This document shows, in pieces, positions 1 through 64,000 of a stretch of DNA of 64,000 nucleotides; the stretch's first letter is position 1, and each line of letters starts with the position of its first letter. The notes below the pieces were generated by a model. The model was not told the origin of the DNA, ran no database searches, and saw only the letters and a program-made list of their open reading frames with translations. A program made the position numbers and the translations under genes. This stretch comes from Mesaphorura yosii (taxonomy: Eukaryota > Arthropoda > Collembola > Poduromorpha > Tullbergiidae), in contig WIXG01000315.1 of assembly GCA_009869945.1 (NCBI GenBank), forward strand, positions 28,793-92,792, written 5' to 3'.

Positions 1-3000
1 CCACAGTTACTACTAAAACTCGGTCACAGGACCATACAGGAATTTATTGATATTTCGAACCGTTGTACCGACAGCACAAACTCCCTGAATCACATGCTCT
101 TCCCACTTTCGCACACAGAGTACGCGAGATTGCAAGGGCAGAGTCTGCGCTCCGCCGCTTGCGAATTGCAGTGCTATGCAGGTTATGCAATCCTCTTAGC
201 TCCTATCTAATGCTATGCTAGCGCTACAATACGGACAACACGAGATAGCTTTGAGATCCTAGCGTACATGATTCTAAAGGCTAAGCCAGGAATCTAGAAT
301 CAAAATACTGCGTTGCGTGCCCATATTCTACCCGTTGACATGTCGAGCTAAGTTTGCGCTACTGCATTCAATTGTCACCTACAAGAGGGGTTCTGTTGGA
401 ATTTTCTTCTGCCGGCATCCGACATCTGATATTGCATTCCTATAATTAACAGTTAATTTATGCTGCAGTTCTATCCTAACTTATGTGTGAACACGCAACG
501 TTCTCTGTCACTTTGTTACAGCAGAGATGACGGAGTCCAGATGCAGCTCCAAAGAAATGTTTCGCCTGGAACTTCTTAACAATTGGAAACATTTTGTTCT
601 GTTTTACTTTGTACTTTTCGTTTTACTCGTTGACTTATTTTCAGTTCTCGCTGTTTTTCAAGTCCATTGCATTTGGCTGGCAGGAAGAACTTGAACACCG
701 CGAATGTGAGGAATCATTGCATATAATCGTTTCCAGTGCTTCCCATTCTCATTGTTTCACATTTAAATTTTCAAAACTAAAATCTCCAGAATTAACTAAT
801 AAAAGGCTTCGTTCTTCGGACACCTGATAGACCTGCCTCTCCAATTCCTTTCTGAGGTCGCTAACCAATGTGGGTATATTGTAGTACCGAACCGTGGTCT
901 ATTATTATGCATTTACGGCTTGGGGTTTGGTGACAGGTTGTCGTCAAATGTTTTTGTCTCAGCACCACGAGTGAGAAACAATGTTTTATGCAAATCGTCT
1001 CAAACTCAAACTCCTTGCTCCATCCACGCCAGACATCACGCACAAGTGTTGGCTGTAAATTAGAATTCCCGATTTCGAACCACTTTTAGTTCCCTGATTT
1101 GCAATGATGAGCAATGACTGCAATGAGTCATTGAAATGCAAATTAGTATAAGACACAAAACTGCTTTCAAGTGCATTATTGGATTTTTGATTGATTGCTG
1201 CTTCACTTCAGTTAATCACGCCAAACGCCGTTTTCATTTTCAGCTTAGGAGGCACTTAGCAGGTGAGTCATTGCTAATTGGAAATTGTCAAATTCTGACA
1301 GACGAGAAGCGGCTTGAGGTTGGAGGCAGACTGTCTCGCAAGCATTGGTATCGATGGCGGTGTTTAGAAGATGAGAGGAAATGCGGACTTGGGCTTTGAG
1401 CTGCCGCAATCCGTTTCCGAGAGAAAGCAAGCCATGTGTCATTGTCACTCTTAAAACGGTATAACACACTGCAGCCACTTTTACTCCAGAATTTACATGT
1501 AGCATTGAAGAATGCGAACACAGTTTTAAAATTACTTTAGTACATACTTACAGCAGTGCGGGCTGCTGTTCAAATTCAACTTTTCTGCTTGAAGCCTTGT
1601 TCACGGTGCGTTCGAGTTCGGTCTGCGTTGTTATGCACAAGTGCGTGCAGCCAGAAGGAGATTTACACAAGTCTGATTTTTGGTGACATTCACTGCTTCG
1701 CATCGGCTTGTTCGCTCTTTACCTTCTGGGACACTTTCTCTTCCGGGCCTGCCATTGCCGGTTTACGTATTCTCTGTGCCTGTCGCAACTTTCTTTTTCT
1801 TGGATTTTCACGTGGTGATTTACAACCGCAAAACTTCTCACCTCAATTCAGCTTAATTTAATTCCTCCAAATAAACACGCCCGAAACCAGCACGGTTCTT
1901 TCAAATAATCTCGCAGTAAACAGCTAATTACAAATGCCATCTCCCAAGTAAGTCACCGACTTAACACACGAATGAATGGGTTTAGCACCTGCATTGGCTT
2001 GACTTCGGATTTCAGTGATTCAAATGCTCTTGTACCACTAGGAAAACTTTGAGTCATTATCTTATAGTGCATATGCACAATTACAACACGGCACATGAAA
2101 TAAATTATATCAATGACTGCTGTCTGCTAGGTACGATTAAGATAAATATCTTTGCCCGCATTCCACGTGCAGCAAGCTTTAAAATACATCCATCGTTGAA
2201 TGACATTATACAAATTATACAAATATAAATTGGCAAAACGTGTAATTAAGATACACAGGTTGACACCGCAAGACGGTTTCAAAAATCTATCCTTTACCAA
2301 TGGATACACAGAAGATGGAACAACAATTCTTGAAGCTTGGAGGCTTGGAGGCCTTCGTTGGGGTGAGTTCGCGTATTGTTACCCAAGGTATAGTTGGTTT
2401 TAGTACTAGCTTTCTCCATACTTGGCTTGGCTGTTGCTTTCTCTTTAACTCACTTCTTGTTGGATCCTGAAGTAGCATCAGACGGAGAGACAGTCGATGC
2501 TTGTCTGGGTCTTTGACTACAACATCTTTTCTCCACTTCCACCAAGCTTTTGCTTGGGCCAATTTTTGTACGCGTTCAGGGTGTGTTTTGAACAAAAGTT
2601 TTATGCTCCCTTCGTCTCGCAACAGTAAAGAAAGTTCCACTCACTCGACTCAGTCTTGGTTCCAGAGTCATTTCTCCTCCTGCGTTGAGCTCGACTTCAA
2701 CAGTCCGAGTAGTGTGAGTCGTGAGCGCATTCGTGAAAATTTGGCATGAAAAACTTGCACGGTGAGGGTAATCTGAGACGAGTATCAAGACGTAATTTCT
2801 TAAGCTGTCGCTCTAACTGCAACTCATTCAGTAAAGAATAAGCATTGAAATTGTGCTATGAGCGAAATGCAATCCAAAGACAGACAAGTGGGAAAGAAAA
2901 AGTATACTTTTTAATTTGACGCGGAAATATTATGTCATATCAATCTACATCAAATGCGTCTCGCCGTTTCAGCTTAAGCAGTGCGCTGGTTTCAGTTTCC

Positions 3001-3443
3001 AAAGTCAAGGTGCAATGAACGAAGAATTGCGACGCTCCACACGGTTCTCGAGATCATCTCTCCATTTTTCATATTGGAAAGCAGCAGAATAAGAACTGAA
3101 GTGGGTTAAAATTACAGAATTTAGTGACAAGTTGGCGGTATTTTTTGTACAACTGCAAGTTTTAATGCAACCTGCTGCAGAAGAAGCGAACAATAGAAGA
3201 ATTATGGCTATATTTTGCGTGTAAGGTCGTACAATGTGAATTTTCCTAGAACAAAAATCGAAACTTGCTGACACTTGGCTGGAAATTGCCAATTTCATGA
3301 ATTTTTTTTTACTTCAACTGGGCTGGCCTTTCGTACACGTGAAACGTTCTCGCCAGTTTTGTGCGGTGACCAAGTTAGAATCTTATAATATTTACTTGCA
3401 GCCCAGATTCAAGTTTAATTGTTTTACTAGTGGACAGTGCATA
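1..3443. other. Non-coding sequence upstream of the DIP-like gene
   Basis: I see no exon with convincing protein similarity or paired splice sites here. Short open frames occur on both strands, but none shows a recognisable domain. The stretch probably contains the promoter and possibly 5' untranslated exons of the Ig-domain gene that starts at 3444. No promoter element could be placed with confidence. Confidence 0.5.
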
Positions 3444-6400
3444 ATGTCTTCTTCAAAAACAAGTCTTCGACCTGAGTCCCACTTTCGTCCAGCCAATTTT
3501 AATTCCATAGCTAAACAACCTCATCACACAGTTTGGCTCACGCTGGGGTTGTATTTGTGTCTATTTATCTGCTTTCACACGGCCTACGGTAAGTTATTTA
3601 AACAGGCGCAAAGATCTTAATTTAGTATTTGTCGTGGTCTAGCCTTTTGTCCACTTTTGTTTGCTCGGTTACAACCCTTTTGCCCCACCATAAATAATAA
3701 TCATGCACGGTAGTTCAGAAGCTAGGAAATCCAAATAACATCGACCCCTGCAATTTGTCATACATATTTAGACTGAAACCCCGCCTGTGCTCATGAAGCA
3801 CACAAGTATGAGCGGCAGGGTGCAAATTATGAGCGATTATACTGTTTGGTGAAACCAGTCGCAGTCACGTCACAAAGTCGTAATGTTGACACTAGTGTAC
3901 AAATATTACACACATCAGAGTGTAATTGCTTCTGTACCATACTGATAGACAAAATTGCTCTCGGCCAAGCAAAGTAAGCTCGTCTCAAATTCAATAATTG
4001 ATAAGCGTTGCTGGAAAAATGCAAGCGTTACCAATTCTGAGCTCCCGCGCGTTGTTTGGTTTCTCTGTTCTGCCCTGTGCGTATTTGTTTTACTTAATTT
4101 CGTTCCATTTCGAGTGCAGCTGTGTGTTGAACCGAAGAACGCGTACATTATTGTGATGACAGGGTGTGAAGTGAGAAATACAGTCGCAAAGTTGTCATTG
4201 TCACTTTTCCCCGTCATCGTTCTGATTTTATCAAACTTATGGACTCGCTTGATGAAAATGTGCGTTGTTACTTCTGCTGGAGGGGAGAAGAAAGTGAGGA
4301 AGGGAGAAAGCTGCGCTGTGGCAACATTTTTCACAGCAAGGACGGTACGGGACTTTCCTCACACCTTCTTCGTAATAACACCATTATTAGGTTATTGTCT
4401 CAAAAGATTTCTCGAGACTGATAGACACGCCATGCCGGCCGTGTCCGCGGCTGCACGCAACTCGCGCGGCACGAAATGAAAAGAAAGGGGTTAAGCTAAT
4501 AATTCAAGTTACCCCAGACTGCAAACTGCATTGTACGACCGGAATCGAAACATTTGGTGGAGTTTAGTTTCACTTTCAATTATTGTCACCATTTTTCTTA
4601 CTCGGTCCCTTTTCTGGAGTTTGTGTGGGGAAGAAAGAAACAGAAAATGTAATTACCAGAAAGCACTTTTCCGAATATCATCCAAGACATATGTTTCCTG
4701 CTCTGTTCTTCGTTCTGCTCTGCCCAGCATTTGCATGGCATTGCTACTGGCACTGCATTGCAACCATTGCAGCCAGCCCAAGATTAGAATCTTGATCTTG
4801 TTCCTTTCTGTGCCATTGTTCGTTAGATTTACTGCCAGGAATGACAGCACGGGTTAAAGGTCTCGCATTTTCCACATGCGAGTGAGCCTGCCTGTGTAGT
4901 GAACGTGCTCTCGGCGTTGGCAGTGGAAGTGAGTCATGAATGTGAATGTGATGCGATGTTTGCTCAAGGAACAATTGCATGGTGCATGAAACGGGAGCAG
5001 AAATGTCACGGTCCACCGCATCTTGCAGACGCACGAGACATGACGACGCATAGGTCAAATTATGATATCAAATTCAACACGGGCAACGTCGCCGGTTTAC
5101 AGTTTAGGGTTTACGAGTTCGTAGGTTAGACCAACGCACTGTGTCCTGCTGTGCCGTGCATGGCAAATATTTTGAATATGGATGAGTCCCTGGTGTCCGG
5201 CAGGTCATAATCCACGCACCACGCTGACTTTTGCACGGCGCAGCAGAATTCGGGGTACGACTCACGAGTTACGAGCCGTAGTAATAAATGGTTGGCCACT
5301 TACCGGCCAGCCGTGAAAACTTTGACCATTTCATCGCCATCGTGCTTGTGCTTAAATAGGGTGCGAATGCAATGCGAAGATCAGCAGAGAATGGCAAAAG
5401 CAAGAGTTGGTGTAACAGATGAGGTGGATGTTGACATATTGAATTTTATGTCATGAACCTGGATAACGGGAATATTAAGCAAACTTTCACCGCGTTCCCG
5501 TCCGAAGTGTGCGGTGCGTGGTGTGGACTGTGGAATGGACATTAGAATTCACTTTATTATGTGAATATTAATTGAATTATGCAATTTTGTGAGTCGCGCC
5601 GTAGTTTCATGGCCATTGCCAATGCCGTTATCATTTCTTTCATAATGGGATGACGTAAACTGTTAACTGTGAGTTAAAAGCCGTTACGTTCAAGTCAAAA
5701 TATGTCAGAAGACCGGTTCGTATAGAAGTTTAGATTATTTGATCAGCTCCTACTAATGCGTGGCCGAAAGTAACTTTTTTTGTTAATTCAGAAACCAAGT
5801 TCTGGGTTTTTGCACTAAGAAATCCATCCAAACACAATCGTAGTTATTATTGGTATGGGACGATGACACATGGTTGAAGAAGTTTTCATCGCCTGGGCCC
5901 AAGTCTTGAGTCGGAGCGATGCGATGTGGTGTAAATGCGAGTAAGAAAAGAGGAAAGATCAAAAATGCTTTTAGTGTCTGTTGTAAAGGAATCAAAATAC
6001 ATTACAAGCACATGCACAGGGAACAGACAAGGCTGGTGGTGGCGATGCCCGTGAACGTGAAGTGAGTATTTTCCGCTTGCTGTCTGTCTGTCAGATTCGG
6101 TTTTCATTTATTTCTCCCGGTTATTATTGGACCATTGATACGTACGTGTGCTTGCCAAGATCTCTCGATTACGTCTATCTGTACTGTGGAGTGCGACGAG
6201 GAGGGTACGGAGTAAGGCGAGCAGAGAGTGAGCGAGGAGAAAGCAAGTGTTGCTGATTCGGACTGAAAGCTTTGACTCTTCATAAAGTGAAAGATGAGGC
6301 ATGGGGCCTACCGAGTGGCTTGGCTTGTGAGGGTATAAGATTTCTTAATACATCATCCGCCAGACCTATTTTTCTTCTCTCTTAGTGCTTGAGCGTTCGC

Positions 6401-9400
6401 TCTATTCAATTTCCATTCCATTAGCAGACAATGAATCCGGAGAGACAGAACGAAACAAATGATCAGTTCGTTTTAAGATTAATGCTGTAGCCAATTTCTT
6501 TAAAATGTTGTGCCAGTATCTAAATCTTATGTCTCGATTTCCTTCTCTGTGCAGTGCCTGCCACATTGTAATTACATTAAGGCCGTGCGAAGTGTTCCAC
6601 TTTGCATTGTTCTGGTCCGTTAAACTCTCCGCTCCGAAACAACACGCAGCACTGACATCTTAACCGGAGCTGGACGCAGTTTTGGCAAATAAATACGTGG
6701 ATAACTTCACCATTTCGGAATTTATGCTAAGAGTTGGGTTTTTCCCTCGCTATTGTCTTTCTGACTCCTCCGCTCATACACGCGTACATACTTCATACAT
6801 GTGCGGAGATGTTATCGTGATAGAAGATATGGAACATGATTCCAGCAACCAGCTACTCAAGACGAGCACGAGTACGAGCGTGAGTACACGCAGTACATAA
6901 TAATAAAATGGTTTGTTTTTATACGCTATGAAACTATTATGGTATATTTTTTGCATTTTGCCAAATGTGAATCTTAAAATATGATTTCTCTCGTCGACTG
7001 CCGCCGAGATTCTTTTGTTTCTTCCTTCCGCTCCTGTCGCCGACCGAATCTCGGCCCCGCTTCCCGCATTGTGAGAATTTCTTGGCTGCTGCTCGCCAGC
7101 TTGGAATCATATTCATAAAAATATATGCGTACACACTCAGCAAACAGCTACTTATATTACATGTGGAAAAGAGTTTAAGAAGACCATTTCGTGTGGGGTT
7201 CTTTGTTCTCTCAATGGTGTCTGGCTCTCTTTCCTGGACCGGGATTTTGTTCTTGTTCCTTGTACTACAGCACAGTTAAATGTTTCAATTTATTGTGTAA
7301 TAAATTGTCGCCTTATACTTTCACTAGCCCGCTTCCAGTACCGAATTTGGCCTGGATCCCTCGAAAATCTACTTGTTTCTTGCAGAAGCTTGGAGTTCAA
7401 TAAGAAATTCTCAAAGTACGACTGATAGAAGCGTCAAAATTATCAGGTCACTCTGAGTCCAGTTTTCAAACAGGAATTAGGCCCAGTTGAAGGCCGTGTA
7501 TTACAGAGCATGCATTCCTCATTTTTCTACGCAACGTTTTCTGCCGGTGTAAGTTGTTGAAAAAAGTCTCAACTTTTCAACTCAATTTTACACTGCATTA
7601 GTTTTCTGCAACGAACCATGCACTTATTCAATTCATGACTCTCACGACGCGACGTTTCACTTTCACTCTCTCCATTCTATGCCCACGCCGACCGTGACAT
7701 GGCAAAATGCTAATGCATGTAATGCGATGCATACTTCCACTTCTGAATGAATCGGTCGACTATCCTCCCTTTGCTTCAAGTATGAAAAGGGTTAGAGTTT
7801 GGCATTTCAAGTGCGAAGCATTGAAGGCAAGAGCCAGTACAACTCCAAGTGAATGCAATGCAGCGCTACGCTCAATTGCTGAATTGTTGTCGATTGTGCT
7901 CCGGCTTACACAAGCACAAGCATAACTAATCCAGGAAGATTCCTTGCGATGTATTCCGGTAAATTTTCCGTGTAAAATGACAATACCACGGAAACTTCTT
8001 TACAAACGTTCTCAGGCACCGGAAGATGATGAATGTGAGCTCAAAAACTGATCCAACAGCGAACAGTGGAATGCAGTCAAAGCAGCGGCAGCGAGTGGAA
8101 GGAAGCAGCAAGGGAGGGTTTAGTTTTGATGCATTGCAATAGTTGACTTTAAAGCACTCACTCATTCCTTGTAAGATTTCCTTTCTCCGGCGTTCGTCTT
8201 GCAAACATTTAAAATCAGTCCATGTAGAAGACATAAATTATCTCGTATTACACTTCCACTTTCACGTCTATGCTTACAGATCTATGCAATGATGATCATT
8301 TTGAAGATGTGGACGACTGTACGGTGGACGCGCAATATCGACCACACGCACCTCAGTTGTATGTGATTATTAGTTAAGCGCGGCAAGAGCCCTCAATTTT
8401 CCACATTAATATTCAGTGTCGGCGAATTAGGGAACGATTTTCCTTGCAGCTAAAACCAACATACACATGTAATGTCGTGCCATGTCATGTGTGGGATTCG
8501 AGCAGGGAAGCAGGGATTACGCTCAAATAATACCTTCATAATTTGATCCTATTCGCATATTTTGTGCAATGGGAATGTGGTAACTAATTTAGGTCCAGCC
8601 GACGGCTAACGGGGATCAATCAAGTTGTTTTAACGAATTGATTCAGGAACCTGTTTCTTTCCGTTTCAGGAAGGAGAATTCGGGAATCGGAACTGGAAGA
8701 TTTTGACATAGGTAAGCATTCTTAGTAATCGCCTCGGATACCGTTTCTAATATTTAAAGAAACTGTACACACCAACAAACGTCGATAAGGTTTAATTACC
8801 AGATCAAGTTTTAGTTATGTTTTAATTTTTTCGCATCATTCGTCAAATATTGAGTTCACTTTCTTCGGCTGTATCGAGCGTCATAAAAGGTGTATTTGGC
8901 GGGGAAATGAGAGAACAAGACGACACAACAATGCAGCGTTGCTGATCTTATTAGCAGACCTTCAGTGTGCTTATTCTGACATCGTTCATGCGCGCATTGC
9001 GACGCCCCAACTTTGGTGGCATATCGCTACTGATTACGCACGCGATGCACAAACACTTAACCAAAAGCGCCGGCCTGAGTTGTTGTGTAATAATTACTTG
9101 TTTAATCATTTCCCTTTGGAACCATTGAGACTTGACTTGCCGGAGAAGCCATAACAGAGTAGCAGAGAGCAGTGGCGAAGCGGAAACGCTTGTTGCATCA
9201 CACTCCCGATTAAATTAGATTCTCACTCCTCTGCTGATGCAGATCACCATAACGATGAAGCTGCTGCCTTCCTGTACAGGCGGACGGCCGGGAAGTTAGG
9301 TGACTTGACGGGCTTGGCTAAGCTCAAGTTAATAATGTACCGTACCCGGGCCGCGGTGTTTGGCATAAGAACATTTGGCGTTTGCCACACCGCACCACCC

Positions 9401-12400
9401 AGTTTAACTCTGAATATTTTACATAAATGTGTATACAAGATTCGGGAGAAGAAAGCAGGCTTTGCAGGAGTAGAAGCAATTAGAAACAAATCCAGTAGTT
9501 GATAGTTGTTCTCTGGGGATTCGAGCAGCAGCAATAACATGAGCACGTACTGCTGCTACACGGGGACTTCCATGAATTCTTTCCTTTTCTCTCGGCTTCT
9601 GCTATACTACCTGTGAGAACAGAGCGTAGCGAAGAACACGTCCGTGTGACGGCGGTGGAGGTATTCTAAATGATTATAAATCGTGGATAGGATTGATGAT
9701 GAGGACACAACGCTGCCAAACCAGCCAACTACTCGTGTGTCGCGTCCTAGTGATGGAAATGGTTCATTAAACATTCTTCCTGCATCAAAGGAAATGGTTT
9801 ATGGAGATTGAAAGAAAATATGAGTTTTTCTCGTGCAACTTTCTTCGTCCTCAAGTTTAGTTTCCTCACAAGTTTGTCATCTTTCCCTTCCCTGAATAGT
9901 TTGTACACAACATGACTAGACAAGAATAAGAACATGGAGCAGGAAGGACGAGGCTTCCATTCATCTGTGCGACCCGTTCACGTACGACTGTGTCGTACCC
10001 GCCGTACGGGGCCGTAGTACTAGCACTGAATGAGAAAAGGTCGTGATTCTAATACTAAAATAATAAATACTTAAAGTCGGTCCACGAGAAGAGAGAAAAT
10101 GCACCACATCGGAGTGGTGACTCGCGTTCATTCCATGCCAAAGCCATCGCCATCGCTGCTGCAGGCTAATAAAGTATTGCAAATAAAGAATAAGAGACTG
10201 ACAGCAAAGATTCCGTCGTCGTCCTTCTGCGTGCATGAATGTGGACGTGGCATTGAGCCAATATTAACTAAGACACCGCCATCGCCACGAGGACGAAGAC
10301 TGCTAATAGTAGGAATAAGCCAGTGGGTTATGATGTTCCATGACAAATATTAGGCTGGCAAGAGAAAGTGACAGGAAAAACCGACGGCGACAAGCAAAGC
10401 AAGATAATTGCTTACCTACGATGATCACACTTCTAGAATTACAATTTACACATTACTCACCGACTCACGGCACTCACAGCCACCTACCTTTCTTCCTTCT
10501 TACTTTTTAGGCGTTTACACAAATGCATTCAATCCGAAAAATCTCAGAAGGGTCATCCTTCACTGTCAACTGCGAAAGGAGCATTTGAGCACTGCACTGC
10601 ACTGTGACGGTGGTATTGTTTTATATGCCCCTAATTACGAAATTAAAAAAAGCGCCGCGGCGGCGGCCGTACATTTCCGCGAGTTGACTATAATTAATCA
10701 TTTTTTTTAATTTAGAAAAAGAAAGTGAAAATGCACGAGAAATTTTGATGAATTCTTTGCCCATGTACGTTGATTATTTGTTTTCTTTCAGAATCGTCTC
10801 TCCCTCGATTTTCTCAGCCGATACCCAACGTGACAGTCACGATTGGGAAAGACGCACTCTTGCCATGCGTGGTTGATAATCTCAAGAGCTACAAGGTTTG
10901 CCACGTTAATAGCTAGTTGCTTAGAAGGAGGGGATTTATGCAAAATGCAATATTTTTACAGGTTGCATGGGTGCGAGTTGACACACAAACCATTTTAACC
11001 ATTCATCAGGCTGTGATTACGAGAAATCCAAGAATTACCCTTGCCCACAGTGATCATCGGTCCTGGTTTCTACAGGTTAGATATTATGAAGTGTGAAAGG
11101 GACAGGCATTCGAGTGCTACGAATGCTACTCTTTCTTTCACTATACTTTAATAAGAAGCGACTGTAAGAACAGGTTGATGAAACCTCTTTCGTTGCAGAT
11201 AAAAAATACGCACGAACAAGATAGAGGCTTCTACATGTGTCAGGTAATTTCCATGTGCTTGAAAGGACCAATGACATGCTTCTTCTAATAAAATGTGGCA
11301 AATTAGATTAATACGGATCCAATGAGAAGCTTGATGGGATACCTTGAAGTTGTAGGTGAGTGTCAGCAGTTGCAAGGTGCCTGCTGTGTAGGCCACTTGC
11401 CAGTTTGCCACATTTCATCAATGGTTGTGATAATGATTGCTAATGATTTTTACAGTTCCACCACAAATTATTGACAAAGAGACAAGCACGGATTTAGTGG
11501 TAAAAGAAGGTTCAAATGTCACACTCCATTGTAAAGCGACCGGCCACCCGGAGCCCTACGTCATGTGGCGACGGGAAGACAACCAGGAAATTCAGTACAA
11601 CGGAATCATGGGTAAGTCGATTTACACCTGAAATTAATGTGAACTGTACCGATAGTTGCATGCTTTACCCAATTTTAGTAAATGTCATTGACGGCGAGCT
11701 GTTTCACATCATGAAAGTGTCGCGACTTCATATCGGAGCTTATCTTTGCATCGCCTCGAATGGAATTCCACCCTCAATCAGTAAACGAGTTGAGTTGAAG
11801 GTGCAATGTAAGTAGATTAATTAAAAATTGTGGTCATGGCGTACTCGTGTCAGCATTTGCCACTTACACTAACGGGTCTAATATTTCTTTGTCAGTTCCA
11901 CCAATGATGACAATTCCGCATCAGCTCGAAGGCGGCTACATTGGACAAGAGATTACTCTGGAATGTCAAACGGAAGCACATCCAAAGTCAATCAACTACT
12001 GGACAACTGATCGTGGCGACATGATTGTCTCTGGTAAGATTTCGATGCTGGTTACAGTCGGTGTTTCGTTTGATACCTTGAGTCCCTTGTGCTATTTCAT
12101 ACAGGCGAGAAATACGAATCGTTCTTGGTGGACAGTAGCTACAAAATTTACATGCGTCTCAAAATTCGTAACTTGACTAAAAGTGATTTCGGAACATTCC
12201 GTTGTGTAGCAAAGAATTCGTTAGGTGAAACTGATGGCAATATCAAACTTTATGGTGAGTCGTGAAGTTTGCTAATTAATGAAGCCGAAAAATCAATTTG
12301 TATCTTAATTTCCACTTCGCAGAGATTCCAGCTCCGTCAACGATCGCAACAATTCCTCCGCTGAACCAGATTACAAAAACGACAGCCGGTCCAAACAAGT

Positions 12401-12829
12401 TCAAGTTACGAAAGAAAGGTAGCCTGCCTGTGACTAGGCTCCATCAAAATTCACTGTCTGAAATGAATTTCTTTATTTATGCCGGCACAGACAAGATAAA
12501 TTCAATGAATGAAGTGGTGATTGACTCAGAATTTGGCGAATGGTATAACAGTCACGGTAAGATACTGTACGAAAGGGAAGTGAGGGTGGAATCTTTATTC
12601 CAAAGCTGTAGCGAAGTATTTGCCTTTCACTTTCTCTCCAGGTGGTCATCGTGGTTATGAGGAAAGTGGGATCAGTTCGAGTTCTAGTCGCTTACAAGCC
12701 CAACACATTTCATCCCTATTTTTCACACTACCAATTTTATTGCATCGTGGATTTCGGTCTACAGTCTCATGTTTCATGTCCTTAATGTGCCTCTTTAGTG
12801 TGGTGTGTCGTAGTTCGCAGTACTGTTGA
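3444..12829 (+). CDS. DIP/lachesin-type three-Ig neuronal cell-surface protein
   Basis: Assembled exons: 3444-3588, 8670-8711, 10792-10895, 10962-11075, 11199-11243, 11307-11355, 11456-11611, 11679-11807, 11896-12033, 12105-12254, 12323-12418, 12491-12556, 12642-12829; 473 codons plus stop, phase kept at all junctions. Exon 1 encodes a long N-region and a hydrophobic signal peptide (VWLTLGLYLCLFICF). Three I-set Ig domains follow: Ig1 about residues 65-165 (Cys in LLPCVV and GFYMCQ, Trp in VAWVRVD), Ig2 about 167-261 (LHCKATG, MWRRED, YLCIASN), Ig3 about 262-357 (LECQTEAH, YWTTDRG, FRCVAKN). The segments VAWVRVDTQTILTIH and INTDPM are typical of Drosophila DIP proteins, which bind Dpr proteins at the cell surface to guide synaptic pairing. 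N-glycosylation sequons are present (NVT, NLT). The C-terminus is hydrophobic and may be a GPI signal. The start at 3444 has A at -3 and places the signal peptide sensibly; an in-frame ATG at 3297 would add 49 residues. Family assignment is strong; orthology to a given DIP is not resolved. Confidence 0.88.
3589..8669 (+). other. First intron of the DIP-like gene (5.1 kb)
   Basis: The intron begins GTAAGT at 3589 and ends at a pyrimidine-rich acceptor TTTCCGTTTCAG at 8669. It is far longer than other introns in the window. It contains open frames on both strands, such as 174 codons at 3955-4479 (+), but none has recognisable domains or splice context. Long first introns of neuronal genes often hold enhancers; that is inference only. 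Confidence 0.7.
8712..10791 (+). other. Second intron of the DIP-like gene (2.1 kb)
   Basis: It runs from GTAAGC at 8712 to the acceptor TTTTCTTTCAG ending at 10791. No additional exon was recognised inside. It follows the 42-nt exon 2, so the first 187 coding nucleotides are separated from the Ig-encoding exons by about 7 kb of intron in total. Confidence 0.7.
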
Positions 12830-13261
12830 CATAAAGAGACACAGAATTCATGTACAAGCTGTATACTAGAATCTAAACTGTCCAGTCCAGTATAGTAGCT
12901 TATCAGTTGACACATAATGTGAGTCGTAGTTAATAGTTTATAGTTTAGTGCAGAATCCAGAGGAAGAGATTAGCCGATCAAGTCTGCAGCGTGTACTCCA
13001 GAGCAGTAATAACCTCACAACATATCATTAACCGGTAAGTAATTTAATTATTGTAATGTAATTGAGACAGAGCATTTACCGAGAGATCAGAGCAGAGCGT
13101 ATTTATGTAAATTAAAACGAATTGCATACGCGTTAACGTTGAGCATTTGGCATGAGCGAATGTGAGTTAAAGTTAAAAAGCTTGAATTATGTAAATTGGT
13201 TAGATTTTCACTGTGTCGTGTGCGTAATGTGTTATTCATGTGGCTAATTTTATGATGGTGG

Positions 13262-13267
13262 AATAAA
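13262..13267 (+). terminator. Candidate polyadenylation signal of the DIP-like gene
   Basis: AATAAA lies about 430 nt beyond the stop codon at 12829, on the coding strand. The spacing fits a short 3' UTR. Motif match only; no transcript evidence. Confidence 0.4.
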
Positions 13268-16200
13268 AATAGTGCAAATTGTGTTTTACTACTTTCGAAT
13301 GTGGAAATCGTTAAACTTTTCCCGGAAAAACTTACTTTTATGTTTCCGTCAATTCAATTTTTGATATTTCAGCCTTAATTATCATAAGGACAAAGAAGAG
13401 TGACTGAAAGTAAAGTGTCAGGAAGGGTGAACAGTTGCGGCGTTGGCGGTGCGTACCGACTTGGACTAGGTACGGTAATAACAGCTCACAGCTCGCCACA
13501 ATTGTGGCCTAACCCGCCAGTGAGATGAAAGTGTTGAAATAAGGTGAGAATTCTGATAACACACACCTATATGAATGAAATGAGCCCTCGACCAATCCAC
13601 ACCACCAAACGACTCCCTTCAAACAACTAACACGGAACGTCCCGTGCTCCTGCGTAAGTAAGTGTTACGTATTGACAAATTGACAACAGAAGGACAATTC
13701 ACACATTATGTTACCATTTAAGGCGTAAAAAAGAAAGTTTCATGTCGTGTGTCTTTCAAAACAAATTGCAACTTTCTCCGTTCCGTGCGCACTGTAATAT
13801 GCGAGAACCACGGCGCGATGCGGTGCAGTCGACTACTTTACTAATATCCAAAACGCTACGCTACGGTTGGCTACTTTCCTGGAGATGGATGGATTATACG
13901 CACTGGAGTCGGTATGAAGTAGAACAAAAGTGGAGAAAAAGAAAGCCGACTTGCACAAAGGGGAAACTTTCTTATTGTTACGTACCTTCCGTCCTGGCAT
14001 CGGTCGCGTATGCTGCACGTCTTGAGTTTGATTGTCTTTCTGCGTCCTCCGTCGTTCGCTCTCACTGAAATATAAATTTGAATCGATTCGCAATCTGTCG
14101 GCACCTTTTTCTCGTGCGTACAAGTGTTCGCTTACTTACAGTACATTCCAATTCCTCGTTTACATTTTCTCGGGCTGGGGTTCCTGGCAAGACTTAATTC
14201 CATCAGGACGAGTTTGGAATGGAGCCGATGATGTATGACGAAATGTCATTCCGACTTCGGAGTAATGATTGCGTAATTTCAGGTTCCAGATTTAATTTGA
14301 CTTTCGCTTTGCCATCTCGAACCTTGTCATACATGAATTATGATTTCGTAAGCTGGAAGCGATAAATTATTATCGAATTTCTCGCAAGCACAGATTAAGG
14401 TTCAATCAGGTAATTCGATCCTGTCCGTTACGGATTGTTCTTCACGTTTTGTCTTTTATTCGTATTAAGAATCCGTGATAATTTTCGACCTCTCCTAAAT
14501 TAGTAGAGTAATTACGACGTGGGTCACAGCTGCACTTAAATTAGCAAAACATGGCTGATGTTCTTACACGAAAAACAAAAAGCATGGACCCGGGTTTATC
14601 ATGCGGTTTTACATTCTTGGAGTACTTAACGCTCTGCTTTGTGAGACGTAGTTTACTCGAGATAGCTTCATTTTGCTCATTTACTTAGATTTTATGTGTA
14701 AAAGAACGATAACCATAATCTTCACCTCATGCAGCTAATCTACTTCAGGACACACGGCAGCTACTCAAGAAAGGCCCGCACTGCATAAATCAGATGGTCA
14801 GCCCACCATGTAATTATCTCCTACTTCCGCGCAATAGGCATGCACAAATCGGTGCAAGTCGCAATTCTGAAGTGAACCAAGCAGTTCAGTTAAGTAGAAA
14901 GAACGCTGTTTGAACTCACAAGCTTTCGAAGCATTACACCAATGTGCGATATTTACGAAGATCTTCATGCTGAGTAAAAATATAAAGCAAATGTCGACAC
15001 ACATGCACAAGTTTGACTTTTACTCCGCTGCTACGAACCAGTCAAATATTGGTCTTATCCAGCATTAATTGGTCATTACTCCAAACATATCTTTAATTAT
15101 CTACTGGTTAACTGTTATGCCTTTCTCCACAAAACGGAGGAGAAGTTACTAGAAATGAAACCACCGCCAGAGCTCTTCGTGATGATTTGTTCATGTAATG
15201 CAGTAATCCTCATCTTTCCTCGTGCTTTCCACGGCTGTGGGCTTTCTTGTTGATGTTCTACTGAGAACGCTTGAAAATAATGAATGATGCTCGCGTGGAA
15301 CCCGCAGTCTCAATTTTGGGCGGCGGTGATCTAGTGTTGAGTACGTTTTAGTTGGAGAACTCAGTGCCCTGACACTGAGGGTGGAATTTTTGAGCAGCCC
15401 AGGCTCTTCTTGACGAGTCACTTCGAAATGCAACACTGCACGAGCACGGGTCGGGTGGGATCTTCCGTATGTTGTGCTGTGTGTGAAGAAATATAATGCA
15501 AGTGATGCTTCTCCCTCTTTCATTCACTCTCGTGGCAGTGGCGGGACGGTTATTGCACGGTAATAATAAAATAATCCATTAATACCTTTAATTTTCTCCT
15601 TTTTTCCTCTTGTTGTTTCCGCGTTGTAATATTTCACCTTCGCATCTCACCCGACCAAGCTCACTGCAGCAGAAGAAGACAGAAAAGGCAATTAGAATTA
15701 GGCTTCTTCCTTTGTACGCACTAATAAGAAATAATAACACAAAGAGATGATGAGCATTAGACTAGAACGGAGTTTGGAGATCATGAGTTGCTCCTCAGAC
15801 ATAAGCTCAAGAGCAATCCGCATCCAGCCACGGGGAAACTGGGCCCGTATTCGAATGAAACTGCTAACTGTGCCCCAACACCAGGAAAAAGCGCCATGGA
15901 CGTCCTAAGATGATATTAATCAATCAATGAGTAATTCCTCAGGTAGGGAATGTGAAGTATGGAGGGCACAGGTTAATTGCAATCGCAGACCAGCGTGTAA
16001 ATTACGTGTGATATGAATCTTCATAAATGCGGAGTGATGAGATAGAGATTTATGTTCAATTCTTACGTACATGAAAATTCTACCCGAGCCATTCATAAGT
16101 TTTACGCTTTCGTCAATAAGGCACGTTGGGTCCTCAGATACCGACGTGGAACGTCATGAGAATGTTGTAGCAAGCACATTACAGGCTCAGCTGAAACTGG

Positions 16201-19200
16201 CATTATTTTTTAATTTCGTTTGGCAAACAAAACAAGTCGAGTCAAGGAGTCACAATTCACTGCTTGATTTAATACTCCCAGTTGGCTTTGTCAGGATGTC
16301 ACTGCTGATGAAACAAAATCTGCATGCTACTTTCGTTTCCTGCTTGAGCATCCGATATGCCGCTACCACTTACCTTCTTTCACACAGCCATATCCAAATG
16401 TGGATGTAATTATTGGTATTGGAATGCGCGACTGCTGTTGAGCCAAGAGTGTCACTGAATGACTAACTTCACCGCACAGAGAATTAAACTTAATACAACC
16501 AGGAGGACACAGCGCCAAAGCGAACGCATACGAAAACCATTGCAGCGTGAAAAGTTCCACAGCGGAACGGTTGCACTTTTTACGGAAGAAAACGTCATCA
16601 TTTCAATTTCCTTTCTAAATGTCAATTTCACTCTTTCCCTTCACCCTTCATCCAAACGCCAAACTTTCGGTTGGAAGTTATGCTCTCATCCCGTAAAATT
16701 CCAATGCGGGCTTCGTCAGAGTCGCGTCACCACGCCACGCCATGCCATATGTCACTTCCTTATCATTCATCCCGCTTTCAATAAGCTTCAGTTTCAGGTG
16801 CGCCCATGGATAACGCCACATTTAATCGCGTGCAGCCGCGCCGGCAAATTAAATTGCCGATGAAGAAACTTTTTTTGAGTCGTCTTCGAGGTGAAAACCA
16901 TGAGCATTTTCGGCGAAACGTTTAAACATCACAATTTCCAAAAAAGATTTTGATTGTTTCGTTATTTCATTGGTTATAAGGCGAAAACATCGTCGTCGAC
17001 GACGCAATGTTGACTGCGTAAGTATTCGAAGACCTCAAGAATCCTTCCACTTTATTCCAGGAAGTCGTGAACCAAGGAAAGTTTGAGCGTGGCGTGATTG
17101 ATGTCTTTTCCTCTTCTTTTATCCAGGCAGTAGGTTGAACTTGTTAACAAAAGCCTCACTGCTTGCCGCTTTCAATATGCAATCTCAATCGTGCGGTTGC
17201 CTAATTTCTTTCAAATCGCGTGGAGGTGGAACCTTCCCTTTGCTCAGTACTGTACTACGGTTCTACGGTGTAAGCAGTGGTCGTGTACTGGTTAGCTAAT
17301 TCCATGCCATTCATACGCATTGTACTGGTGTAGTGTTACGCTACCTTGGTCGTCTCTCCTTTTCTCTCACATTCGCTTAATTAATACCACTTAATTATCA
17401 ACACCTCCCTCATTTCCGATACTACTACTTTCTACTTTGAAATCTTTTATTCGTGCGAAGTGCTAAGTTTTATGAATGCGAGGGTGGCAATGCTTACGGT
17501 TACGGCAAACACGTTCCCACAATCTTCGACTTTCTTGTTTCATGGCGTCTAACTTGGGTCAGTAATACTTCTCTTATAAACTACGCATTTGCTGTAAAAT
17601 TCTGAAAGTTTTACTCAAAAATACATCTACCTTTTATGTATCTTTATAATTCCGAATGTTCATTACTGAGACGATGTACCGGGAAATAAAATAATGATAA
17701 AACTTAAGAGCTGCAAGTCGACAAATGCAGAGAGTGCATGGTGTAGCAGTAACTAATTCCGTACTTTCTCTCTCCATACGTGTTCAAGCTGCAGCTCAAA
17801 CTCACCCCTCCCGCACGCACGTCAAGTTCCAAAGAAAGTTTGAACTTCATAAAGCATCAAGTGCATTTTTAAAGTGGCATTTCACGCACTTGAGAAGACA
17901 AGTGGAACATCTTCATTCTATTCGGGAGTCAGTCTTGCTTTTCCTTTTGGCAAAAACATAAAAAAGCACACAATGTGAACCAAACGCTTTTCAAATCGAT
18001 CGAAACGGGAGAAATGTAACTTGAACCCATGAATCGTATTTAATATATTTCAGCATTTGTTAAACGGAATTAAGCTAGAAAATTAAAACTATGACTTGCA
18101 AGGGATTCTAATTCGAAATTCTTTGTTTATTCATCCAATTTTCGGCCTGCCCGATGTACATGAACACACTGATTCAATCCAGTCAAACGACTCCACTTTT
18201 GTCCCGATTTTTGCATCTTGAATTGGATGCATGATTCAAACAAAAGTTTTATAGCTTCCTTCTTCAGTCGAAGCCGAGCCGAGCCACGCTGATCTCCCCA
18301 GAGTGATCCCGCCGAGAAGTTTCTCACTTACTCCTCTTTCCTGAAGGAAGGTGAGACACGTTGTTGGTTGAAGATTTAGATTCACGAATTCAGTGAAAAA
18401 ATTGCGTAGGGTTGATTTAAGACTCCCATGGTTATATGATGATGTCAGTCATACCTCTGCGCTGCTTCTACAGAGCTGTGCGTACGTATGGATGAGATAT
18501 GTGCACTCGTCGCGTCGCAAGGAAATCTCCATAGGTAATCTGTGTACGTGTTGGAGATAAATGGTCCGCATTCATGCACCGGCTCCAGCACAACAAGTTG
18601 GAAACTCAAGTGGGAGAAACGAGAAGCAGAAGAACAGTGAGCAGACTGGCTGCGAAACTGGAGACAATGAGCAGAAAAAGAATTTGGATAATGGAAAAAG
18701 ACGACTTTCATTCTCGGCCGCGTACGCACACTGACAATGATTGAATCACATTTTCAACAACTTACCAACATAACTCTTAATACACTACGTGCAATCGTCA
18801 TCCTGCGCTCTGCTTCGACTCGATGGCAGCAGCACGTTAAGTCAAGAGCTGATGCTGATCTCATTTGGAAACTTTATTTTGTGAGGGTACAAAAGATTAA
18901 TACCCAATACAGTCAAGCTAGTGAAGGCAGAAGGCGGCACGAGGCAGTGCAATGGCAGTAGTTTGAGGATTATTTATACTTATTTCCTCGCGCATGTCTC
19001 ATTTAAATAGGCACGAATAAATGAGTTGAGAATAATCAACCCCTTGTCCAAGCGTAAATGCGAAAAGTGGAGAAAGCCTTGAAAATTCAGGATCACTGAC
19101 GAGAGAGGTTTAACCCGAATTCTGCCGTGTCACAGTAGAGAGAAAGACATCCACGAGGTTAAGTGGGACGTGGCAAGTTATCGTGTCAATCTCCACAGCC

Positions 19201-22200
19201 GAGCCAGGCAGCTCAGGAAAGAAGAAAGCAGAAACTCTGGTTGAAGGTTGACAAAGTAAGCGTCCAGCGTCACGCTTTCTACGTTTCATCTCAAAAGCTG
19301 CGCAATTCAGGATTTCGCACTCGCCTAGACTAGAAAGATTCACGCGGTACGGGGAGAGCGGCTTAAATTGATTGAGTCAATAATAAAAAGTTTATAATAA
19401 TAACAATGTCCCACTAAACTAAAACTTTGTCCCTCAATCAAAGAATTACGACCCAACTTTAAAACTTTTTGAAAATACCAAAACTCAAAATAAATACAAG
19501 AGTACGCTCAAAATTAACGTCTTAGCTTCGTTGTACATCTGGTTCGACTGAAAAACTCTTATACGAAAGCTTACACGCTGCAAAAGGATTAAGATTCGAC
19601 TGATGAAAGTTTTCTTTACCTTGCAGTTGTGTGACTGCTGGCCTCTTAAAACGGGGCAAGGACAATTCAATTTGTCTCTGCAAAATGACAACTTCAAAAT
19701 TATCGTTAGAATCACAGATTTTATAGATCTCATGCTCCAATTACCTTGTCAATACTGTCCATAACACTTGAAAGATGCGATGCCATTGCAAATCTCATTA
19801 AAGAATCATCAACAGTATTTCAAGCCAGAGGCATGTGCTCTTCTATGCTGAAGCAGATCAGAAAGAAAGTATCGCTAGAAATTCGATCTCGACAGCTCGG
19901 GCGCAGATTTGTTTGTGTTAATCGGAGAGACAGCAGTTCAGATTGAACGTAATCGCGACACGCACGACACACGTTCGTACGATGCAAACTGTCCACGCTT
20001 CTGCGAAACGTACGATCACGATCATAATCATCGGATGCCGGATATAAGGTATAACTAATTCAATCAATCTAAAACAAGACAAGAGAGTGACAGGAAAAAG
20101 GAGGATGTGGTTCAACAACAAAAATATTAAAAAAAACTGTGATCATCTTGGAACACATTGCACGCATGAAGGAAAGCAGAACGGAAAGTTGGGAGAGACA
20201 ATTTTGATTGATCGATTTTCTCGGAAACGTGATCAGCGGCACAAAATGTGTTGGACTGACGTACGAAGGACGACGGAGGCCGAGACGGGTGTACTAAACC
20301 GGGTCAGTACAGCACGAAGTACACACGCAATGAAGGCACAAGGCAAAGGGCTTCGAGGGCAGCAACTTTAAAGGTGACGAAACAAGTCAAGAATATAATT
20401 GCGATCTCCTGCGCGTCAGTGTTTTTGCGATCCTTCATTACAGGCGAATTTAATTTCAATACAATCGGCTTGGAATTCATACTCGTTCAGAAATTTTACA
20501 ACAATTACTTTTTGCTTTTCGGATAAAGCACAAGCGAATTGTGAAGTATCTATATTTCTCGTCGTCTGCAGAAAGACAAGGACAAAAGTAAAGAAGTAAA
20601 CTTTCTCCCGGTTTCGTTGCATGATTTCGTTCTGCTACACATTCTTTGAGATCTCCGTGCGGCAAAGCAAATCGGTCCGTTTGGCACTAACAAGACGGCA
20701 TTGACTTGAGCGTCAGCGAGAATCCAGTCCAACGCCTGTCTTTTTCTGCCCTGCTACTCTACGCTGGAGGTAAAGAACTGCAAAAGAGAGTTCTTTTCTT
20801 TTACGGATCCCAAATAGAGATCTTTTATGTTCCTGCACCACGAATCCCTCTTTCATTCATTGTAACGTACATAATCCAACTGGATTAGTATTAGCATGCA
20901 ACGTGAGAGCTGGGAAAGAACATCAAAAGGAAGAAATTGCTTCCCGGAATTTTCTACTTAGTGCATCTTTTCTTTCGTCGCCTCAGACACACCACCTCAG
21001 GTTCTTAGCTCGCTCAGCCACTGCAAGCAGATCAGATCATGCCGATAATTCTGTCCACCACGTGTATTTCTAAGAAAACGTATTCGGGCGAGGTTGAACA
21101 AGTGAAAGAGTTATTGACCAGGCCCATCCGTCTTATAAATAACTGTAATTAATTGCTCCGAAACAAATTCACGGGATTATTCTTACAAAACAATCGCTGA
21201 CATTGAAAGATGATGGCTTGAGATTCTTTTCGAGGTGGCGATGCGCTCGTTTTCACCCGAATATTGATGAATCATCATTTTTCTATTAATTACGGGCTTC
21301 TTTCTCTTAATTATCAATCAATTCAACAAAGCGGGTCGAAGTTGTGTGGGAATTTATTTATTACGCCCTGAACATGGACCAATTTTTCGAGAATTGTTGA
21401 AACATAAGATTATGCCGACAGTCGAAGCCGCATTCTTTGAAGACTCGTAGGGATTGAGTGATTTTTTCTTGTACACGGGCTTCAGAGGAGTAAATAGTGA
21501 GTGAAATTGGACGATTTTGCACCGAAAGAGTCATCATCAATCAATCTCTCTCGGTATGCTCCGTGTTGACTAATGGCTAACATTGCGCCCAGCACGGGTA
21601 AGCGGATGAGAGGTGTCACATGTCACTATTCTCCCGTACTACCAGCACGAGGGCTTAACACGCAACCGGGTAAGTTTCACCAAGCGATGATAGCAAGACG
21701 TGCGAACAGAAATGAAAGAGATTCGTATGATCACGATCACGATCGGCGCAAGATCAATTTTTTCATATTCGAGCATAAATTGAAATATAAAACTTGAAAA
21801 AATGGATTCTCATTGCCATAAAATAAACTCTTTTTCAGCGCGACGGGCGCGAGGAGAGGAGACAATGAATTCTTGAAAGCGACTCGCGAGTTTTCAGTTC
21901 AAGGAGGATGATCGAATGTCCATTCTCTTGCGCCTTGTGCTTTGTCAAAGTCATTTTGTCGCAGGACGCTGGACTGCTGCCTTGTGAGGCACGGCACGGC
22001 ACGGAAAGCGGGATGATTCACAACGTAATAAAGATGAATATAACAAAGAAAGGGTCCGGTCACAGTGCCCGTTGCCATTTTTATGTGCGTGCCGGACTTA
22101 TGATCCAAAATATAAAGTAACTCATTCTCGAATGTCTCTGCACTGCATCTTGCATGCATGCCACTCGGGCTCAGGCTCCGGGAATCTTGAACCTGAGCTG

Positions 22201-25200
22201 CTGTTGCTGTCTCTCTTCGTTTCGATCAAGAACGTGAAGAACGAGGAACCGACTCGAGACTCGGCCAACTCACGTTCTCACGCACGTATCAATAAAAATA
22301 ATATCCGTTCAGAATCACCGTATTATGTATGAGATATGTGTGGCGTGAGTCCAGCAATGCTTTGGTATTGACATCGGTTAGCAGTGTGGAAAGACGCAAA
22401 TTGTATGATTTACGTTTCTGGAACAGAGTCGACACACCTTACTTAAGTTCAGATACTCCGCGAATTGCGTTGATGGTCACTCTGCGTTATCATGTGTCCT
22501 CGATATCAGTTATTATAACCTGGTTAAAAACTCTAAGCCATAAGAAGACTGGGGAAACCGAGAAAAAATTCGAATTCCTGAATTGGAGACAAGAAGTTTT
22601 ATATGTGGATGAGGATCGCACGTTTCAAGTTTGCGTAGTTTGTTTTGAGAGTTCTCGGACGCATACCAAATGATAATCTGATGATTCACATACCGGCAAG
22701 CCAGGCCAAGCCATCGCGCATGGGACCATATGCATGTAAGACATCTGTATTCTTCCGTGCATGGTACATGTGGCCAAATACGAGAGAAAATTGGTTTCGG
22801 TAAACAACCGGCGGAGTAGACAGACGGAGGAGCTCGAAAATATATGTAAATGGCTGTGATTTGAATTCCGACGGACTTTCTTTTCCATGATGATTACACG
22901 TACACAGAACAACTGCCGCTGCCACGGATTCGAGTAAGTGTTAATGCGCACATTTCGGAGAAAGTGCCGAGGCAGGCGGCCGGGCGAACAGGCACGCACG
23001 CACGGAGGGAGAACACATGTTCCACGACTGGCAGGAATTGAATTCAATGAATGAATGAATGGCAAATGTACAAAGGAATTGGAATTTTAAATGCCTGCCT
23101 GCCCTGCTTGCGGGTGTTGATGCTCGTGCTGGTGTATGAAAACATTTACAGAATAATAAAACATCTCTCCATATTTCGGCCCAGAAATGATAAAGATGTT
23201 GCTGCTGTGCCTAACATCTTGTAAGCGATATGTGTTTCCGTAATATCTTGTAATGCGAGAAAAACAATAAAATATTTCTCCGCATATGCTTAACACGCAC
23301 AAGCATATTTAACTTCATCAGACACTTGAACCCCGACTACGTGAAACGACCACCGTTGGGAAACAAGAACCTTCGGCATGTTTTTGTACGAATAAGAATT
23401 AATCTCATAATTTCAAAGGCATCGAAGCGCTGCGCTGGCGAGTTTCAAGTTTCAGTCTACAATGAAGATTCAAACAATTCTTAAAGAATTGTTGTAAACT
23501 AAGAAAAGTCTCTTGGTCGATTTTTGCCCTGTCCCAGCCCGATCAGAATCAGTGCGTGTCCGTATTTCTTCTGTTTAGAAATTGAATTTAAACTTGGACA
23601 ATACTAATAATATTATTATAAGATTCATTCAGACGTGCATTGCATTTTGCATTGCGCAACAAAACAAACTCGGTCAGATCGTCCACCAGGCAGAATGCGG
23701 CAGGCCGCCCGGGTAAAAGTCGGAGAGAGGGTTCGCATTCCGAATCGGTAAAGGTATGGGTGCATGGGTGTAAGATTACTTTTTCACTAAACTCTTTCGC
23801 TATTCTCGCAGAGAGTCATGAAAATAGGAGGCTGGTGAAGCCACGTCGAGGTAAGAAAGTGGAATCCAAAATTGAAAATGTAAACAATAGCACTTGTGGG
23901 AATTCTGCAACAAAAGAGGACACGAAATATATTTGCAGTTGCAGTGCTTTCTCGGCCTCGACCGAAATCAAATGGAAAAGAATAAAAAAAAGTACAATTC
24001 ACGGAATTTCAGGGTTCAATCGTCTTTTGTTGTTGCTGTTTCGAAACTAAACAACAATGCCTTGGCCTTCCGCTCTCCGTACATCCGTACAATGTGACAA
24101 AGCAGTCATTCTGCATAAGGAAAATTGCTAAACAGAAGCAACAGCACCGGCGCTGGAATTCAATTGAAAAGACATCCAATGTCAGGAAAGATGGTCGTCC
24201 AAGATTTGAAGGGAAGATTAGCCCGATTGAGATGGAAGCTGGACTTCGGAGGGCGCAAGATTGCAGACAAGCGCGGACCAGGCCAGGCAAGGGTTGCTTG
24301 GTTGATTGGAGATGATTATCTTGCCATTGCCATTTTATTAAGCTCATTGACTTGATGCAATGCCCATGACCCATTGAGTGAAATTGGTTTCCAATTTAAG
24401 CGAAACGAGGCGAATAAAGATAGTGCGGGGCTGGACACTGGACGGACGACCGATGGCTCCTCTGTCCAGTCAGTCTGCATAATACACACTGCATTGGGAC
24501 CCATTTCCTTAAATGCCTGCCGTATAGAGTATAAGCATGGAGAAAGATTGATAGAACCGGAATGCTTACATCTTGATTTAATGGGATAGTTCCATGATGC
24601 AATGGGCAATGCAATCTCTTCCTTCCTCTCGTTCGTCCTGCAGTCCTGCTGTTCCGTAAACAATTGAGACAAATGGAATTTCTAAATCAAGATGCCATTA
24701 CTCCACAAGCTTCTATACGCCACACGCGCACATAAAAAATGATACCCGGGTGCATACATCTGCTGCTGGGTCGTGTGTTGCGTACGCGAATCAAATCTAA
24801 TCAAATTCAATCCGTTTTTATGTTTTATGCTGCCATGCGATAAGTTTTATGATTATTGAATATTCAAAATCCAACTCACGTCCCACAACATAAATAAATT
24901 CGAGAGACAGCAAAAGACGTAAACGAAATTGAAATATTGGGAAATATGGGATTGAAATTGAAAAATTCGCACATAATTGTGACCATACACAGACTATGCC
25001 TATGTAGGTAAGGCTTGCTGCGACTACGACCATGCAGCTATAATCCTAATACTTCCACTACAACGAGACATGCCATTAAAATTCTGAAACCGCTTAACCT
25101 TTGTCTTTTGCCGTAAAATTGAACCGAAGCGATATAAGTAGCACCTGATCATGACGCTAGGATTTGAAAATTGAATCATTGTCACCTGTCACCTGTTCTC

Positions 25201-28200
25201 CAGAACGGAGCTGCCGTTGCCAAAATCTACACTAAAATTGTGGACGGCTAGTATTGTGCCATTAGATTCAACACCGTGCCTTTCACGGCATTTTGGATTC
25301 ACTCGGACACAAGCATTTTGAGCACAGCGTCAGGAGAGCCATGTCAGCCTGCGTACATTTTTCCGTGACAATTGCTCGTGGAATATGATCATTCAAAATA
25401 TTCTAAGCTCGACTAAGATCACTTTAACGATTTGAAAGAACTACCCATTGGTCGCGAATTACGGCCACGAGAAATACAGTTTTTAAGCTGAAAATTGTTG
25501 GTTGTGAATCCGGTAATTAGCCTTAGCACCTCTGGCAAAGTGCTAAAGACCTCCCGCAATTTTAATCTGATGAAAATTTGTTGAACCTCCACGCTTAAGC
25601 CTAGTTTGGCATTTTATTGTCGGTGGCGTCTCTACAACATTGTGTTGTGTATTTAATTTAGAAAATGCTTGATTAGTTTGTGAAAGTTTGACTCTTCTTG
25701 CTTTCGGACATACAAGCGCACGACTCGACTGCCACTGCCGCTTCCGCCTCGACGTTTGAGAAGATTCATGAAGAAGCAACGCAGAACTTGGCATTTGGCA
25801 TTCTCCCTTCGCTTTCGCTCGCTCGTCTCGCAGTTTGCACACAGTCAGTGCCCGAGGATATCACGAACAAGACTTGCTTGTAAAAGTTGTGGGGAAAACG
25901 CGATCTGGAGCAGTCTCCAGTCAGAGACAGGCAGGCATTGGCAGGACCACGAACAGAATAGAACTGGAAGCTCACGAAACGAGAACAAAAATTCAAAAAA
26001 CAAAAGAAAGATGAACAGCAAGGCACTGCAAAGGTAGAGAGAGCTGCAAGAGGAAAAAGTTTCTTCATCAAATTATAACAACAAAATTGATCAAATTATG
26101 TCTTCTTATTTGATTCCACCACAGCCACAGCCAAATCTACCTATGCCAGGCCGCACTCATTCGCGGCCCGCACTGCACTACAGTGTGGGATTTCGGTATT
26201 CTACTCATCATTACAAGGAGCATGTCCTACTTTATATACAGAACAAGTGCATCCCTCCAGCAATTTTCTTCATGCTTGCTGGAATTTTGGTATCACGCTT
26301 CATTTCATTATGTGCGCGCGATAGTTTTGCCATGGATTTGACGCTGACTGTGAATGCAATCACCCTCCATTGCTTTACAGGCTTTTTGGCTTTGTTGGAT
26401 TAGCGAGAAGAATTCGGATATCGTCTCTAATTAAGCAGTTTGGTTGGTCCACGAGGCAGCAGGGAGACTCATGGATTGAAAATAAACTCATTAAAGCATA
26501 AACCTTCAAATCAAATTTGAAATGTGCGTCAATTCTGTTAGGTGAGCAAAGACTTGAGTCACGACAACTTTTACAATTAAAACTAATGCGTATTCCATTT
26601 CTTTTGCTTGCTCTGTTTAATGTTGAGCTAATAACCGTACATCTCCACTGAAAGTGAATAACGAGCCAAGGCAGCAAGAGATCAAGTGTCCCAGTTCATT
26701 GTTGACGTTGATGACTTTTCTAAAGAGCAACGACAGCCGACAGAGAACGGAACTTGGCTGCAGAGTGCGGACGCGAGCCCAGTCGGCTCCGGTTTAACCG
26801 TTTAGTGCGGCAGTTCAGTCCGACTCAGCCGGGAAAGTGAGCAAGCGTAATGTAATACTCTCCATAAAATGCTGCATTTGAGCATTTCTCCCTTCACGAG
26901 CCTCGTTCTCGGGTTCTTATACCAATATTTGACAATAAATTAGCTGAGCTACCTTTTGCCTGTGCTTCGCTGTAGAGAAGAAAGTGCACCGCCGACTGCT
27001 GACTGCCGAGGACGTCAGTCTCAAATTCTGTTGAACATTGTGATGAAGTTAATATCCTCCTACTAATGCAAAATGAAAGCACACAGATTACTAGAACTGG
27101 AAAGCTGATAGCTTAATTTCCATGATCTTCCTCCCGTCGGCTGCCAACAATTTGACAACGGATTATGACCAGAGGATATGACCTATTTTGATGAATTTAC
27201 TTTAATACAATTCAAAAACAGTTGAGATGTCGGAAGAGTTTATGAATCTGGCTTTAAAATGCACTAGTTACAAATTCAATCAGAAAGTCTATCCAGTCCT
27301 GTCTTGGATTTGAATCTATGTCATGTCACTGATCTCAGCATCTGATGCACATGCTTAACTAGAAAATAAACATTGCAGTCACGTACTTAATTTAATTTTC
27401 ATAAAGTTAAAGGATTAAAATAGAGGCGCATTGACGCGTAAAACGGAAATTGTCCCACAAAGACTACCGCAAAGATAAGCAAAGAGTTTGCCACTAATAA
27501 GAATCTGAAGTTTACTTTCAACTTTCAACGCTTATTCATTTACAGTTTCACTCTTAAATCGACAAAATGTAGTTAAGCAACTGAAATCAGCGTGTCAATA
27601 GCCCGTGCTTACGTCTTTCAGTTCAGGTAACGAATAAGACGCAATTGGGAACTAACACGGCTGAAGCCCTGCGTGATGGAGCTGGAGAAGCCTTCATTGT
27701 CTGCGTATTTCGGAAGTATTCCTCCTTGCTTGGCTAGTGGCAATGATTGTACAGAAATCTTGACCACTTGCCTGCTGGCTCCTCTTGAAGTTGAAGGAGT
27801 TTTTCTTTCCCATTTATTTCGGGCCGGGATTAAAAGAAGATGAAGGGTGTCAGAAAAGTTATATCCTGTGTCCATACCCGTGCTGCCAAACTCGTACTTT
27901 GCCGAGTTACAGACAGCTTGGCGTACCGAGCTGCAGGTAGTACATTTCTCATGTGTTCTCATTACTGTTGATGATGGCATGTTCTCATTAGAGAACTTTT
28001 ACTCCAGGCCACTACAGACTGCGCCAGTCAAGCCCCCTTACCATTTATTTCTGATCTCTTTAACTCTGCTGTAATAATCGCGCTCGCTGTTCGCATTCGC
28101 GCACCTCCCCAGTCTATAAATTTCGCAGGCCAGGTTCGGCTAAAATATGGTGGCAGGTAAGGCCGCAAGCAAACCGACAATGAGCGGATCGTGTACGCTT

Positions 28201-29780
28201 CAGTTGCCTCTATTTTTAGCTACCCTTTAGTTGAAGCTGTTGTCTTTGAACTGTGAACTTTAACGCTGCGATTGCGGACTGTGACGGATACACGGAGTGG
28301 CCTAAATTATGATTCTCGTGTTTTCTGCCCCTCTGCTCAAATAATGTTGCAGCTATCAAAGACATGTCGGTCTCTCAGTACTGAAATTATTCACATCCTG
28401 ATTATGGGTACTGCATAATAATGATGATAGCATGATAGAAGGCACAGCATTCAGAATTAGCGGAATGCCACATTCCTCATTCTTACGTTAGTGTCGCACA
28501 AGGGCGGCTTTGGTCTTATGGAAAAGAAGTTCCGTGTAAACAGAAATGTGGAAATAAAAACGCGTTTAAATTATACTGAATTACACACACAAAATTAATT
28601 CCGTTTTGAGTTCATTAATCATCGGTCCCTTTTAACTTTTTCCGTGCGTTTCCTGTCTTAAGCCTTCAGAGCGAAACACATATGGGATAAGGAAAACTTG
28701 ACCCGCTTGGACCGCCAATCTTTTTACGTGGCAGCTGAAATCATATGGTAAAGTCTCACTGTATCTGCATGGAATGCGAGCAATATGAACAATCTACATG
28801 ATCATCTTTTATTCTGCGAATACTTAATTATTCATGAGGGCTGGAAATGGCCATGAAATTAATGGGCATGTTGCTGGGCATGAAAACAAGTTTTTTCAGC
28901 AGAAATCGTACATGGTAAGATGTCCAAAAAAATCTTCCATGCGCGTGTATTCCTGAAAAATGCAAAAACTAAACTACATGTTCAGGCGATTGGAAATTAG
29001 CGAAGATTTAACGGAAGCTGGCCCGTTCAAGTATATCGCAACTCTTGAGGTTTTGAGTTGTGCAATCTTGCCGGTAGCAGATGCGTTTTAAAATGCGTGC
29101 CGCAGTTGCAAAACTACCAAAGTGCGATTTTCTTAGCTACAACACGCACCACAGGCATCAGATCCACTTTATACAAGCTTAGAATAAGTAGGAATAAGTG
29201 CTAGGAAAATAAGTCAACTACAAGAAAATTTGCTTGTATGCGGGTGTTTAAGAAGCTCCAAAAATACACACCGTAAACCTTCACGCTCATGTGAAGTTCA
29301 AGGTCTTCAACTTCCTCATCCTCATGTACGAAAAAGAAGTACACAGTTGCGGCATATAGAGTACAAGCCTGGTCTATATGTACGTGCAGGTTGCGTGTGT
29401 TCAAGTGACATGGATTTATTTCTGCATTAAGCGCAATAATTTTCCATTGCGAAAAGTGTATCTGTACCCACAATTACCGCGCACACATGTTGATCGGTCG
29501 CTGCTCGTTCGCAACACGTACGTTGCACATTCCAAAAACACGGCATCGTATTGCGTTATCTCCACAGCCCATCATATCACTTGAATCTATTAGAATAACT
29601 CTCGTCGCCTAGCTTCGCTCACCTATGCTATTCGCGTGCATGTACTGCTTTTTCATTTGATATGAAAAGGCACCAGAAGGTCAACACTTGATTTTGATGG
29701 TTATGTAACAGCAAAACGAGTTTAGCTTCGTCTTTAACATAAAACGGTAATCAAACACTCGTTCACTCTTGTTTCTGCAG
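13268..29780. other. About 16.5 kb without recognised genes
   Basis: I found no exon here with protein similarity, no RNA gene and no mobile element that I could support. Open frames up to 146 codons occur on both strands, but their translations look like random AT-moderate sequence and lack splice-site context. The interval is far larger than the 842 bp between the stops of the next two genes. It could contain enhancers, 5' untranslated exons of the aldehyde dehydrogenase or non-coding RNA, none of which can be shown from sequence alone. Confidence 0.5.
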
Positions 29781-29785
29781 TCAGT
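29781..29785 (+). promoter_or_regulatory. Possible initiator (TCAGT) of the aldehyde dehydrogenase gene
   Basis: TCAGT in the context CAGTCAGTGTAG matches the arthropod Inr consensus and lies 96 nt upstream of the start codon. An A-rich TATA-like word (CATAAAA) lies about 42 nt further upstream, slightly too far for a canonical TATA box. A pyrimidine-rich AG just before the ATG (ending about 29864) means a spliced 5' leader is also possible. Confidence 0.3.
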
Positions 29786-29876
29786 GTAGTAGCATCAACA
29801 TCGCAACGTGTCTCTCCCCTTGCCAACTCAATTCTTACTCAAGATTATTGTCCATCTTTAACAGCCTTCAGTCATC

Positions 29877-31954
29877 ATGCCTGTCGCGAACAGAAAGCCC
29901 GAGATAAAATACACCAAGGTAAGTTGGAGCTATGAAAAGAAATCGTGCTAATAGGCCAAGTCTTATACTTCGCATGCATTCACGTTTTAGCTCTTCATCA
30001 ACAATGAATGGGTCGATTCGGCAAGCGGAAAGAAATTCCCAACGCTGAACCCAACTACCGGTGAGAAGATTGTTGATGTGTCCGAAGGAGACAAGGTAAT
30101 GTTCGTAATGCTGCCACAATACAGTATCATAGATTTTACATTTGAGATCGCGTTTTTTTTGCACTGTCATGAATTGATTGTTTCAGGCCGATGTCGAAAA
30201 GGCTGTCAAAGCAGCGCGAGCCGCATTTGAGCATGGATCAGCATGGAACCAAATGCTTCCGTCCGAGCGGGGCAGGCTCATGCTGAAGGTAGCTCAATTT
30301 TATCAGGCCGTGATGGGATGCTCAGTAAACCGCATTCGAATATTTTTCAGCTTGCTGATTTGATGGAGAGAGATCTTGAGTATTTGGCAAATCTTGAGAC
30401 GCTTGACAATGGAAAACCATTCACGCACGCTCAAGGAGACATTGCAATGTCTGCTAAGAATATCCGATACTTTGCAGGATGGACGGATAAAATTCATGGC
30501 GACACAATTCCTGTCGGTGCGTTAAAGATAACGATTTGTGGCTTCGGCTTATCTTAATTCAGTTCATCATGTAAATGCTGGAAGAGTGATTTGAGAATGC
30601 TTGTCACGACTAGATGCACCGAACCAAATGACTATGACCTTGAAGGAGCCTGTTGGAGTTGTGGCTGGTATCATTCCATGGAACTTCCCAGTTCTTATGG
30701 CTGCTTGGAAATTGGGACCTGCACTGGCTACTGGATGCGTGATTATCCTGAAGCCTGCTGAACAGACACCGCTTACTTGTCTTTACCTTGCGGCCTTGGC
30801 GAAGGAAGCAGGTTTTCCACCAGGCGTGATCCAAGTAATTCCAGGCTACGGGCCAACGGCTGGTGGTGCCCTCACCGCCCATCCACAAGTCGATAAAGTT
30901 TCATTCACTGGATCGACAGAGGTTGCTATACTTACTTTCTATGCTAGATTTTGACTGTCACCGGCAAAGGTTTTATGTAATTCTCATTAGGTTGGACGTA
31001 TTATCATGAGCGCCAGTGCTAGTGCGAGCAACCTGAAACGCGTGTCACTGGAACTTGGAGGAAAAAGTCCATTGGTCATTTGCGCAGACGCTAACTGTAA
31101 GCAATCAGAATTAGTGATACAATATACATGCGTGAACTTGGACAAATATACAATGATGTGTGCATTGTTCCAGTGGAGGAGGCTGCACAATTGGCGCACT
31201 TTGCCCTCTTCTTTAACCAGGGCCAATGCTGCTGTGCTGGATCAAGAACGTACGTCGAGGAAGGTATCTACGACGCTTTCGTGAAGAGAGCCACCGAGCT
31301 AGCACAGGCACGAAAAGTTGGCGACCCGTACGAAGGTGCCACGGAGCAAGGCCCACAGGTAAATCCTCATTGCGTACAGATTGACTCAGGCACCCTCATG
31401 AAAACATTCTTGTTTTACAGATTGATGACGACCAATTCAAGAAAATTCAAGCACTGATTGAGTCTGGCAAGAAGGAAGGAGCGAAGCTCATGTGCGGTGG
31501 AGGGCGATGGGGAGACAAAGGTTACTTCATCCAGCCGACCGTCTTCGCTGACGTCAATGAGAACATGAGAATTGCGAAAGAAGAAATCTTCGGCCCGGTG
31601 CAGTCAATTTTCAAATTCAAGAATCTTGACGAGGCCGTGAAGAAATCAAACGAGACCAATTATGGTCTTGCCGCTGCCATCATTACAACTGACATTAACA
31701 AAGCCATGAACTTTGCCCGTCGCGTCAGAGCCGGCACCGTTTGGATCAATTGCTTCGATGCTTTCCACAGCAATGCTCCATTTGGCGGCTACAAAGAGTC
31801 TGGCTTCGGGCGTGATTTGTAAGTTCTTTGCGGCTCTTGAATGCTACTTTGTTGAAATTGACAATTGCTCAATAATTTATGTTCGTGTGACAGGGGAGAA
31901 GACGCTCTCCACGAATATCTGGAGGTCAAGACCGTCACGATGCAACTGAAGTAA
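29877..31954 (+). CDS. Aldh: Aldehyde dehydrogenase, ALDH1/ALDH2 family
   Basis: Nine exons (29877-29918, 29991-30095, 30187-30288, 30351-30516, 30614-30921, 30991-31096, 31174-31358, 31421-31818, 31894-31954) give a 490-aa protein, close to the usual ~500 aa. Introns are 62-97 nt and phase is kept throughout. The enzyme oxidises aldehydes to carboxylates with NAD(+). Visible motifs are LETLDNGKP, the NAD-binding IIPWNFP (catalytic Asn about residue 162), [22 protein letters not shown], the general-base Glu in LELGGKSP (about 262), the catalytic Cys in [12 protein letters not shown] (about 296), EEIFGPV, and the C-terminal [14 protein letters not shown]. The triple Cys resembles mitochondrial ALDH2, but the N-terminus ([14 protein letters not shown]) shows no obvious mitochondrial presequence, so a cytosolic location is likelier. 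Substrate preference (acetaldehyde, retinal, lipid aldehydes) cannot be read from sequence. One donor (after 30921, GTTGCT) is non-consensus, but no other junction keeps FTGSTEVGRIIM intact. Confidence 0.95.
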
Positions 31955-32063
31955 ACCATGCCGATGTGCCCATCCGTGATTCACGATTCAGCGTGTTTTC
32001 AAGATCTTGCTTAACGTTTTCCTTAAATTCGAGCTTGTTGTTTGGTATATTTTGTTCCGAACA

Positions 32064-32069
32064 AATAAA
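32064..32069 (+). terminator. Polyadenylation signal of the aldehyde dehydrogenase gene
   Basis: AATAAA lies 110 nt after the TAA stop at 31952-31954, which suggests a 3' UTR of about 130 nt. The gene is convergent with the titin gene, whose stop is at 32797. Confidence 0.6.
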
Positions 32070-32674
32070 AATCATTACATTGTCTGTTAATTTATCGCGT
32101 TTTGTTTCCGTCCTGAGTTAAATATTAGTAAATCTGCATTTTTTTACTTTGGAACCGAAATCCTGCTTCTAGCTCAATAGATGCATTGCATTGGCTGGCT
32201 GGTTGTCATGCAAGCCACAAAAGTCCAGCATTGACCTCACCGGTCAAGCGAATCAGTCTCGGACTTCACCCTCTCAATTGTCTGGAGACTGTATCGACAG
32301 CAGTTTTATGCATGTACGCCGAGCACAGATCACACGCCCACTGAACTCTGCACTTTATTGTCCGGGACGATTAATCATTGATTGCGTAATTTGTTATGCT
32401 AAGCAGGTCACGTAACTGATAGTTTTAATCTGAGACCATGTGGACGTGTAAACTGGGGATGGGGAGCAACGTGGTTTAAAGCGGAATGTCTAAAGTCCAA
32501 CTTCCATTCACGAGTGTAATTTCTTCTCAGCGTTACTGCATGTTAGAACTCAATATGTTGAGTTGAAATCGTTCGCTTACTGAACAAGCTTTATGTTGTA
32601 TGACATTGCGCTTAATTAATGCATCCGCACATTTTGCAGCAACTAATCTGTGTCGTTTATTTATCGGATAACTT
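32070..32674. other. Intergenic spacer between convergent genes
   Basis: This is the gap between the 3' ends of the aldehyde dehydrogenase (+) and the titin gene (-). No exon was seen. Because the genes converge, longer 3' UTRs could overlap here. Confidence 0.5.
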
Positions 32675-32680
32675 TTTATT
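32675..32680 (-). terminator. Candidate polyadenylation signal of the titin gene
   Basis: AATAAA on the minus strand lies about 117 nt beyond the stop at 32797-32799. A second AATAAA lies 19 nt further downstream at 32656-32661. Either could end the full-length transcript. Confidence 0.5.
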
Positions 32681-32796
32681 GATATTTTGTCTTAAGCCCA
32701 AACATTTAAATCTCGTCACCTTTTTAACATTAAAAGATAAGGTACATTTCTTAGCAGTAGCAGCAGCAGCAATGGTTTGTTTCGATGTCCCTAAAA

Positions 32797-35700
32797 TTAT
32801 TTAAATAAGTCGCGTGCGTAATACCAGATACGGAAGAAATATTCATTTCGGCGCAGCAACGATGTTCTTGAGTAGAAATCAATATCTGCATCCATATTGG
32901 CTTCACGCATCCAACTCGTCGTTGTCTCAGTTAAACTGAGCGATGGAGTCTCCTTTTGAGATAGCTCGGCAGCGTGTTCTGCCTCCAGACTCGCGGTATC
33001 TAAAATTCACGAGCATTTTACAACAGAGAACAGTTCGCAACGTAATTCTGTTGGAATCAGACATACCAGAAGGTCGGACAATTGTAATTGGATCCTCGGA
33101 TTCGAGTGGTTCACTGAATCCGACCTCGTTTCTTGCGAAAATTCGAACAAAATATGAATGGCCCTCCTAAATCGATGAATTCGAATCAGTTATAGAGTGG
33201 AGTCCGGAATATTGTCACTATCAAGGAGTTTTGATTTCAACCGATAAGCTTACCTGTAAGTCCTTCACTGTCAGCTTTTGACAGTCGGCTCCAACTTGGC
33301 CAACTTCAATCCACATTGTTTTCTTGGAGTCCCTCACTGCTACTTTGTAGCCTTCAATTGGTGCTCCACCATCGCTTTCAGGTATTCCCCACTCAACAAT
33401 GATTGTGTTGAGCGTGAGTTGTCGCATTTCCAACGGAGCAGTAGGCTGGCTTGGTACAGCTATACAAATTGAGAATGAGAATTACTAGGAGTTTCAATAA
33501 ACACGATCGTGAAGAAAATCGAACGTACTGGCATGAGTTTTCAAAAGCACAAGCTCTGTCTGAGTCGCTGGACCTACTCCCATTGGATTTTCAGCAAATA
33601 TTCGGAATTTGTAATTCGTTTTCAGGTTTTCCACAGTATGCTGCCTGTATGAAGACTCTAAAGTAATGATCTTTTCCCAGGTAGTCTTCTTCTCGGTACA
33701 TTTCTCGATAATGTAACCTTTAAAGAAACACAATCGTGTTACAGAGTGCTCCCACTACTCACACTTAAATCATGAAATATTTACCCGTAATTTCAGCTCC
33801 GCCTGTTGAGGCAGGCGGACCCCATTGTAAGGTCACACTTTTGCTGGTAACATTCATCACCATGAAGTTGGTCGGCGCGGATGGCGGCGCTGTGGAGTCA
33901 CGAATGTTTCATGAACAACAGTACTGCTTAAGCTTGACTCCTTTATTACTTACTTATTCGTTTTCCTATTGGAATAGCATCTTCAGGTGCATATGGAATA
34001 CTTGGACCCACTGAATTAACAGCCTACAACGAAACAATAGAAAACAAGGTCGTAAAAGCCTTGAAATCAACCACGCCCAATGGATTGATCGATCTAGACT
34101 TACAGTAATCCTGAAATGGTAGCTCGTGTTGGACTTCAGGCCAACAATTTCTAAGGATGCCTGAGTCAATTGCTCATCCTCGCTGGTACACTTCTGCCAA
34201 GCCTTCTTTCCCACTTCTCGCTTCTCGACGATGTAATGAATGTCGAGTCCACCGGTATATTCTGGCTCGATCCACTTCAATGTGAACGAAGAGTCGGTCA
34301 TTCCCAGAATTTCTAGGGGACCTCTTGGAGAACTCGGTTTATCAAATTGGTTCTTCACGATGACTGCAGGGGAAACGGCAGCCTCACTCATGCCAGCTTC
34401 CTGTGATTCAACAATGAAACAAAATTGAATTCTCGACCGTCACACCCGAAGATTATAACACCATCGCTTACGTTCGTGCAGAATACTCGGAACATGTATT
34501 CTGAGCCCTCCTGAAGTTTCTGCACGCAGTAAGAAGTGATCCCTCCGTCCACATCGGCAACCTGTTTCGAATTAGAAAATCAGAAACGGTTAAGTTTTGA
34601 TTCCATATGCGTTCCTTCAATGTAGCTACCTTTGCCCAATGCTCAATTCCAGGTTCGAATTTCTCAATGGAATATTTTAGAACATCGGTACCGCCGTCAT
34701 CTGTCAACGATAAAAGATTTACACGCTGGCTCTAATTGGACAGATTCTAAAGGACGCGAGACGAACCTGCTGGGGGCTTCCACTCGATCGTCACGGATTC
34801 AGTCTCTATTTTCTTGACTTGAACACCTTCAGGTTTGCTTGGCTTGTCTGTTTAACGATGCCAAACTTATTAGCAGAGTGGAAGAAGTACGCAAATTCAA
34901 AGGCATCAGGGAATTCTTACCGGACATGCCCGACATGCCAGATGCGACGGAACTGCTCCTACTTCTGCGTCTCGAATCATCTGTAAAAGTTTCATGGATT
35001 TAATTGATGTAAAGGCATTATACGTTTATTTTACTAACCAATAACACGAAGGGAAGCTTCTAACGATGTGGCACCTGCCCGGTTTTCTGCCTCCACCCGA
35101 TATGTGCCTTCGTCGCCCCTTTCCAGAGAGTAAATGGCAATTGATAGCTGACCGTCTTCTTCGTTCGAATGTATGACTGTGTGAACTGTGCTGTCCAGTT
35201 TCTCATTGTCTTTGAGAATGCACACGGTGGGTTTTGGACAGCCATCGATTTGGAATACAAGTTTCCACTGCTCTTGTACATTCAGTTTTTGACTCAGCAG
35301 ATCTTGGTCATTTATTTTGATGGTTGGCTTATCAGCAATATTCAGTACGCATGTCGTTTCGGCGCTGCCCGCAGTGTTTGTTGCTTTGCAGACGTAGGTG
35401 CCTTGACTCTGCTCACTTGTTTTCTCAATCACAAATTTGGCGATTCCGTTGTCAAAAGTTGCGAATCGAGTCTTGATATGCTTGGAATTACGGAACCATT
35501 TGATTTCTGGTTCTGGAACTCCAGTAATTACAGTCTGTGGAATTGGAATTGATTGTAAAATGTTTGTAAGAAAATGAAAAGAAAGCGTGCGAGGAGCTTA
35601 CCGAAAGAGTGACTTTCTCATGGCGGCCCGCAGTGATGTCATGTAATGGCTCCACGATAACCGGAGCTTCGGGTGTCAAGATTTTGCAAATGCGGTAATA

Positions 35701-35966
35701 CTTCGTGGACTCAGAAACTTCGGAGATGCCAGCGATGTTTTCAGCAGACACACGGAACATCAACTCCGAATCTGTCCGGAGAGACTTTAGCGTGATTGTG
35801 GTCTCCTTCGTTTCATGCTTCTCCCAGGTTAAAAATTCTTCTTTGTCGTGGGACTCTAGAATGTACTTTGTGATCGGACAATTTGAGTATGGCTCCTTCC
35901 AGAAGAGAGTTATGGAATTATCTGTGACTTGAACAACTTCAGGTGGATCTGGTTGGGCTGGTTTCT
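32797..35966 (-). other. Titin C-terminal Fn3/Ig region and tail
   Basis: Order: Fn3-1 (35966-35602, PDPPEVVQVTDNSITLFW), two Ig domains (end of that exon plus 35534-35039), a 60-nt Ser/Arg exon (34980-34921, RRRSRSSSVAS), Fn3-2 (34847-34472, three exons), Fn3-3 (34400-33954), Fn3-4 (33889-33529), Fn3-5 (33459-33067), then a 67-codon last exon (32999-32797) including the stop. Fn3 landmarks are visible: IEW, LKW, LQW and VEW on strand B/C, YxFRIxAxN or equivalent near the end (YKFRIFAENPMGVG, YFVRIFARNEVGFS). The tail, rich in Glu/Ser/Thr and then aromatic residues (YFFRIWYY), matches no domain I know. No kinase domain follows. Confidence 0.85.
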
Positions 35967-38900
35967 CTGTTAGACATCAAACAAATTTTTATGCTTGTGA
36001 AAAAATTATCAGCATCAGCATAGAAAGAAGGCAGTCTATACCTCGGACTATCAGTTTGAAGCTTGCTTCCGCTTCGCCACAATTGTTCCTTAACTTCAAT
36101 GTATAGTTTCCGCTCTCATTCGTTTCAGCCTTGGTAATGTGGTATGTGCTCTTGTACTTTTCAGTTTTAACCGATTTGGTGAGAGCCTTGTTTTCGTGAA
36201 TCCATTCAATCGCCGGCGCCGGAATTCCCTCATACTCAATTTCAATTGAAATATCATCACCCTTGTTGACATACAATTCCTTCTCGAACGGACGGAATTT
36301 CGGAGATGTTTCGATAACTGAAAAATAAAGATTCATAACTCATAGCAGACCAAGAAAGAAAATATTGCAAATTCCACCTTAATACCTACCTTCAAACTGA
36401 ATTTTTGTACTGGTTTTAACATTGGAACAAACAGCGGTGTACTCGTCTTCTGTGTGGACTCCTGAAATGTGCAATGTTCGAACACCTCCATCCCTTGTGA
36501 TTGTGTACTGAGGCGATTTTGTGTTGATTTCCTTTCCATTGCTGCAGTGTTTCATTAAAGGGCTCGTTAGCTTCAAGACCATTTTCATACTTCAGAAAAA
36601 CTTACCAAAGCCATGTAACTTTAGCGGTGGGCTTGGAAATCTCAACCGTGAGTGACACATCGCCATTCTTCTGCGCTGGTGTGATGTCGGGTAGTTTTCG
36701 AATAAAAGTTACTTTGGGTTCTAGAAATATATAAAGCCGGTAGTACCAAAATATTGATGACAGAATTCTCATTAAGATCATTAAATACTACCTTGGACTG
36801 TTAGTTTGGCCTTGCAAGTCTGATCGCCCACAGAGCAAGAGTAAGTTCCCTCATCCGATAATTCACTGTTGTACACCATTAACCTTTGGCGTTTCCCGTC
36901 AATGGCCAATTGAATATGTTCAGAGAATTGGATTTCAACGCCGTCCTTGAACCACCGGACCAACGCGTCTCCTTTGGAGATTCGGATCTCAAAAATACCA
37001 CGCTCGCCTTGAACAACAGTGACGTCTTGCATGGGCGACAAAATCTCAGGAGAAAGTTCTGAAAAACAAATTCTAGATTGAGAAAACTAGCATTTAAATA
37101 ATCTTGCAGTACCCAGCCAAGTTTTCTTACCAATCACCGTTAGTTCACCCGTGCATTCCTCATCCCCAAGAACGCATGTGTATTCTCCTTCATCGTGAAC
37201 ACTCAGCTCTTTGATGATGAGTTTCCTATCTTTACCATCAACAACAAACTCAATTCGTTCATCCTCAACAAGTTGTTCGCCATCTTTGTGCCAAGTAACT
37301 TTGCCTCCGGTAACTTGTACCGTAAACACTGCCTCTTCGTGCTCAGCGTGTTCCAGGTCAGTTAGCTTCTTGATAAACTGTTCTTGTTTCACAATATTTG
37401 CTGTATGCTTGACTTGACCGTATTTGTTCTTCAGCAGCACGCTATACACACCCGGTTCCTCTACGACCAACGAACAACTTTCGTTTGTCTTGTCCACGTA
37501 TTTCGCGGCAGGAATTTCGACATCGTCTTTGTACCATTTCACAGTGGTCGGATTTCCGGTGTACTTCACCTTGAGCGTGGCAGGCTGCTCTCCGATGGAT
37601 TGTGGTGGAAATGTCTGTATGAATTTTGGTGGTTGCTCGGAAATTGTGAGCGTAGCGGACGTTGATATTGAGCCGTGCTTATTCTCGGCACTTAAAACGT
37701 AATCACCATCAGATTCGAGGCGAGCCTTGCGAATAATTAGTGTGAAAGTGTTTTCAGTCTTCTCGATTGTAATTTCCTCTGTCTCGGTTACTTCAATACT
37801 GTTGTGATACCACGTGACCTTGGGAAACGGTTTGCCAATGATTTTGGCACTGAATGTGACAGGTGTATCGGAACGTGCTGCGAGCGGTACTAAAGGCTCA
37901 ATCACAATTGGAGCAAATTCCGATTTCGGAATCACTTGAAGCTCAATCGAATTCATTGCTTTTCCCTCAGAATTTTTGGCTACTATTTGGTACGATCCTT
38001 GTTCGCTGAGCTGAACGTTCTTGATATGGGCGATGCAGCAGTACATGTGCACGTCCGCAATCACGTTGATAGTGGCTCGTTTTGTCTCGAGGAACTTTTC
38101 GCCGTTGAAGTATAATTCAAGTTCTGGTTCTGGGACACCAACAAGTCGGAATTCCAAATCTATGTCTTCGTCCTCTGTGACAATTTTAGTCTGTGGTCGA
38201 ACGGTGAATGTTGGCGGAATTCCTTCGAGGATGTCGGCCAGTGAAGATTCCCTTGAAAGCGACATTCTCGAAATCACTGTTGAATCGGATGACCCGTGAT
38301 CGGAAAGTGGTGCTTCAACTATCAGTTCGGCTGTTGTTGACGCGAATCCAAGGCTGCAAAATATCATGCGTGTAGACACAATTGAATATATTCATTCCGA
38401 TTCCGATTTAAAGACTGATTAACAGTACCTGTTCTTGGCCACACAGGTGAATATTCCGGCGTCTTCTGGGAACACTTCCTTGATAACAAGTGTTGCAGTA
38501 TGAGTTTCAGTATCGTAGAACGCCTATAGCAAAGTTCAAGTTATTCAAAGTAGAAGAAATGTGCATTTGGCCTGGAACATTATTACCTGGAAATCTTTCG
38601 ATGTTTTGATGATTTGCGTCTGCCTGAACCAAGTGATAGTTGCGTCTGGTGAAGCTTCAACCTGGCACTCAAATTGAACTTCTGATCCATCAATAAAAGT
38701 TTGTGATTTCAAAGAACGTATAAATCTCGGGGCAAGCTTTCTTTGCCCTTTCTTCGGTTCTGTTGGAAGCGAATATTATTATGTATAAATGGTTTCATCT
38801 TCACAAGAGGCGACGACGATGACTTACCATCAAACACAGGTAGTTTGTCGATCTTTTCTCGAATCTTCTTCTGAACGTAGTCGGGATAATTGTTCTCAGT

Positions 38901-41900
38901 CATCAAGTACGAAGATGGAACCCAGCCCTTCTCCATTGTTAAATGCTTCTTGACAAACCACCAGTCGGCATTTCCGGTTTCTTTATAGAATAACAAAAAA
39001 TAGACAGAAATTCTACCACAATTCTAATACAAGGTTTCAGACGTGGTTGTGATACTAACCGATAACATATACACGGTCGCCTTCAATCATGTTCATTGCA
39101 GTAACATCGTTCTCGTCAGCCACGTAGGATGTGACAGCGAAGTAAACTGATCCAGCTGGAATCTCCTCTACAACCAGCGACTCTTCTTCCGGTTGAATTA
39201 TCACGCTCAATGCAGCTTCTAAACATTGAAAAATTAAGCTGTTCGTAATGCGCTAAGGACAAGATGTAAATTCTGAGTATACCGTCTTCAAGTGTAGGCG
39301 CAGGTGATCGTGGTTTCTTCGGCATCTTGACCTCTGCATGTTCTTCAACTGCTTCACCAGTTACGTATTCTCTCTCCGGACGAACGCTGAACTCCTCCTC
39401 TTCCTCTTCATCGGCAATGTAAATCTGCGGTCCTTTAAGCTGTTTCTTTTTCTTGAGAGGAAGACTGACACTGGGCTGTTCTTCCTCTTCTTGCTGAATG
39501 ATAATGCCAAGGCTGGCTTCCTCCTCCTCCACAGAGTACGTCTTTTTGGGCTTCTTCAGCTTGACTTTGAAATCACCTTCCAACTCTTCATACACTTGAT
39601 CAACCTGCTTCAATGTTATGCTTGCTTCTTCCTCAAAATCTTCTTTGTGGAACGGTATTTTTGGCTTCAAGGTGATTTTCTCTTCGAGGAACTGCTCGCC
39701 CATTGATATCGGAGATGGCGGTTTTCTTGAGAGTGTGATTTCTTCTTCCGGCTCCTCGGTGATTTGAAGTGGCTGCGACGGTCTGCGCTTGATTGTGATT
39801 TGTGCGACTTCCTCCTGCTCTTCAGCTTCGAGTGGTTGAACTCTCTTTACAGTAAGCTCTTCTGCCACCTCCTCCACTTCTTGCTTCTTGGGCTTTTTCT
39901 TCTTGACAGTAACCTGTTCAGAAACTTCCTGCTCCTCAGGCTGTTCAGCAGGTATTAACTTCTTGATAGTCACCTCTTCCGCCACTTCCTCGAGTACCTT
40001 CTCCGGCTTCTCTTTAACGATGGTCACTTCTTCAGAAGCCTCCTCTTGTTCGCTTTCCTTTGGAGCCACCTTTTTAATTGTGACTTCCTGTGAGGTTTCG
40101 TCAACGACATCCTTCTTCTTTGGCTTCTTTTTTATTGTGACTTTCTCGGCGACTTCTTCCTCCTCGGGCTCCCTTGGCTTGGTGATTGTGACTTTTTCAG
40201 CAACCGCTTCAGGTGACTTTTTCTTTTCCACTACGATTTCCTCAGTAGTCTCAATGATTTCTGTCTCTACTTCTTGCGGAACTTCTCGTCTAACTGTAAG
40301 CTGTGCTTCTTCGGGGGCCTCTTCCACGACCTTCTTCTTTGGTTTCTTTGCCTTCACTTTCACATCCTCTCTCGCTTCTTGAACTTGTTCCGGCTGTGGC
40401 TTTTTCACCTGCAGTGTGACCTCTTCACTAACTTCTTCAGTTTTTTCAACTTCCGGCTTCTTCGGCTTAATGATGACCTCTTCAGACACCTCCTCTTCAG
40501 TGACTGGTGCCTGTGGTTGTTTCTCCCGTCTAATGATGACTTCTTCAGTAGTTTCCTCAATCTCCGCCTGTGCACAAATTAGTTGAATAAGAAAGTGGAA
40601 AATACATCGAGTCATGTAAATCACTTACCTCTTGTGGCACTTCCTTTCTGATGGTCAACTGCACTTCTTCCGGAGCTTCCTCCACACCCTTCTTCTTTGA
40701 CCTTTTCTTTTTAACCGTAACTTCTTCGGTGACTTCTTTCTGTTCTTCCGGCACAGATTGAGGTTTCTTAATTGTCAGCTCTTCGGCAGTCTCTTCGACC
40801 ACTTCTTCCGCTTTTGGAGCCTTCTTGATTGTAATTTCTTCAGTGACTTCTTCCACCTCGGCGGTATGAGGTTGCTCCTTTTTAATTGTCAGCTGAACTT
40901 CTTCGGTCACCTCTTCAACGCTCTCTTTCTTTGGCTTCTTTTTCTTCAGGATAACTTGCTCGCTGACTTCCTCCTCCTTCACTTCAACTGGCTGAGGCTT
41001 TTTGATGATAAGTTGTTCAGAAACTTCTTCCACTGGTGCTTCCGGCTTCGGAGTTTTCTTGATGACAACTTCCTCTGTCACTTCTTCAGCTTCAGCCACC
41101 TGTGTTTGCTCTTTCTTAATGGTGAGTTGGACTTCCTCCGTGGTCTCATCCCCGCTCTTCTTCGGCTTCTTTTTCTTGATTACAACCTCCTCGGTTGCTT
41201 CTTCAATCGGCGCCTCCGCCTTCGGAGTTGGCCTGATTGTTACCTCTTCGGTGACTTCCTCTGTCTCTACGGCTTGAGGCTGTTCTTTCTTGATTGTTAG
41301 CTGCACTTCTTCTGGTGTCTCATCCACGCTCTTCTTTTTGAGTTTCTTTTTCTTTAGAGTCACTTGCTCAGTCACTGTCTCTTCTTCAACAACTGGCCGT
41401 GGTTTTGTCACAGGCTTGAGTGTAACTTCCTCTACGGTCTCTTCCGGCTGTTCAGATTGTGGCAACTTCACGGTGAGCTCTTCCGCTACCTCCTCTGCCT
41501 GGATCTCTTCCACTTTTGGAGCACTCTTTATTACAACTTCTTCAATGACTTCCTCAGTCTCAGCACCTTGCGGCTGCTCCTTCTTGATTATTAGCTGAAC
41601 CCCTTCCGGAGCCTCCTCCACAGTTTTCTTCTTGGGCTTCTTCTTTTTGATTGTTACTTCTTCTTTCACTTCTTCGACTTGTTCAGGCTCCACTGGCTTC
41701 ATTTCGATCGTTACTTCCTCAACAACCTCTTCTGGAGCTGGCTGGACTGGTGCCTCTTTTTTTATTGTAATCTCTTCTACAACTTCCTCTTGCGGTGCCT
41801 CGACTTTCGGAGTCTTTGTGATGGTGACTTCCTCAGTTACCCCCTCCGCTTCCGCGACCTGAGGTTTTTCTTTTTTGATCGTCAGCTGAACCTCTTCTGG

Positions 41901-44900
41901 AGCTTCTTCTACGGCCTGCTTTTTAGGCTTCTTCTTTTTAATGGTCACCTGCTCCTGGACTTCCTCAACTTCCGGGTGGACTGGTTGCGTCTTCTTGATT
42001 GTTATTTCTTCTACGACTTCTTCGTCTTTCACAACAGGTTCAGCTTTCTTAACTGGTTTAAGAGTGACTTCTTCTACTACCTCCTCTTCTTGCACCGCCT
42101 TCTCTAGTTTAGGTTTGGACAGTTGAATGGTTTCTTCAACCAATTCTTCTTTGGCTTCTTCGACCTTTTTAGGCTTCTTCTTTTTCATCACGACTTCCTC
42201 AACGACTTCTTCCTCTTGTGCAGGTTTGCAGAGTTTGACCACGACTTCAGCTTCTTTTGCTCTCTCTGTTGGAATAGGCACTTCAGACTCCTGAGCGAGT
42301 TCTTCTGGGGTTTTTTCTGACTTCAGTGCCTCAACACCTTCTTCCTTGAGTTCCTCCTGCTGCTCTTTTGGCCGTGCTAATTTCTTCTGTTTGGTCATTT
42401 TCGCAGATTTTGCTTCAGAAGTTTCGGCTGCGACTGCAGTTTCAGGTTGTTTCTTTTCACACACCAAATCACCAGATTTCTCTGCTGGGACTTTCATTTC
42501 CTCTTCCTTGGGCCTTGCAAGTGTCTTGCCTTTGCTGACTTTCACGCCCTCCTCCTGAGGGATCTCCTTCTCTTCGGCAACACTCACCTTTCGGGATTCA
42601 GGCTGCAATTCGCCTGCTTGCTCTTCAGTTTCTCCAGTCTCTTCCTCCTTGCCCTTTCCCAGTGACTTAACTTTCTTAGTTTTGGCTTTCTTCACTGGAA
42701 TTTCAGACTCTGTCGCTTGTGCTTTTGGCTTCTCTTCAACATCAAACTCTCCAAGCTTTTCTTCGGGTGCCTTGTCCTCTTCTTCCTTTGGTCTTGCCAA
42801 TGGCTTTTGTTCACTAACTTTAATTGGCTCTGTCTTTGGCGTTTCCTTCTCTTCAGCAATGCTCAGCTTCCGGTCCTCCTTCAACTCAGCAACTTGCTCC
42901 TCTACTTCGGTCGTCGTTTCTTCCTTGGGTTGCCCCAATGGTTTTACTTTCTTAGCTTTCGCTTTCTTGACTGGGACTTCTGACTCTGTCGCCTGAGCCT
43001 CGGACTTTCCTTCTGCTTCGAATTCGCCTAGTTTTTCTTCGGGTGTCTTTTCTTCTGCCTCTTTCGGTTTCGCCAATACAGGCTCTTGCTTTGTACTGAC
43101 TTTTGCCTGCTCTGGGATTTCCGCTTCTTGAGCTGTGGCTGCCTTTGGCTTTTCTTCCAGCAATTCTCCAACTGCTTCTTCCCCGATTTTCTCTTCAGAC
43201 TCTTGCGGTTTTGCTAACGATCTTTGCTTCTTGGCCTTCGCTTTTTTCACAGGTACTTCGGACTCCTCTGCGGTGGCCGGTTTCTTTTCATCTGGTACAA
43301 GTTCCGAAACAGTTTCTGGAACTGTTTCCTGGATCTCTTCCTTCGGCTGAGCCAATGATTGGCGTCGTGTCATTTCCACCTTCTCTTCTTTGATTTCTGT
43401 TTCCACTGCGGTTTGCGACTTCACTTCTGGAGCTTGGATTTCACCGACTACTTCTTCTTCCGGCTTTTCCACATCCTCTTTTGGTTTGGACAGTACCTTT
43501 TCTCTCTTGGTTGTTACCTTTTCCTCCGGCACTTCCTTCTCGGCAGCCGTTGCTTTTGTAGGTTCTTCAGGGGTGATTTCTGTGACCTTTTCCTCAGGTA
43601 ACTTTTCTTCGTCCTCCTTCGGTCGTCCCAGCGTTTTCGCCTTTTTGGACTTTGCCTTCTTCACAGGAATCTCAGTTTCAGTTGCTTGCCCAAGTGGAGC
43701 CACCTCTTCTTCCTTCGGCACGATACCTTCGCTGGCCTTCACTTCTTCCACTTGAACACTCTGAGCTGGGTGTGTCAAGGACTTCGTTCCAGTTTCCAGT
43801 TTTTCAACTGGAACCGATTCCACGTCGACATTAGACTGGCTCAGCTCAACGGTCATTGGCGTGGCCACGTCAAGTTTCGGCGTGGCAGCAGCTTCTATCG
43901 GTTTCACAGTCGTCAAGTCGGTGGTTGCCAAATCAGCGCTGACTTGCGTTACTTGAACCCCAGTTTGTGGACTCACGCTCTGCTGTGCCTTCGCTTCAAC
44001 CATTTCTTCTTGTTTCAGCGACTCAATTTCCGTGGCAATCTGTGCGCTTTCGACGGTCACAGCCGTTACTGAATCTCGCTTAGCTGTCGCAGTTGCAGAT
44101 GCGACTTCATGCTTCTTCAGTTCGTCTGGTTTCAATTCTGATTTTGTTTCGGTCACAACGAGACCAGTTACAGGAGACACTTCTTGTGTTGCTTGTTCTT
44201 TCTTCGTGACTGCCGTATCAAATGGCGTTTCGGACTCCTGGACGCTGATTTGCTCGACGGAAACTGGCTGTTTTTCTTTGATTCTTCGTTTAGCCTGCTT
44301 CTTTTCAGGTTGCGGTTGTTCTGTTTCAATCTCTTTGGCAAGAACTTGCGTCTCTTCGATAGACAAGCCCTTGGCAGGAATCAATCCTTGTGATGCAGAC
44401 TCCGCTTTCGTTGTCACGTCAAACTTTTCCGTACTCTCATTCCCTTGCGTCTGTGAGACTGTGAGTCCCGTCGCCTCTAGCAATTGCGTCTGTGCGCGGT
44501 CGCCGACGGGGCCAGCAATTTCTTGGGTGGGCGACTGAGCTCGAGTTTCTTGTACGAGCGGAGCCAGAGATGGTGTCAGATCTTGGCTTGTGCTTCCTTG
44601 TTCGGTTTGAGGAACAGAAATTTTCAAAGGGGAAGATGTGAGCTCGGTTGTGGTTTGCTCAGTTTGTACACCCTTCGCCTCCGTCACACCGCGTTGAGCC
44701 GTTTCTCCTTTAGCCGAGAACTTCTCAAATTCCTCAGTCGCTTCTCGTGTCTCGACTTCCTGAACTTGGACAGACTCAGTGACATTTACCGCCTGAGTTG
44801 CAATCTCTTTTGGTGTAACTTTCTTCTTTGGCATTTGGTCAGTGCTGGTCAGTATTTGCGTCGCCTCAACAAGTACCTCAGTCATTGGTGTGACACCAAG

Positions 44901-47900
44901 CTTGGCTGTTTCGGCTGGTCTCGGTGCTCCGGTGTACGGTCCTTCCTTTGACAGGGGACTCACTTCTTCAACTGTGATGGCGTCCTTCGTTGTTTGAGGC
45001 GATGCCTTGGCTGTGTCGTGAGTGGGCTCCTTGACAGTCAGACTTCCTTCTTTCTCACTTGACTGTATCTGCTCAACTATCAGCTGCGTTGCTAGTCGCG
45101 CTCCAGGAACAATTTTCTCAGGTTGTGGTTTCTTCTCTTGAAATTCTTGCTCTTTTGAGTGCACCAATGTCTGCTCCACTTGCACAGAGTCGGTGGTAGG
45201 CAGTACTCTGTGTGCGGAGTCTTCGGCTGGTATTGGACCAGCCTGCTTTTCGGTCGTTGATTCGTACGTCTCAACGATTTCTGTGTTCACTGATGACACT
45301 GTGATGGCTGATGACTTTGCAGTTGTGGCCAAATTGGTCATGAGAACGGGGCCCTCCGAAATTGATGACAAGACTTGTTCTCCCGTCTCCCTCGCCTCGA
45401 CTGGACTCCAGGTAGCCTCTCCGTGATCTGAGACCGGCTTCGACTCAACCACTGTGCCCTCTTTGGTTTGCACTTCCGTTTTTTCGACAGCAACTGCTTT
45501 GTTGGATACAAAGTCGACCTTTGCCGCTGTTGACGTAGGCTGTGGCGCCGGTTGGAACACGCCTTCTTTAGTTTCGGCAACAATTTCCGCGTAGCACGGC
45601 GTCTCATTTGGAATTGCGGTCGGAATAATGCTGCAAGTTTGCTTCTGCAATTCGGGCACATCTTGCATGTCGTCATTTGTTTGAATTTGATTGGTTTCAA
45701 ATGCGTGTTGGTCAATAAATGCAACTTTGGACTGAACTGGTGCTGGAAGTCCAGCTTCGCCCAATTCGCCTTCTTTCACGTTGGAATCCACTTGTGCTAC
45801 TTCACTGGCCTTCAGCGGAACGATGTTCCCAATTGGCTTAGCTGTTTCGGTCACAAATTCTTCAGGGGCTTTCGTTCCTTCCTTCTCGTCAACCTCAACC
45901 TTGAAGGTTTGGATGTGCTTCTGGGCAAGAATTGTAGGTTGGACGTTGACGCCAATCGCCGGTGTCGCTTCGAAGTGCCTCTCCGTCTCAGTGACAATTG
46001 TGCTCTGCACATTGAGGGACTCCTGTTCGTTGAACCCGATGTTTGGCTTGGATTCTTTCGGTTTAAACGCGGCATCAAACGTGTCCGAGCTCTCAGTGGC
46101 GAGCGTAGCTTCAACATTGACAGATTTCTGTGGCACAACGTCCAATGTCGTCTCTTCCACGGGCATGGCAAGTTTCGTGTCAACGGGCTTCACACTTTCT
46201 GATGGTGTCGTTTGCTCAGTTTGCACCGAGTCCAAGGGCCCGATGCTTGTTTTTGCAGTGGTCTCGATTGATTTGATGCTCGTGAACTCTGCTGATGTGT
46301 CCTCCGGTACAGTTTGGCTTACTTGTATGGATTTTAGGCTGTGAGACATAGAGGTGTGTGAAGTGTCCTCCGTCGGCTTCTTCAGCTGCAACTCAGACTC
46401 ACGAACTGCCGGATGTGTCTCGCTCACGTTCACGCCTTCCTGTGTAATTATTTCCGTGATCGCTGTGTCCGTCGACGGTTTGAAGGCGCCTTCGAATTTA
46501 TCTGATGATTCCAAGTGCTCGGTGATTGTCGTGGCCAAATGTTTCAGTTCACTCTGTCGTCTGTGTGCGTTGTACGCTTCTGGACGAATCCAGTCCAGTT
46601 TCGACTCCGAATCTTGAATCAAACGTTCCTCGACAGTCAATGCAGTGTCCGTGCGGGCTACTTGGCTGGATTTGGCCTTTTCTTCTCTTGTGCCCAGTGT
46701 GCCCGTGTATTCGCCTTCGCTGAGCCCACTTTCAACCTGACTCACTTCAACGGATGTGTGCTCTCGAACTGAGACGGTCGAAGAGACCATAGCAGGCGAC
46801 GATTTAGTGTACTTCTCTTCCTTCTCGCTCATCTCCACCTGCGTCACCTGCACACTCTCCACCGGCCTTATGTCTTCAGTCGCGTGGAAACTTGGTCGCT
46901 TCTGACCGGGAACGTACTCTCCTGTCGACTCTTGTACGGTGGCCTCCTGAATCACGGCAGACGGATTCAAGCTGATAATTTCCTGTTTCGCTGTCGCGCC
47001 AGGAACTTTTTCAGCGAACGATTCACTTGACCCCTCTGCAGGAACTTCTGATACGATCAAGCTAACGTGCTCCGAGATTTTAACCTTGGCCTCGGCGGTT
47101 TTCGGCAGATCTTCCGGGACGAATTCGTCCGGCAAGTCCGAATCTAAACGAGTACATTAAAGCAGGGTTTAGATGTCTGGAATTGGAAGTATGCAAACAC
47201 AGAACGCAATCATGCAACGATGCAGCAGACGAGGGACCACACGAAATACAAGATACAAACCATAAACAACATGCAATCAGAAGTGCAGTGGAAATCGGAA
47301 GTGAGATGCCGAAGATGCAAACATGCTGGGAAGCATTTTCTGTTCAAGTTGAAGATTTTGTATGCAATTTGTTCATTACCATCGCCAAACATAAAATACA
47401 CGTGCATAAAGAAACTGATTCGAAAATGTGCCATATCATTTGTAATGGTGAAAGGGGATAAAAAATCAAGAGCATGATTGAGGTACATTTCATTTCATTC
47501 CATATCATAGCAAAGAAGCGGCAGTGGCATTCGGCAGGATGAAGAAGCGGGCTTTAAGAAGATTTCAACTTCTTTTGACTTAAATAGCGAATGCAGCAGC
47601 CAGCAGGAAATTCAGTTCAGTGCAGCCAACTCAGGGAAAATGCTCCAACAATTCATCTTCACAAGTCTCGCGCTGAGCACTCGATTGCAATGCTTAGTTT
47701 ATTACCATCGGCTATCAACCCAGTTTTGTGCTTTCTCTCTTTACGTGTCTTCACAACTTCATTTTCTTCCTCTTCGATGATCTCTTCAATCTCAACCCTT
47801 TCGCCCTCAACCTCTTCTTCGATTGTGACGCGCGTGTCTGTGTCGTCTTTACGGAATCGCGTCACGGTCACTTTCCTCTCCTTCATTGACCCGTCCTCCT

Positions 47901-50900
47901 CCTGAATGTACTGCGTCTTTTTGGCTCGAATTCCAATGTGATCACCGGCTTGGATTTCCTCCTCTTCGTCCAGCGTCTCGACTTCGTACGCTTGTTTCGC
48001 GACATGGAAGAAGGGTTCGCGAGTCTTGAGTTCTTCAGCTGCCAGGACTTCGTCTTGAATGTTAACTGTTGGCAATGGTCGGTGTTCAACGTTGAGGCGG
48101 GCAAATTTCTCGGTGGGTTGCACCGCGTCCTCCATATCTGACACCAGATCTCCGGTCAGCATTGTTACCTCTTCCAGTGTTCGGTGCTCCACGATTGAAG
48201 CAGACGCGGTGGATTGTTGTGGCTTTTCTGGTATCTGGAGCTCTTTAACCGTGTCTGATGACGATACTTGACTTACGTCGAGATTCTCGAATGTGATTGG
48301 AATTTCTCTCACTTTGGCGGATTCTGGAGTCTGGATTTTCAGCGTGTCGGCTGCTTCGTGTTCTTGCTCCACGCTTCGGCTTACGCTCGTCAACGGTTCG
48401 AACCCAAGCGTTGCCGTCTTTGTCTCGTGTTCCTCAGGCGAGAAACCATGCTCCGAGTCCTGCGCTTGAGTCTCATCCACTTGAACGGGTTCATGTGGCT
48501 GGAACGACACGGAAGGTTTCAGCTGGGTGATGTCAGGCCGCTCCAAGTCGACTTGAAATTCATCAGCAACAACCTTTTGTACAGTGACCGCTTCACCCTC
48601 TTCGAACAAAGTTTTTACTTTCCTAGTATCTTCCGGTGTCCTCTCAAATTCAACCTCAGACTGTTCTGTCATTGTTTCAGTCTGACTTGGGACCTTCATC
48701 GGTATAATTGACGGAGACGCTAGTTTTGTGTCTGGGCTCTCAGTTTCGATTTGGCCATGAGTCTCGCCGAGGGTTGTCTCTACAACCGTCGTCTCTTCAT
48801 TGGTGTCAAATATTGTGATTGGCTGTTTCGCGTATGGCAATTCACCGGGCTTGAACTCTCCTTCGCTCTCTCCCGCAACGGTAACGGAAACTGTTTTTGA
48901 CTTGTGCTCAATTGACGACGGAGTGATGGACGTGGAGTCTAGCACAAGGTCTTCAGTCTTGCCAACACTGTGTGTCGCTTGCGTTTCCTCTTGCAAGGGG
49001 ACGGTGACGGGTGAAATCGAACCGCTTGCTTTCACCGACTCACGCGATTCTTGGTCAAGGTCTGCCGTTGCTTGACTCGGTGTGACCTGTGTAATTTGTA
49101 ATGAGATTTCAGCGCCGGCAAAATTGATGCCCGCCTCTTTCTCTTCAGGTTTTACCAAGTCTTCAAATTGGCCGATGTTCTCCAACGGTGTCGTGGTTTC
49201 AGTGCCCTGAGTTTTATGAGGCACAATCTCCTTCTTTGCGGTCTCTGTGATCGCCTCCTCACTTGCCACCTCTCCCACCGTGTGAACGGCTTGCGTAATT
49301 TCGTGACCCAATGGATGCTGTGGAATCAAATCCTGCACTGCAGTGCCTTGAGCTGTGGCTTGCTCTTCAAGCCGAGCTTCTTTCTCTGATAGGTTCACAT
49401 GACTGACCTGAACCGATTCCTGAAGATCAGACAATTGCTTTGATGCGTTTTGTTCGTTTGGTTTGATGTCTTCCTCCAATTTACCCTCGACCTCAACAGT
49501 TCGCTGCAGCCCCACGCTTGCGATCGTAATCGGATTCAGTTCGACCTTACTGGCTTCTTGTGCTGGCTGTGCCACAAGGAGGTCACCTGGCATTTCCTGT
49601 GTAATCGTCACATCGGTTTGTGGCGCGTATTGCTTTTGGAAATTCAGAATAGCATTAAACTCTTGAGTTTTCTCAGTTTCGTATTTCGATTCGAAGTCTC
49701 CCGAAACAGTCTCCTCAATGTTCACCGTTCGATGGTGTGTAAGCTCAATTTTGGGTTTAAATGCCTCGGATGGCATTGTCTCGAATTGCGTTTCGGAATC
49801 ATTTGCCAATGGTTGTGAGACTTGCAATTCGACGGATGGTGTGATTCCAAGCCCCGCGCTTGCTTCTTCCTTCTTCAGCTCTATTTTATCTCCAAGTGCT
49901 TCGTTGGCAAGAGTTTGAATTGAAACGGCGGTGGGAATGGTGGCTGTCAAGGACTCGGTCACAGATTTCTTATCAGGCAACTCAAACTCTGCTGCCGAGG
50001 CTTCCTTTTCTCCGATGAAGTGTTGGCTAGATTCGACTGCGTTCTCCGCAGTCTGATAAATGCTACCAGCATACTTCAAGTCAAGTGTTGCGGGGCCAAA
50101 TTCTGTTTCGTTTTGGGACGAGACGCTCTCAATAACCTGGACAGACTCCAATTGACCTTGTTTCATTGTGCCGGCTGCAGTTGTTGGCTGTGATACTTCC
50201 AGAGGCTGGATTCCCAGCGCTGGAACCTCTTCACCTTTTGAGGCCACGATTTTTCCATCGTAGTCGACTGTTGCTTGCAAGCCAGCGGGAGTTGCTTCGG
50301 CAAGAAATACGTCCTCCTTGCTCGCTGACTTATTTATGCTTATCAATGCCAGATTCTCGATCGGTTGAAGATTAACGTCCGCTTGCTTTCCTTCGGGTTG
50401 AATCGGTGCCTCAAAAGTGCCCTCCTTCGATGTCACCAAACTTTCTTCAACTTGTACTGATTTACAAGTGATTGAACTCTGTTTTGCCGTCGACACTTCG
50501 GCCGCCTGCTCCAAGAAGTCTCCAACGGTCAGGTCAGGTTGCACTTGCGAATGCGTGGCTACGATATTTGCAGAAGTCAAGCCTTGGCTGGCCGACGCTG
50601 CCTCGGGTTTCTCCTGCACAAACTCTGTTTCTTTGTCTTGAATTACGATTGTGCTCGATTCAACAGTAGGAAGCATGTCTTGCTGCTCCTTCGTCGCAAG
50701 TTCCCCTTTCACCACTGGAGTTTCGTGGCGACCAACGCATTCCAGCACATCTTTAGTCTCGACCTCCAGAATAGCGTTTGTCGTGTTGGGGATGATTTTG
50801 CCAGTATGTTCGGCTTCCTTTGGAGTTTCCAGCTCAGCAGAGACGTCCCCAGGTAGAATTTGTTCAACACTCGGAGTTAGCCATGACTGAATGACTGCTT

Positions 50901-53900
50901 CTGTGGTCGATTGGTGTTGCTCGGGCAGTTCCTCCGTTGTGAGCACTTGCTCCGATTCTGCAGACTGCGACAGTTGGACATTGAGCGATTCAAACGTATT
51001 GATGCCCGGCGTCGCATTTGTCTGAATCATGGAGAGTTTCATGTCTGTGCCCACCTCTTTTTCGGCCACCTGGACTTGCGCGGTTTCAGTGGCGTCCTGC
51101 AAGTTGAATGACTCTTCTGCCGTTCTTTTGTCCAAGGGAAGCTGAAATTCTGTGGAGGTTTCGGAGTCTAGTGGTACCACATCCATTCGAGATGGCGCTT
51201 CAACAGCTTCAAGCGAAAACTCAGCCTGCTTCGAATCGGTGGCTGCTGCCGTGTACACGCCTTCACTCTCATGTGCAATCGTTTCGGTCACGGTACCCGG
51301 CTTTAGTTCCAGAGTGTCAACGCGGGCTTTCGCTTCTGGTCGTGCTTCAGCTTCGCAATCTTTTTCACGTTCATTCGCAATTACGACAGTGGAGTGAACT
51401 TCTGTCTTCGGAAAGATGTTCACATCTGCGGAAGTGGTTTCCAAAACGGGCTTGGTAAATTCGGATTCTTTCTCAAATACATTCTTCAATTCCAGAGACA
51501 CGCATTCCAAATTGTCTGTTCCGCCTTCTGCAGCGTTAACGACTGGACTTTCGAATGGGCTCAAGTTTTGTCCAAGTGAATCCTCTATGGTACTTGTTTC
51601 GATCTGCACACTAGATTCAGTGTTGACTTTTGCAGTGGCTTTAACTCCAGACCGCTTTGCTCCTTCCTCATACAATCCTTCGCTTTCAGTGACGAGATTC
51701 GTAGTGGTGGTCAGTGCATTTTGCTGCACAAAAGATTTATTGGCGGCTTCCGTTGGGACAAACAATTCCGGATGGTACTTGTCGGGCTTATCGGCGGTGA
51801 TGGTCTCTTCCACAGTGATCGGAATTGCAGTGTTGAGTTGAACTTTAGCATGGTGCTTTTCTTCTTCCTTCAGAAGCTGCTCAGCGTCACTGGCCAGCAC
51901 CTGACTGACTTGAACTCCTTGCACTGAGCCATAAGAAGAAACTTCTGCTTTCGTCAGACTTGGCCTCCTGTCGGGTTTCAGTACAGCCTCTGCCTCGTTA
52001 ATATTTGTGAGAAGCACGTCTGTTCCAATTGCTGGCATGATTTCCAACCAGGCGGTGGATGCTGCTGCTTGCTCGACGGGGCCGAACGCAGTATTCGACT
52101 CGGGCTGTTCAACCATCACGCTTCTCTTCTCGTTTTCATACGCTTGTGTGGCCTTTGTTGTTGCTGGCTTGCTGTCGACTAATTCTGCTTCGAATTGACC
52201 ATGTTGAACTTGCGAGATATTCAGTGGCAAATGAGTTGCGCCGAGTAACTCCGTCGCGGTTTCCTGCTCCTTTGGTTTTGGCTGTTCTAGAATGGATTCC
52301 TTCTCGTGTTGCAGGGTCGTTTGAACAACGACCGACGTGTGATCAGCCGGTAGCAGTGCCTTTGCCTGTTCTTTTGGAATTGAGCCACCAAAATGCACTG
52401 CAACATCTGTAGACGAAGGAGCACACGCGTATTCAGGTAGTGCAATTGGAGCCATTCGAGTTCCTCGCTGAACCTCCTCAAGCTCACTCACGGTGTCTTG
52501 AGTGATCGTAATACTTTCAGTTCTTGGTCTGTTTTGGATTGTGCCTAGACGTGGGTGAAGATACAGAAAATGGACAACACATCAACATACAGAAACGTAA
52601 ACGCCACAAGAACAAGAACAAATGTGTACTGTACAAGTGCCCGAATGTTTTTGGAAGACAGTATGCAGCGTGTGCTTTCTCCCTTACATGATCTTTGGAA
52701 TACTTTTCCTTACCATCTCCAATTGCCATTAGTTTAATTGATTGATTGTACAAGTGAAAGTGATTTACATATGTACAGCATGCATTTGAGAGACAAATAA
52801 ATTAATTCAGCTCTTACCTTGCAGGACTTCCACCTTTCCAAACGTTCGTTTCTCTTCGCCTACTTGCACTGCAGCGGTTTGTGCAGTGAACGTATTGATG
52901 TCTTCGACCGTCAGGAGAGCCATTACTTCCTCCACCGCGACAACTTGCACTAGTTTCGCGAATGCTTTCAGACCGACCTGCGTCACGGATGATCTTCGCC
53001 TCCATGAGCCAATAGACTCTTCAGTAACAACTTCTTGAATGATTACAGAGTGGCCAGATCTCTCCACAAGGTGGATCATGGCTTGATCAACCTGCAATTT
53101 TAATTATGTTGGATAAAAGACAGGCAAGGCAGCAGAGCATCAAGTCTTTCACACTTCGTGGTCTCACCTTCGGAAGAATCTTAAACTTTTCTCCTACTTG
53201 TTGCAGAGCAAGAATTTCCTGCACTGTAATCCCACTTCTCACCAAATAGCCAACAGTAGCTATTTCCCTGAGCGGCTCAACTAGTGCCGGTACGGGTTCG
53301 AGCGTCTCCATCAATAAATCAACCAGTTGTTCAACCGAAGATTGTGAAATTTCGGGCGTAATAATTTCCTCCAGGGCGGGTTGGTCTTTAGGCGCCTTCT
53401 GCTTCTTCTTGTGAGGGAATGGCTTTGGCTTTTCAAGTTCAACTCCGCCTTCCGGAATGTCAGCGGGCTTGAATGGCAGCTTTCCCTTTGAATCTTCTTC
53501 GACTGGAACTTCGGGTTTTGGTTTGGATATCGGCTTCAGATGAACTTTCTCCTCTTCAGGAACTTCCTGAGGGATTTTGCCTTTTCCAAGCTTCAACTTT
53601 CTCTCCTCAGGCGCTTCCTCCTTCGTCAGTTTCTCTTTCGGTTTCAGTTCTAAATGCCGTGTATCCTGAACATCCGTTGTCTCTGTCGGTTTCATCTCCA
53701 CCGGTTTACTTATTTCCATCTTTTCCTTTTCCTCCCACTCGGGCTTCTCGTACACTTCCAGTTCAACTGGCTCTGACAAGATTTCTTTCGTCTCAATGGG
53801 CTTGAATGGCTTCAGTCTCTTCTGTTTTTTCACTTTCTTCTCTTCTTCTTCGACTGGTTCCAGTGGAACAGGAACGAACCAAGTGAGTTCGCCTTCTTGA

Positions 53901-56900
53901 GTTGCTCGTTCAATTTGCCTGTCAACCTTCTTCAAGGGAACGACCTCCATTTGGGATGGCGCCACTGCAACTTGTTTCGCCCTCGGAGCTTTCAAAGAGA
54001 CTTGCTCCATTTCCGCCTCGACGATTTCTTTTGGCTTAATTTCAGACGGCTTCAGTTGAACGTCCTCTGCGTGTTCCGGCAATTTGGACTCGGCAGCCGG
54101 TGTGACCTCCTCGGTGGGCCCTTCTTGCTCAGCACCTGCCCTCTTCTTTGTTTTCTTTCCTCTCCTCCAGGGAAGTTTCCCTTCAGGCCCTTCTAATTCG
54201 TAATCGCCGGGCGGGCGTTCATCGGGCTTGAATTTGAGTTTGTCATCTGGTGTTTCTTCTTCCTTCGGACCGCCTGGCTTCTTGAACGGTTTCAAGACGA
54301 CTTTCTCTTCCGGTTCGGGCTTCTCAGGAATTTTCCCTTTGCCAAGTTTCAATTCCGGTTTCTCCTCTTCGATTTCAGCCTTTCCTCTTATCTTTGCTAC
54401 AGTGGAGTCCGACTGTTCAGCCTCGGTTGTACCCGTTTCCGTTGGCTTTTCCTCTGGAGTCGGCTTTGGTTTAGGTCTTCGTTTTCGAGCGCCTTTCTCT
54501 GGAGTTTCTAATTCCACACCGCCTTCACCGGTATCCGGTGCATCGAATTTGATTGGTTTTCTTTTACCAGAGTCGCCGTCAGTCTCAGGTTTCGGCTTTG
54601 TGACTGGCTTTAATTTAATCTTTTCTTCTTCGGGTGTTTCTTGAGGTATCTTTCCTTTGCCAAGTTTCAGCCCACCACCTTCTCCCGGTTTCGTCGCGGT
54701 GGGTTTCGTCTTCGGCTTGATTTCAACATGCCTTTCCTGTTGAGTTTCAATGACTTGTGTAAGCTTTTCGGGAATTTCTGGAGTTTCAACTTCCTTTTCC
54801 CTCTTGTCCCATTCTGGCTTCTCATAAACGTCCAATTCGGTTGGTTCAGAAAAAATTTCTTTAGTTTCAATTGGCTTGAACCCTCTCAACTTCTTCTCCT
54901 TCTTGATTTTCTTCGGAGCTTCTTCTTCTGGCGGCAAAGGAGTGGGGACCAGCCAAGTTAATTCACCTTCCTGTAACGCTCGTTCAAGGTGTCGTTCGGC
55001 TTTCTTTAAGGTGACGACTTCTTGCTGTGGTGCTTCCACCCTTTCTTTTGCTTTCGGGGTTTTGAGAGGCACAGCTTCCATTTGAACTTCCACAATTTCA
55101 ATGGGTTTGATTTCAGATGACTTCAACTTTACGTCTTCAACACGCTCGGGAAGCCTAGACTCTGGCTTGACTTCCTTCGCCGGGGCTTCTTGGACCGCCT
55201 CAGCCTTCTTTTTAATTTTCTTTCCTCTTCTCCAGGGCATTTTTCCTTCTGGCTCCTCCAGTTCATAATCTCCTGGCGGCCTCTCCGATGGAGTGAATTT
55301 AAGCTTGTCGCCCGACTTCTCTTCTTCCTCAGGTTGTTTCGGCTTCTCAAACGGCTTGAGTACAACTGGCTCTTCTATTTCTTCTTCCGTAGGCAGTTTT
55401 CCCTTGCCAAGCTTGAGACCAGGCTTTTCTTCGTCTTTCTCAGGTTTAGTTCGCAGCTTTCCAACTGTGCTAACGGGTTGCTCAACCTCAGCTTCAACAA
55501 CCTCAGCAGGTTGCTCCTCGGGCGTCGGCTCTGGCTTGGGTTTCTTCTTTCGCAGACCTTTCTCCGGCTTCTCCAATTCAACGCCTCCTTCACCGATATC
55601 CGTATCTTCGAACTTGATCGGTTTCGTCTTGTCTCCGATGTCCTCTACTTCAGGTTTCGTCTTTGGAATCGGTTTGAGCTTGATCTTTTCTTCCTGAGGT
55701 TTTTCTTCTGGCAGTTTTCCTTTGCCCATCTTGAGCGGGGTTCCTTCGCCTGGCTCAGCGACCCCCGGTTTTGGTCTCGGTTTCACCTTCGAGAACTCCT
55801 CCGTCTTGGTCGGAGTTTTCTCTCGACTTGATCCACTGGAATCTTGTCGGTCAGTTGATTTACGCCTCTCATGCCATTCGGGTTTCTCATACTTCTCAAG
55901 AACGGCCTCTTCAAAAACAATTTCTTTCAACTCCAGGGGCTCGAAACCAGATAAGATCATTTCTTTTCTCGGCTTCTTTTTCTTTTTCGGTTCAGGAAGG
56001 AGAGGCGTTGCAGTGAAAGTGAACAACTCTCCCTCCTGTGTTACTTTTTCTTTATACATCTCGCGTTTTTTCAATTCCACGGTCTCCATTGTTTCATGAG
56101 TTTCAGCCTTCTGCATTGGTTGAGCCGCCGGCCTGAGTTGAACTTGTTCAATCTGTGGGGCCTCCTGCTTAACAACTTCAGTCTTTTCAGGTTTCTTCAA
56201 GCTGACTTTCTTGTATGCCTGCATGGCTTTCACCGATTCGGGTAATGATTCCTGCTTTTCTATTCGTTTGATTTTGACCTTCTTCACCCTTTCGCCGGTT
56301 GGAAGTAGCGAGGGTTCGGGAATTACGAATGTTGTTGACTCCGGCAGCTGATTTATATCTGTAGACACATCAGGTAGACTTACGATTGGTTGCTCCTCAG
56401 GAATATCAGGCGACTCCGGAGCAGTTTCTTCAATCTTTGGAGCCCAGCGAACCCTCTTCGGTCGCTCCGGTTTTTGTTCTACTGGCGCTTCAGCTTCTGT
56501 CGGCTGCTCTTCTCCCTCCTCAGGCTTTTCTGACTTTGGCAGTTTCACTTTCTTCTTTTTCAGCACGCCCTTCTTCTCCTCCTCCACCTCCTTCTCTACC
56601 ACCTCTTCTTCCTTCTGCTTTTTCCTGATGATTCTCCTTTTCTTCTTGACTTCTTCTGGTGTAACTGCTGGGTACTGTTCCATTTCCTGCACCTCTTCCA
56701 CGACTTCAGTTGCGACCTGCTCTTCAGCTACCTCCACCTGCTTCACTTCTTTGTCTTCTAGCTCTTCCTTTTCGCTCCATCTAGAAATGCGCTTCTTTTT
56801 CTTAACTTCTTCCATTGGCTCCGGCGTAATTGAGGGCTGCATCTCAGCTTCCTGCACGACCTCAACTATTTCAGTTACGCCTTCTTCCTTTGGTGCTTCC

Positions 56901-59900
56901 TCATCAGCTGGTTTCTCGATTTCCTTCTGTCCCCATCGTGTAACTCGCTTCTTCTTCTTGACCTCCTCCAGAGATTTCGGAACCATTGCTGGGTATTGCG
57001 TTTCTTGAACTACTTCAACGATTTCCAATGGCTGCTCTTCTTTGACAACCTCTTTCTCTTCAATTATTTTTTTCACAACTTCTTCAGTATCTTTCTGGTC
57101 CCATCTTGAGCCGCGCTTCTTCTTCTTGACTTCTTCATATGGCTGTGGAACGATAGCTGGATATCGTGTTTCCTGTGTAACTTCAACAAGCACGGTCACT
57201 TCTTCCTTCTTTTCCGCAGATTGGGGTATGAGGGCTGGTTGTGGAACCTCTTTGACAGCTTCTACTGCTTCAGGTTTCGGCTTCCCCTTAATTGATATTT
57301 CACGCTTTTTCTTTTCCTCCTCCAGGTCTTCTTCCTCAATTTCTTTTGCCTCTTTCTGGCCCCATCGTGTAACTCGTTTCTTCTTTAACTTCTTCTCGTC
57401 TTTCAATCCTTGATCCGGCTAATTACAATTTCGTGACACATTAGTAAATTGATTGATTAAGATTACCTAACATCGAATTGCTCTGATTCAATTACCTGCT
57501 TTGGTTGTTCCTCGACAGGCTTCACCTCCTCGACCTCGACTTTCTCCTTCTCTGCAGTTTCGACCGGTTCTTCGGTCTTTGCGGCTAGCAAGGCTGTATC
57601 TTCAACTTCTGTGGTTTGCTGCTGCCAACGAGTCGGGCGTTTCTTCTTCGACTTATCCGGGACCTATTTAAAATTTAATTGATTAAAGGTCATTTTTTCT
57701 GCACATGGGATTGGAGGTTAATTAGACAAGATTCACACCTTCCCCTCAACCTCTTCGACGATTTCGCTAATTTTCACCTTCTGCCCGTCCTCCACATCCT
57801 CCTTGTAACCCCATGGAATCTCTTTCGGCTTTTCGTCGAATGACACTCGTCGAGTGTCTTTCTTAGGCTAATTGCAACGAAAAGGCAGCGTAGAAGGATC
57901 GACATGAACGGAAGACGGTTGAAGTATTGCACAAACTTACCTTTACTATCTCCTCTTCCTCAGTAACTTCTGTGATTTCCACTGACGAAGACGCTTCATC
58001 CCTTTCTGTGGGCTTAGTTGGTTTCTTCTTCCGAAGAATCTTCAGAATGCCTTTTGACTTTTCGATTTCCGCGTCCTCTTCGCTGTCAATTAGAAATTAA
58101 ATAGTATTGAACAAGAGCATGATTTCTCGTGCGTCGTATTAGAGAATGTCTGATGTGAAGTGCTTACGCTTCATCTTTGCGCAGTCTGTCCTCCGGTTTA
58201 ACCTCTACAAAGATTCACAAATGTGAAATAAGTAGTCATGAATTCACGATGACGTAGTTAGTTTTTCTGATGAAACTTCAAGTAAATGTCTTAACTTAGT
58301 TTCAAGGAATCTTACCGATAATTTGGATCCAACATTTTGATTTGACTGTTCCGACTTCATTAGTGAGCTTGCAAGTGTACTTTCCATGCTGTTCCGGACG
58401 GATGCGCCGAATTACCAGCGTACTCTCAGCTTCCGTCGTTTCAATATCAATCGAGTCGGAGCGTTGAATCATTTTATTATTCAGGAACCATTTCACCTCG
58501 GGGCGAGGTTTTCCGACGTATGTCACTTTTAACCGGACAGTTGTGAGCTCTTCAACTCTTTGATCAATCAGCTCATTTGTGAAAGCTGGAGTAACTTTCT
58601 CCACTAATGAATGTAAAATGATGCAGTCAGTGAATTACATGATCAGAACCGAAAGAGTTAGATTCAAACTTGAATTTATTAACCACACACATGCAAAGAA
58701 AATCGCACACAATACAAAAATACAACGAATACAGTAAGTATGATGTTAGTGGTCCTGCGACGGGTTGCTCGTGAATTCATTAAAAAACTCCAACATTTCC
58801 TGTTCTGATGGGATGGGAAAATGAAAAGCTCGCTGCTGCTGTGAAGAAGTCGGTGGTGATATAGAAACGGAGCTTGCGTAGCTTTTCAGGCTCCCTTGAT
58901 CATCACTGGCATTGCTGCTGCAACTGGTAACTTCCAAAATGGGACTCAGACGATGGTAAGTAAAGTCAATTACTTCATCGTCATCGTCACTATCATCGTA
59001 CAAGACAAACTCCAGGTTGTTGTTAGTAAGATCACTATAATTAGGATAAACACTCAAGGGAAATGACTCAAACTCGTAAATGTCAGGCTCATTATCTGGC
59101 TCAAACACGGAGTCAGGATCTTCGTCAGGAGTTAGCGTAGCGGTGGTCTCATGCTCGGAGTCGAGGGAATCAACGCTTAATGTGGGCAAAAATTCCGCAT
59201 AGGTACCTGGTGCTTTCTCTCCCCATTCTGGCTTCGGCTTCTCCTCAACTGACCTCGGTCCTGTGAAACCATAAATGCAAATTAGTTCATTTGTTCGACC
59301 GTGCTGGCATCTGTTTAAAGAGACATGTGACAATAATGGACTGTGGACGCGAACATTTAACAATTAAGGGAAGATTGAAACGAAACAAAACGAAACGCAA
59401 CATTTAAACATGTAAACGAATCTGCAAAGAGAGAAGATTCCTGCGTGCGTTCTGCGTTTAAAAATAAATCGCGATATTGAATTTGAATTAGCATTGCTAA
59501 AATAAAAATGTAAATAAATCTTGTAAATTCGGAATGAAATTGCTGACCATCAATCACGGTAACATTTGTTAATGTTGTATCGACTCCGTATTTATTCCTG
59601 GCTTCAACCATGTACTCGCCGTGGTGATCTGGAAATACTTCTGTGATGACGAGTTGACTCTTCAAGGTTTCTCCTTCATCGATGGTCAGGATCTGAAGGT
59701 CTTCGGATTCAACAATTTCTTCCGATTCTTTGTACCAGTACAATCTTGGCCTGGGATGTCCCTGAACACGAATCTCAAGCCTAACAATAGATTATTCGAA
59801 TTATCCACCGTGTCGAGTGCTGATCGTGCTGAACATTCAAGACTTACGTTGCAGGTCTCAAGCCTACAGGGAACTGCATGTGCTGAGGCAGGCGTTGGCT

Positions 59901-62900
59901 AAATTGTGGCGCTTCTCCGAGATCCAAGTCCTCGCCTTCGCTAAGCAAGTCCTCAATTGACGAATCTTGAACGGAAGGAAGTGTTGCTATTTCGGAGTCA
60001 GGAATGTATTCATATGACTCGACGCCAACGTTGGTCTCAGTTGAGGTCCGACCGGCCTTATTGGTTGCGACGCACTTGTAGAAACCTTCATCTTCCGGAA
60101 AGACTTCATTAATTTTGAGCTCACAAACTCCATCTTCGGTCTGTGTCATTGTCACATCACGATTGGGCTGGATAGGTTGATTGTTATGCAGCCAGTGCAC
60201 TCGCGGTGGAGGAGTTGCAATGACTTGGCACACGAGCCGAGCCTCTTCTCCGTCCATCACAAAAATGGGAACCAATTTCTTGACGAAAACGGGAGGAACT
60301 AGCTCCTCTGTGAATGCTTCGGGAATTACTTTGAAACTGGCCGTCGAAGTGATTGAACCAACCACGTTTTCCGCTCGGACTGTGTACTCGCCTTCATGTG
60401 AGAAGTCCACTTTGGGAATCATAACAGCCGAACGATTGTCTGTAAGCGATTGCACAAGTGTAGTCTGGACAGGTGCATCATTATGAAACCACTGGAAGGA
60501 GGCCGCTGGAAAGGATTCCACGAGGACTTCCAGAATGCCAACTTCCTCAAGTGGAATTGTCTGTGGTCTGAGAGGTTTAATGAATCTAGGCGGCTTTGCT
60601 TCAGCCATGCGCTTTTTGGGCTCTGTAAATCATAATACGTATGAAGTCAACGTTGAACAACAAAACACAGTGAAATAAGCGAATGATTCTTACCAATGAC
60701 TCGAACTGAGCCAGACGTGCGTGCTTCTCCGCCTTCGTTGGTCACTCGAACTTCGTACTTTCCAGCGTCCTTTTTGTCCACATTCGGAATGACAAGGGTT
60801 GTCACGAATTCCTCTTCCACAATTTCCACTTTTTCACGCGGTAGTAAGATTTGTCCATTATAAAACCACTTTACATCGGGTTTTGGTTTGCCTGAATACT
60901 TAACTTGAAGATCGAGAGGAGTGCTGATATCAGCGACCACAGCTGGCAATGGCAGAATGATCTTGGGAGCTTCAATAACTCTCGCAGTTTGGAGGATTGG
61001 TGCCTCAACTGTTACACCATGTGACGCGTTTTTAATTTGCCTACTTAAATCTGGATTTAAGAACTTACCGATGACGATATTAGTCCTTGACACCGCTCTG
61101 CCAAAGTCATTTGTTGCTTCGCAGCGGATGATGGTCTCTTCATCCACGGATGTCACTGAGAATATCTGGAGCTGAGCTACACCAGTAGCAGAATCATAGG
61201 TTGGTTTGAAGCGAGCGGATGGTGTCACCTGCTCCTCACCATGGTACCATGTAACCGTTGGCACTGGTTTTCCTTTCACGGTACATGTAAGAGTTGCCTG
61301 ATCGCTTATAATTTGCTGAGGTTTCAATGGCAATTCAAAGTGTGGAGCTTCTCCTTCAAGAATTGATTCCTTTCCTGTTGGCACAAATGAATTCATTGTT
61401 TGAGCACTATCTCAGATATTTAGAGATCCCCGCAACCAATCCGAAAAATTCTTTCAATTCTTAGAGTTATGCTATGTATGAAGCGAAACGCAAAAGCATA
61501 GTTTATTGCGAAAACTGCGTGCTAATTTCAAGCTCAGTGTTAGTAATTGCAAGACTTCAAACCTCGTCCTAGCTAATTGGTGTAATACACCTCGCACGGC
61601 ACTCCCACAAGAATTACCGATCACGACGAGATTTGTGGTCGTTTTCGCTGATCCGGCGGTGTTCTTTGCAAAGCAACTAAACCTTCCTTCGTCCAGCTCC
61701 ACTGTCTCATATATCTCAAGCGTTATTGTATTGTCCTCACGATGAATGCGGAATTTCTCTGAAGATTTAATAGGTTCCTCGTTCTTAAACCACGTAATTT
61801 CTGGTTCAGGACTTCCTTCAACTTCAACAACGAACTTTGTGACATCGCCAAGTTGGGCGACTTGGGGCTTCAGCAGCAGTGTAAATTTTGGCGGAATTAA
61901 CTTCTTCTTTTTAACTCTTTTCAACTTTTCAAGTTCTGGCTGTTTTAGCTCAATTGTAGCGATGGACAACTTCTTGATCGGGGCAGGTACCTCTCCTGTG
62001 GGAGATTCAGGCAATTCTTCAATGTCCACATGCGCTTCGGAATATGCCTTGGGGAGAAATTCCGCCTCCGAAATTACACGCTCCTCTTGCTGAACACAAA
62101 TCTCTGTTTTATATTCCACGGTTTCTTCTGTCACGTAAGTTGGCGCTGACTTCAGCTTTAACGGAAGTCGGCGGAGAGACTCGTCAGGCTTCTTGATTTC
62201 CGCAGGAGGCTTCGCAGTCTTCTTCAGTCGCATTTGCAACAGAACTTCTTCTTGTCCAGTCGGTCGTATTTCTGGATAAGGCTTACCTTCTTGTACAACG
62301 TCAACCAACTCCAACGAAATTTCTTCCTCTGGACCTGCCTCCAGCGACTCTTGATCTCTTGGCCTTCGCTTCTTCTTCGAAAGAGTCGGTCTCGGTATTT
62401 CAAGTTCAACTCCGCCTTCCGGTATGTCAGCGGGCTTGAATGGCAGCTTTCCCTTTGAATCTTCTTCGACTGGAACTTCGGGTTTGGGTTTGGATATCGG
62501 TTTCAGATGAACTTTCTCCTCTTCAGGAACTTCCTCAGGAACTCTGCCTTTGCCTAGCTTCAAGGGTTCTCCCGGACCAAGATCCACTGGCACTGGTTTC
62601 TCCTTCGGCCTTAACTCCGAAGCGTCCTTTGGTAGCACGTTCTCAACTTCCTCACCCGCCTCTGTCCGTTTTGGTTTCTTAACTAGCTTCACTTTTACGC
62701 CCCAATCCGGCTTCTCATATTTCTCCAGCACTACCTCTTCTGAAACAATTTCCTTCAATTCGAAAGGTTCAAAACCCCTAAGTATATATTGCTTGCGAGG
62801 TTTCCTCGGCCTTGGCGGTTCAGGTGGTCTCGGAACAGCGGTGAAACTAGTTAACTCGCCCGGCTGAATAGCTTCCTGAACAAAGCTTTCATGCTTCTTC

Positions 62901-64000
62901 AATTCAACAGTCTCCATCGTCTCATGTTTTACCGCATGGTGCACTATCTGTGCCGGCCTAAGATGAATTGGTTCCAACTGAGCAGACAATTTTCTCACTA
63001 CAGCCATTGTCTTCACATGCTTTAGCTTGACCTTTTGATACTGCTCAAGTGCCTTTTGCGACTCCGGCTTACACTCTTCTAATATTTCTGCAATACTGAC
63101 TTTCCGAGTACGACGTTTCTTCTGCCTTTTTCTTTCCCCAGTGGGAAGCATAGTAGGCTCGGGGATTGCAAGAGGCGGCATGTCCTCGACAGTCTCAAGT
63201 TCAGAAATGTCCACTCTACCAAACAACACCTCCCTCGATTGATCAGAAAAAGCGGCATCCGGGCTAGACTCACATAACGTCTTCACCAATTCAAGTACCC
63301 CTTCGATTTCTTGAGCTACATCGGCCGATTTTCCAGCCTCAATAGCTTGACGAACTTTCTTCACTTTTTTCTTCATCTCCGGTCGTGGCTGTGGATGAAA
63401 TGTAAATGGAATTCCTTCTTGGACAACGACTTCCAAGAATTGTTCAATTTCTTCTAACTCTGGCTGAACATCTTCCAATTTCTTCTCTCTGATGGCTTTC
63501 TTCACACGCTCTGCTTTCTTCTTCATTTCTGGTGCAGGTGTTGGTTTGTAAGTTACCGGTTCACCAGTTTGCGTCACTTCAGTCAAGTACGTTTGAAGTT
63601 CAGCGAGTTGTGATTCAGCTTCTTTGGTTTGACCGGAACTGATGGCTTCTTTGACTTTCTTAATTTTCTTCTTTACTTCTGGTCGTGGTTCGGGTTTAAA
63701 TGTGACGAGTTCGCCAACTTGTGTAGCCTCCTCAAAGTAAGTTTCAATTTCTTGGAGACTTTCTGAAATATCTTGCTTCTTGCCTGATTTGACGGCAGAT
63801 TGTACTTTCTTCACTTTCTTTGCCAGCTCTTCTCTTGGTGTTGGTTTGAATACGAACGGTGTACCTTCCATTGTCATTTCAGTCAAGAAAGTTTGAATTT
63901 CTTCGATTTCTTGAGCTACATCGGCCGATTTTCCAGCCTCAATAGCTTGACGAACTTTCTTCACTTTTTTCTTCATCTCCGGTCGTGGCTGTGGATGAAA
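32797..64000 (-). CDS. sls: Sallimus-like titin, C-terminal ~8,960 residues (5' end beyond window)
   Basis: Titin-like elastic protein of muscle, expected to link Z-discs and thick filaments. Exons in coding order: 64000-61618, 61374-61069, 61008-60694, 60622-59848, 59780-59548, 58603-58316, 58204-58168, 58082-57941, 57867-57739, 57663-57496, 57418-53168, 53091-52818, 52544-47706, 47143-40629, 40567-39283, 39218-39060, 38980-38828, 38759-38587, 38523-38429, 38353-37131, 37058-36792, 36720-36606, 36541-36390, 36317-36042, 35966-35602, 35534-35039, 34980-34921, 34847-34767, 34700-34630, 34561-34472, 34400-34104, 34023-33954, 33889-33785, 33717-33529, 33459-33254, 33166-33067, 32999-32797. They total 26,886 nt, an exact multiple of three, with phase kept at each junction. 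The frame is open at the right edge. Visible in this part are 17 Ig domains, one SH3 and five Fn3, with long Pro/Glu/Val/Lys repeats and no kinase. SH3 plus five Fn3 and no kinase matches insect Sallimus; nematode TTN-1 and vertebrate titin carry a kinase. Exon ends rest on splice consensus and domain continuity, not transcripts. Confidence 0.9.
36042..38759 (-). other. Titin Ig-domain cluster 2 (eight I-set domains)
   Basis: Eight Ig domains follow the SH3: one over 38759-38587, 38523-38429 and the start of 38353-37131 (APRFIRSLKS to TAELIVEAP); four within 38353-37131 (PPTFTVRPQT, APIVIEPLVP, PPKFIQTFPP, KQEQFIKKLT); one in 37058-36792 (PEILSPMQDV); one over 36720-36606 and 36541-36390 (PKVTFIRKLP); and one in 36317-36042 (SPKFRPFEKE). 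In the second domain the strand-C Trp is replaced (PELELYF). The exon of 1,223 nt carrying four whole domains contrasts with the domain-per-exon pattern after it. Confidence 0.88.
38828..39218 (-). other. Titin SH3 domain
   Basis: Two exons (39218-39060 and 38980-38828) encode one SH3 fold from VYFAVTSYVADENDVTAM through MIEGDRVYVIE and GNADWWFVKKH to KGWVPSSYL. The double Trp and the GWVPSSYL motif are the usual ligand-groove landmarks. SH3 domains bind proline-rich peptides, and the neighbouring spring is proline-rich. A single SH3 at this point is characteristic of arthropod Sallimus. The intron interrupts the fold between the two halves. Confidence 0.88.
39283..42270 (-). repeat. Titin PEVK-like spring with ~97-residue higher-order repeat
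   Basis: Short 14-16-residue units of the type EEVxEEVTIKKxxPxx fill the end of exon 47143-40629 and exon 40567-39283. They are organised into larger units of about 97 residues marked by KKKKPKKxxVEEAPEEVQL, then KKEQPQ, a TPKxEAP unit and one or two further units. The composition is almost only P, E, V, K, T and I, matching the definition of titin PEVK segments that act as entropic springs. After about 39850 the pattern loosens and gives way to a basic/acidic linker that reaches the SH3 domain. The two exons join in phase 0 across a 61-nt intron. Confidence 0.85.
42280..43690 (-). repeat. Titin ten ~46-residue KPKE repeats
   Basis: Ten copies of an L(A/G/S)(R/K/Q)PKE-type core occur at about 139-nt spacing from about 43620 to 42370 (LGRPKED, LSKPKED, LAQPKEE, LAKPQES, LAKPKEA, LGQPKEE, LARPKEE, LGKGKEE, LARPKEE, LARPKEQ). 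Units carry a TESEVPVKKAKxKK stretch or an AEEKExP variant, and an acidic EEKxGEL segment. The two variants tend to alternate, which suggests a dimeric duplication unit. The sequence is highly charged and should be disordered and spring-like. Confidence 0.8.
43750..52544 (-). repeat. Titin degenerate ~38-40-residue Val/Glu/Thr repeats
   Basis: The whole exon 52544-47706 and the first 3.4 kb of exon 47143-40629 encode about 2,750 residues of weakly conserved units. A typical unit has a small-residue/Pro stretch (ATPxxxV or LTPxxxV), then VQVxQVxxxE, then a Glu/Ser-rich stretch and a basic-Pro end. Examples are SVQVSHVNLSEKEARLEEQ, GVQVTQVSADLATTDL and SVQTEQTTPSESV. Alternating hydrophobic residues in the V-x-V core suggest short beta strands in an otherwise disordered chain. 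The array crosses the 562-nt intron at 47705-47144. Unit borders are too degenerate to count exactly by eye. Confidence 0.7.
47144..47705 (-). other. 562-nt titin intron with possible read-through stop
   Basis: The donor GTAATA after 47706 is weak. If unspliced, the frame continues 15 codons (ending SIAIECSARDL) to TGA at 47659-47661. Splicing to the acceptor TCGTTTAG before 47143 keeps phase 1 and joins LIAD to DSDLPDEF. This intron is several times longer than most others in the gene; no further exon was seen in it. Confidence 0.55.
52818..53370 (-). other. Titin predicted small helical domain between spring segments
   Basis: The end of exon 57418-53168 and exon 53091-52818 encode about 155 residues with ordinary globular composition, unlike the K/E/P-rich flanks. 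Segments such as VEQLVDLLMETLEPVPALVE, LREIATVGYLV, VQEILALQQVG, QAMIHLVERSG, GLKAFAKLVQVVAVEEVMAL and VEDINTFTAQTAAV read as amphipathic helices. An internal RRRSSV motif could be a phosphorylation site. No known domain was recognised. The split by a phase-0 intron falls in the middle of the domain. Confidence 0.6.
53400..56330 (-). repeat. Titin ~357-residue super-repeats in the 4.25-kb exon
   Basis: Three tandem copies start near METVELKK (about 56080), EVVTLKKAERH (about 55010) and MEVVPLKKVDR (about 53940), a spacing near 1,070 bp. Each contains in order QEGELTWxVPxPL, GFxPxETKEI, YEKPEW, LKLGKGKIP, EEKIKLKPxxKPKPE, GEGGVELE, a second LKLGKGK with VVLKPF, RPPGDYELExPEGK and PWRRGKK. The third copy is shortened, passing from the first LKLGKGKIP block directly to GGVELEKPKP. 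The composition (P, E, K) predicts an extended, PEVK-like elastic chain, and the conserved short motifs suggest regularly spaced binding sites. Confidence 0.8.
56560..57418 (-). repeat. Titin RW repeats (KKKKRxxRWxxKE)
   Basis: About five degenerate units of roughly 55-60 residues occur at the start of the 4,251-nt exon. Each pairs a basic motif such as EEVKKKKRVTRWGQKE with an acidic stretch and a VEVVQETQYPAxVP motif. Variants of the core are KKKRVTRW, KKKRGSRW, KKKRISRW and KKRRIIRK (the last has lost the Trp); a related KKKRPTRW sits one exon upstream. A Trp flanked by basic residues inside a disordered chain is a plausible short binding motif. I do not know this repeat from a named family. 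Confidence 0.75.
57496..58204 (-). other. Titin small linker exons before the spring region
   Basis: Four short exons (58204-58168, 58082-57941, 57867-57739, 57663-57496) encode charged, disordered sequence. Motifs include VKPEDRLRKDEA, ILRKKKPTKP, TRRVSFDEKPKEIPWGYKED and KKKRPTRWQQQ. The last is the first copy of the RW motif that recurs in the next exon. The three later exons in this group end in phase 0, so the 142-nt exon would shift frame if skipped while the 129- and 168-nt exons could be skipped in frame. The RVSF motif resembles a basophilic kinase site. Confidence 0.75.
58316..58603 (-). other. Titin single Ig domain (seventh in window)
   Basis: One exon, in phase 1 at both ends, encodes a complete I-set domain from VEKVTPAFTNELIDQR to CWIQIIG. 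It has the strand-C Trp in VKWFLNNK and strand-F GKYTCKLTN. It is the first exon specific to the long isoform, directly after the alternative terminal exon, and leads into the charged spring region. Confidence 0.85.
58675..58680 (-). terminator. Polyadenylation signal for the short titin isoform
   Basis: AATAAA on the minus strand lies 66 nt downstream of the alternative stop codon and 72 nt upstream of the next Ig exon. The position, between an in-frame terminal exon and the next constitutive exon, supports intronic polyadenylation. Confidence 0.55.
58746..59260 (-). CDS. Alternative terminal exon giving a short titin isoform
   Basis: An acceptor TTTCACAG just before 59260 joins in phase 1 to the donor after 59548, the end of the sixth Ig domain. 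The exon encodes 170 residues and stops at TAA 58746-58748. The tail begins GPRSVEEKPKPEWGEKAPG, is strongly acidic (DDSDDDDEVIDF), Ser-rich further on, and ends SEQEMLEFFNEFTSNPSQDH. A minus-strand AATAAA at 58675-58680 follows. It lies within the 944-nt intron that the full-length form removes to reach the Ig exon at 58603. Its use would produce a protein that lacks all downstream spring, SH3 and Fn3 regions. Drosophila sls makes shorter forms such as kettin in the same way. The feeding donor is weak (GTCAGC), which would suit regulated splicing. Confidence 0.75.
59548..61904 (-). other. Titin Ig-domain cluster 1 (six I-set domains)
   Basis: Six Ig domains occur in order: PPKFTLLLKP to TTTNLVVIG (exon ending 61618); APHFELPLKP to SRTNIVIG (61374-61069); APKIILPLPA to SGSVRVIG (61008-60694); PPRFIKPLRP to ASFKVIPE and PPVFVKKLVP to ETNVGVE (both in 60622-59848); and APQFSQRLPQ to TNVTVIDG, split across 60622-59848 and 59780-59548. 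Most show the strand-C Trp (ITWF, VTWY, VKWF, FQWF, VHWL) and the DxGxYxC-like strand F. I-set Ig modules in titins unfold or straighten under load and bind sarcomere proteins. The exons mostly end in phase 1, which favours domain shuffling. Confidence 0.9.
61905..62397 (-). other. Titin unique linker before the first Ig domain
   Basis: This part of exon 64000-61618 has no clear repeat. It is rich in Glu, Lys and Pro, with motifs such as ELVDVVQEGKPYPEI and LPLKLKSAPTYVTEE. The first resembles the VxVVQE-type motifs of the RW repeats further downstream. It leads directly into the Ig domain that begins PPKFTLLLKP. No function can be assigned. Confidence 0.5.
62398..63190 (-). repeat. Titin charged block A (paralogue of the exon-11 super-repeat)
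   Basis: From IPEPTMLPTGER through METVELKK, GFEPFELKEIV, VVLEKYEKPDW, LKLGKGRVPEE and EEKVHLKPISKPKPEV to GGVELE, this segment parallels the block at about 56330-55560 in the 4.25-kb exon. The low-complexity K/E/P-rich sequence should be extended and flexible, with short conserved motifs such as YEKPxW that may bind a partner. The end of this block is nearly identical in DNA to 53431-53570. Confidence 0.75.
63302..64000 (-). repeat. Titin 50-residue tandem repeats with 600-bp higher-order period
   Basis: Five units of exactly 50 codons begin at 64000, 63850, 63700, 63550 and 63400; the last is partial and diverges near 63302. Each starts with an aromatic residue and a KPxPRPE-like motif, then KKKxKKVxxAIxxGK and a Glu-rich amphipathic stretch (EIxxFLxE), ending xxGxPF(V/T). 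The pattern predicts short alpha-helical hairpins or coiled coil joined by proline-rich turns. Unit 5 repeats unit 1 at 600-bp spacing with identical DNA, so the array has a four-unit period and probably continues to the right of the window. I do not recognise this repeat as a named family. Nematode titin also has long tandem repeats proposed to be elastic. Confidence 0.85.

What the first reader, a model, noticed from the sequence alone, without database searches (positions are those of the whole stretch)
58675..59548. Regulated alternative last exon in the middle of a giant titin gene
A phase-matched exon with its own stop and an AATAAA 66 nt downstream lies in the intron after the sixth Ig domain. 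It would convert a very large titin into a truncated form that ends in a new acidic, Ser-rich 170-residue tail. The donor that feeds both outcomes is weak (GTCAGC), as expected for a regulated choice. The logic parallels kettin in Drosophila, but the tail itself matches nothing I recognise.
Basis: partly seen in the sequence, partly recalled or inferred. Interest (0 to 1): 0.78.

Follow-up and report, generated by a model that had tools for sequence, protein, structure and literature searches.

The report
Early-stop exon inside arthropod titin gene
A giant muscle-spring gene of an arthropod-like animal seems to carry, in its middle, an optional last exon that would end the protein early with a new acidic, probably unstructured tail; early endings of this kind are already known in fly and human titins, so this is a new example of a known trick, not yet backed by RNA data.

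Summary
Exon E (end of the sixth Ig of the block) stops at 59548; a phase-1 exon F runs 59260-58746 (170 full codons, TAA), with AATAAA 66 nt on; exon G starts at 58603. F is very probably real: coding periodicity above all 179 null windows, codon scores above all 188 control ORFs, an estimated coding start 4 nt from the acceptor, GC of 34/46/32% across its borders, no in-frame Met before residue 156, and an acceptor above all 34 modelled ones. It sits in the longest of 34 modelled introns of an sls (I-band titin) gene, with PEVK springs on both sides. The natural reading is an alternative last exon giving a short isoform without the second PEVK, SH3, Igs and Fn3 domains. Fly kettin and vertebrate novex-3 follow the same logic; fly Sls-700 may be the positional counterpart (untested). 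"Weak donor, so regulated" is only partly supported (7th weakest of 34). New here: GU repeats plus UGCAUG between stop and AATAAA; all four sense UGCAUG sites of the gene's 3' half in its three longest introns; and a 54-nt in-frame cassette inside F. Expression and conservation could not be tested.

The parts
61618..64000 (-). Exon A: PEVK-type sequence (contig and window end at 64000), then Ig1 at its 3' end
   Evidence: I-set at residues 704-793; all 451 250-residue windows of the first 700 residues exceed 40% P/E/V/K
61069..61374 (-). Exon B, Ig2
60694..61008 (-). Exon C, Ig3
59848..60622 (-). Exon D, Ig4, Ig5 and start of Ig6
59548..59780 (-). Exon E, rest of Ig6; donor ATG|GTCAGC used by both outcomes
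   Evidence: I-set match; donor 7th lowest of 34, only one with C at +3
59261..59547 (-). Intron part before exon F, with a branch-point-like ACTAAT at 59286 (label recalled) and the acceptor TTTCACAG at its end
   Evidence: GC 34%; acceptor best of 55 AG sites and higher than 34 of 34 modelled acceptors; ACTAA at 59286
58746..59260 (-). Exon F, proposed alternative last exon: 170 full codons after the split glycine, TAA at 58748-58746
59207..59260 (-). Possible 54-nt phase-symmetric cassette inside F (donor CAG|GTACCT at 59206) encoding a PEVK-like PRSVEEKPKPEWGEKAP
   Evidence: 0 stops when spliced to G; donor would rank 13th from the bottom of 35; 66.7% P/E/V/K in the first 18 residues against 28.1% for the whole tail
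58681..58745 (-). 3'UTR before the poly(A) signal: U/GU-rich, TGTA at 58733, 58724, 58716; TGTGTG at 58711, 58691, 58689; TGCATG at 58695
   Evidence: G+T content of the 60 nt in the top 0.05% of windows
58675..58680 (-). AATAAA
58316..58603 (-). Exon G, Ig7, first exon of the long isoform after the choice
53168..57418 (-). Exon M, second PEVK region of the long isoform
   Evidence: all 1,167 250-residue windows above 40% P/E/V/K
33529..39060 (-). Approximate C-terminal region of the long isoform: SH3, I-set domains, at least five Fn3

Best explanation
Exon F is an alternative last exon of an sls (I-band titin) gene. Shown by sequence: after the Ig1-Ig6 block the transcript can be spliced in frame from 59548 either to 58603 (long isoform with Ig7, a second PEVK region, a unique region, SH3, Igs and Fn3 domains) or to 59260, where a 170-codon frame ends in TAA followed by a GU-rich stretch and AATAAA. 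Inferred: splicing to F with cleavage some 10-35 nt past AATAAA competes with splicing to G. The short isoform would lose the C-terminal SH3/Ig/Fn3 region, whose fly counterpart reaches the myosin filament, and end in a flexible acidic tail that could dock a partner. The choice is probably set by muscle splicing factors of the CELF/Bruno and perhaps Rbfox kind.
For: Frame, phase and stop as described. Period-3 signal 6.19, above all 179 null windows, maximum 5.17. Codon log-odds 29.3 (gene-trained) and 50.5 (non-PEVK-trained) against best controls of 25.9 and 33.4 among 188 ORFs; the two other forward frames score -28.1/-16.5 and -12.2/5.8; the part of the open frame before the acceptor scores -28.0 and -19.1. 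Best coding start 59264 against acceptor 59260. GC 34/46/32% upstream/F/downstream. A Viterbi gene model whose training left F out still chose this acceptor and frame. Acceptor above 34 of 34 modelled ones and best of 55 AG sites in the intron. Longest of 34 modelled introns, 944 nt, median 73. Only Met of the tail is residue 156 and none lies in the open frame before F, so not a stand-alone gene. One match in its genome at E <= 10. Precedents: kettin uses an early poly(A) site (PMC9886278, passages); bru1 RNAi turns Kettin-GFP on in flight muscle (PMC11081514, passages).
Against: No RNA and no relatives were available, so use and conservation are untested. Synonymous codon choice in F is not clearly gene-like (P = 0.07). 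In the gene-trained score the first 51 codons give 37.1 and the rest -7.8 (segments summed). The Viterbi model, which had no terminal state, left F at 59054 through a donor scoring -0.53. AATAAA occurs by chance in 5.9% of such stretches. Two other strong AG sites (59421, 10.03; 59310, 9.16) would give tails of only 21 or 9 residues. The E donor is not unusually weak. In flies the tested sls event depended on Bru1 and was unchanged by Rbfox1 knockdown (PMC8742874, passages).
Confidence: 0.82

Rival explanations
1. Composite exon: the first 54 nt of F are also used as an internal cassette (donor CAG|GTACCT at 59206) that inserts an 18-residue PEVK-like linker between Ig6 and Ig7; only when that donor is bypassed does the exon run on to the stop and poly(A) signal, so splicing and polyadenylation compete inside one exon.
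For: The 54-nt piece starts and ends in phase 1 and reads through to G with 0 stops. Its donor would rank 13th from the bottom of 35. The first segment of F has the highest coding score in both trainings (23.4 and 18.0). The first 18 residues are 66.7% P/E/V/K; the first 16-mer matches PEVK motifs of the gene such as YEKPEWEEK (P = 0.030 against 500 shuffles).
Against: With the smaller donor set it scored 2.95, a level that about 11% of all GT sites reach, so a donor like this is expected by chance in an exon of this length. The 16-mer match is one of 32 tested, and another 16-mer (residues 121-136) scored better against shuffles. Coding signal continues past 59206 (codons 19-170: period-3 6.30, above all 314 null windows).
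Confidence: 0.12
2. Not a used exon: a chance or decaying open frame in a long intron.
For: No expression data; codon choice only weakly gene-like; no protein family found.
Against: Periodicity, codon score, sharp GC borders, coding start at the acceptor and intact frame together.
Confidence: 0.08
3. Poison exon: F is internal, with a donor beyond the stop, and sends transcripts to decay.
For: GT sites exist between the stop and exon G.
Against: The one with a donor form seen in this gene (GTAATT near 58639, by eye) would leave an intron of about 36 nt, shorter than all the modelled introns, whose smallest is 56 nt; AATAAA and a GU-rich stretch follow the stop; a 170-codon coding frame is not needed for a poison exon.
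Confidence: 0.05
4. Known thing under another name: F is the orthologue of the C-terminal end of the fly Sls-700 isoform, so only its sequence is new.
For: Fly Sls-700 is a short isoform with Ig domains (Ig44) absent from most isoforms, and 4 of 52 fly Ig domains are kept for a short larval isoform (PMC9886278 and PMC9886281, passages). Here too the end lies in an Ig block between PEVK regions.
Against: The defining paper (Burkart 2007) is not held, and no fly sequence could be compared; here Ig1-Ig6 can be read through into the long isoform.
Confidence: 0.35

Closest known systems
Vertebrate titin novex-3 (TTN exon 48)
   Same: Alternative exon in the I-band part of the gene brings its own stop and gives a short titin of about 700 kDa (PMC5852582, passages); obscurin binding appears in the title of Bang et al. 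2001 as cited in PMC12198301 (paper itself not read).
   Different: Different gene lineage; novex-3's unique part is much larger (recalled); here a 171-residue acidic tail and a PEVK region before the end; no homology tested.
Drosophila kettin (short Sls)
   Same: Same gene type, early poly(A) site giving a short isoform, used mainly in leg muscle, with Bru1 keeping it off in flight muscle (PMC9886278 and PMC11081514, passages).
   Different: Kettin ends after Ig35; here PEVK sequence lies before the Ig block. The kettin part of this gene is not on the contig and was not found.
Drosophila Sls-700
   Same: Short Sls isoform with its own Ig domains (PMC9886278, passages).
   Different: Exon structure and tail sequence could not be compared.
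Immunoglobulin mu heavy chain composite terminal exon (recalled)
   Same: Works-like only: a splice donor competes with a poly(A) site.
   Different: Unrelated gene; applies only to the composite-exon rival.

Membership tests
sls / D-titin / I-connectin gene | Ig domains, PEVK regions and C-terminal Fn3 domains | tested here: met
   I-set, PEVK by the 40% rule on both sides, SH3 and at least five Fn3
sls / D-titin / I-connectin gene | Separate projectin/twitchin gene in the same genome | tested here: met
   C223 carries Ig-Fn3 super-repeats and a kinase-like stretch (identified by eye, no family scan)
sls / D-titin / I-connectin gene | N-terminal kettin-type Ig-linker array | tested here: inconclusive
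Kettin isoform end | Ends after the Ig-linker array (fly Ig35) | tested here: not met
   The 700 residues before the Ig block are PEVK-type
Sls-700 isoform end | Homologous tail and same exon position as the fly | not testable with these tools
   Burkart 2007 not held; no eukaryotic sequence collection
Novex-3-type early titin end | In-frame alternative exon with its own stop in the I-band part | tested here: met
Novex-3-type early titin end | Expressed as a short isoform | not testable with these tools
   no RNA data
Novex-3-type early titin end | Unique part binds obscurin | not testable with these tools
   no binding data; tail predicted without fold

The most novel reading that the evidence does not exclude
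An invertebrate counterpart of novex-3 evolved in the elastic middle of sls: one composite exon offers three outcomes (skip, 18-residue PEVK-like linker, or early end with an acidic docking tail), and a small regulatory island of GU repeats and UGCAUG placed between the stop and AATAAA lets CELF/Bruno- and Rbfox-type fibre-type regulators act directly on the poly(A) choice, deciding whether the titin spring reaches the myosin filament.
Probability: 0.1. Interest if true: 0.6.

Novelty: new member of a known kind. Interest (0 to 1): 0.4.

Why it matters
Titin length and anchoring set muscle stiffness and sarcomere length, and arthropods vary both by splicing. An early end between two spring regions would make I-band proteins that never reach the myosin filament. 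If the exon is used, it gives a precise, small target (one junction, one tail) for asking how a muscle chooses between an anchored and an unanchored spring, and whether fly and vertebrate titins reached early termination independently.

Tried and rejected
Kettin for comparison: C223 looked Ig-rich but is a projectin/twitchin-type gene by eye (Ig-Fn3 repeats, kinase-like stretch), and C442 looked regular (Ig hits about 430 nt apart) but is a Dscam-like gene by eye. So no kettin end could be compared.

Species: 18S searches failed twice; an arginine kinase fragment matched arginine kinases in the PDB, but the listing names no organisms. The organism stays unidentified; arthropod is inferred from gene content.

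Tail relatives: own genome one match only, itself, at E <= 10; Pfam 0 and NCBIfam 0; PDB 5 matches at E <= 1, best 0.00039 to a designed repeat protein with 0 stretches passing alone, judged chance. Viral, prokaryotic and plasmid collections were not searched because they hold no arthropods by design.

Fold: single-sequence AlphaFold2 of the tail, mean pLDDT 36.7, pTM 0.19, against 76.4 and 0.62 for the Ig7 exon handled the same way; fits disorder but, without an alignment, proves little.

Codon-choice test on synonymous codons: not decisive (P = 0.07). Stand-alone nested gene: rejected, no early Met. Bacterial promoter/terminator scan: 0 found, not relevant to this genome.

Full report
Where it is. 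The window is C315:28793-92792 of an unnamed 93-Mb genome and ends where the contig ends. On the minus strand it carries the 3' half of an sls-type gene: PEVK-type sequence, seven I-set domains, a second PEVK region, a long unique region, an SH3, more I-set domains and at least five Fn3. By the 40% P/E/V/K rule of PMC12063666 (passages), all 451 windows of the first 700 residues and all 1,167 windows of exon M qualify. A projectin/twitchin-type gene lies elsewhere (C223, by eye), as expected where I-band and A-band titins are separate genes (PMC12198301, passages).

Check of the observation. Exon E ends at 59548 in phase 1. Splicing to 58603 gives a long frame of 3,035 codons without a stop; splicing to 59260 gives a 171-residue tail and TAA at 58748-58746. 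AATAAA is at 58680-58675.

Is exon F real? Seven lines agree. (1) The open frame of 205 codons has P = 0.0004 in simulations. (2) Period-3 signal is 6.19 against a maximum of 5.17 in 179 null windows; the flanking intron pieces give 0.82 and 0.47. (3) Codon log-odds of 29.3 and 50.5 under two trainings exceed all 188 control ORFs from 1-32000 (best 25.9 and 33.4); those controls may include real exons of other genes, so the test is conservative. (4) The score changes sign at the acceptor: best start 59264, acceptor 59260. (5) GC is 34, 46 and 32% before, in and after F. (6) The acceptor beats 34 of 34 modelled acceptors. (7) The host intron is the longest of 34, 944 nt against a median of 73. 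One of the 34 introns (34629-34401) looks mis-modelled. The sole Met of the tail is residue 156, so the frame must be entered by splicing.

Against. Synonymous codon choice gives only P = 0.07. Under gene training the last 119 codons sum to -7.8, though their periodicity remains (codons 69-170: 3.63, exceeded by 0.6% of 314 windows). The Viterbi model had no terminal state and left F by a poor donor at 59054. AATAAA turns up in 5.9% of simulated stretches. AG sites at 59421 and 59310 score nearly as well and would give 21- and 9-residue tails.

The donor. GTCAGC is the only one of 34 with C at +3, but six others score lower; in the hand-checked set of ten it is fourth lowest. It is weak, not remarkable.

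The 3' flank. The 60 nt before AATAAA are 77% G+T, in the top 0.05% of windows, with three TGTA (P = 0.03 for three or more), TGTGTG at three overlapping or near places and one TGCATG. UGCAUG is the Rbfox site (PMC8742874, passages); GU repeats suit CELF/Bruno proteins (recalled). All four sense TGCATG of 33400-64000 fall in the three longest introns (944, 562 and 273 nt), none of five antisense ones does, and it ranks first of 180 letter permutations; this was noticed after the fact, on four sites. In flies, bru1 RNAi switches Kettin-GFP on in flight muscle (PMC11081514, passages). Against an Rbfox role, the fly sls event that was tested followed Bru1 and was unchanged by Rbfox1 knockdown (PMC8742874, passages). 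HOW lowers sls in larvae, with direct binding unproven (PMC3315481, passages); ACTAAC, a HOW/Quaking-like site (recalled), occurs at 59027 and 58750.

The tail. 37 acidic and 7 basic residues, 25 Ser; no family; no other copy found in the genome; low single-sequence confidence (36.7) where the Ig7 control reaches 76.4. Its first 18 residues are 66.7% P/E/V/K and match YEKPEW motifs of the springs (P = 0.03, one of 32 stretches tested). The first 54 nt can also serve as an in-frame cassette.

How it most likely works. Shown: two in-frame outcomes encoded in the DNA. Inferred: competition between splicing to G and splicing to F with cleavage; a short isoform without the C-terminal part whose fly counterpart reaches the myosin filament (PMC9886278, passages); a tail that stays free or docks a partner; control by muscle splicing factors.

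Known or new. Early ends of titins are known: kettin by an early poly(A) site after Ig35, mainly in leg muscle; Sls-700; novex-3 (PMC5852582, passages). The searches, in an open-access library only and judged from listings and passages, showed me no paper on an early end between two PEVK regions outside flies. I file it as a new member of a known kind; if it is the orthologue of the Sls-700 end, only the sequence is new.

Noticed in passing
window 58695, 52784, 47275, 47216 (minus strand): All four sense TGCATG (Rbfox-type) sites of the gene's 3' half lie in its three longest introns, 0 of 5 antisense ones do; the 273- and 562-nt introns flank very large spring/unique exons and may also be regulated.
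   Followed up: partly
window 63301-63400 and 63901-64000: A 100-nt stretch is repeated with 100% identity exactly 600 nt apart and at the very end of the contig; a PEVK-type 200-residue repeat array was probably collapsed by the assembly there.
   Followed up: no
window 53401-53596 and 62368-62563: A 196-nt piece is 89% identical between the PEVK regions on the two sides of the Ig block, suggesting exchange or recent duplication between springs.
   Followed up: no
window 34401-34629: The modelled intron appears to hold a missed Fn3 exon.
   Followed up: no
C442 around 30-38.5 kb (L030): Dscam-like gene, by eye, with an array of Ig hits about 430 nt apart, which looks like a set of alternative exons.
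   Followed up: no
C223 around 47-60 kb (L040, L045): Projectin/twitchin-type gene, by eye.
   Followed up: partly
C315:1691-8544 (+), outside the window: Further I-set hits on the opposite strand of the same contig, probably another gene.
   Followed up: no
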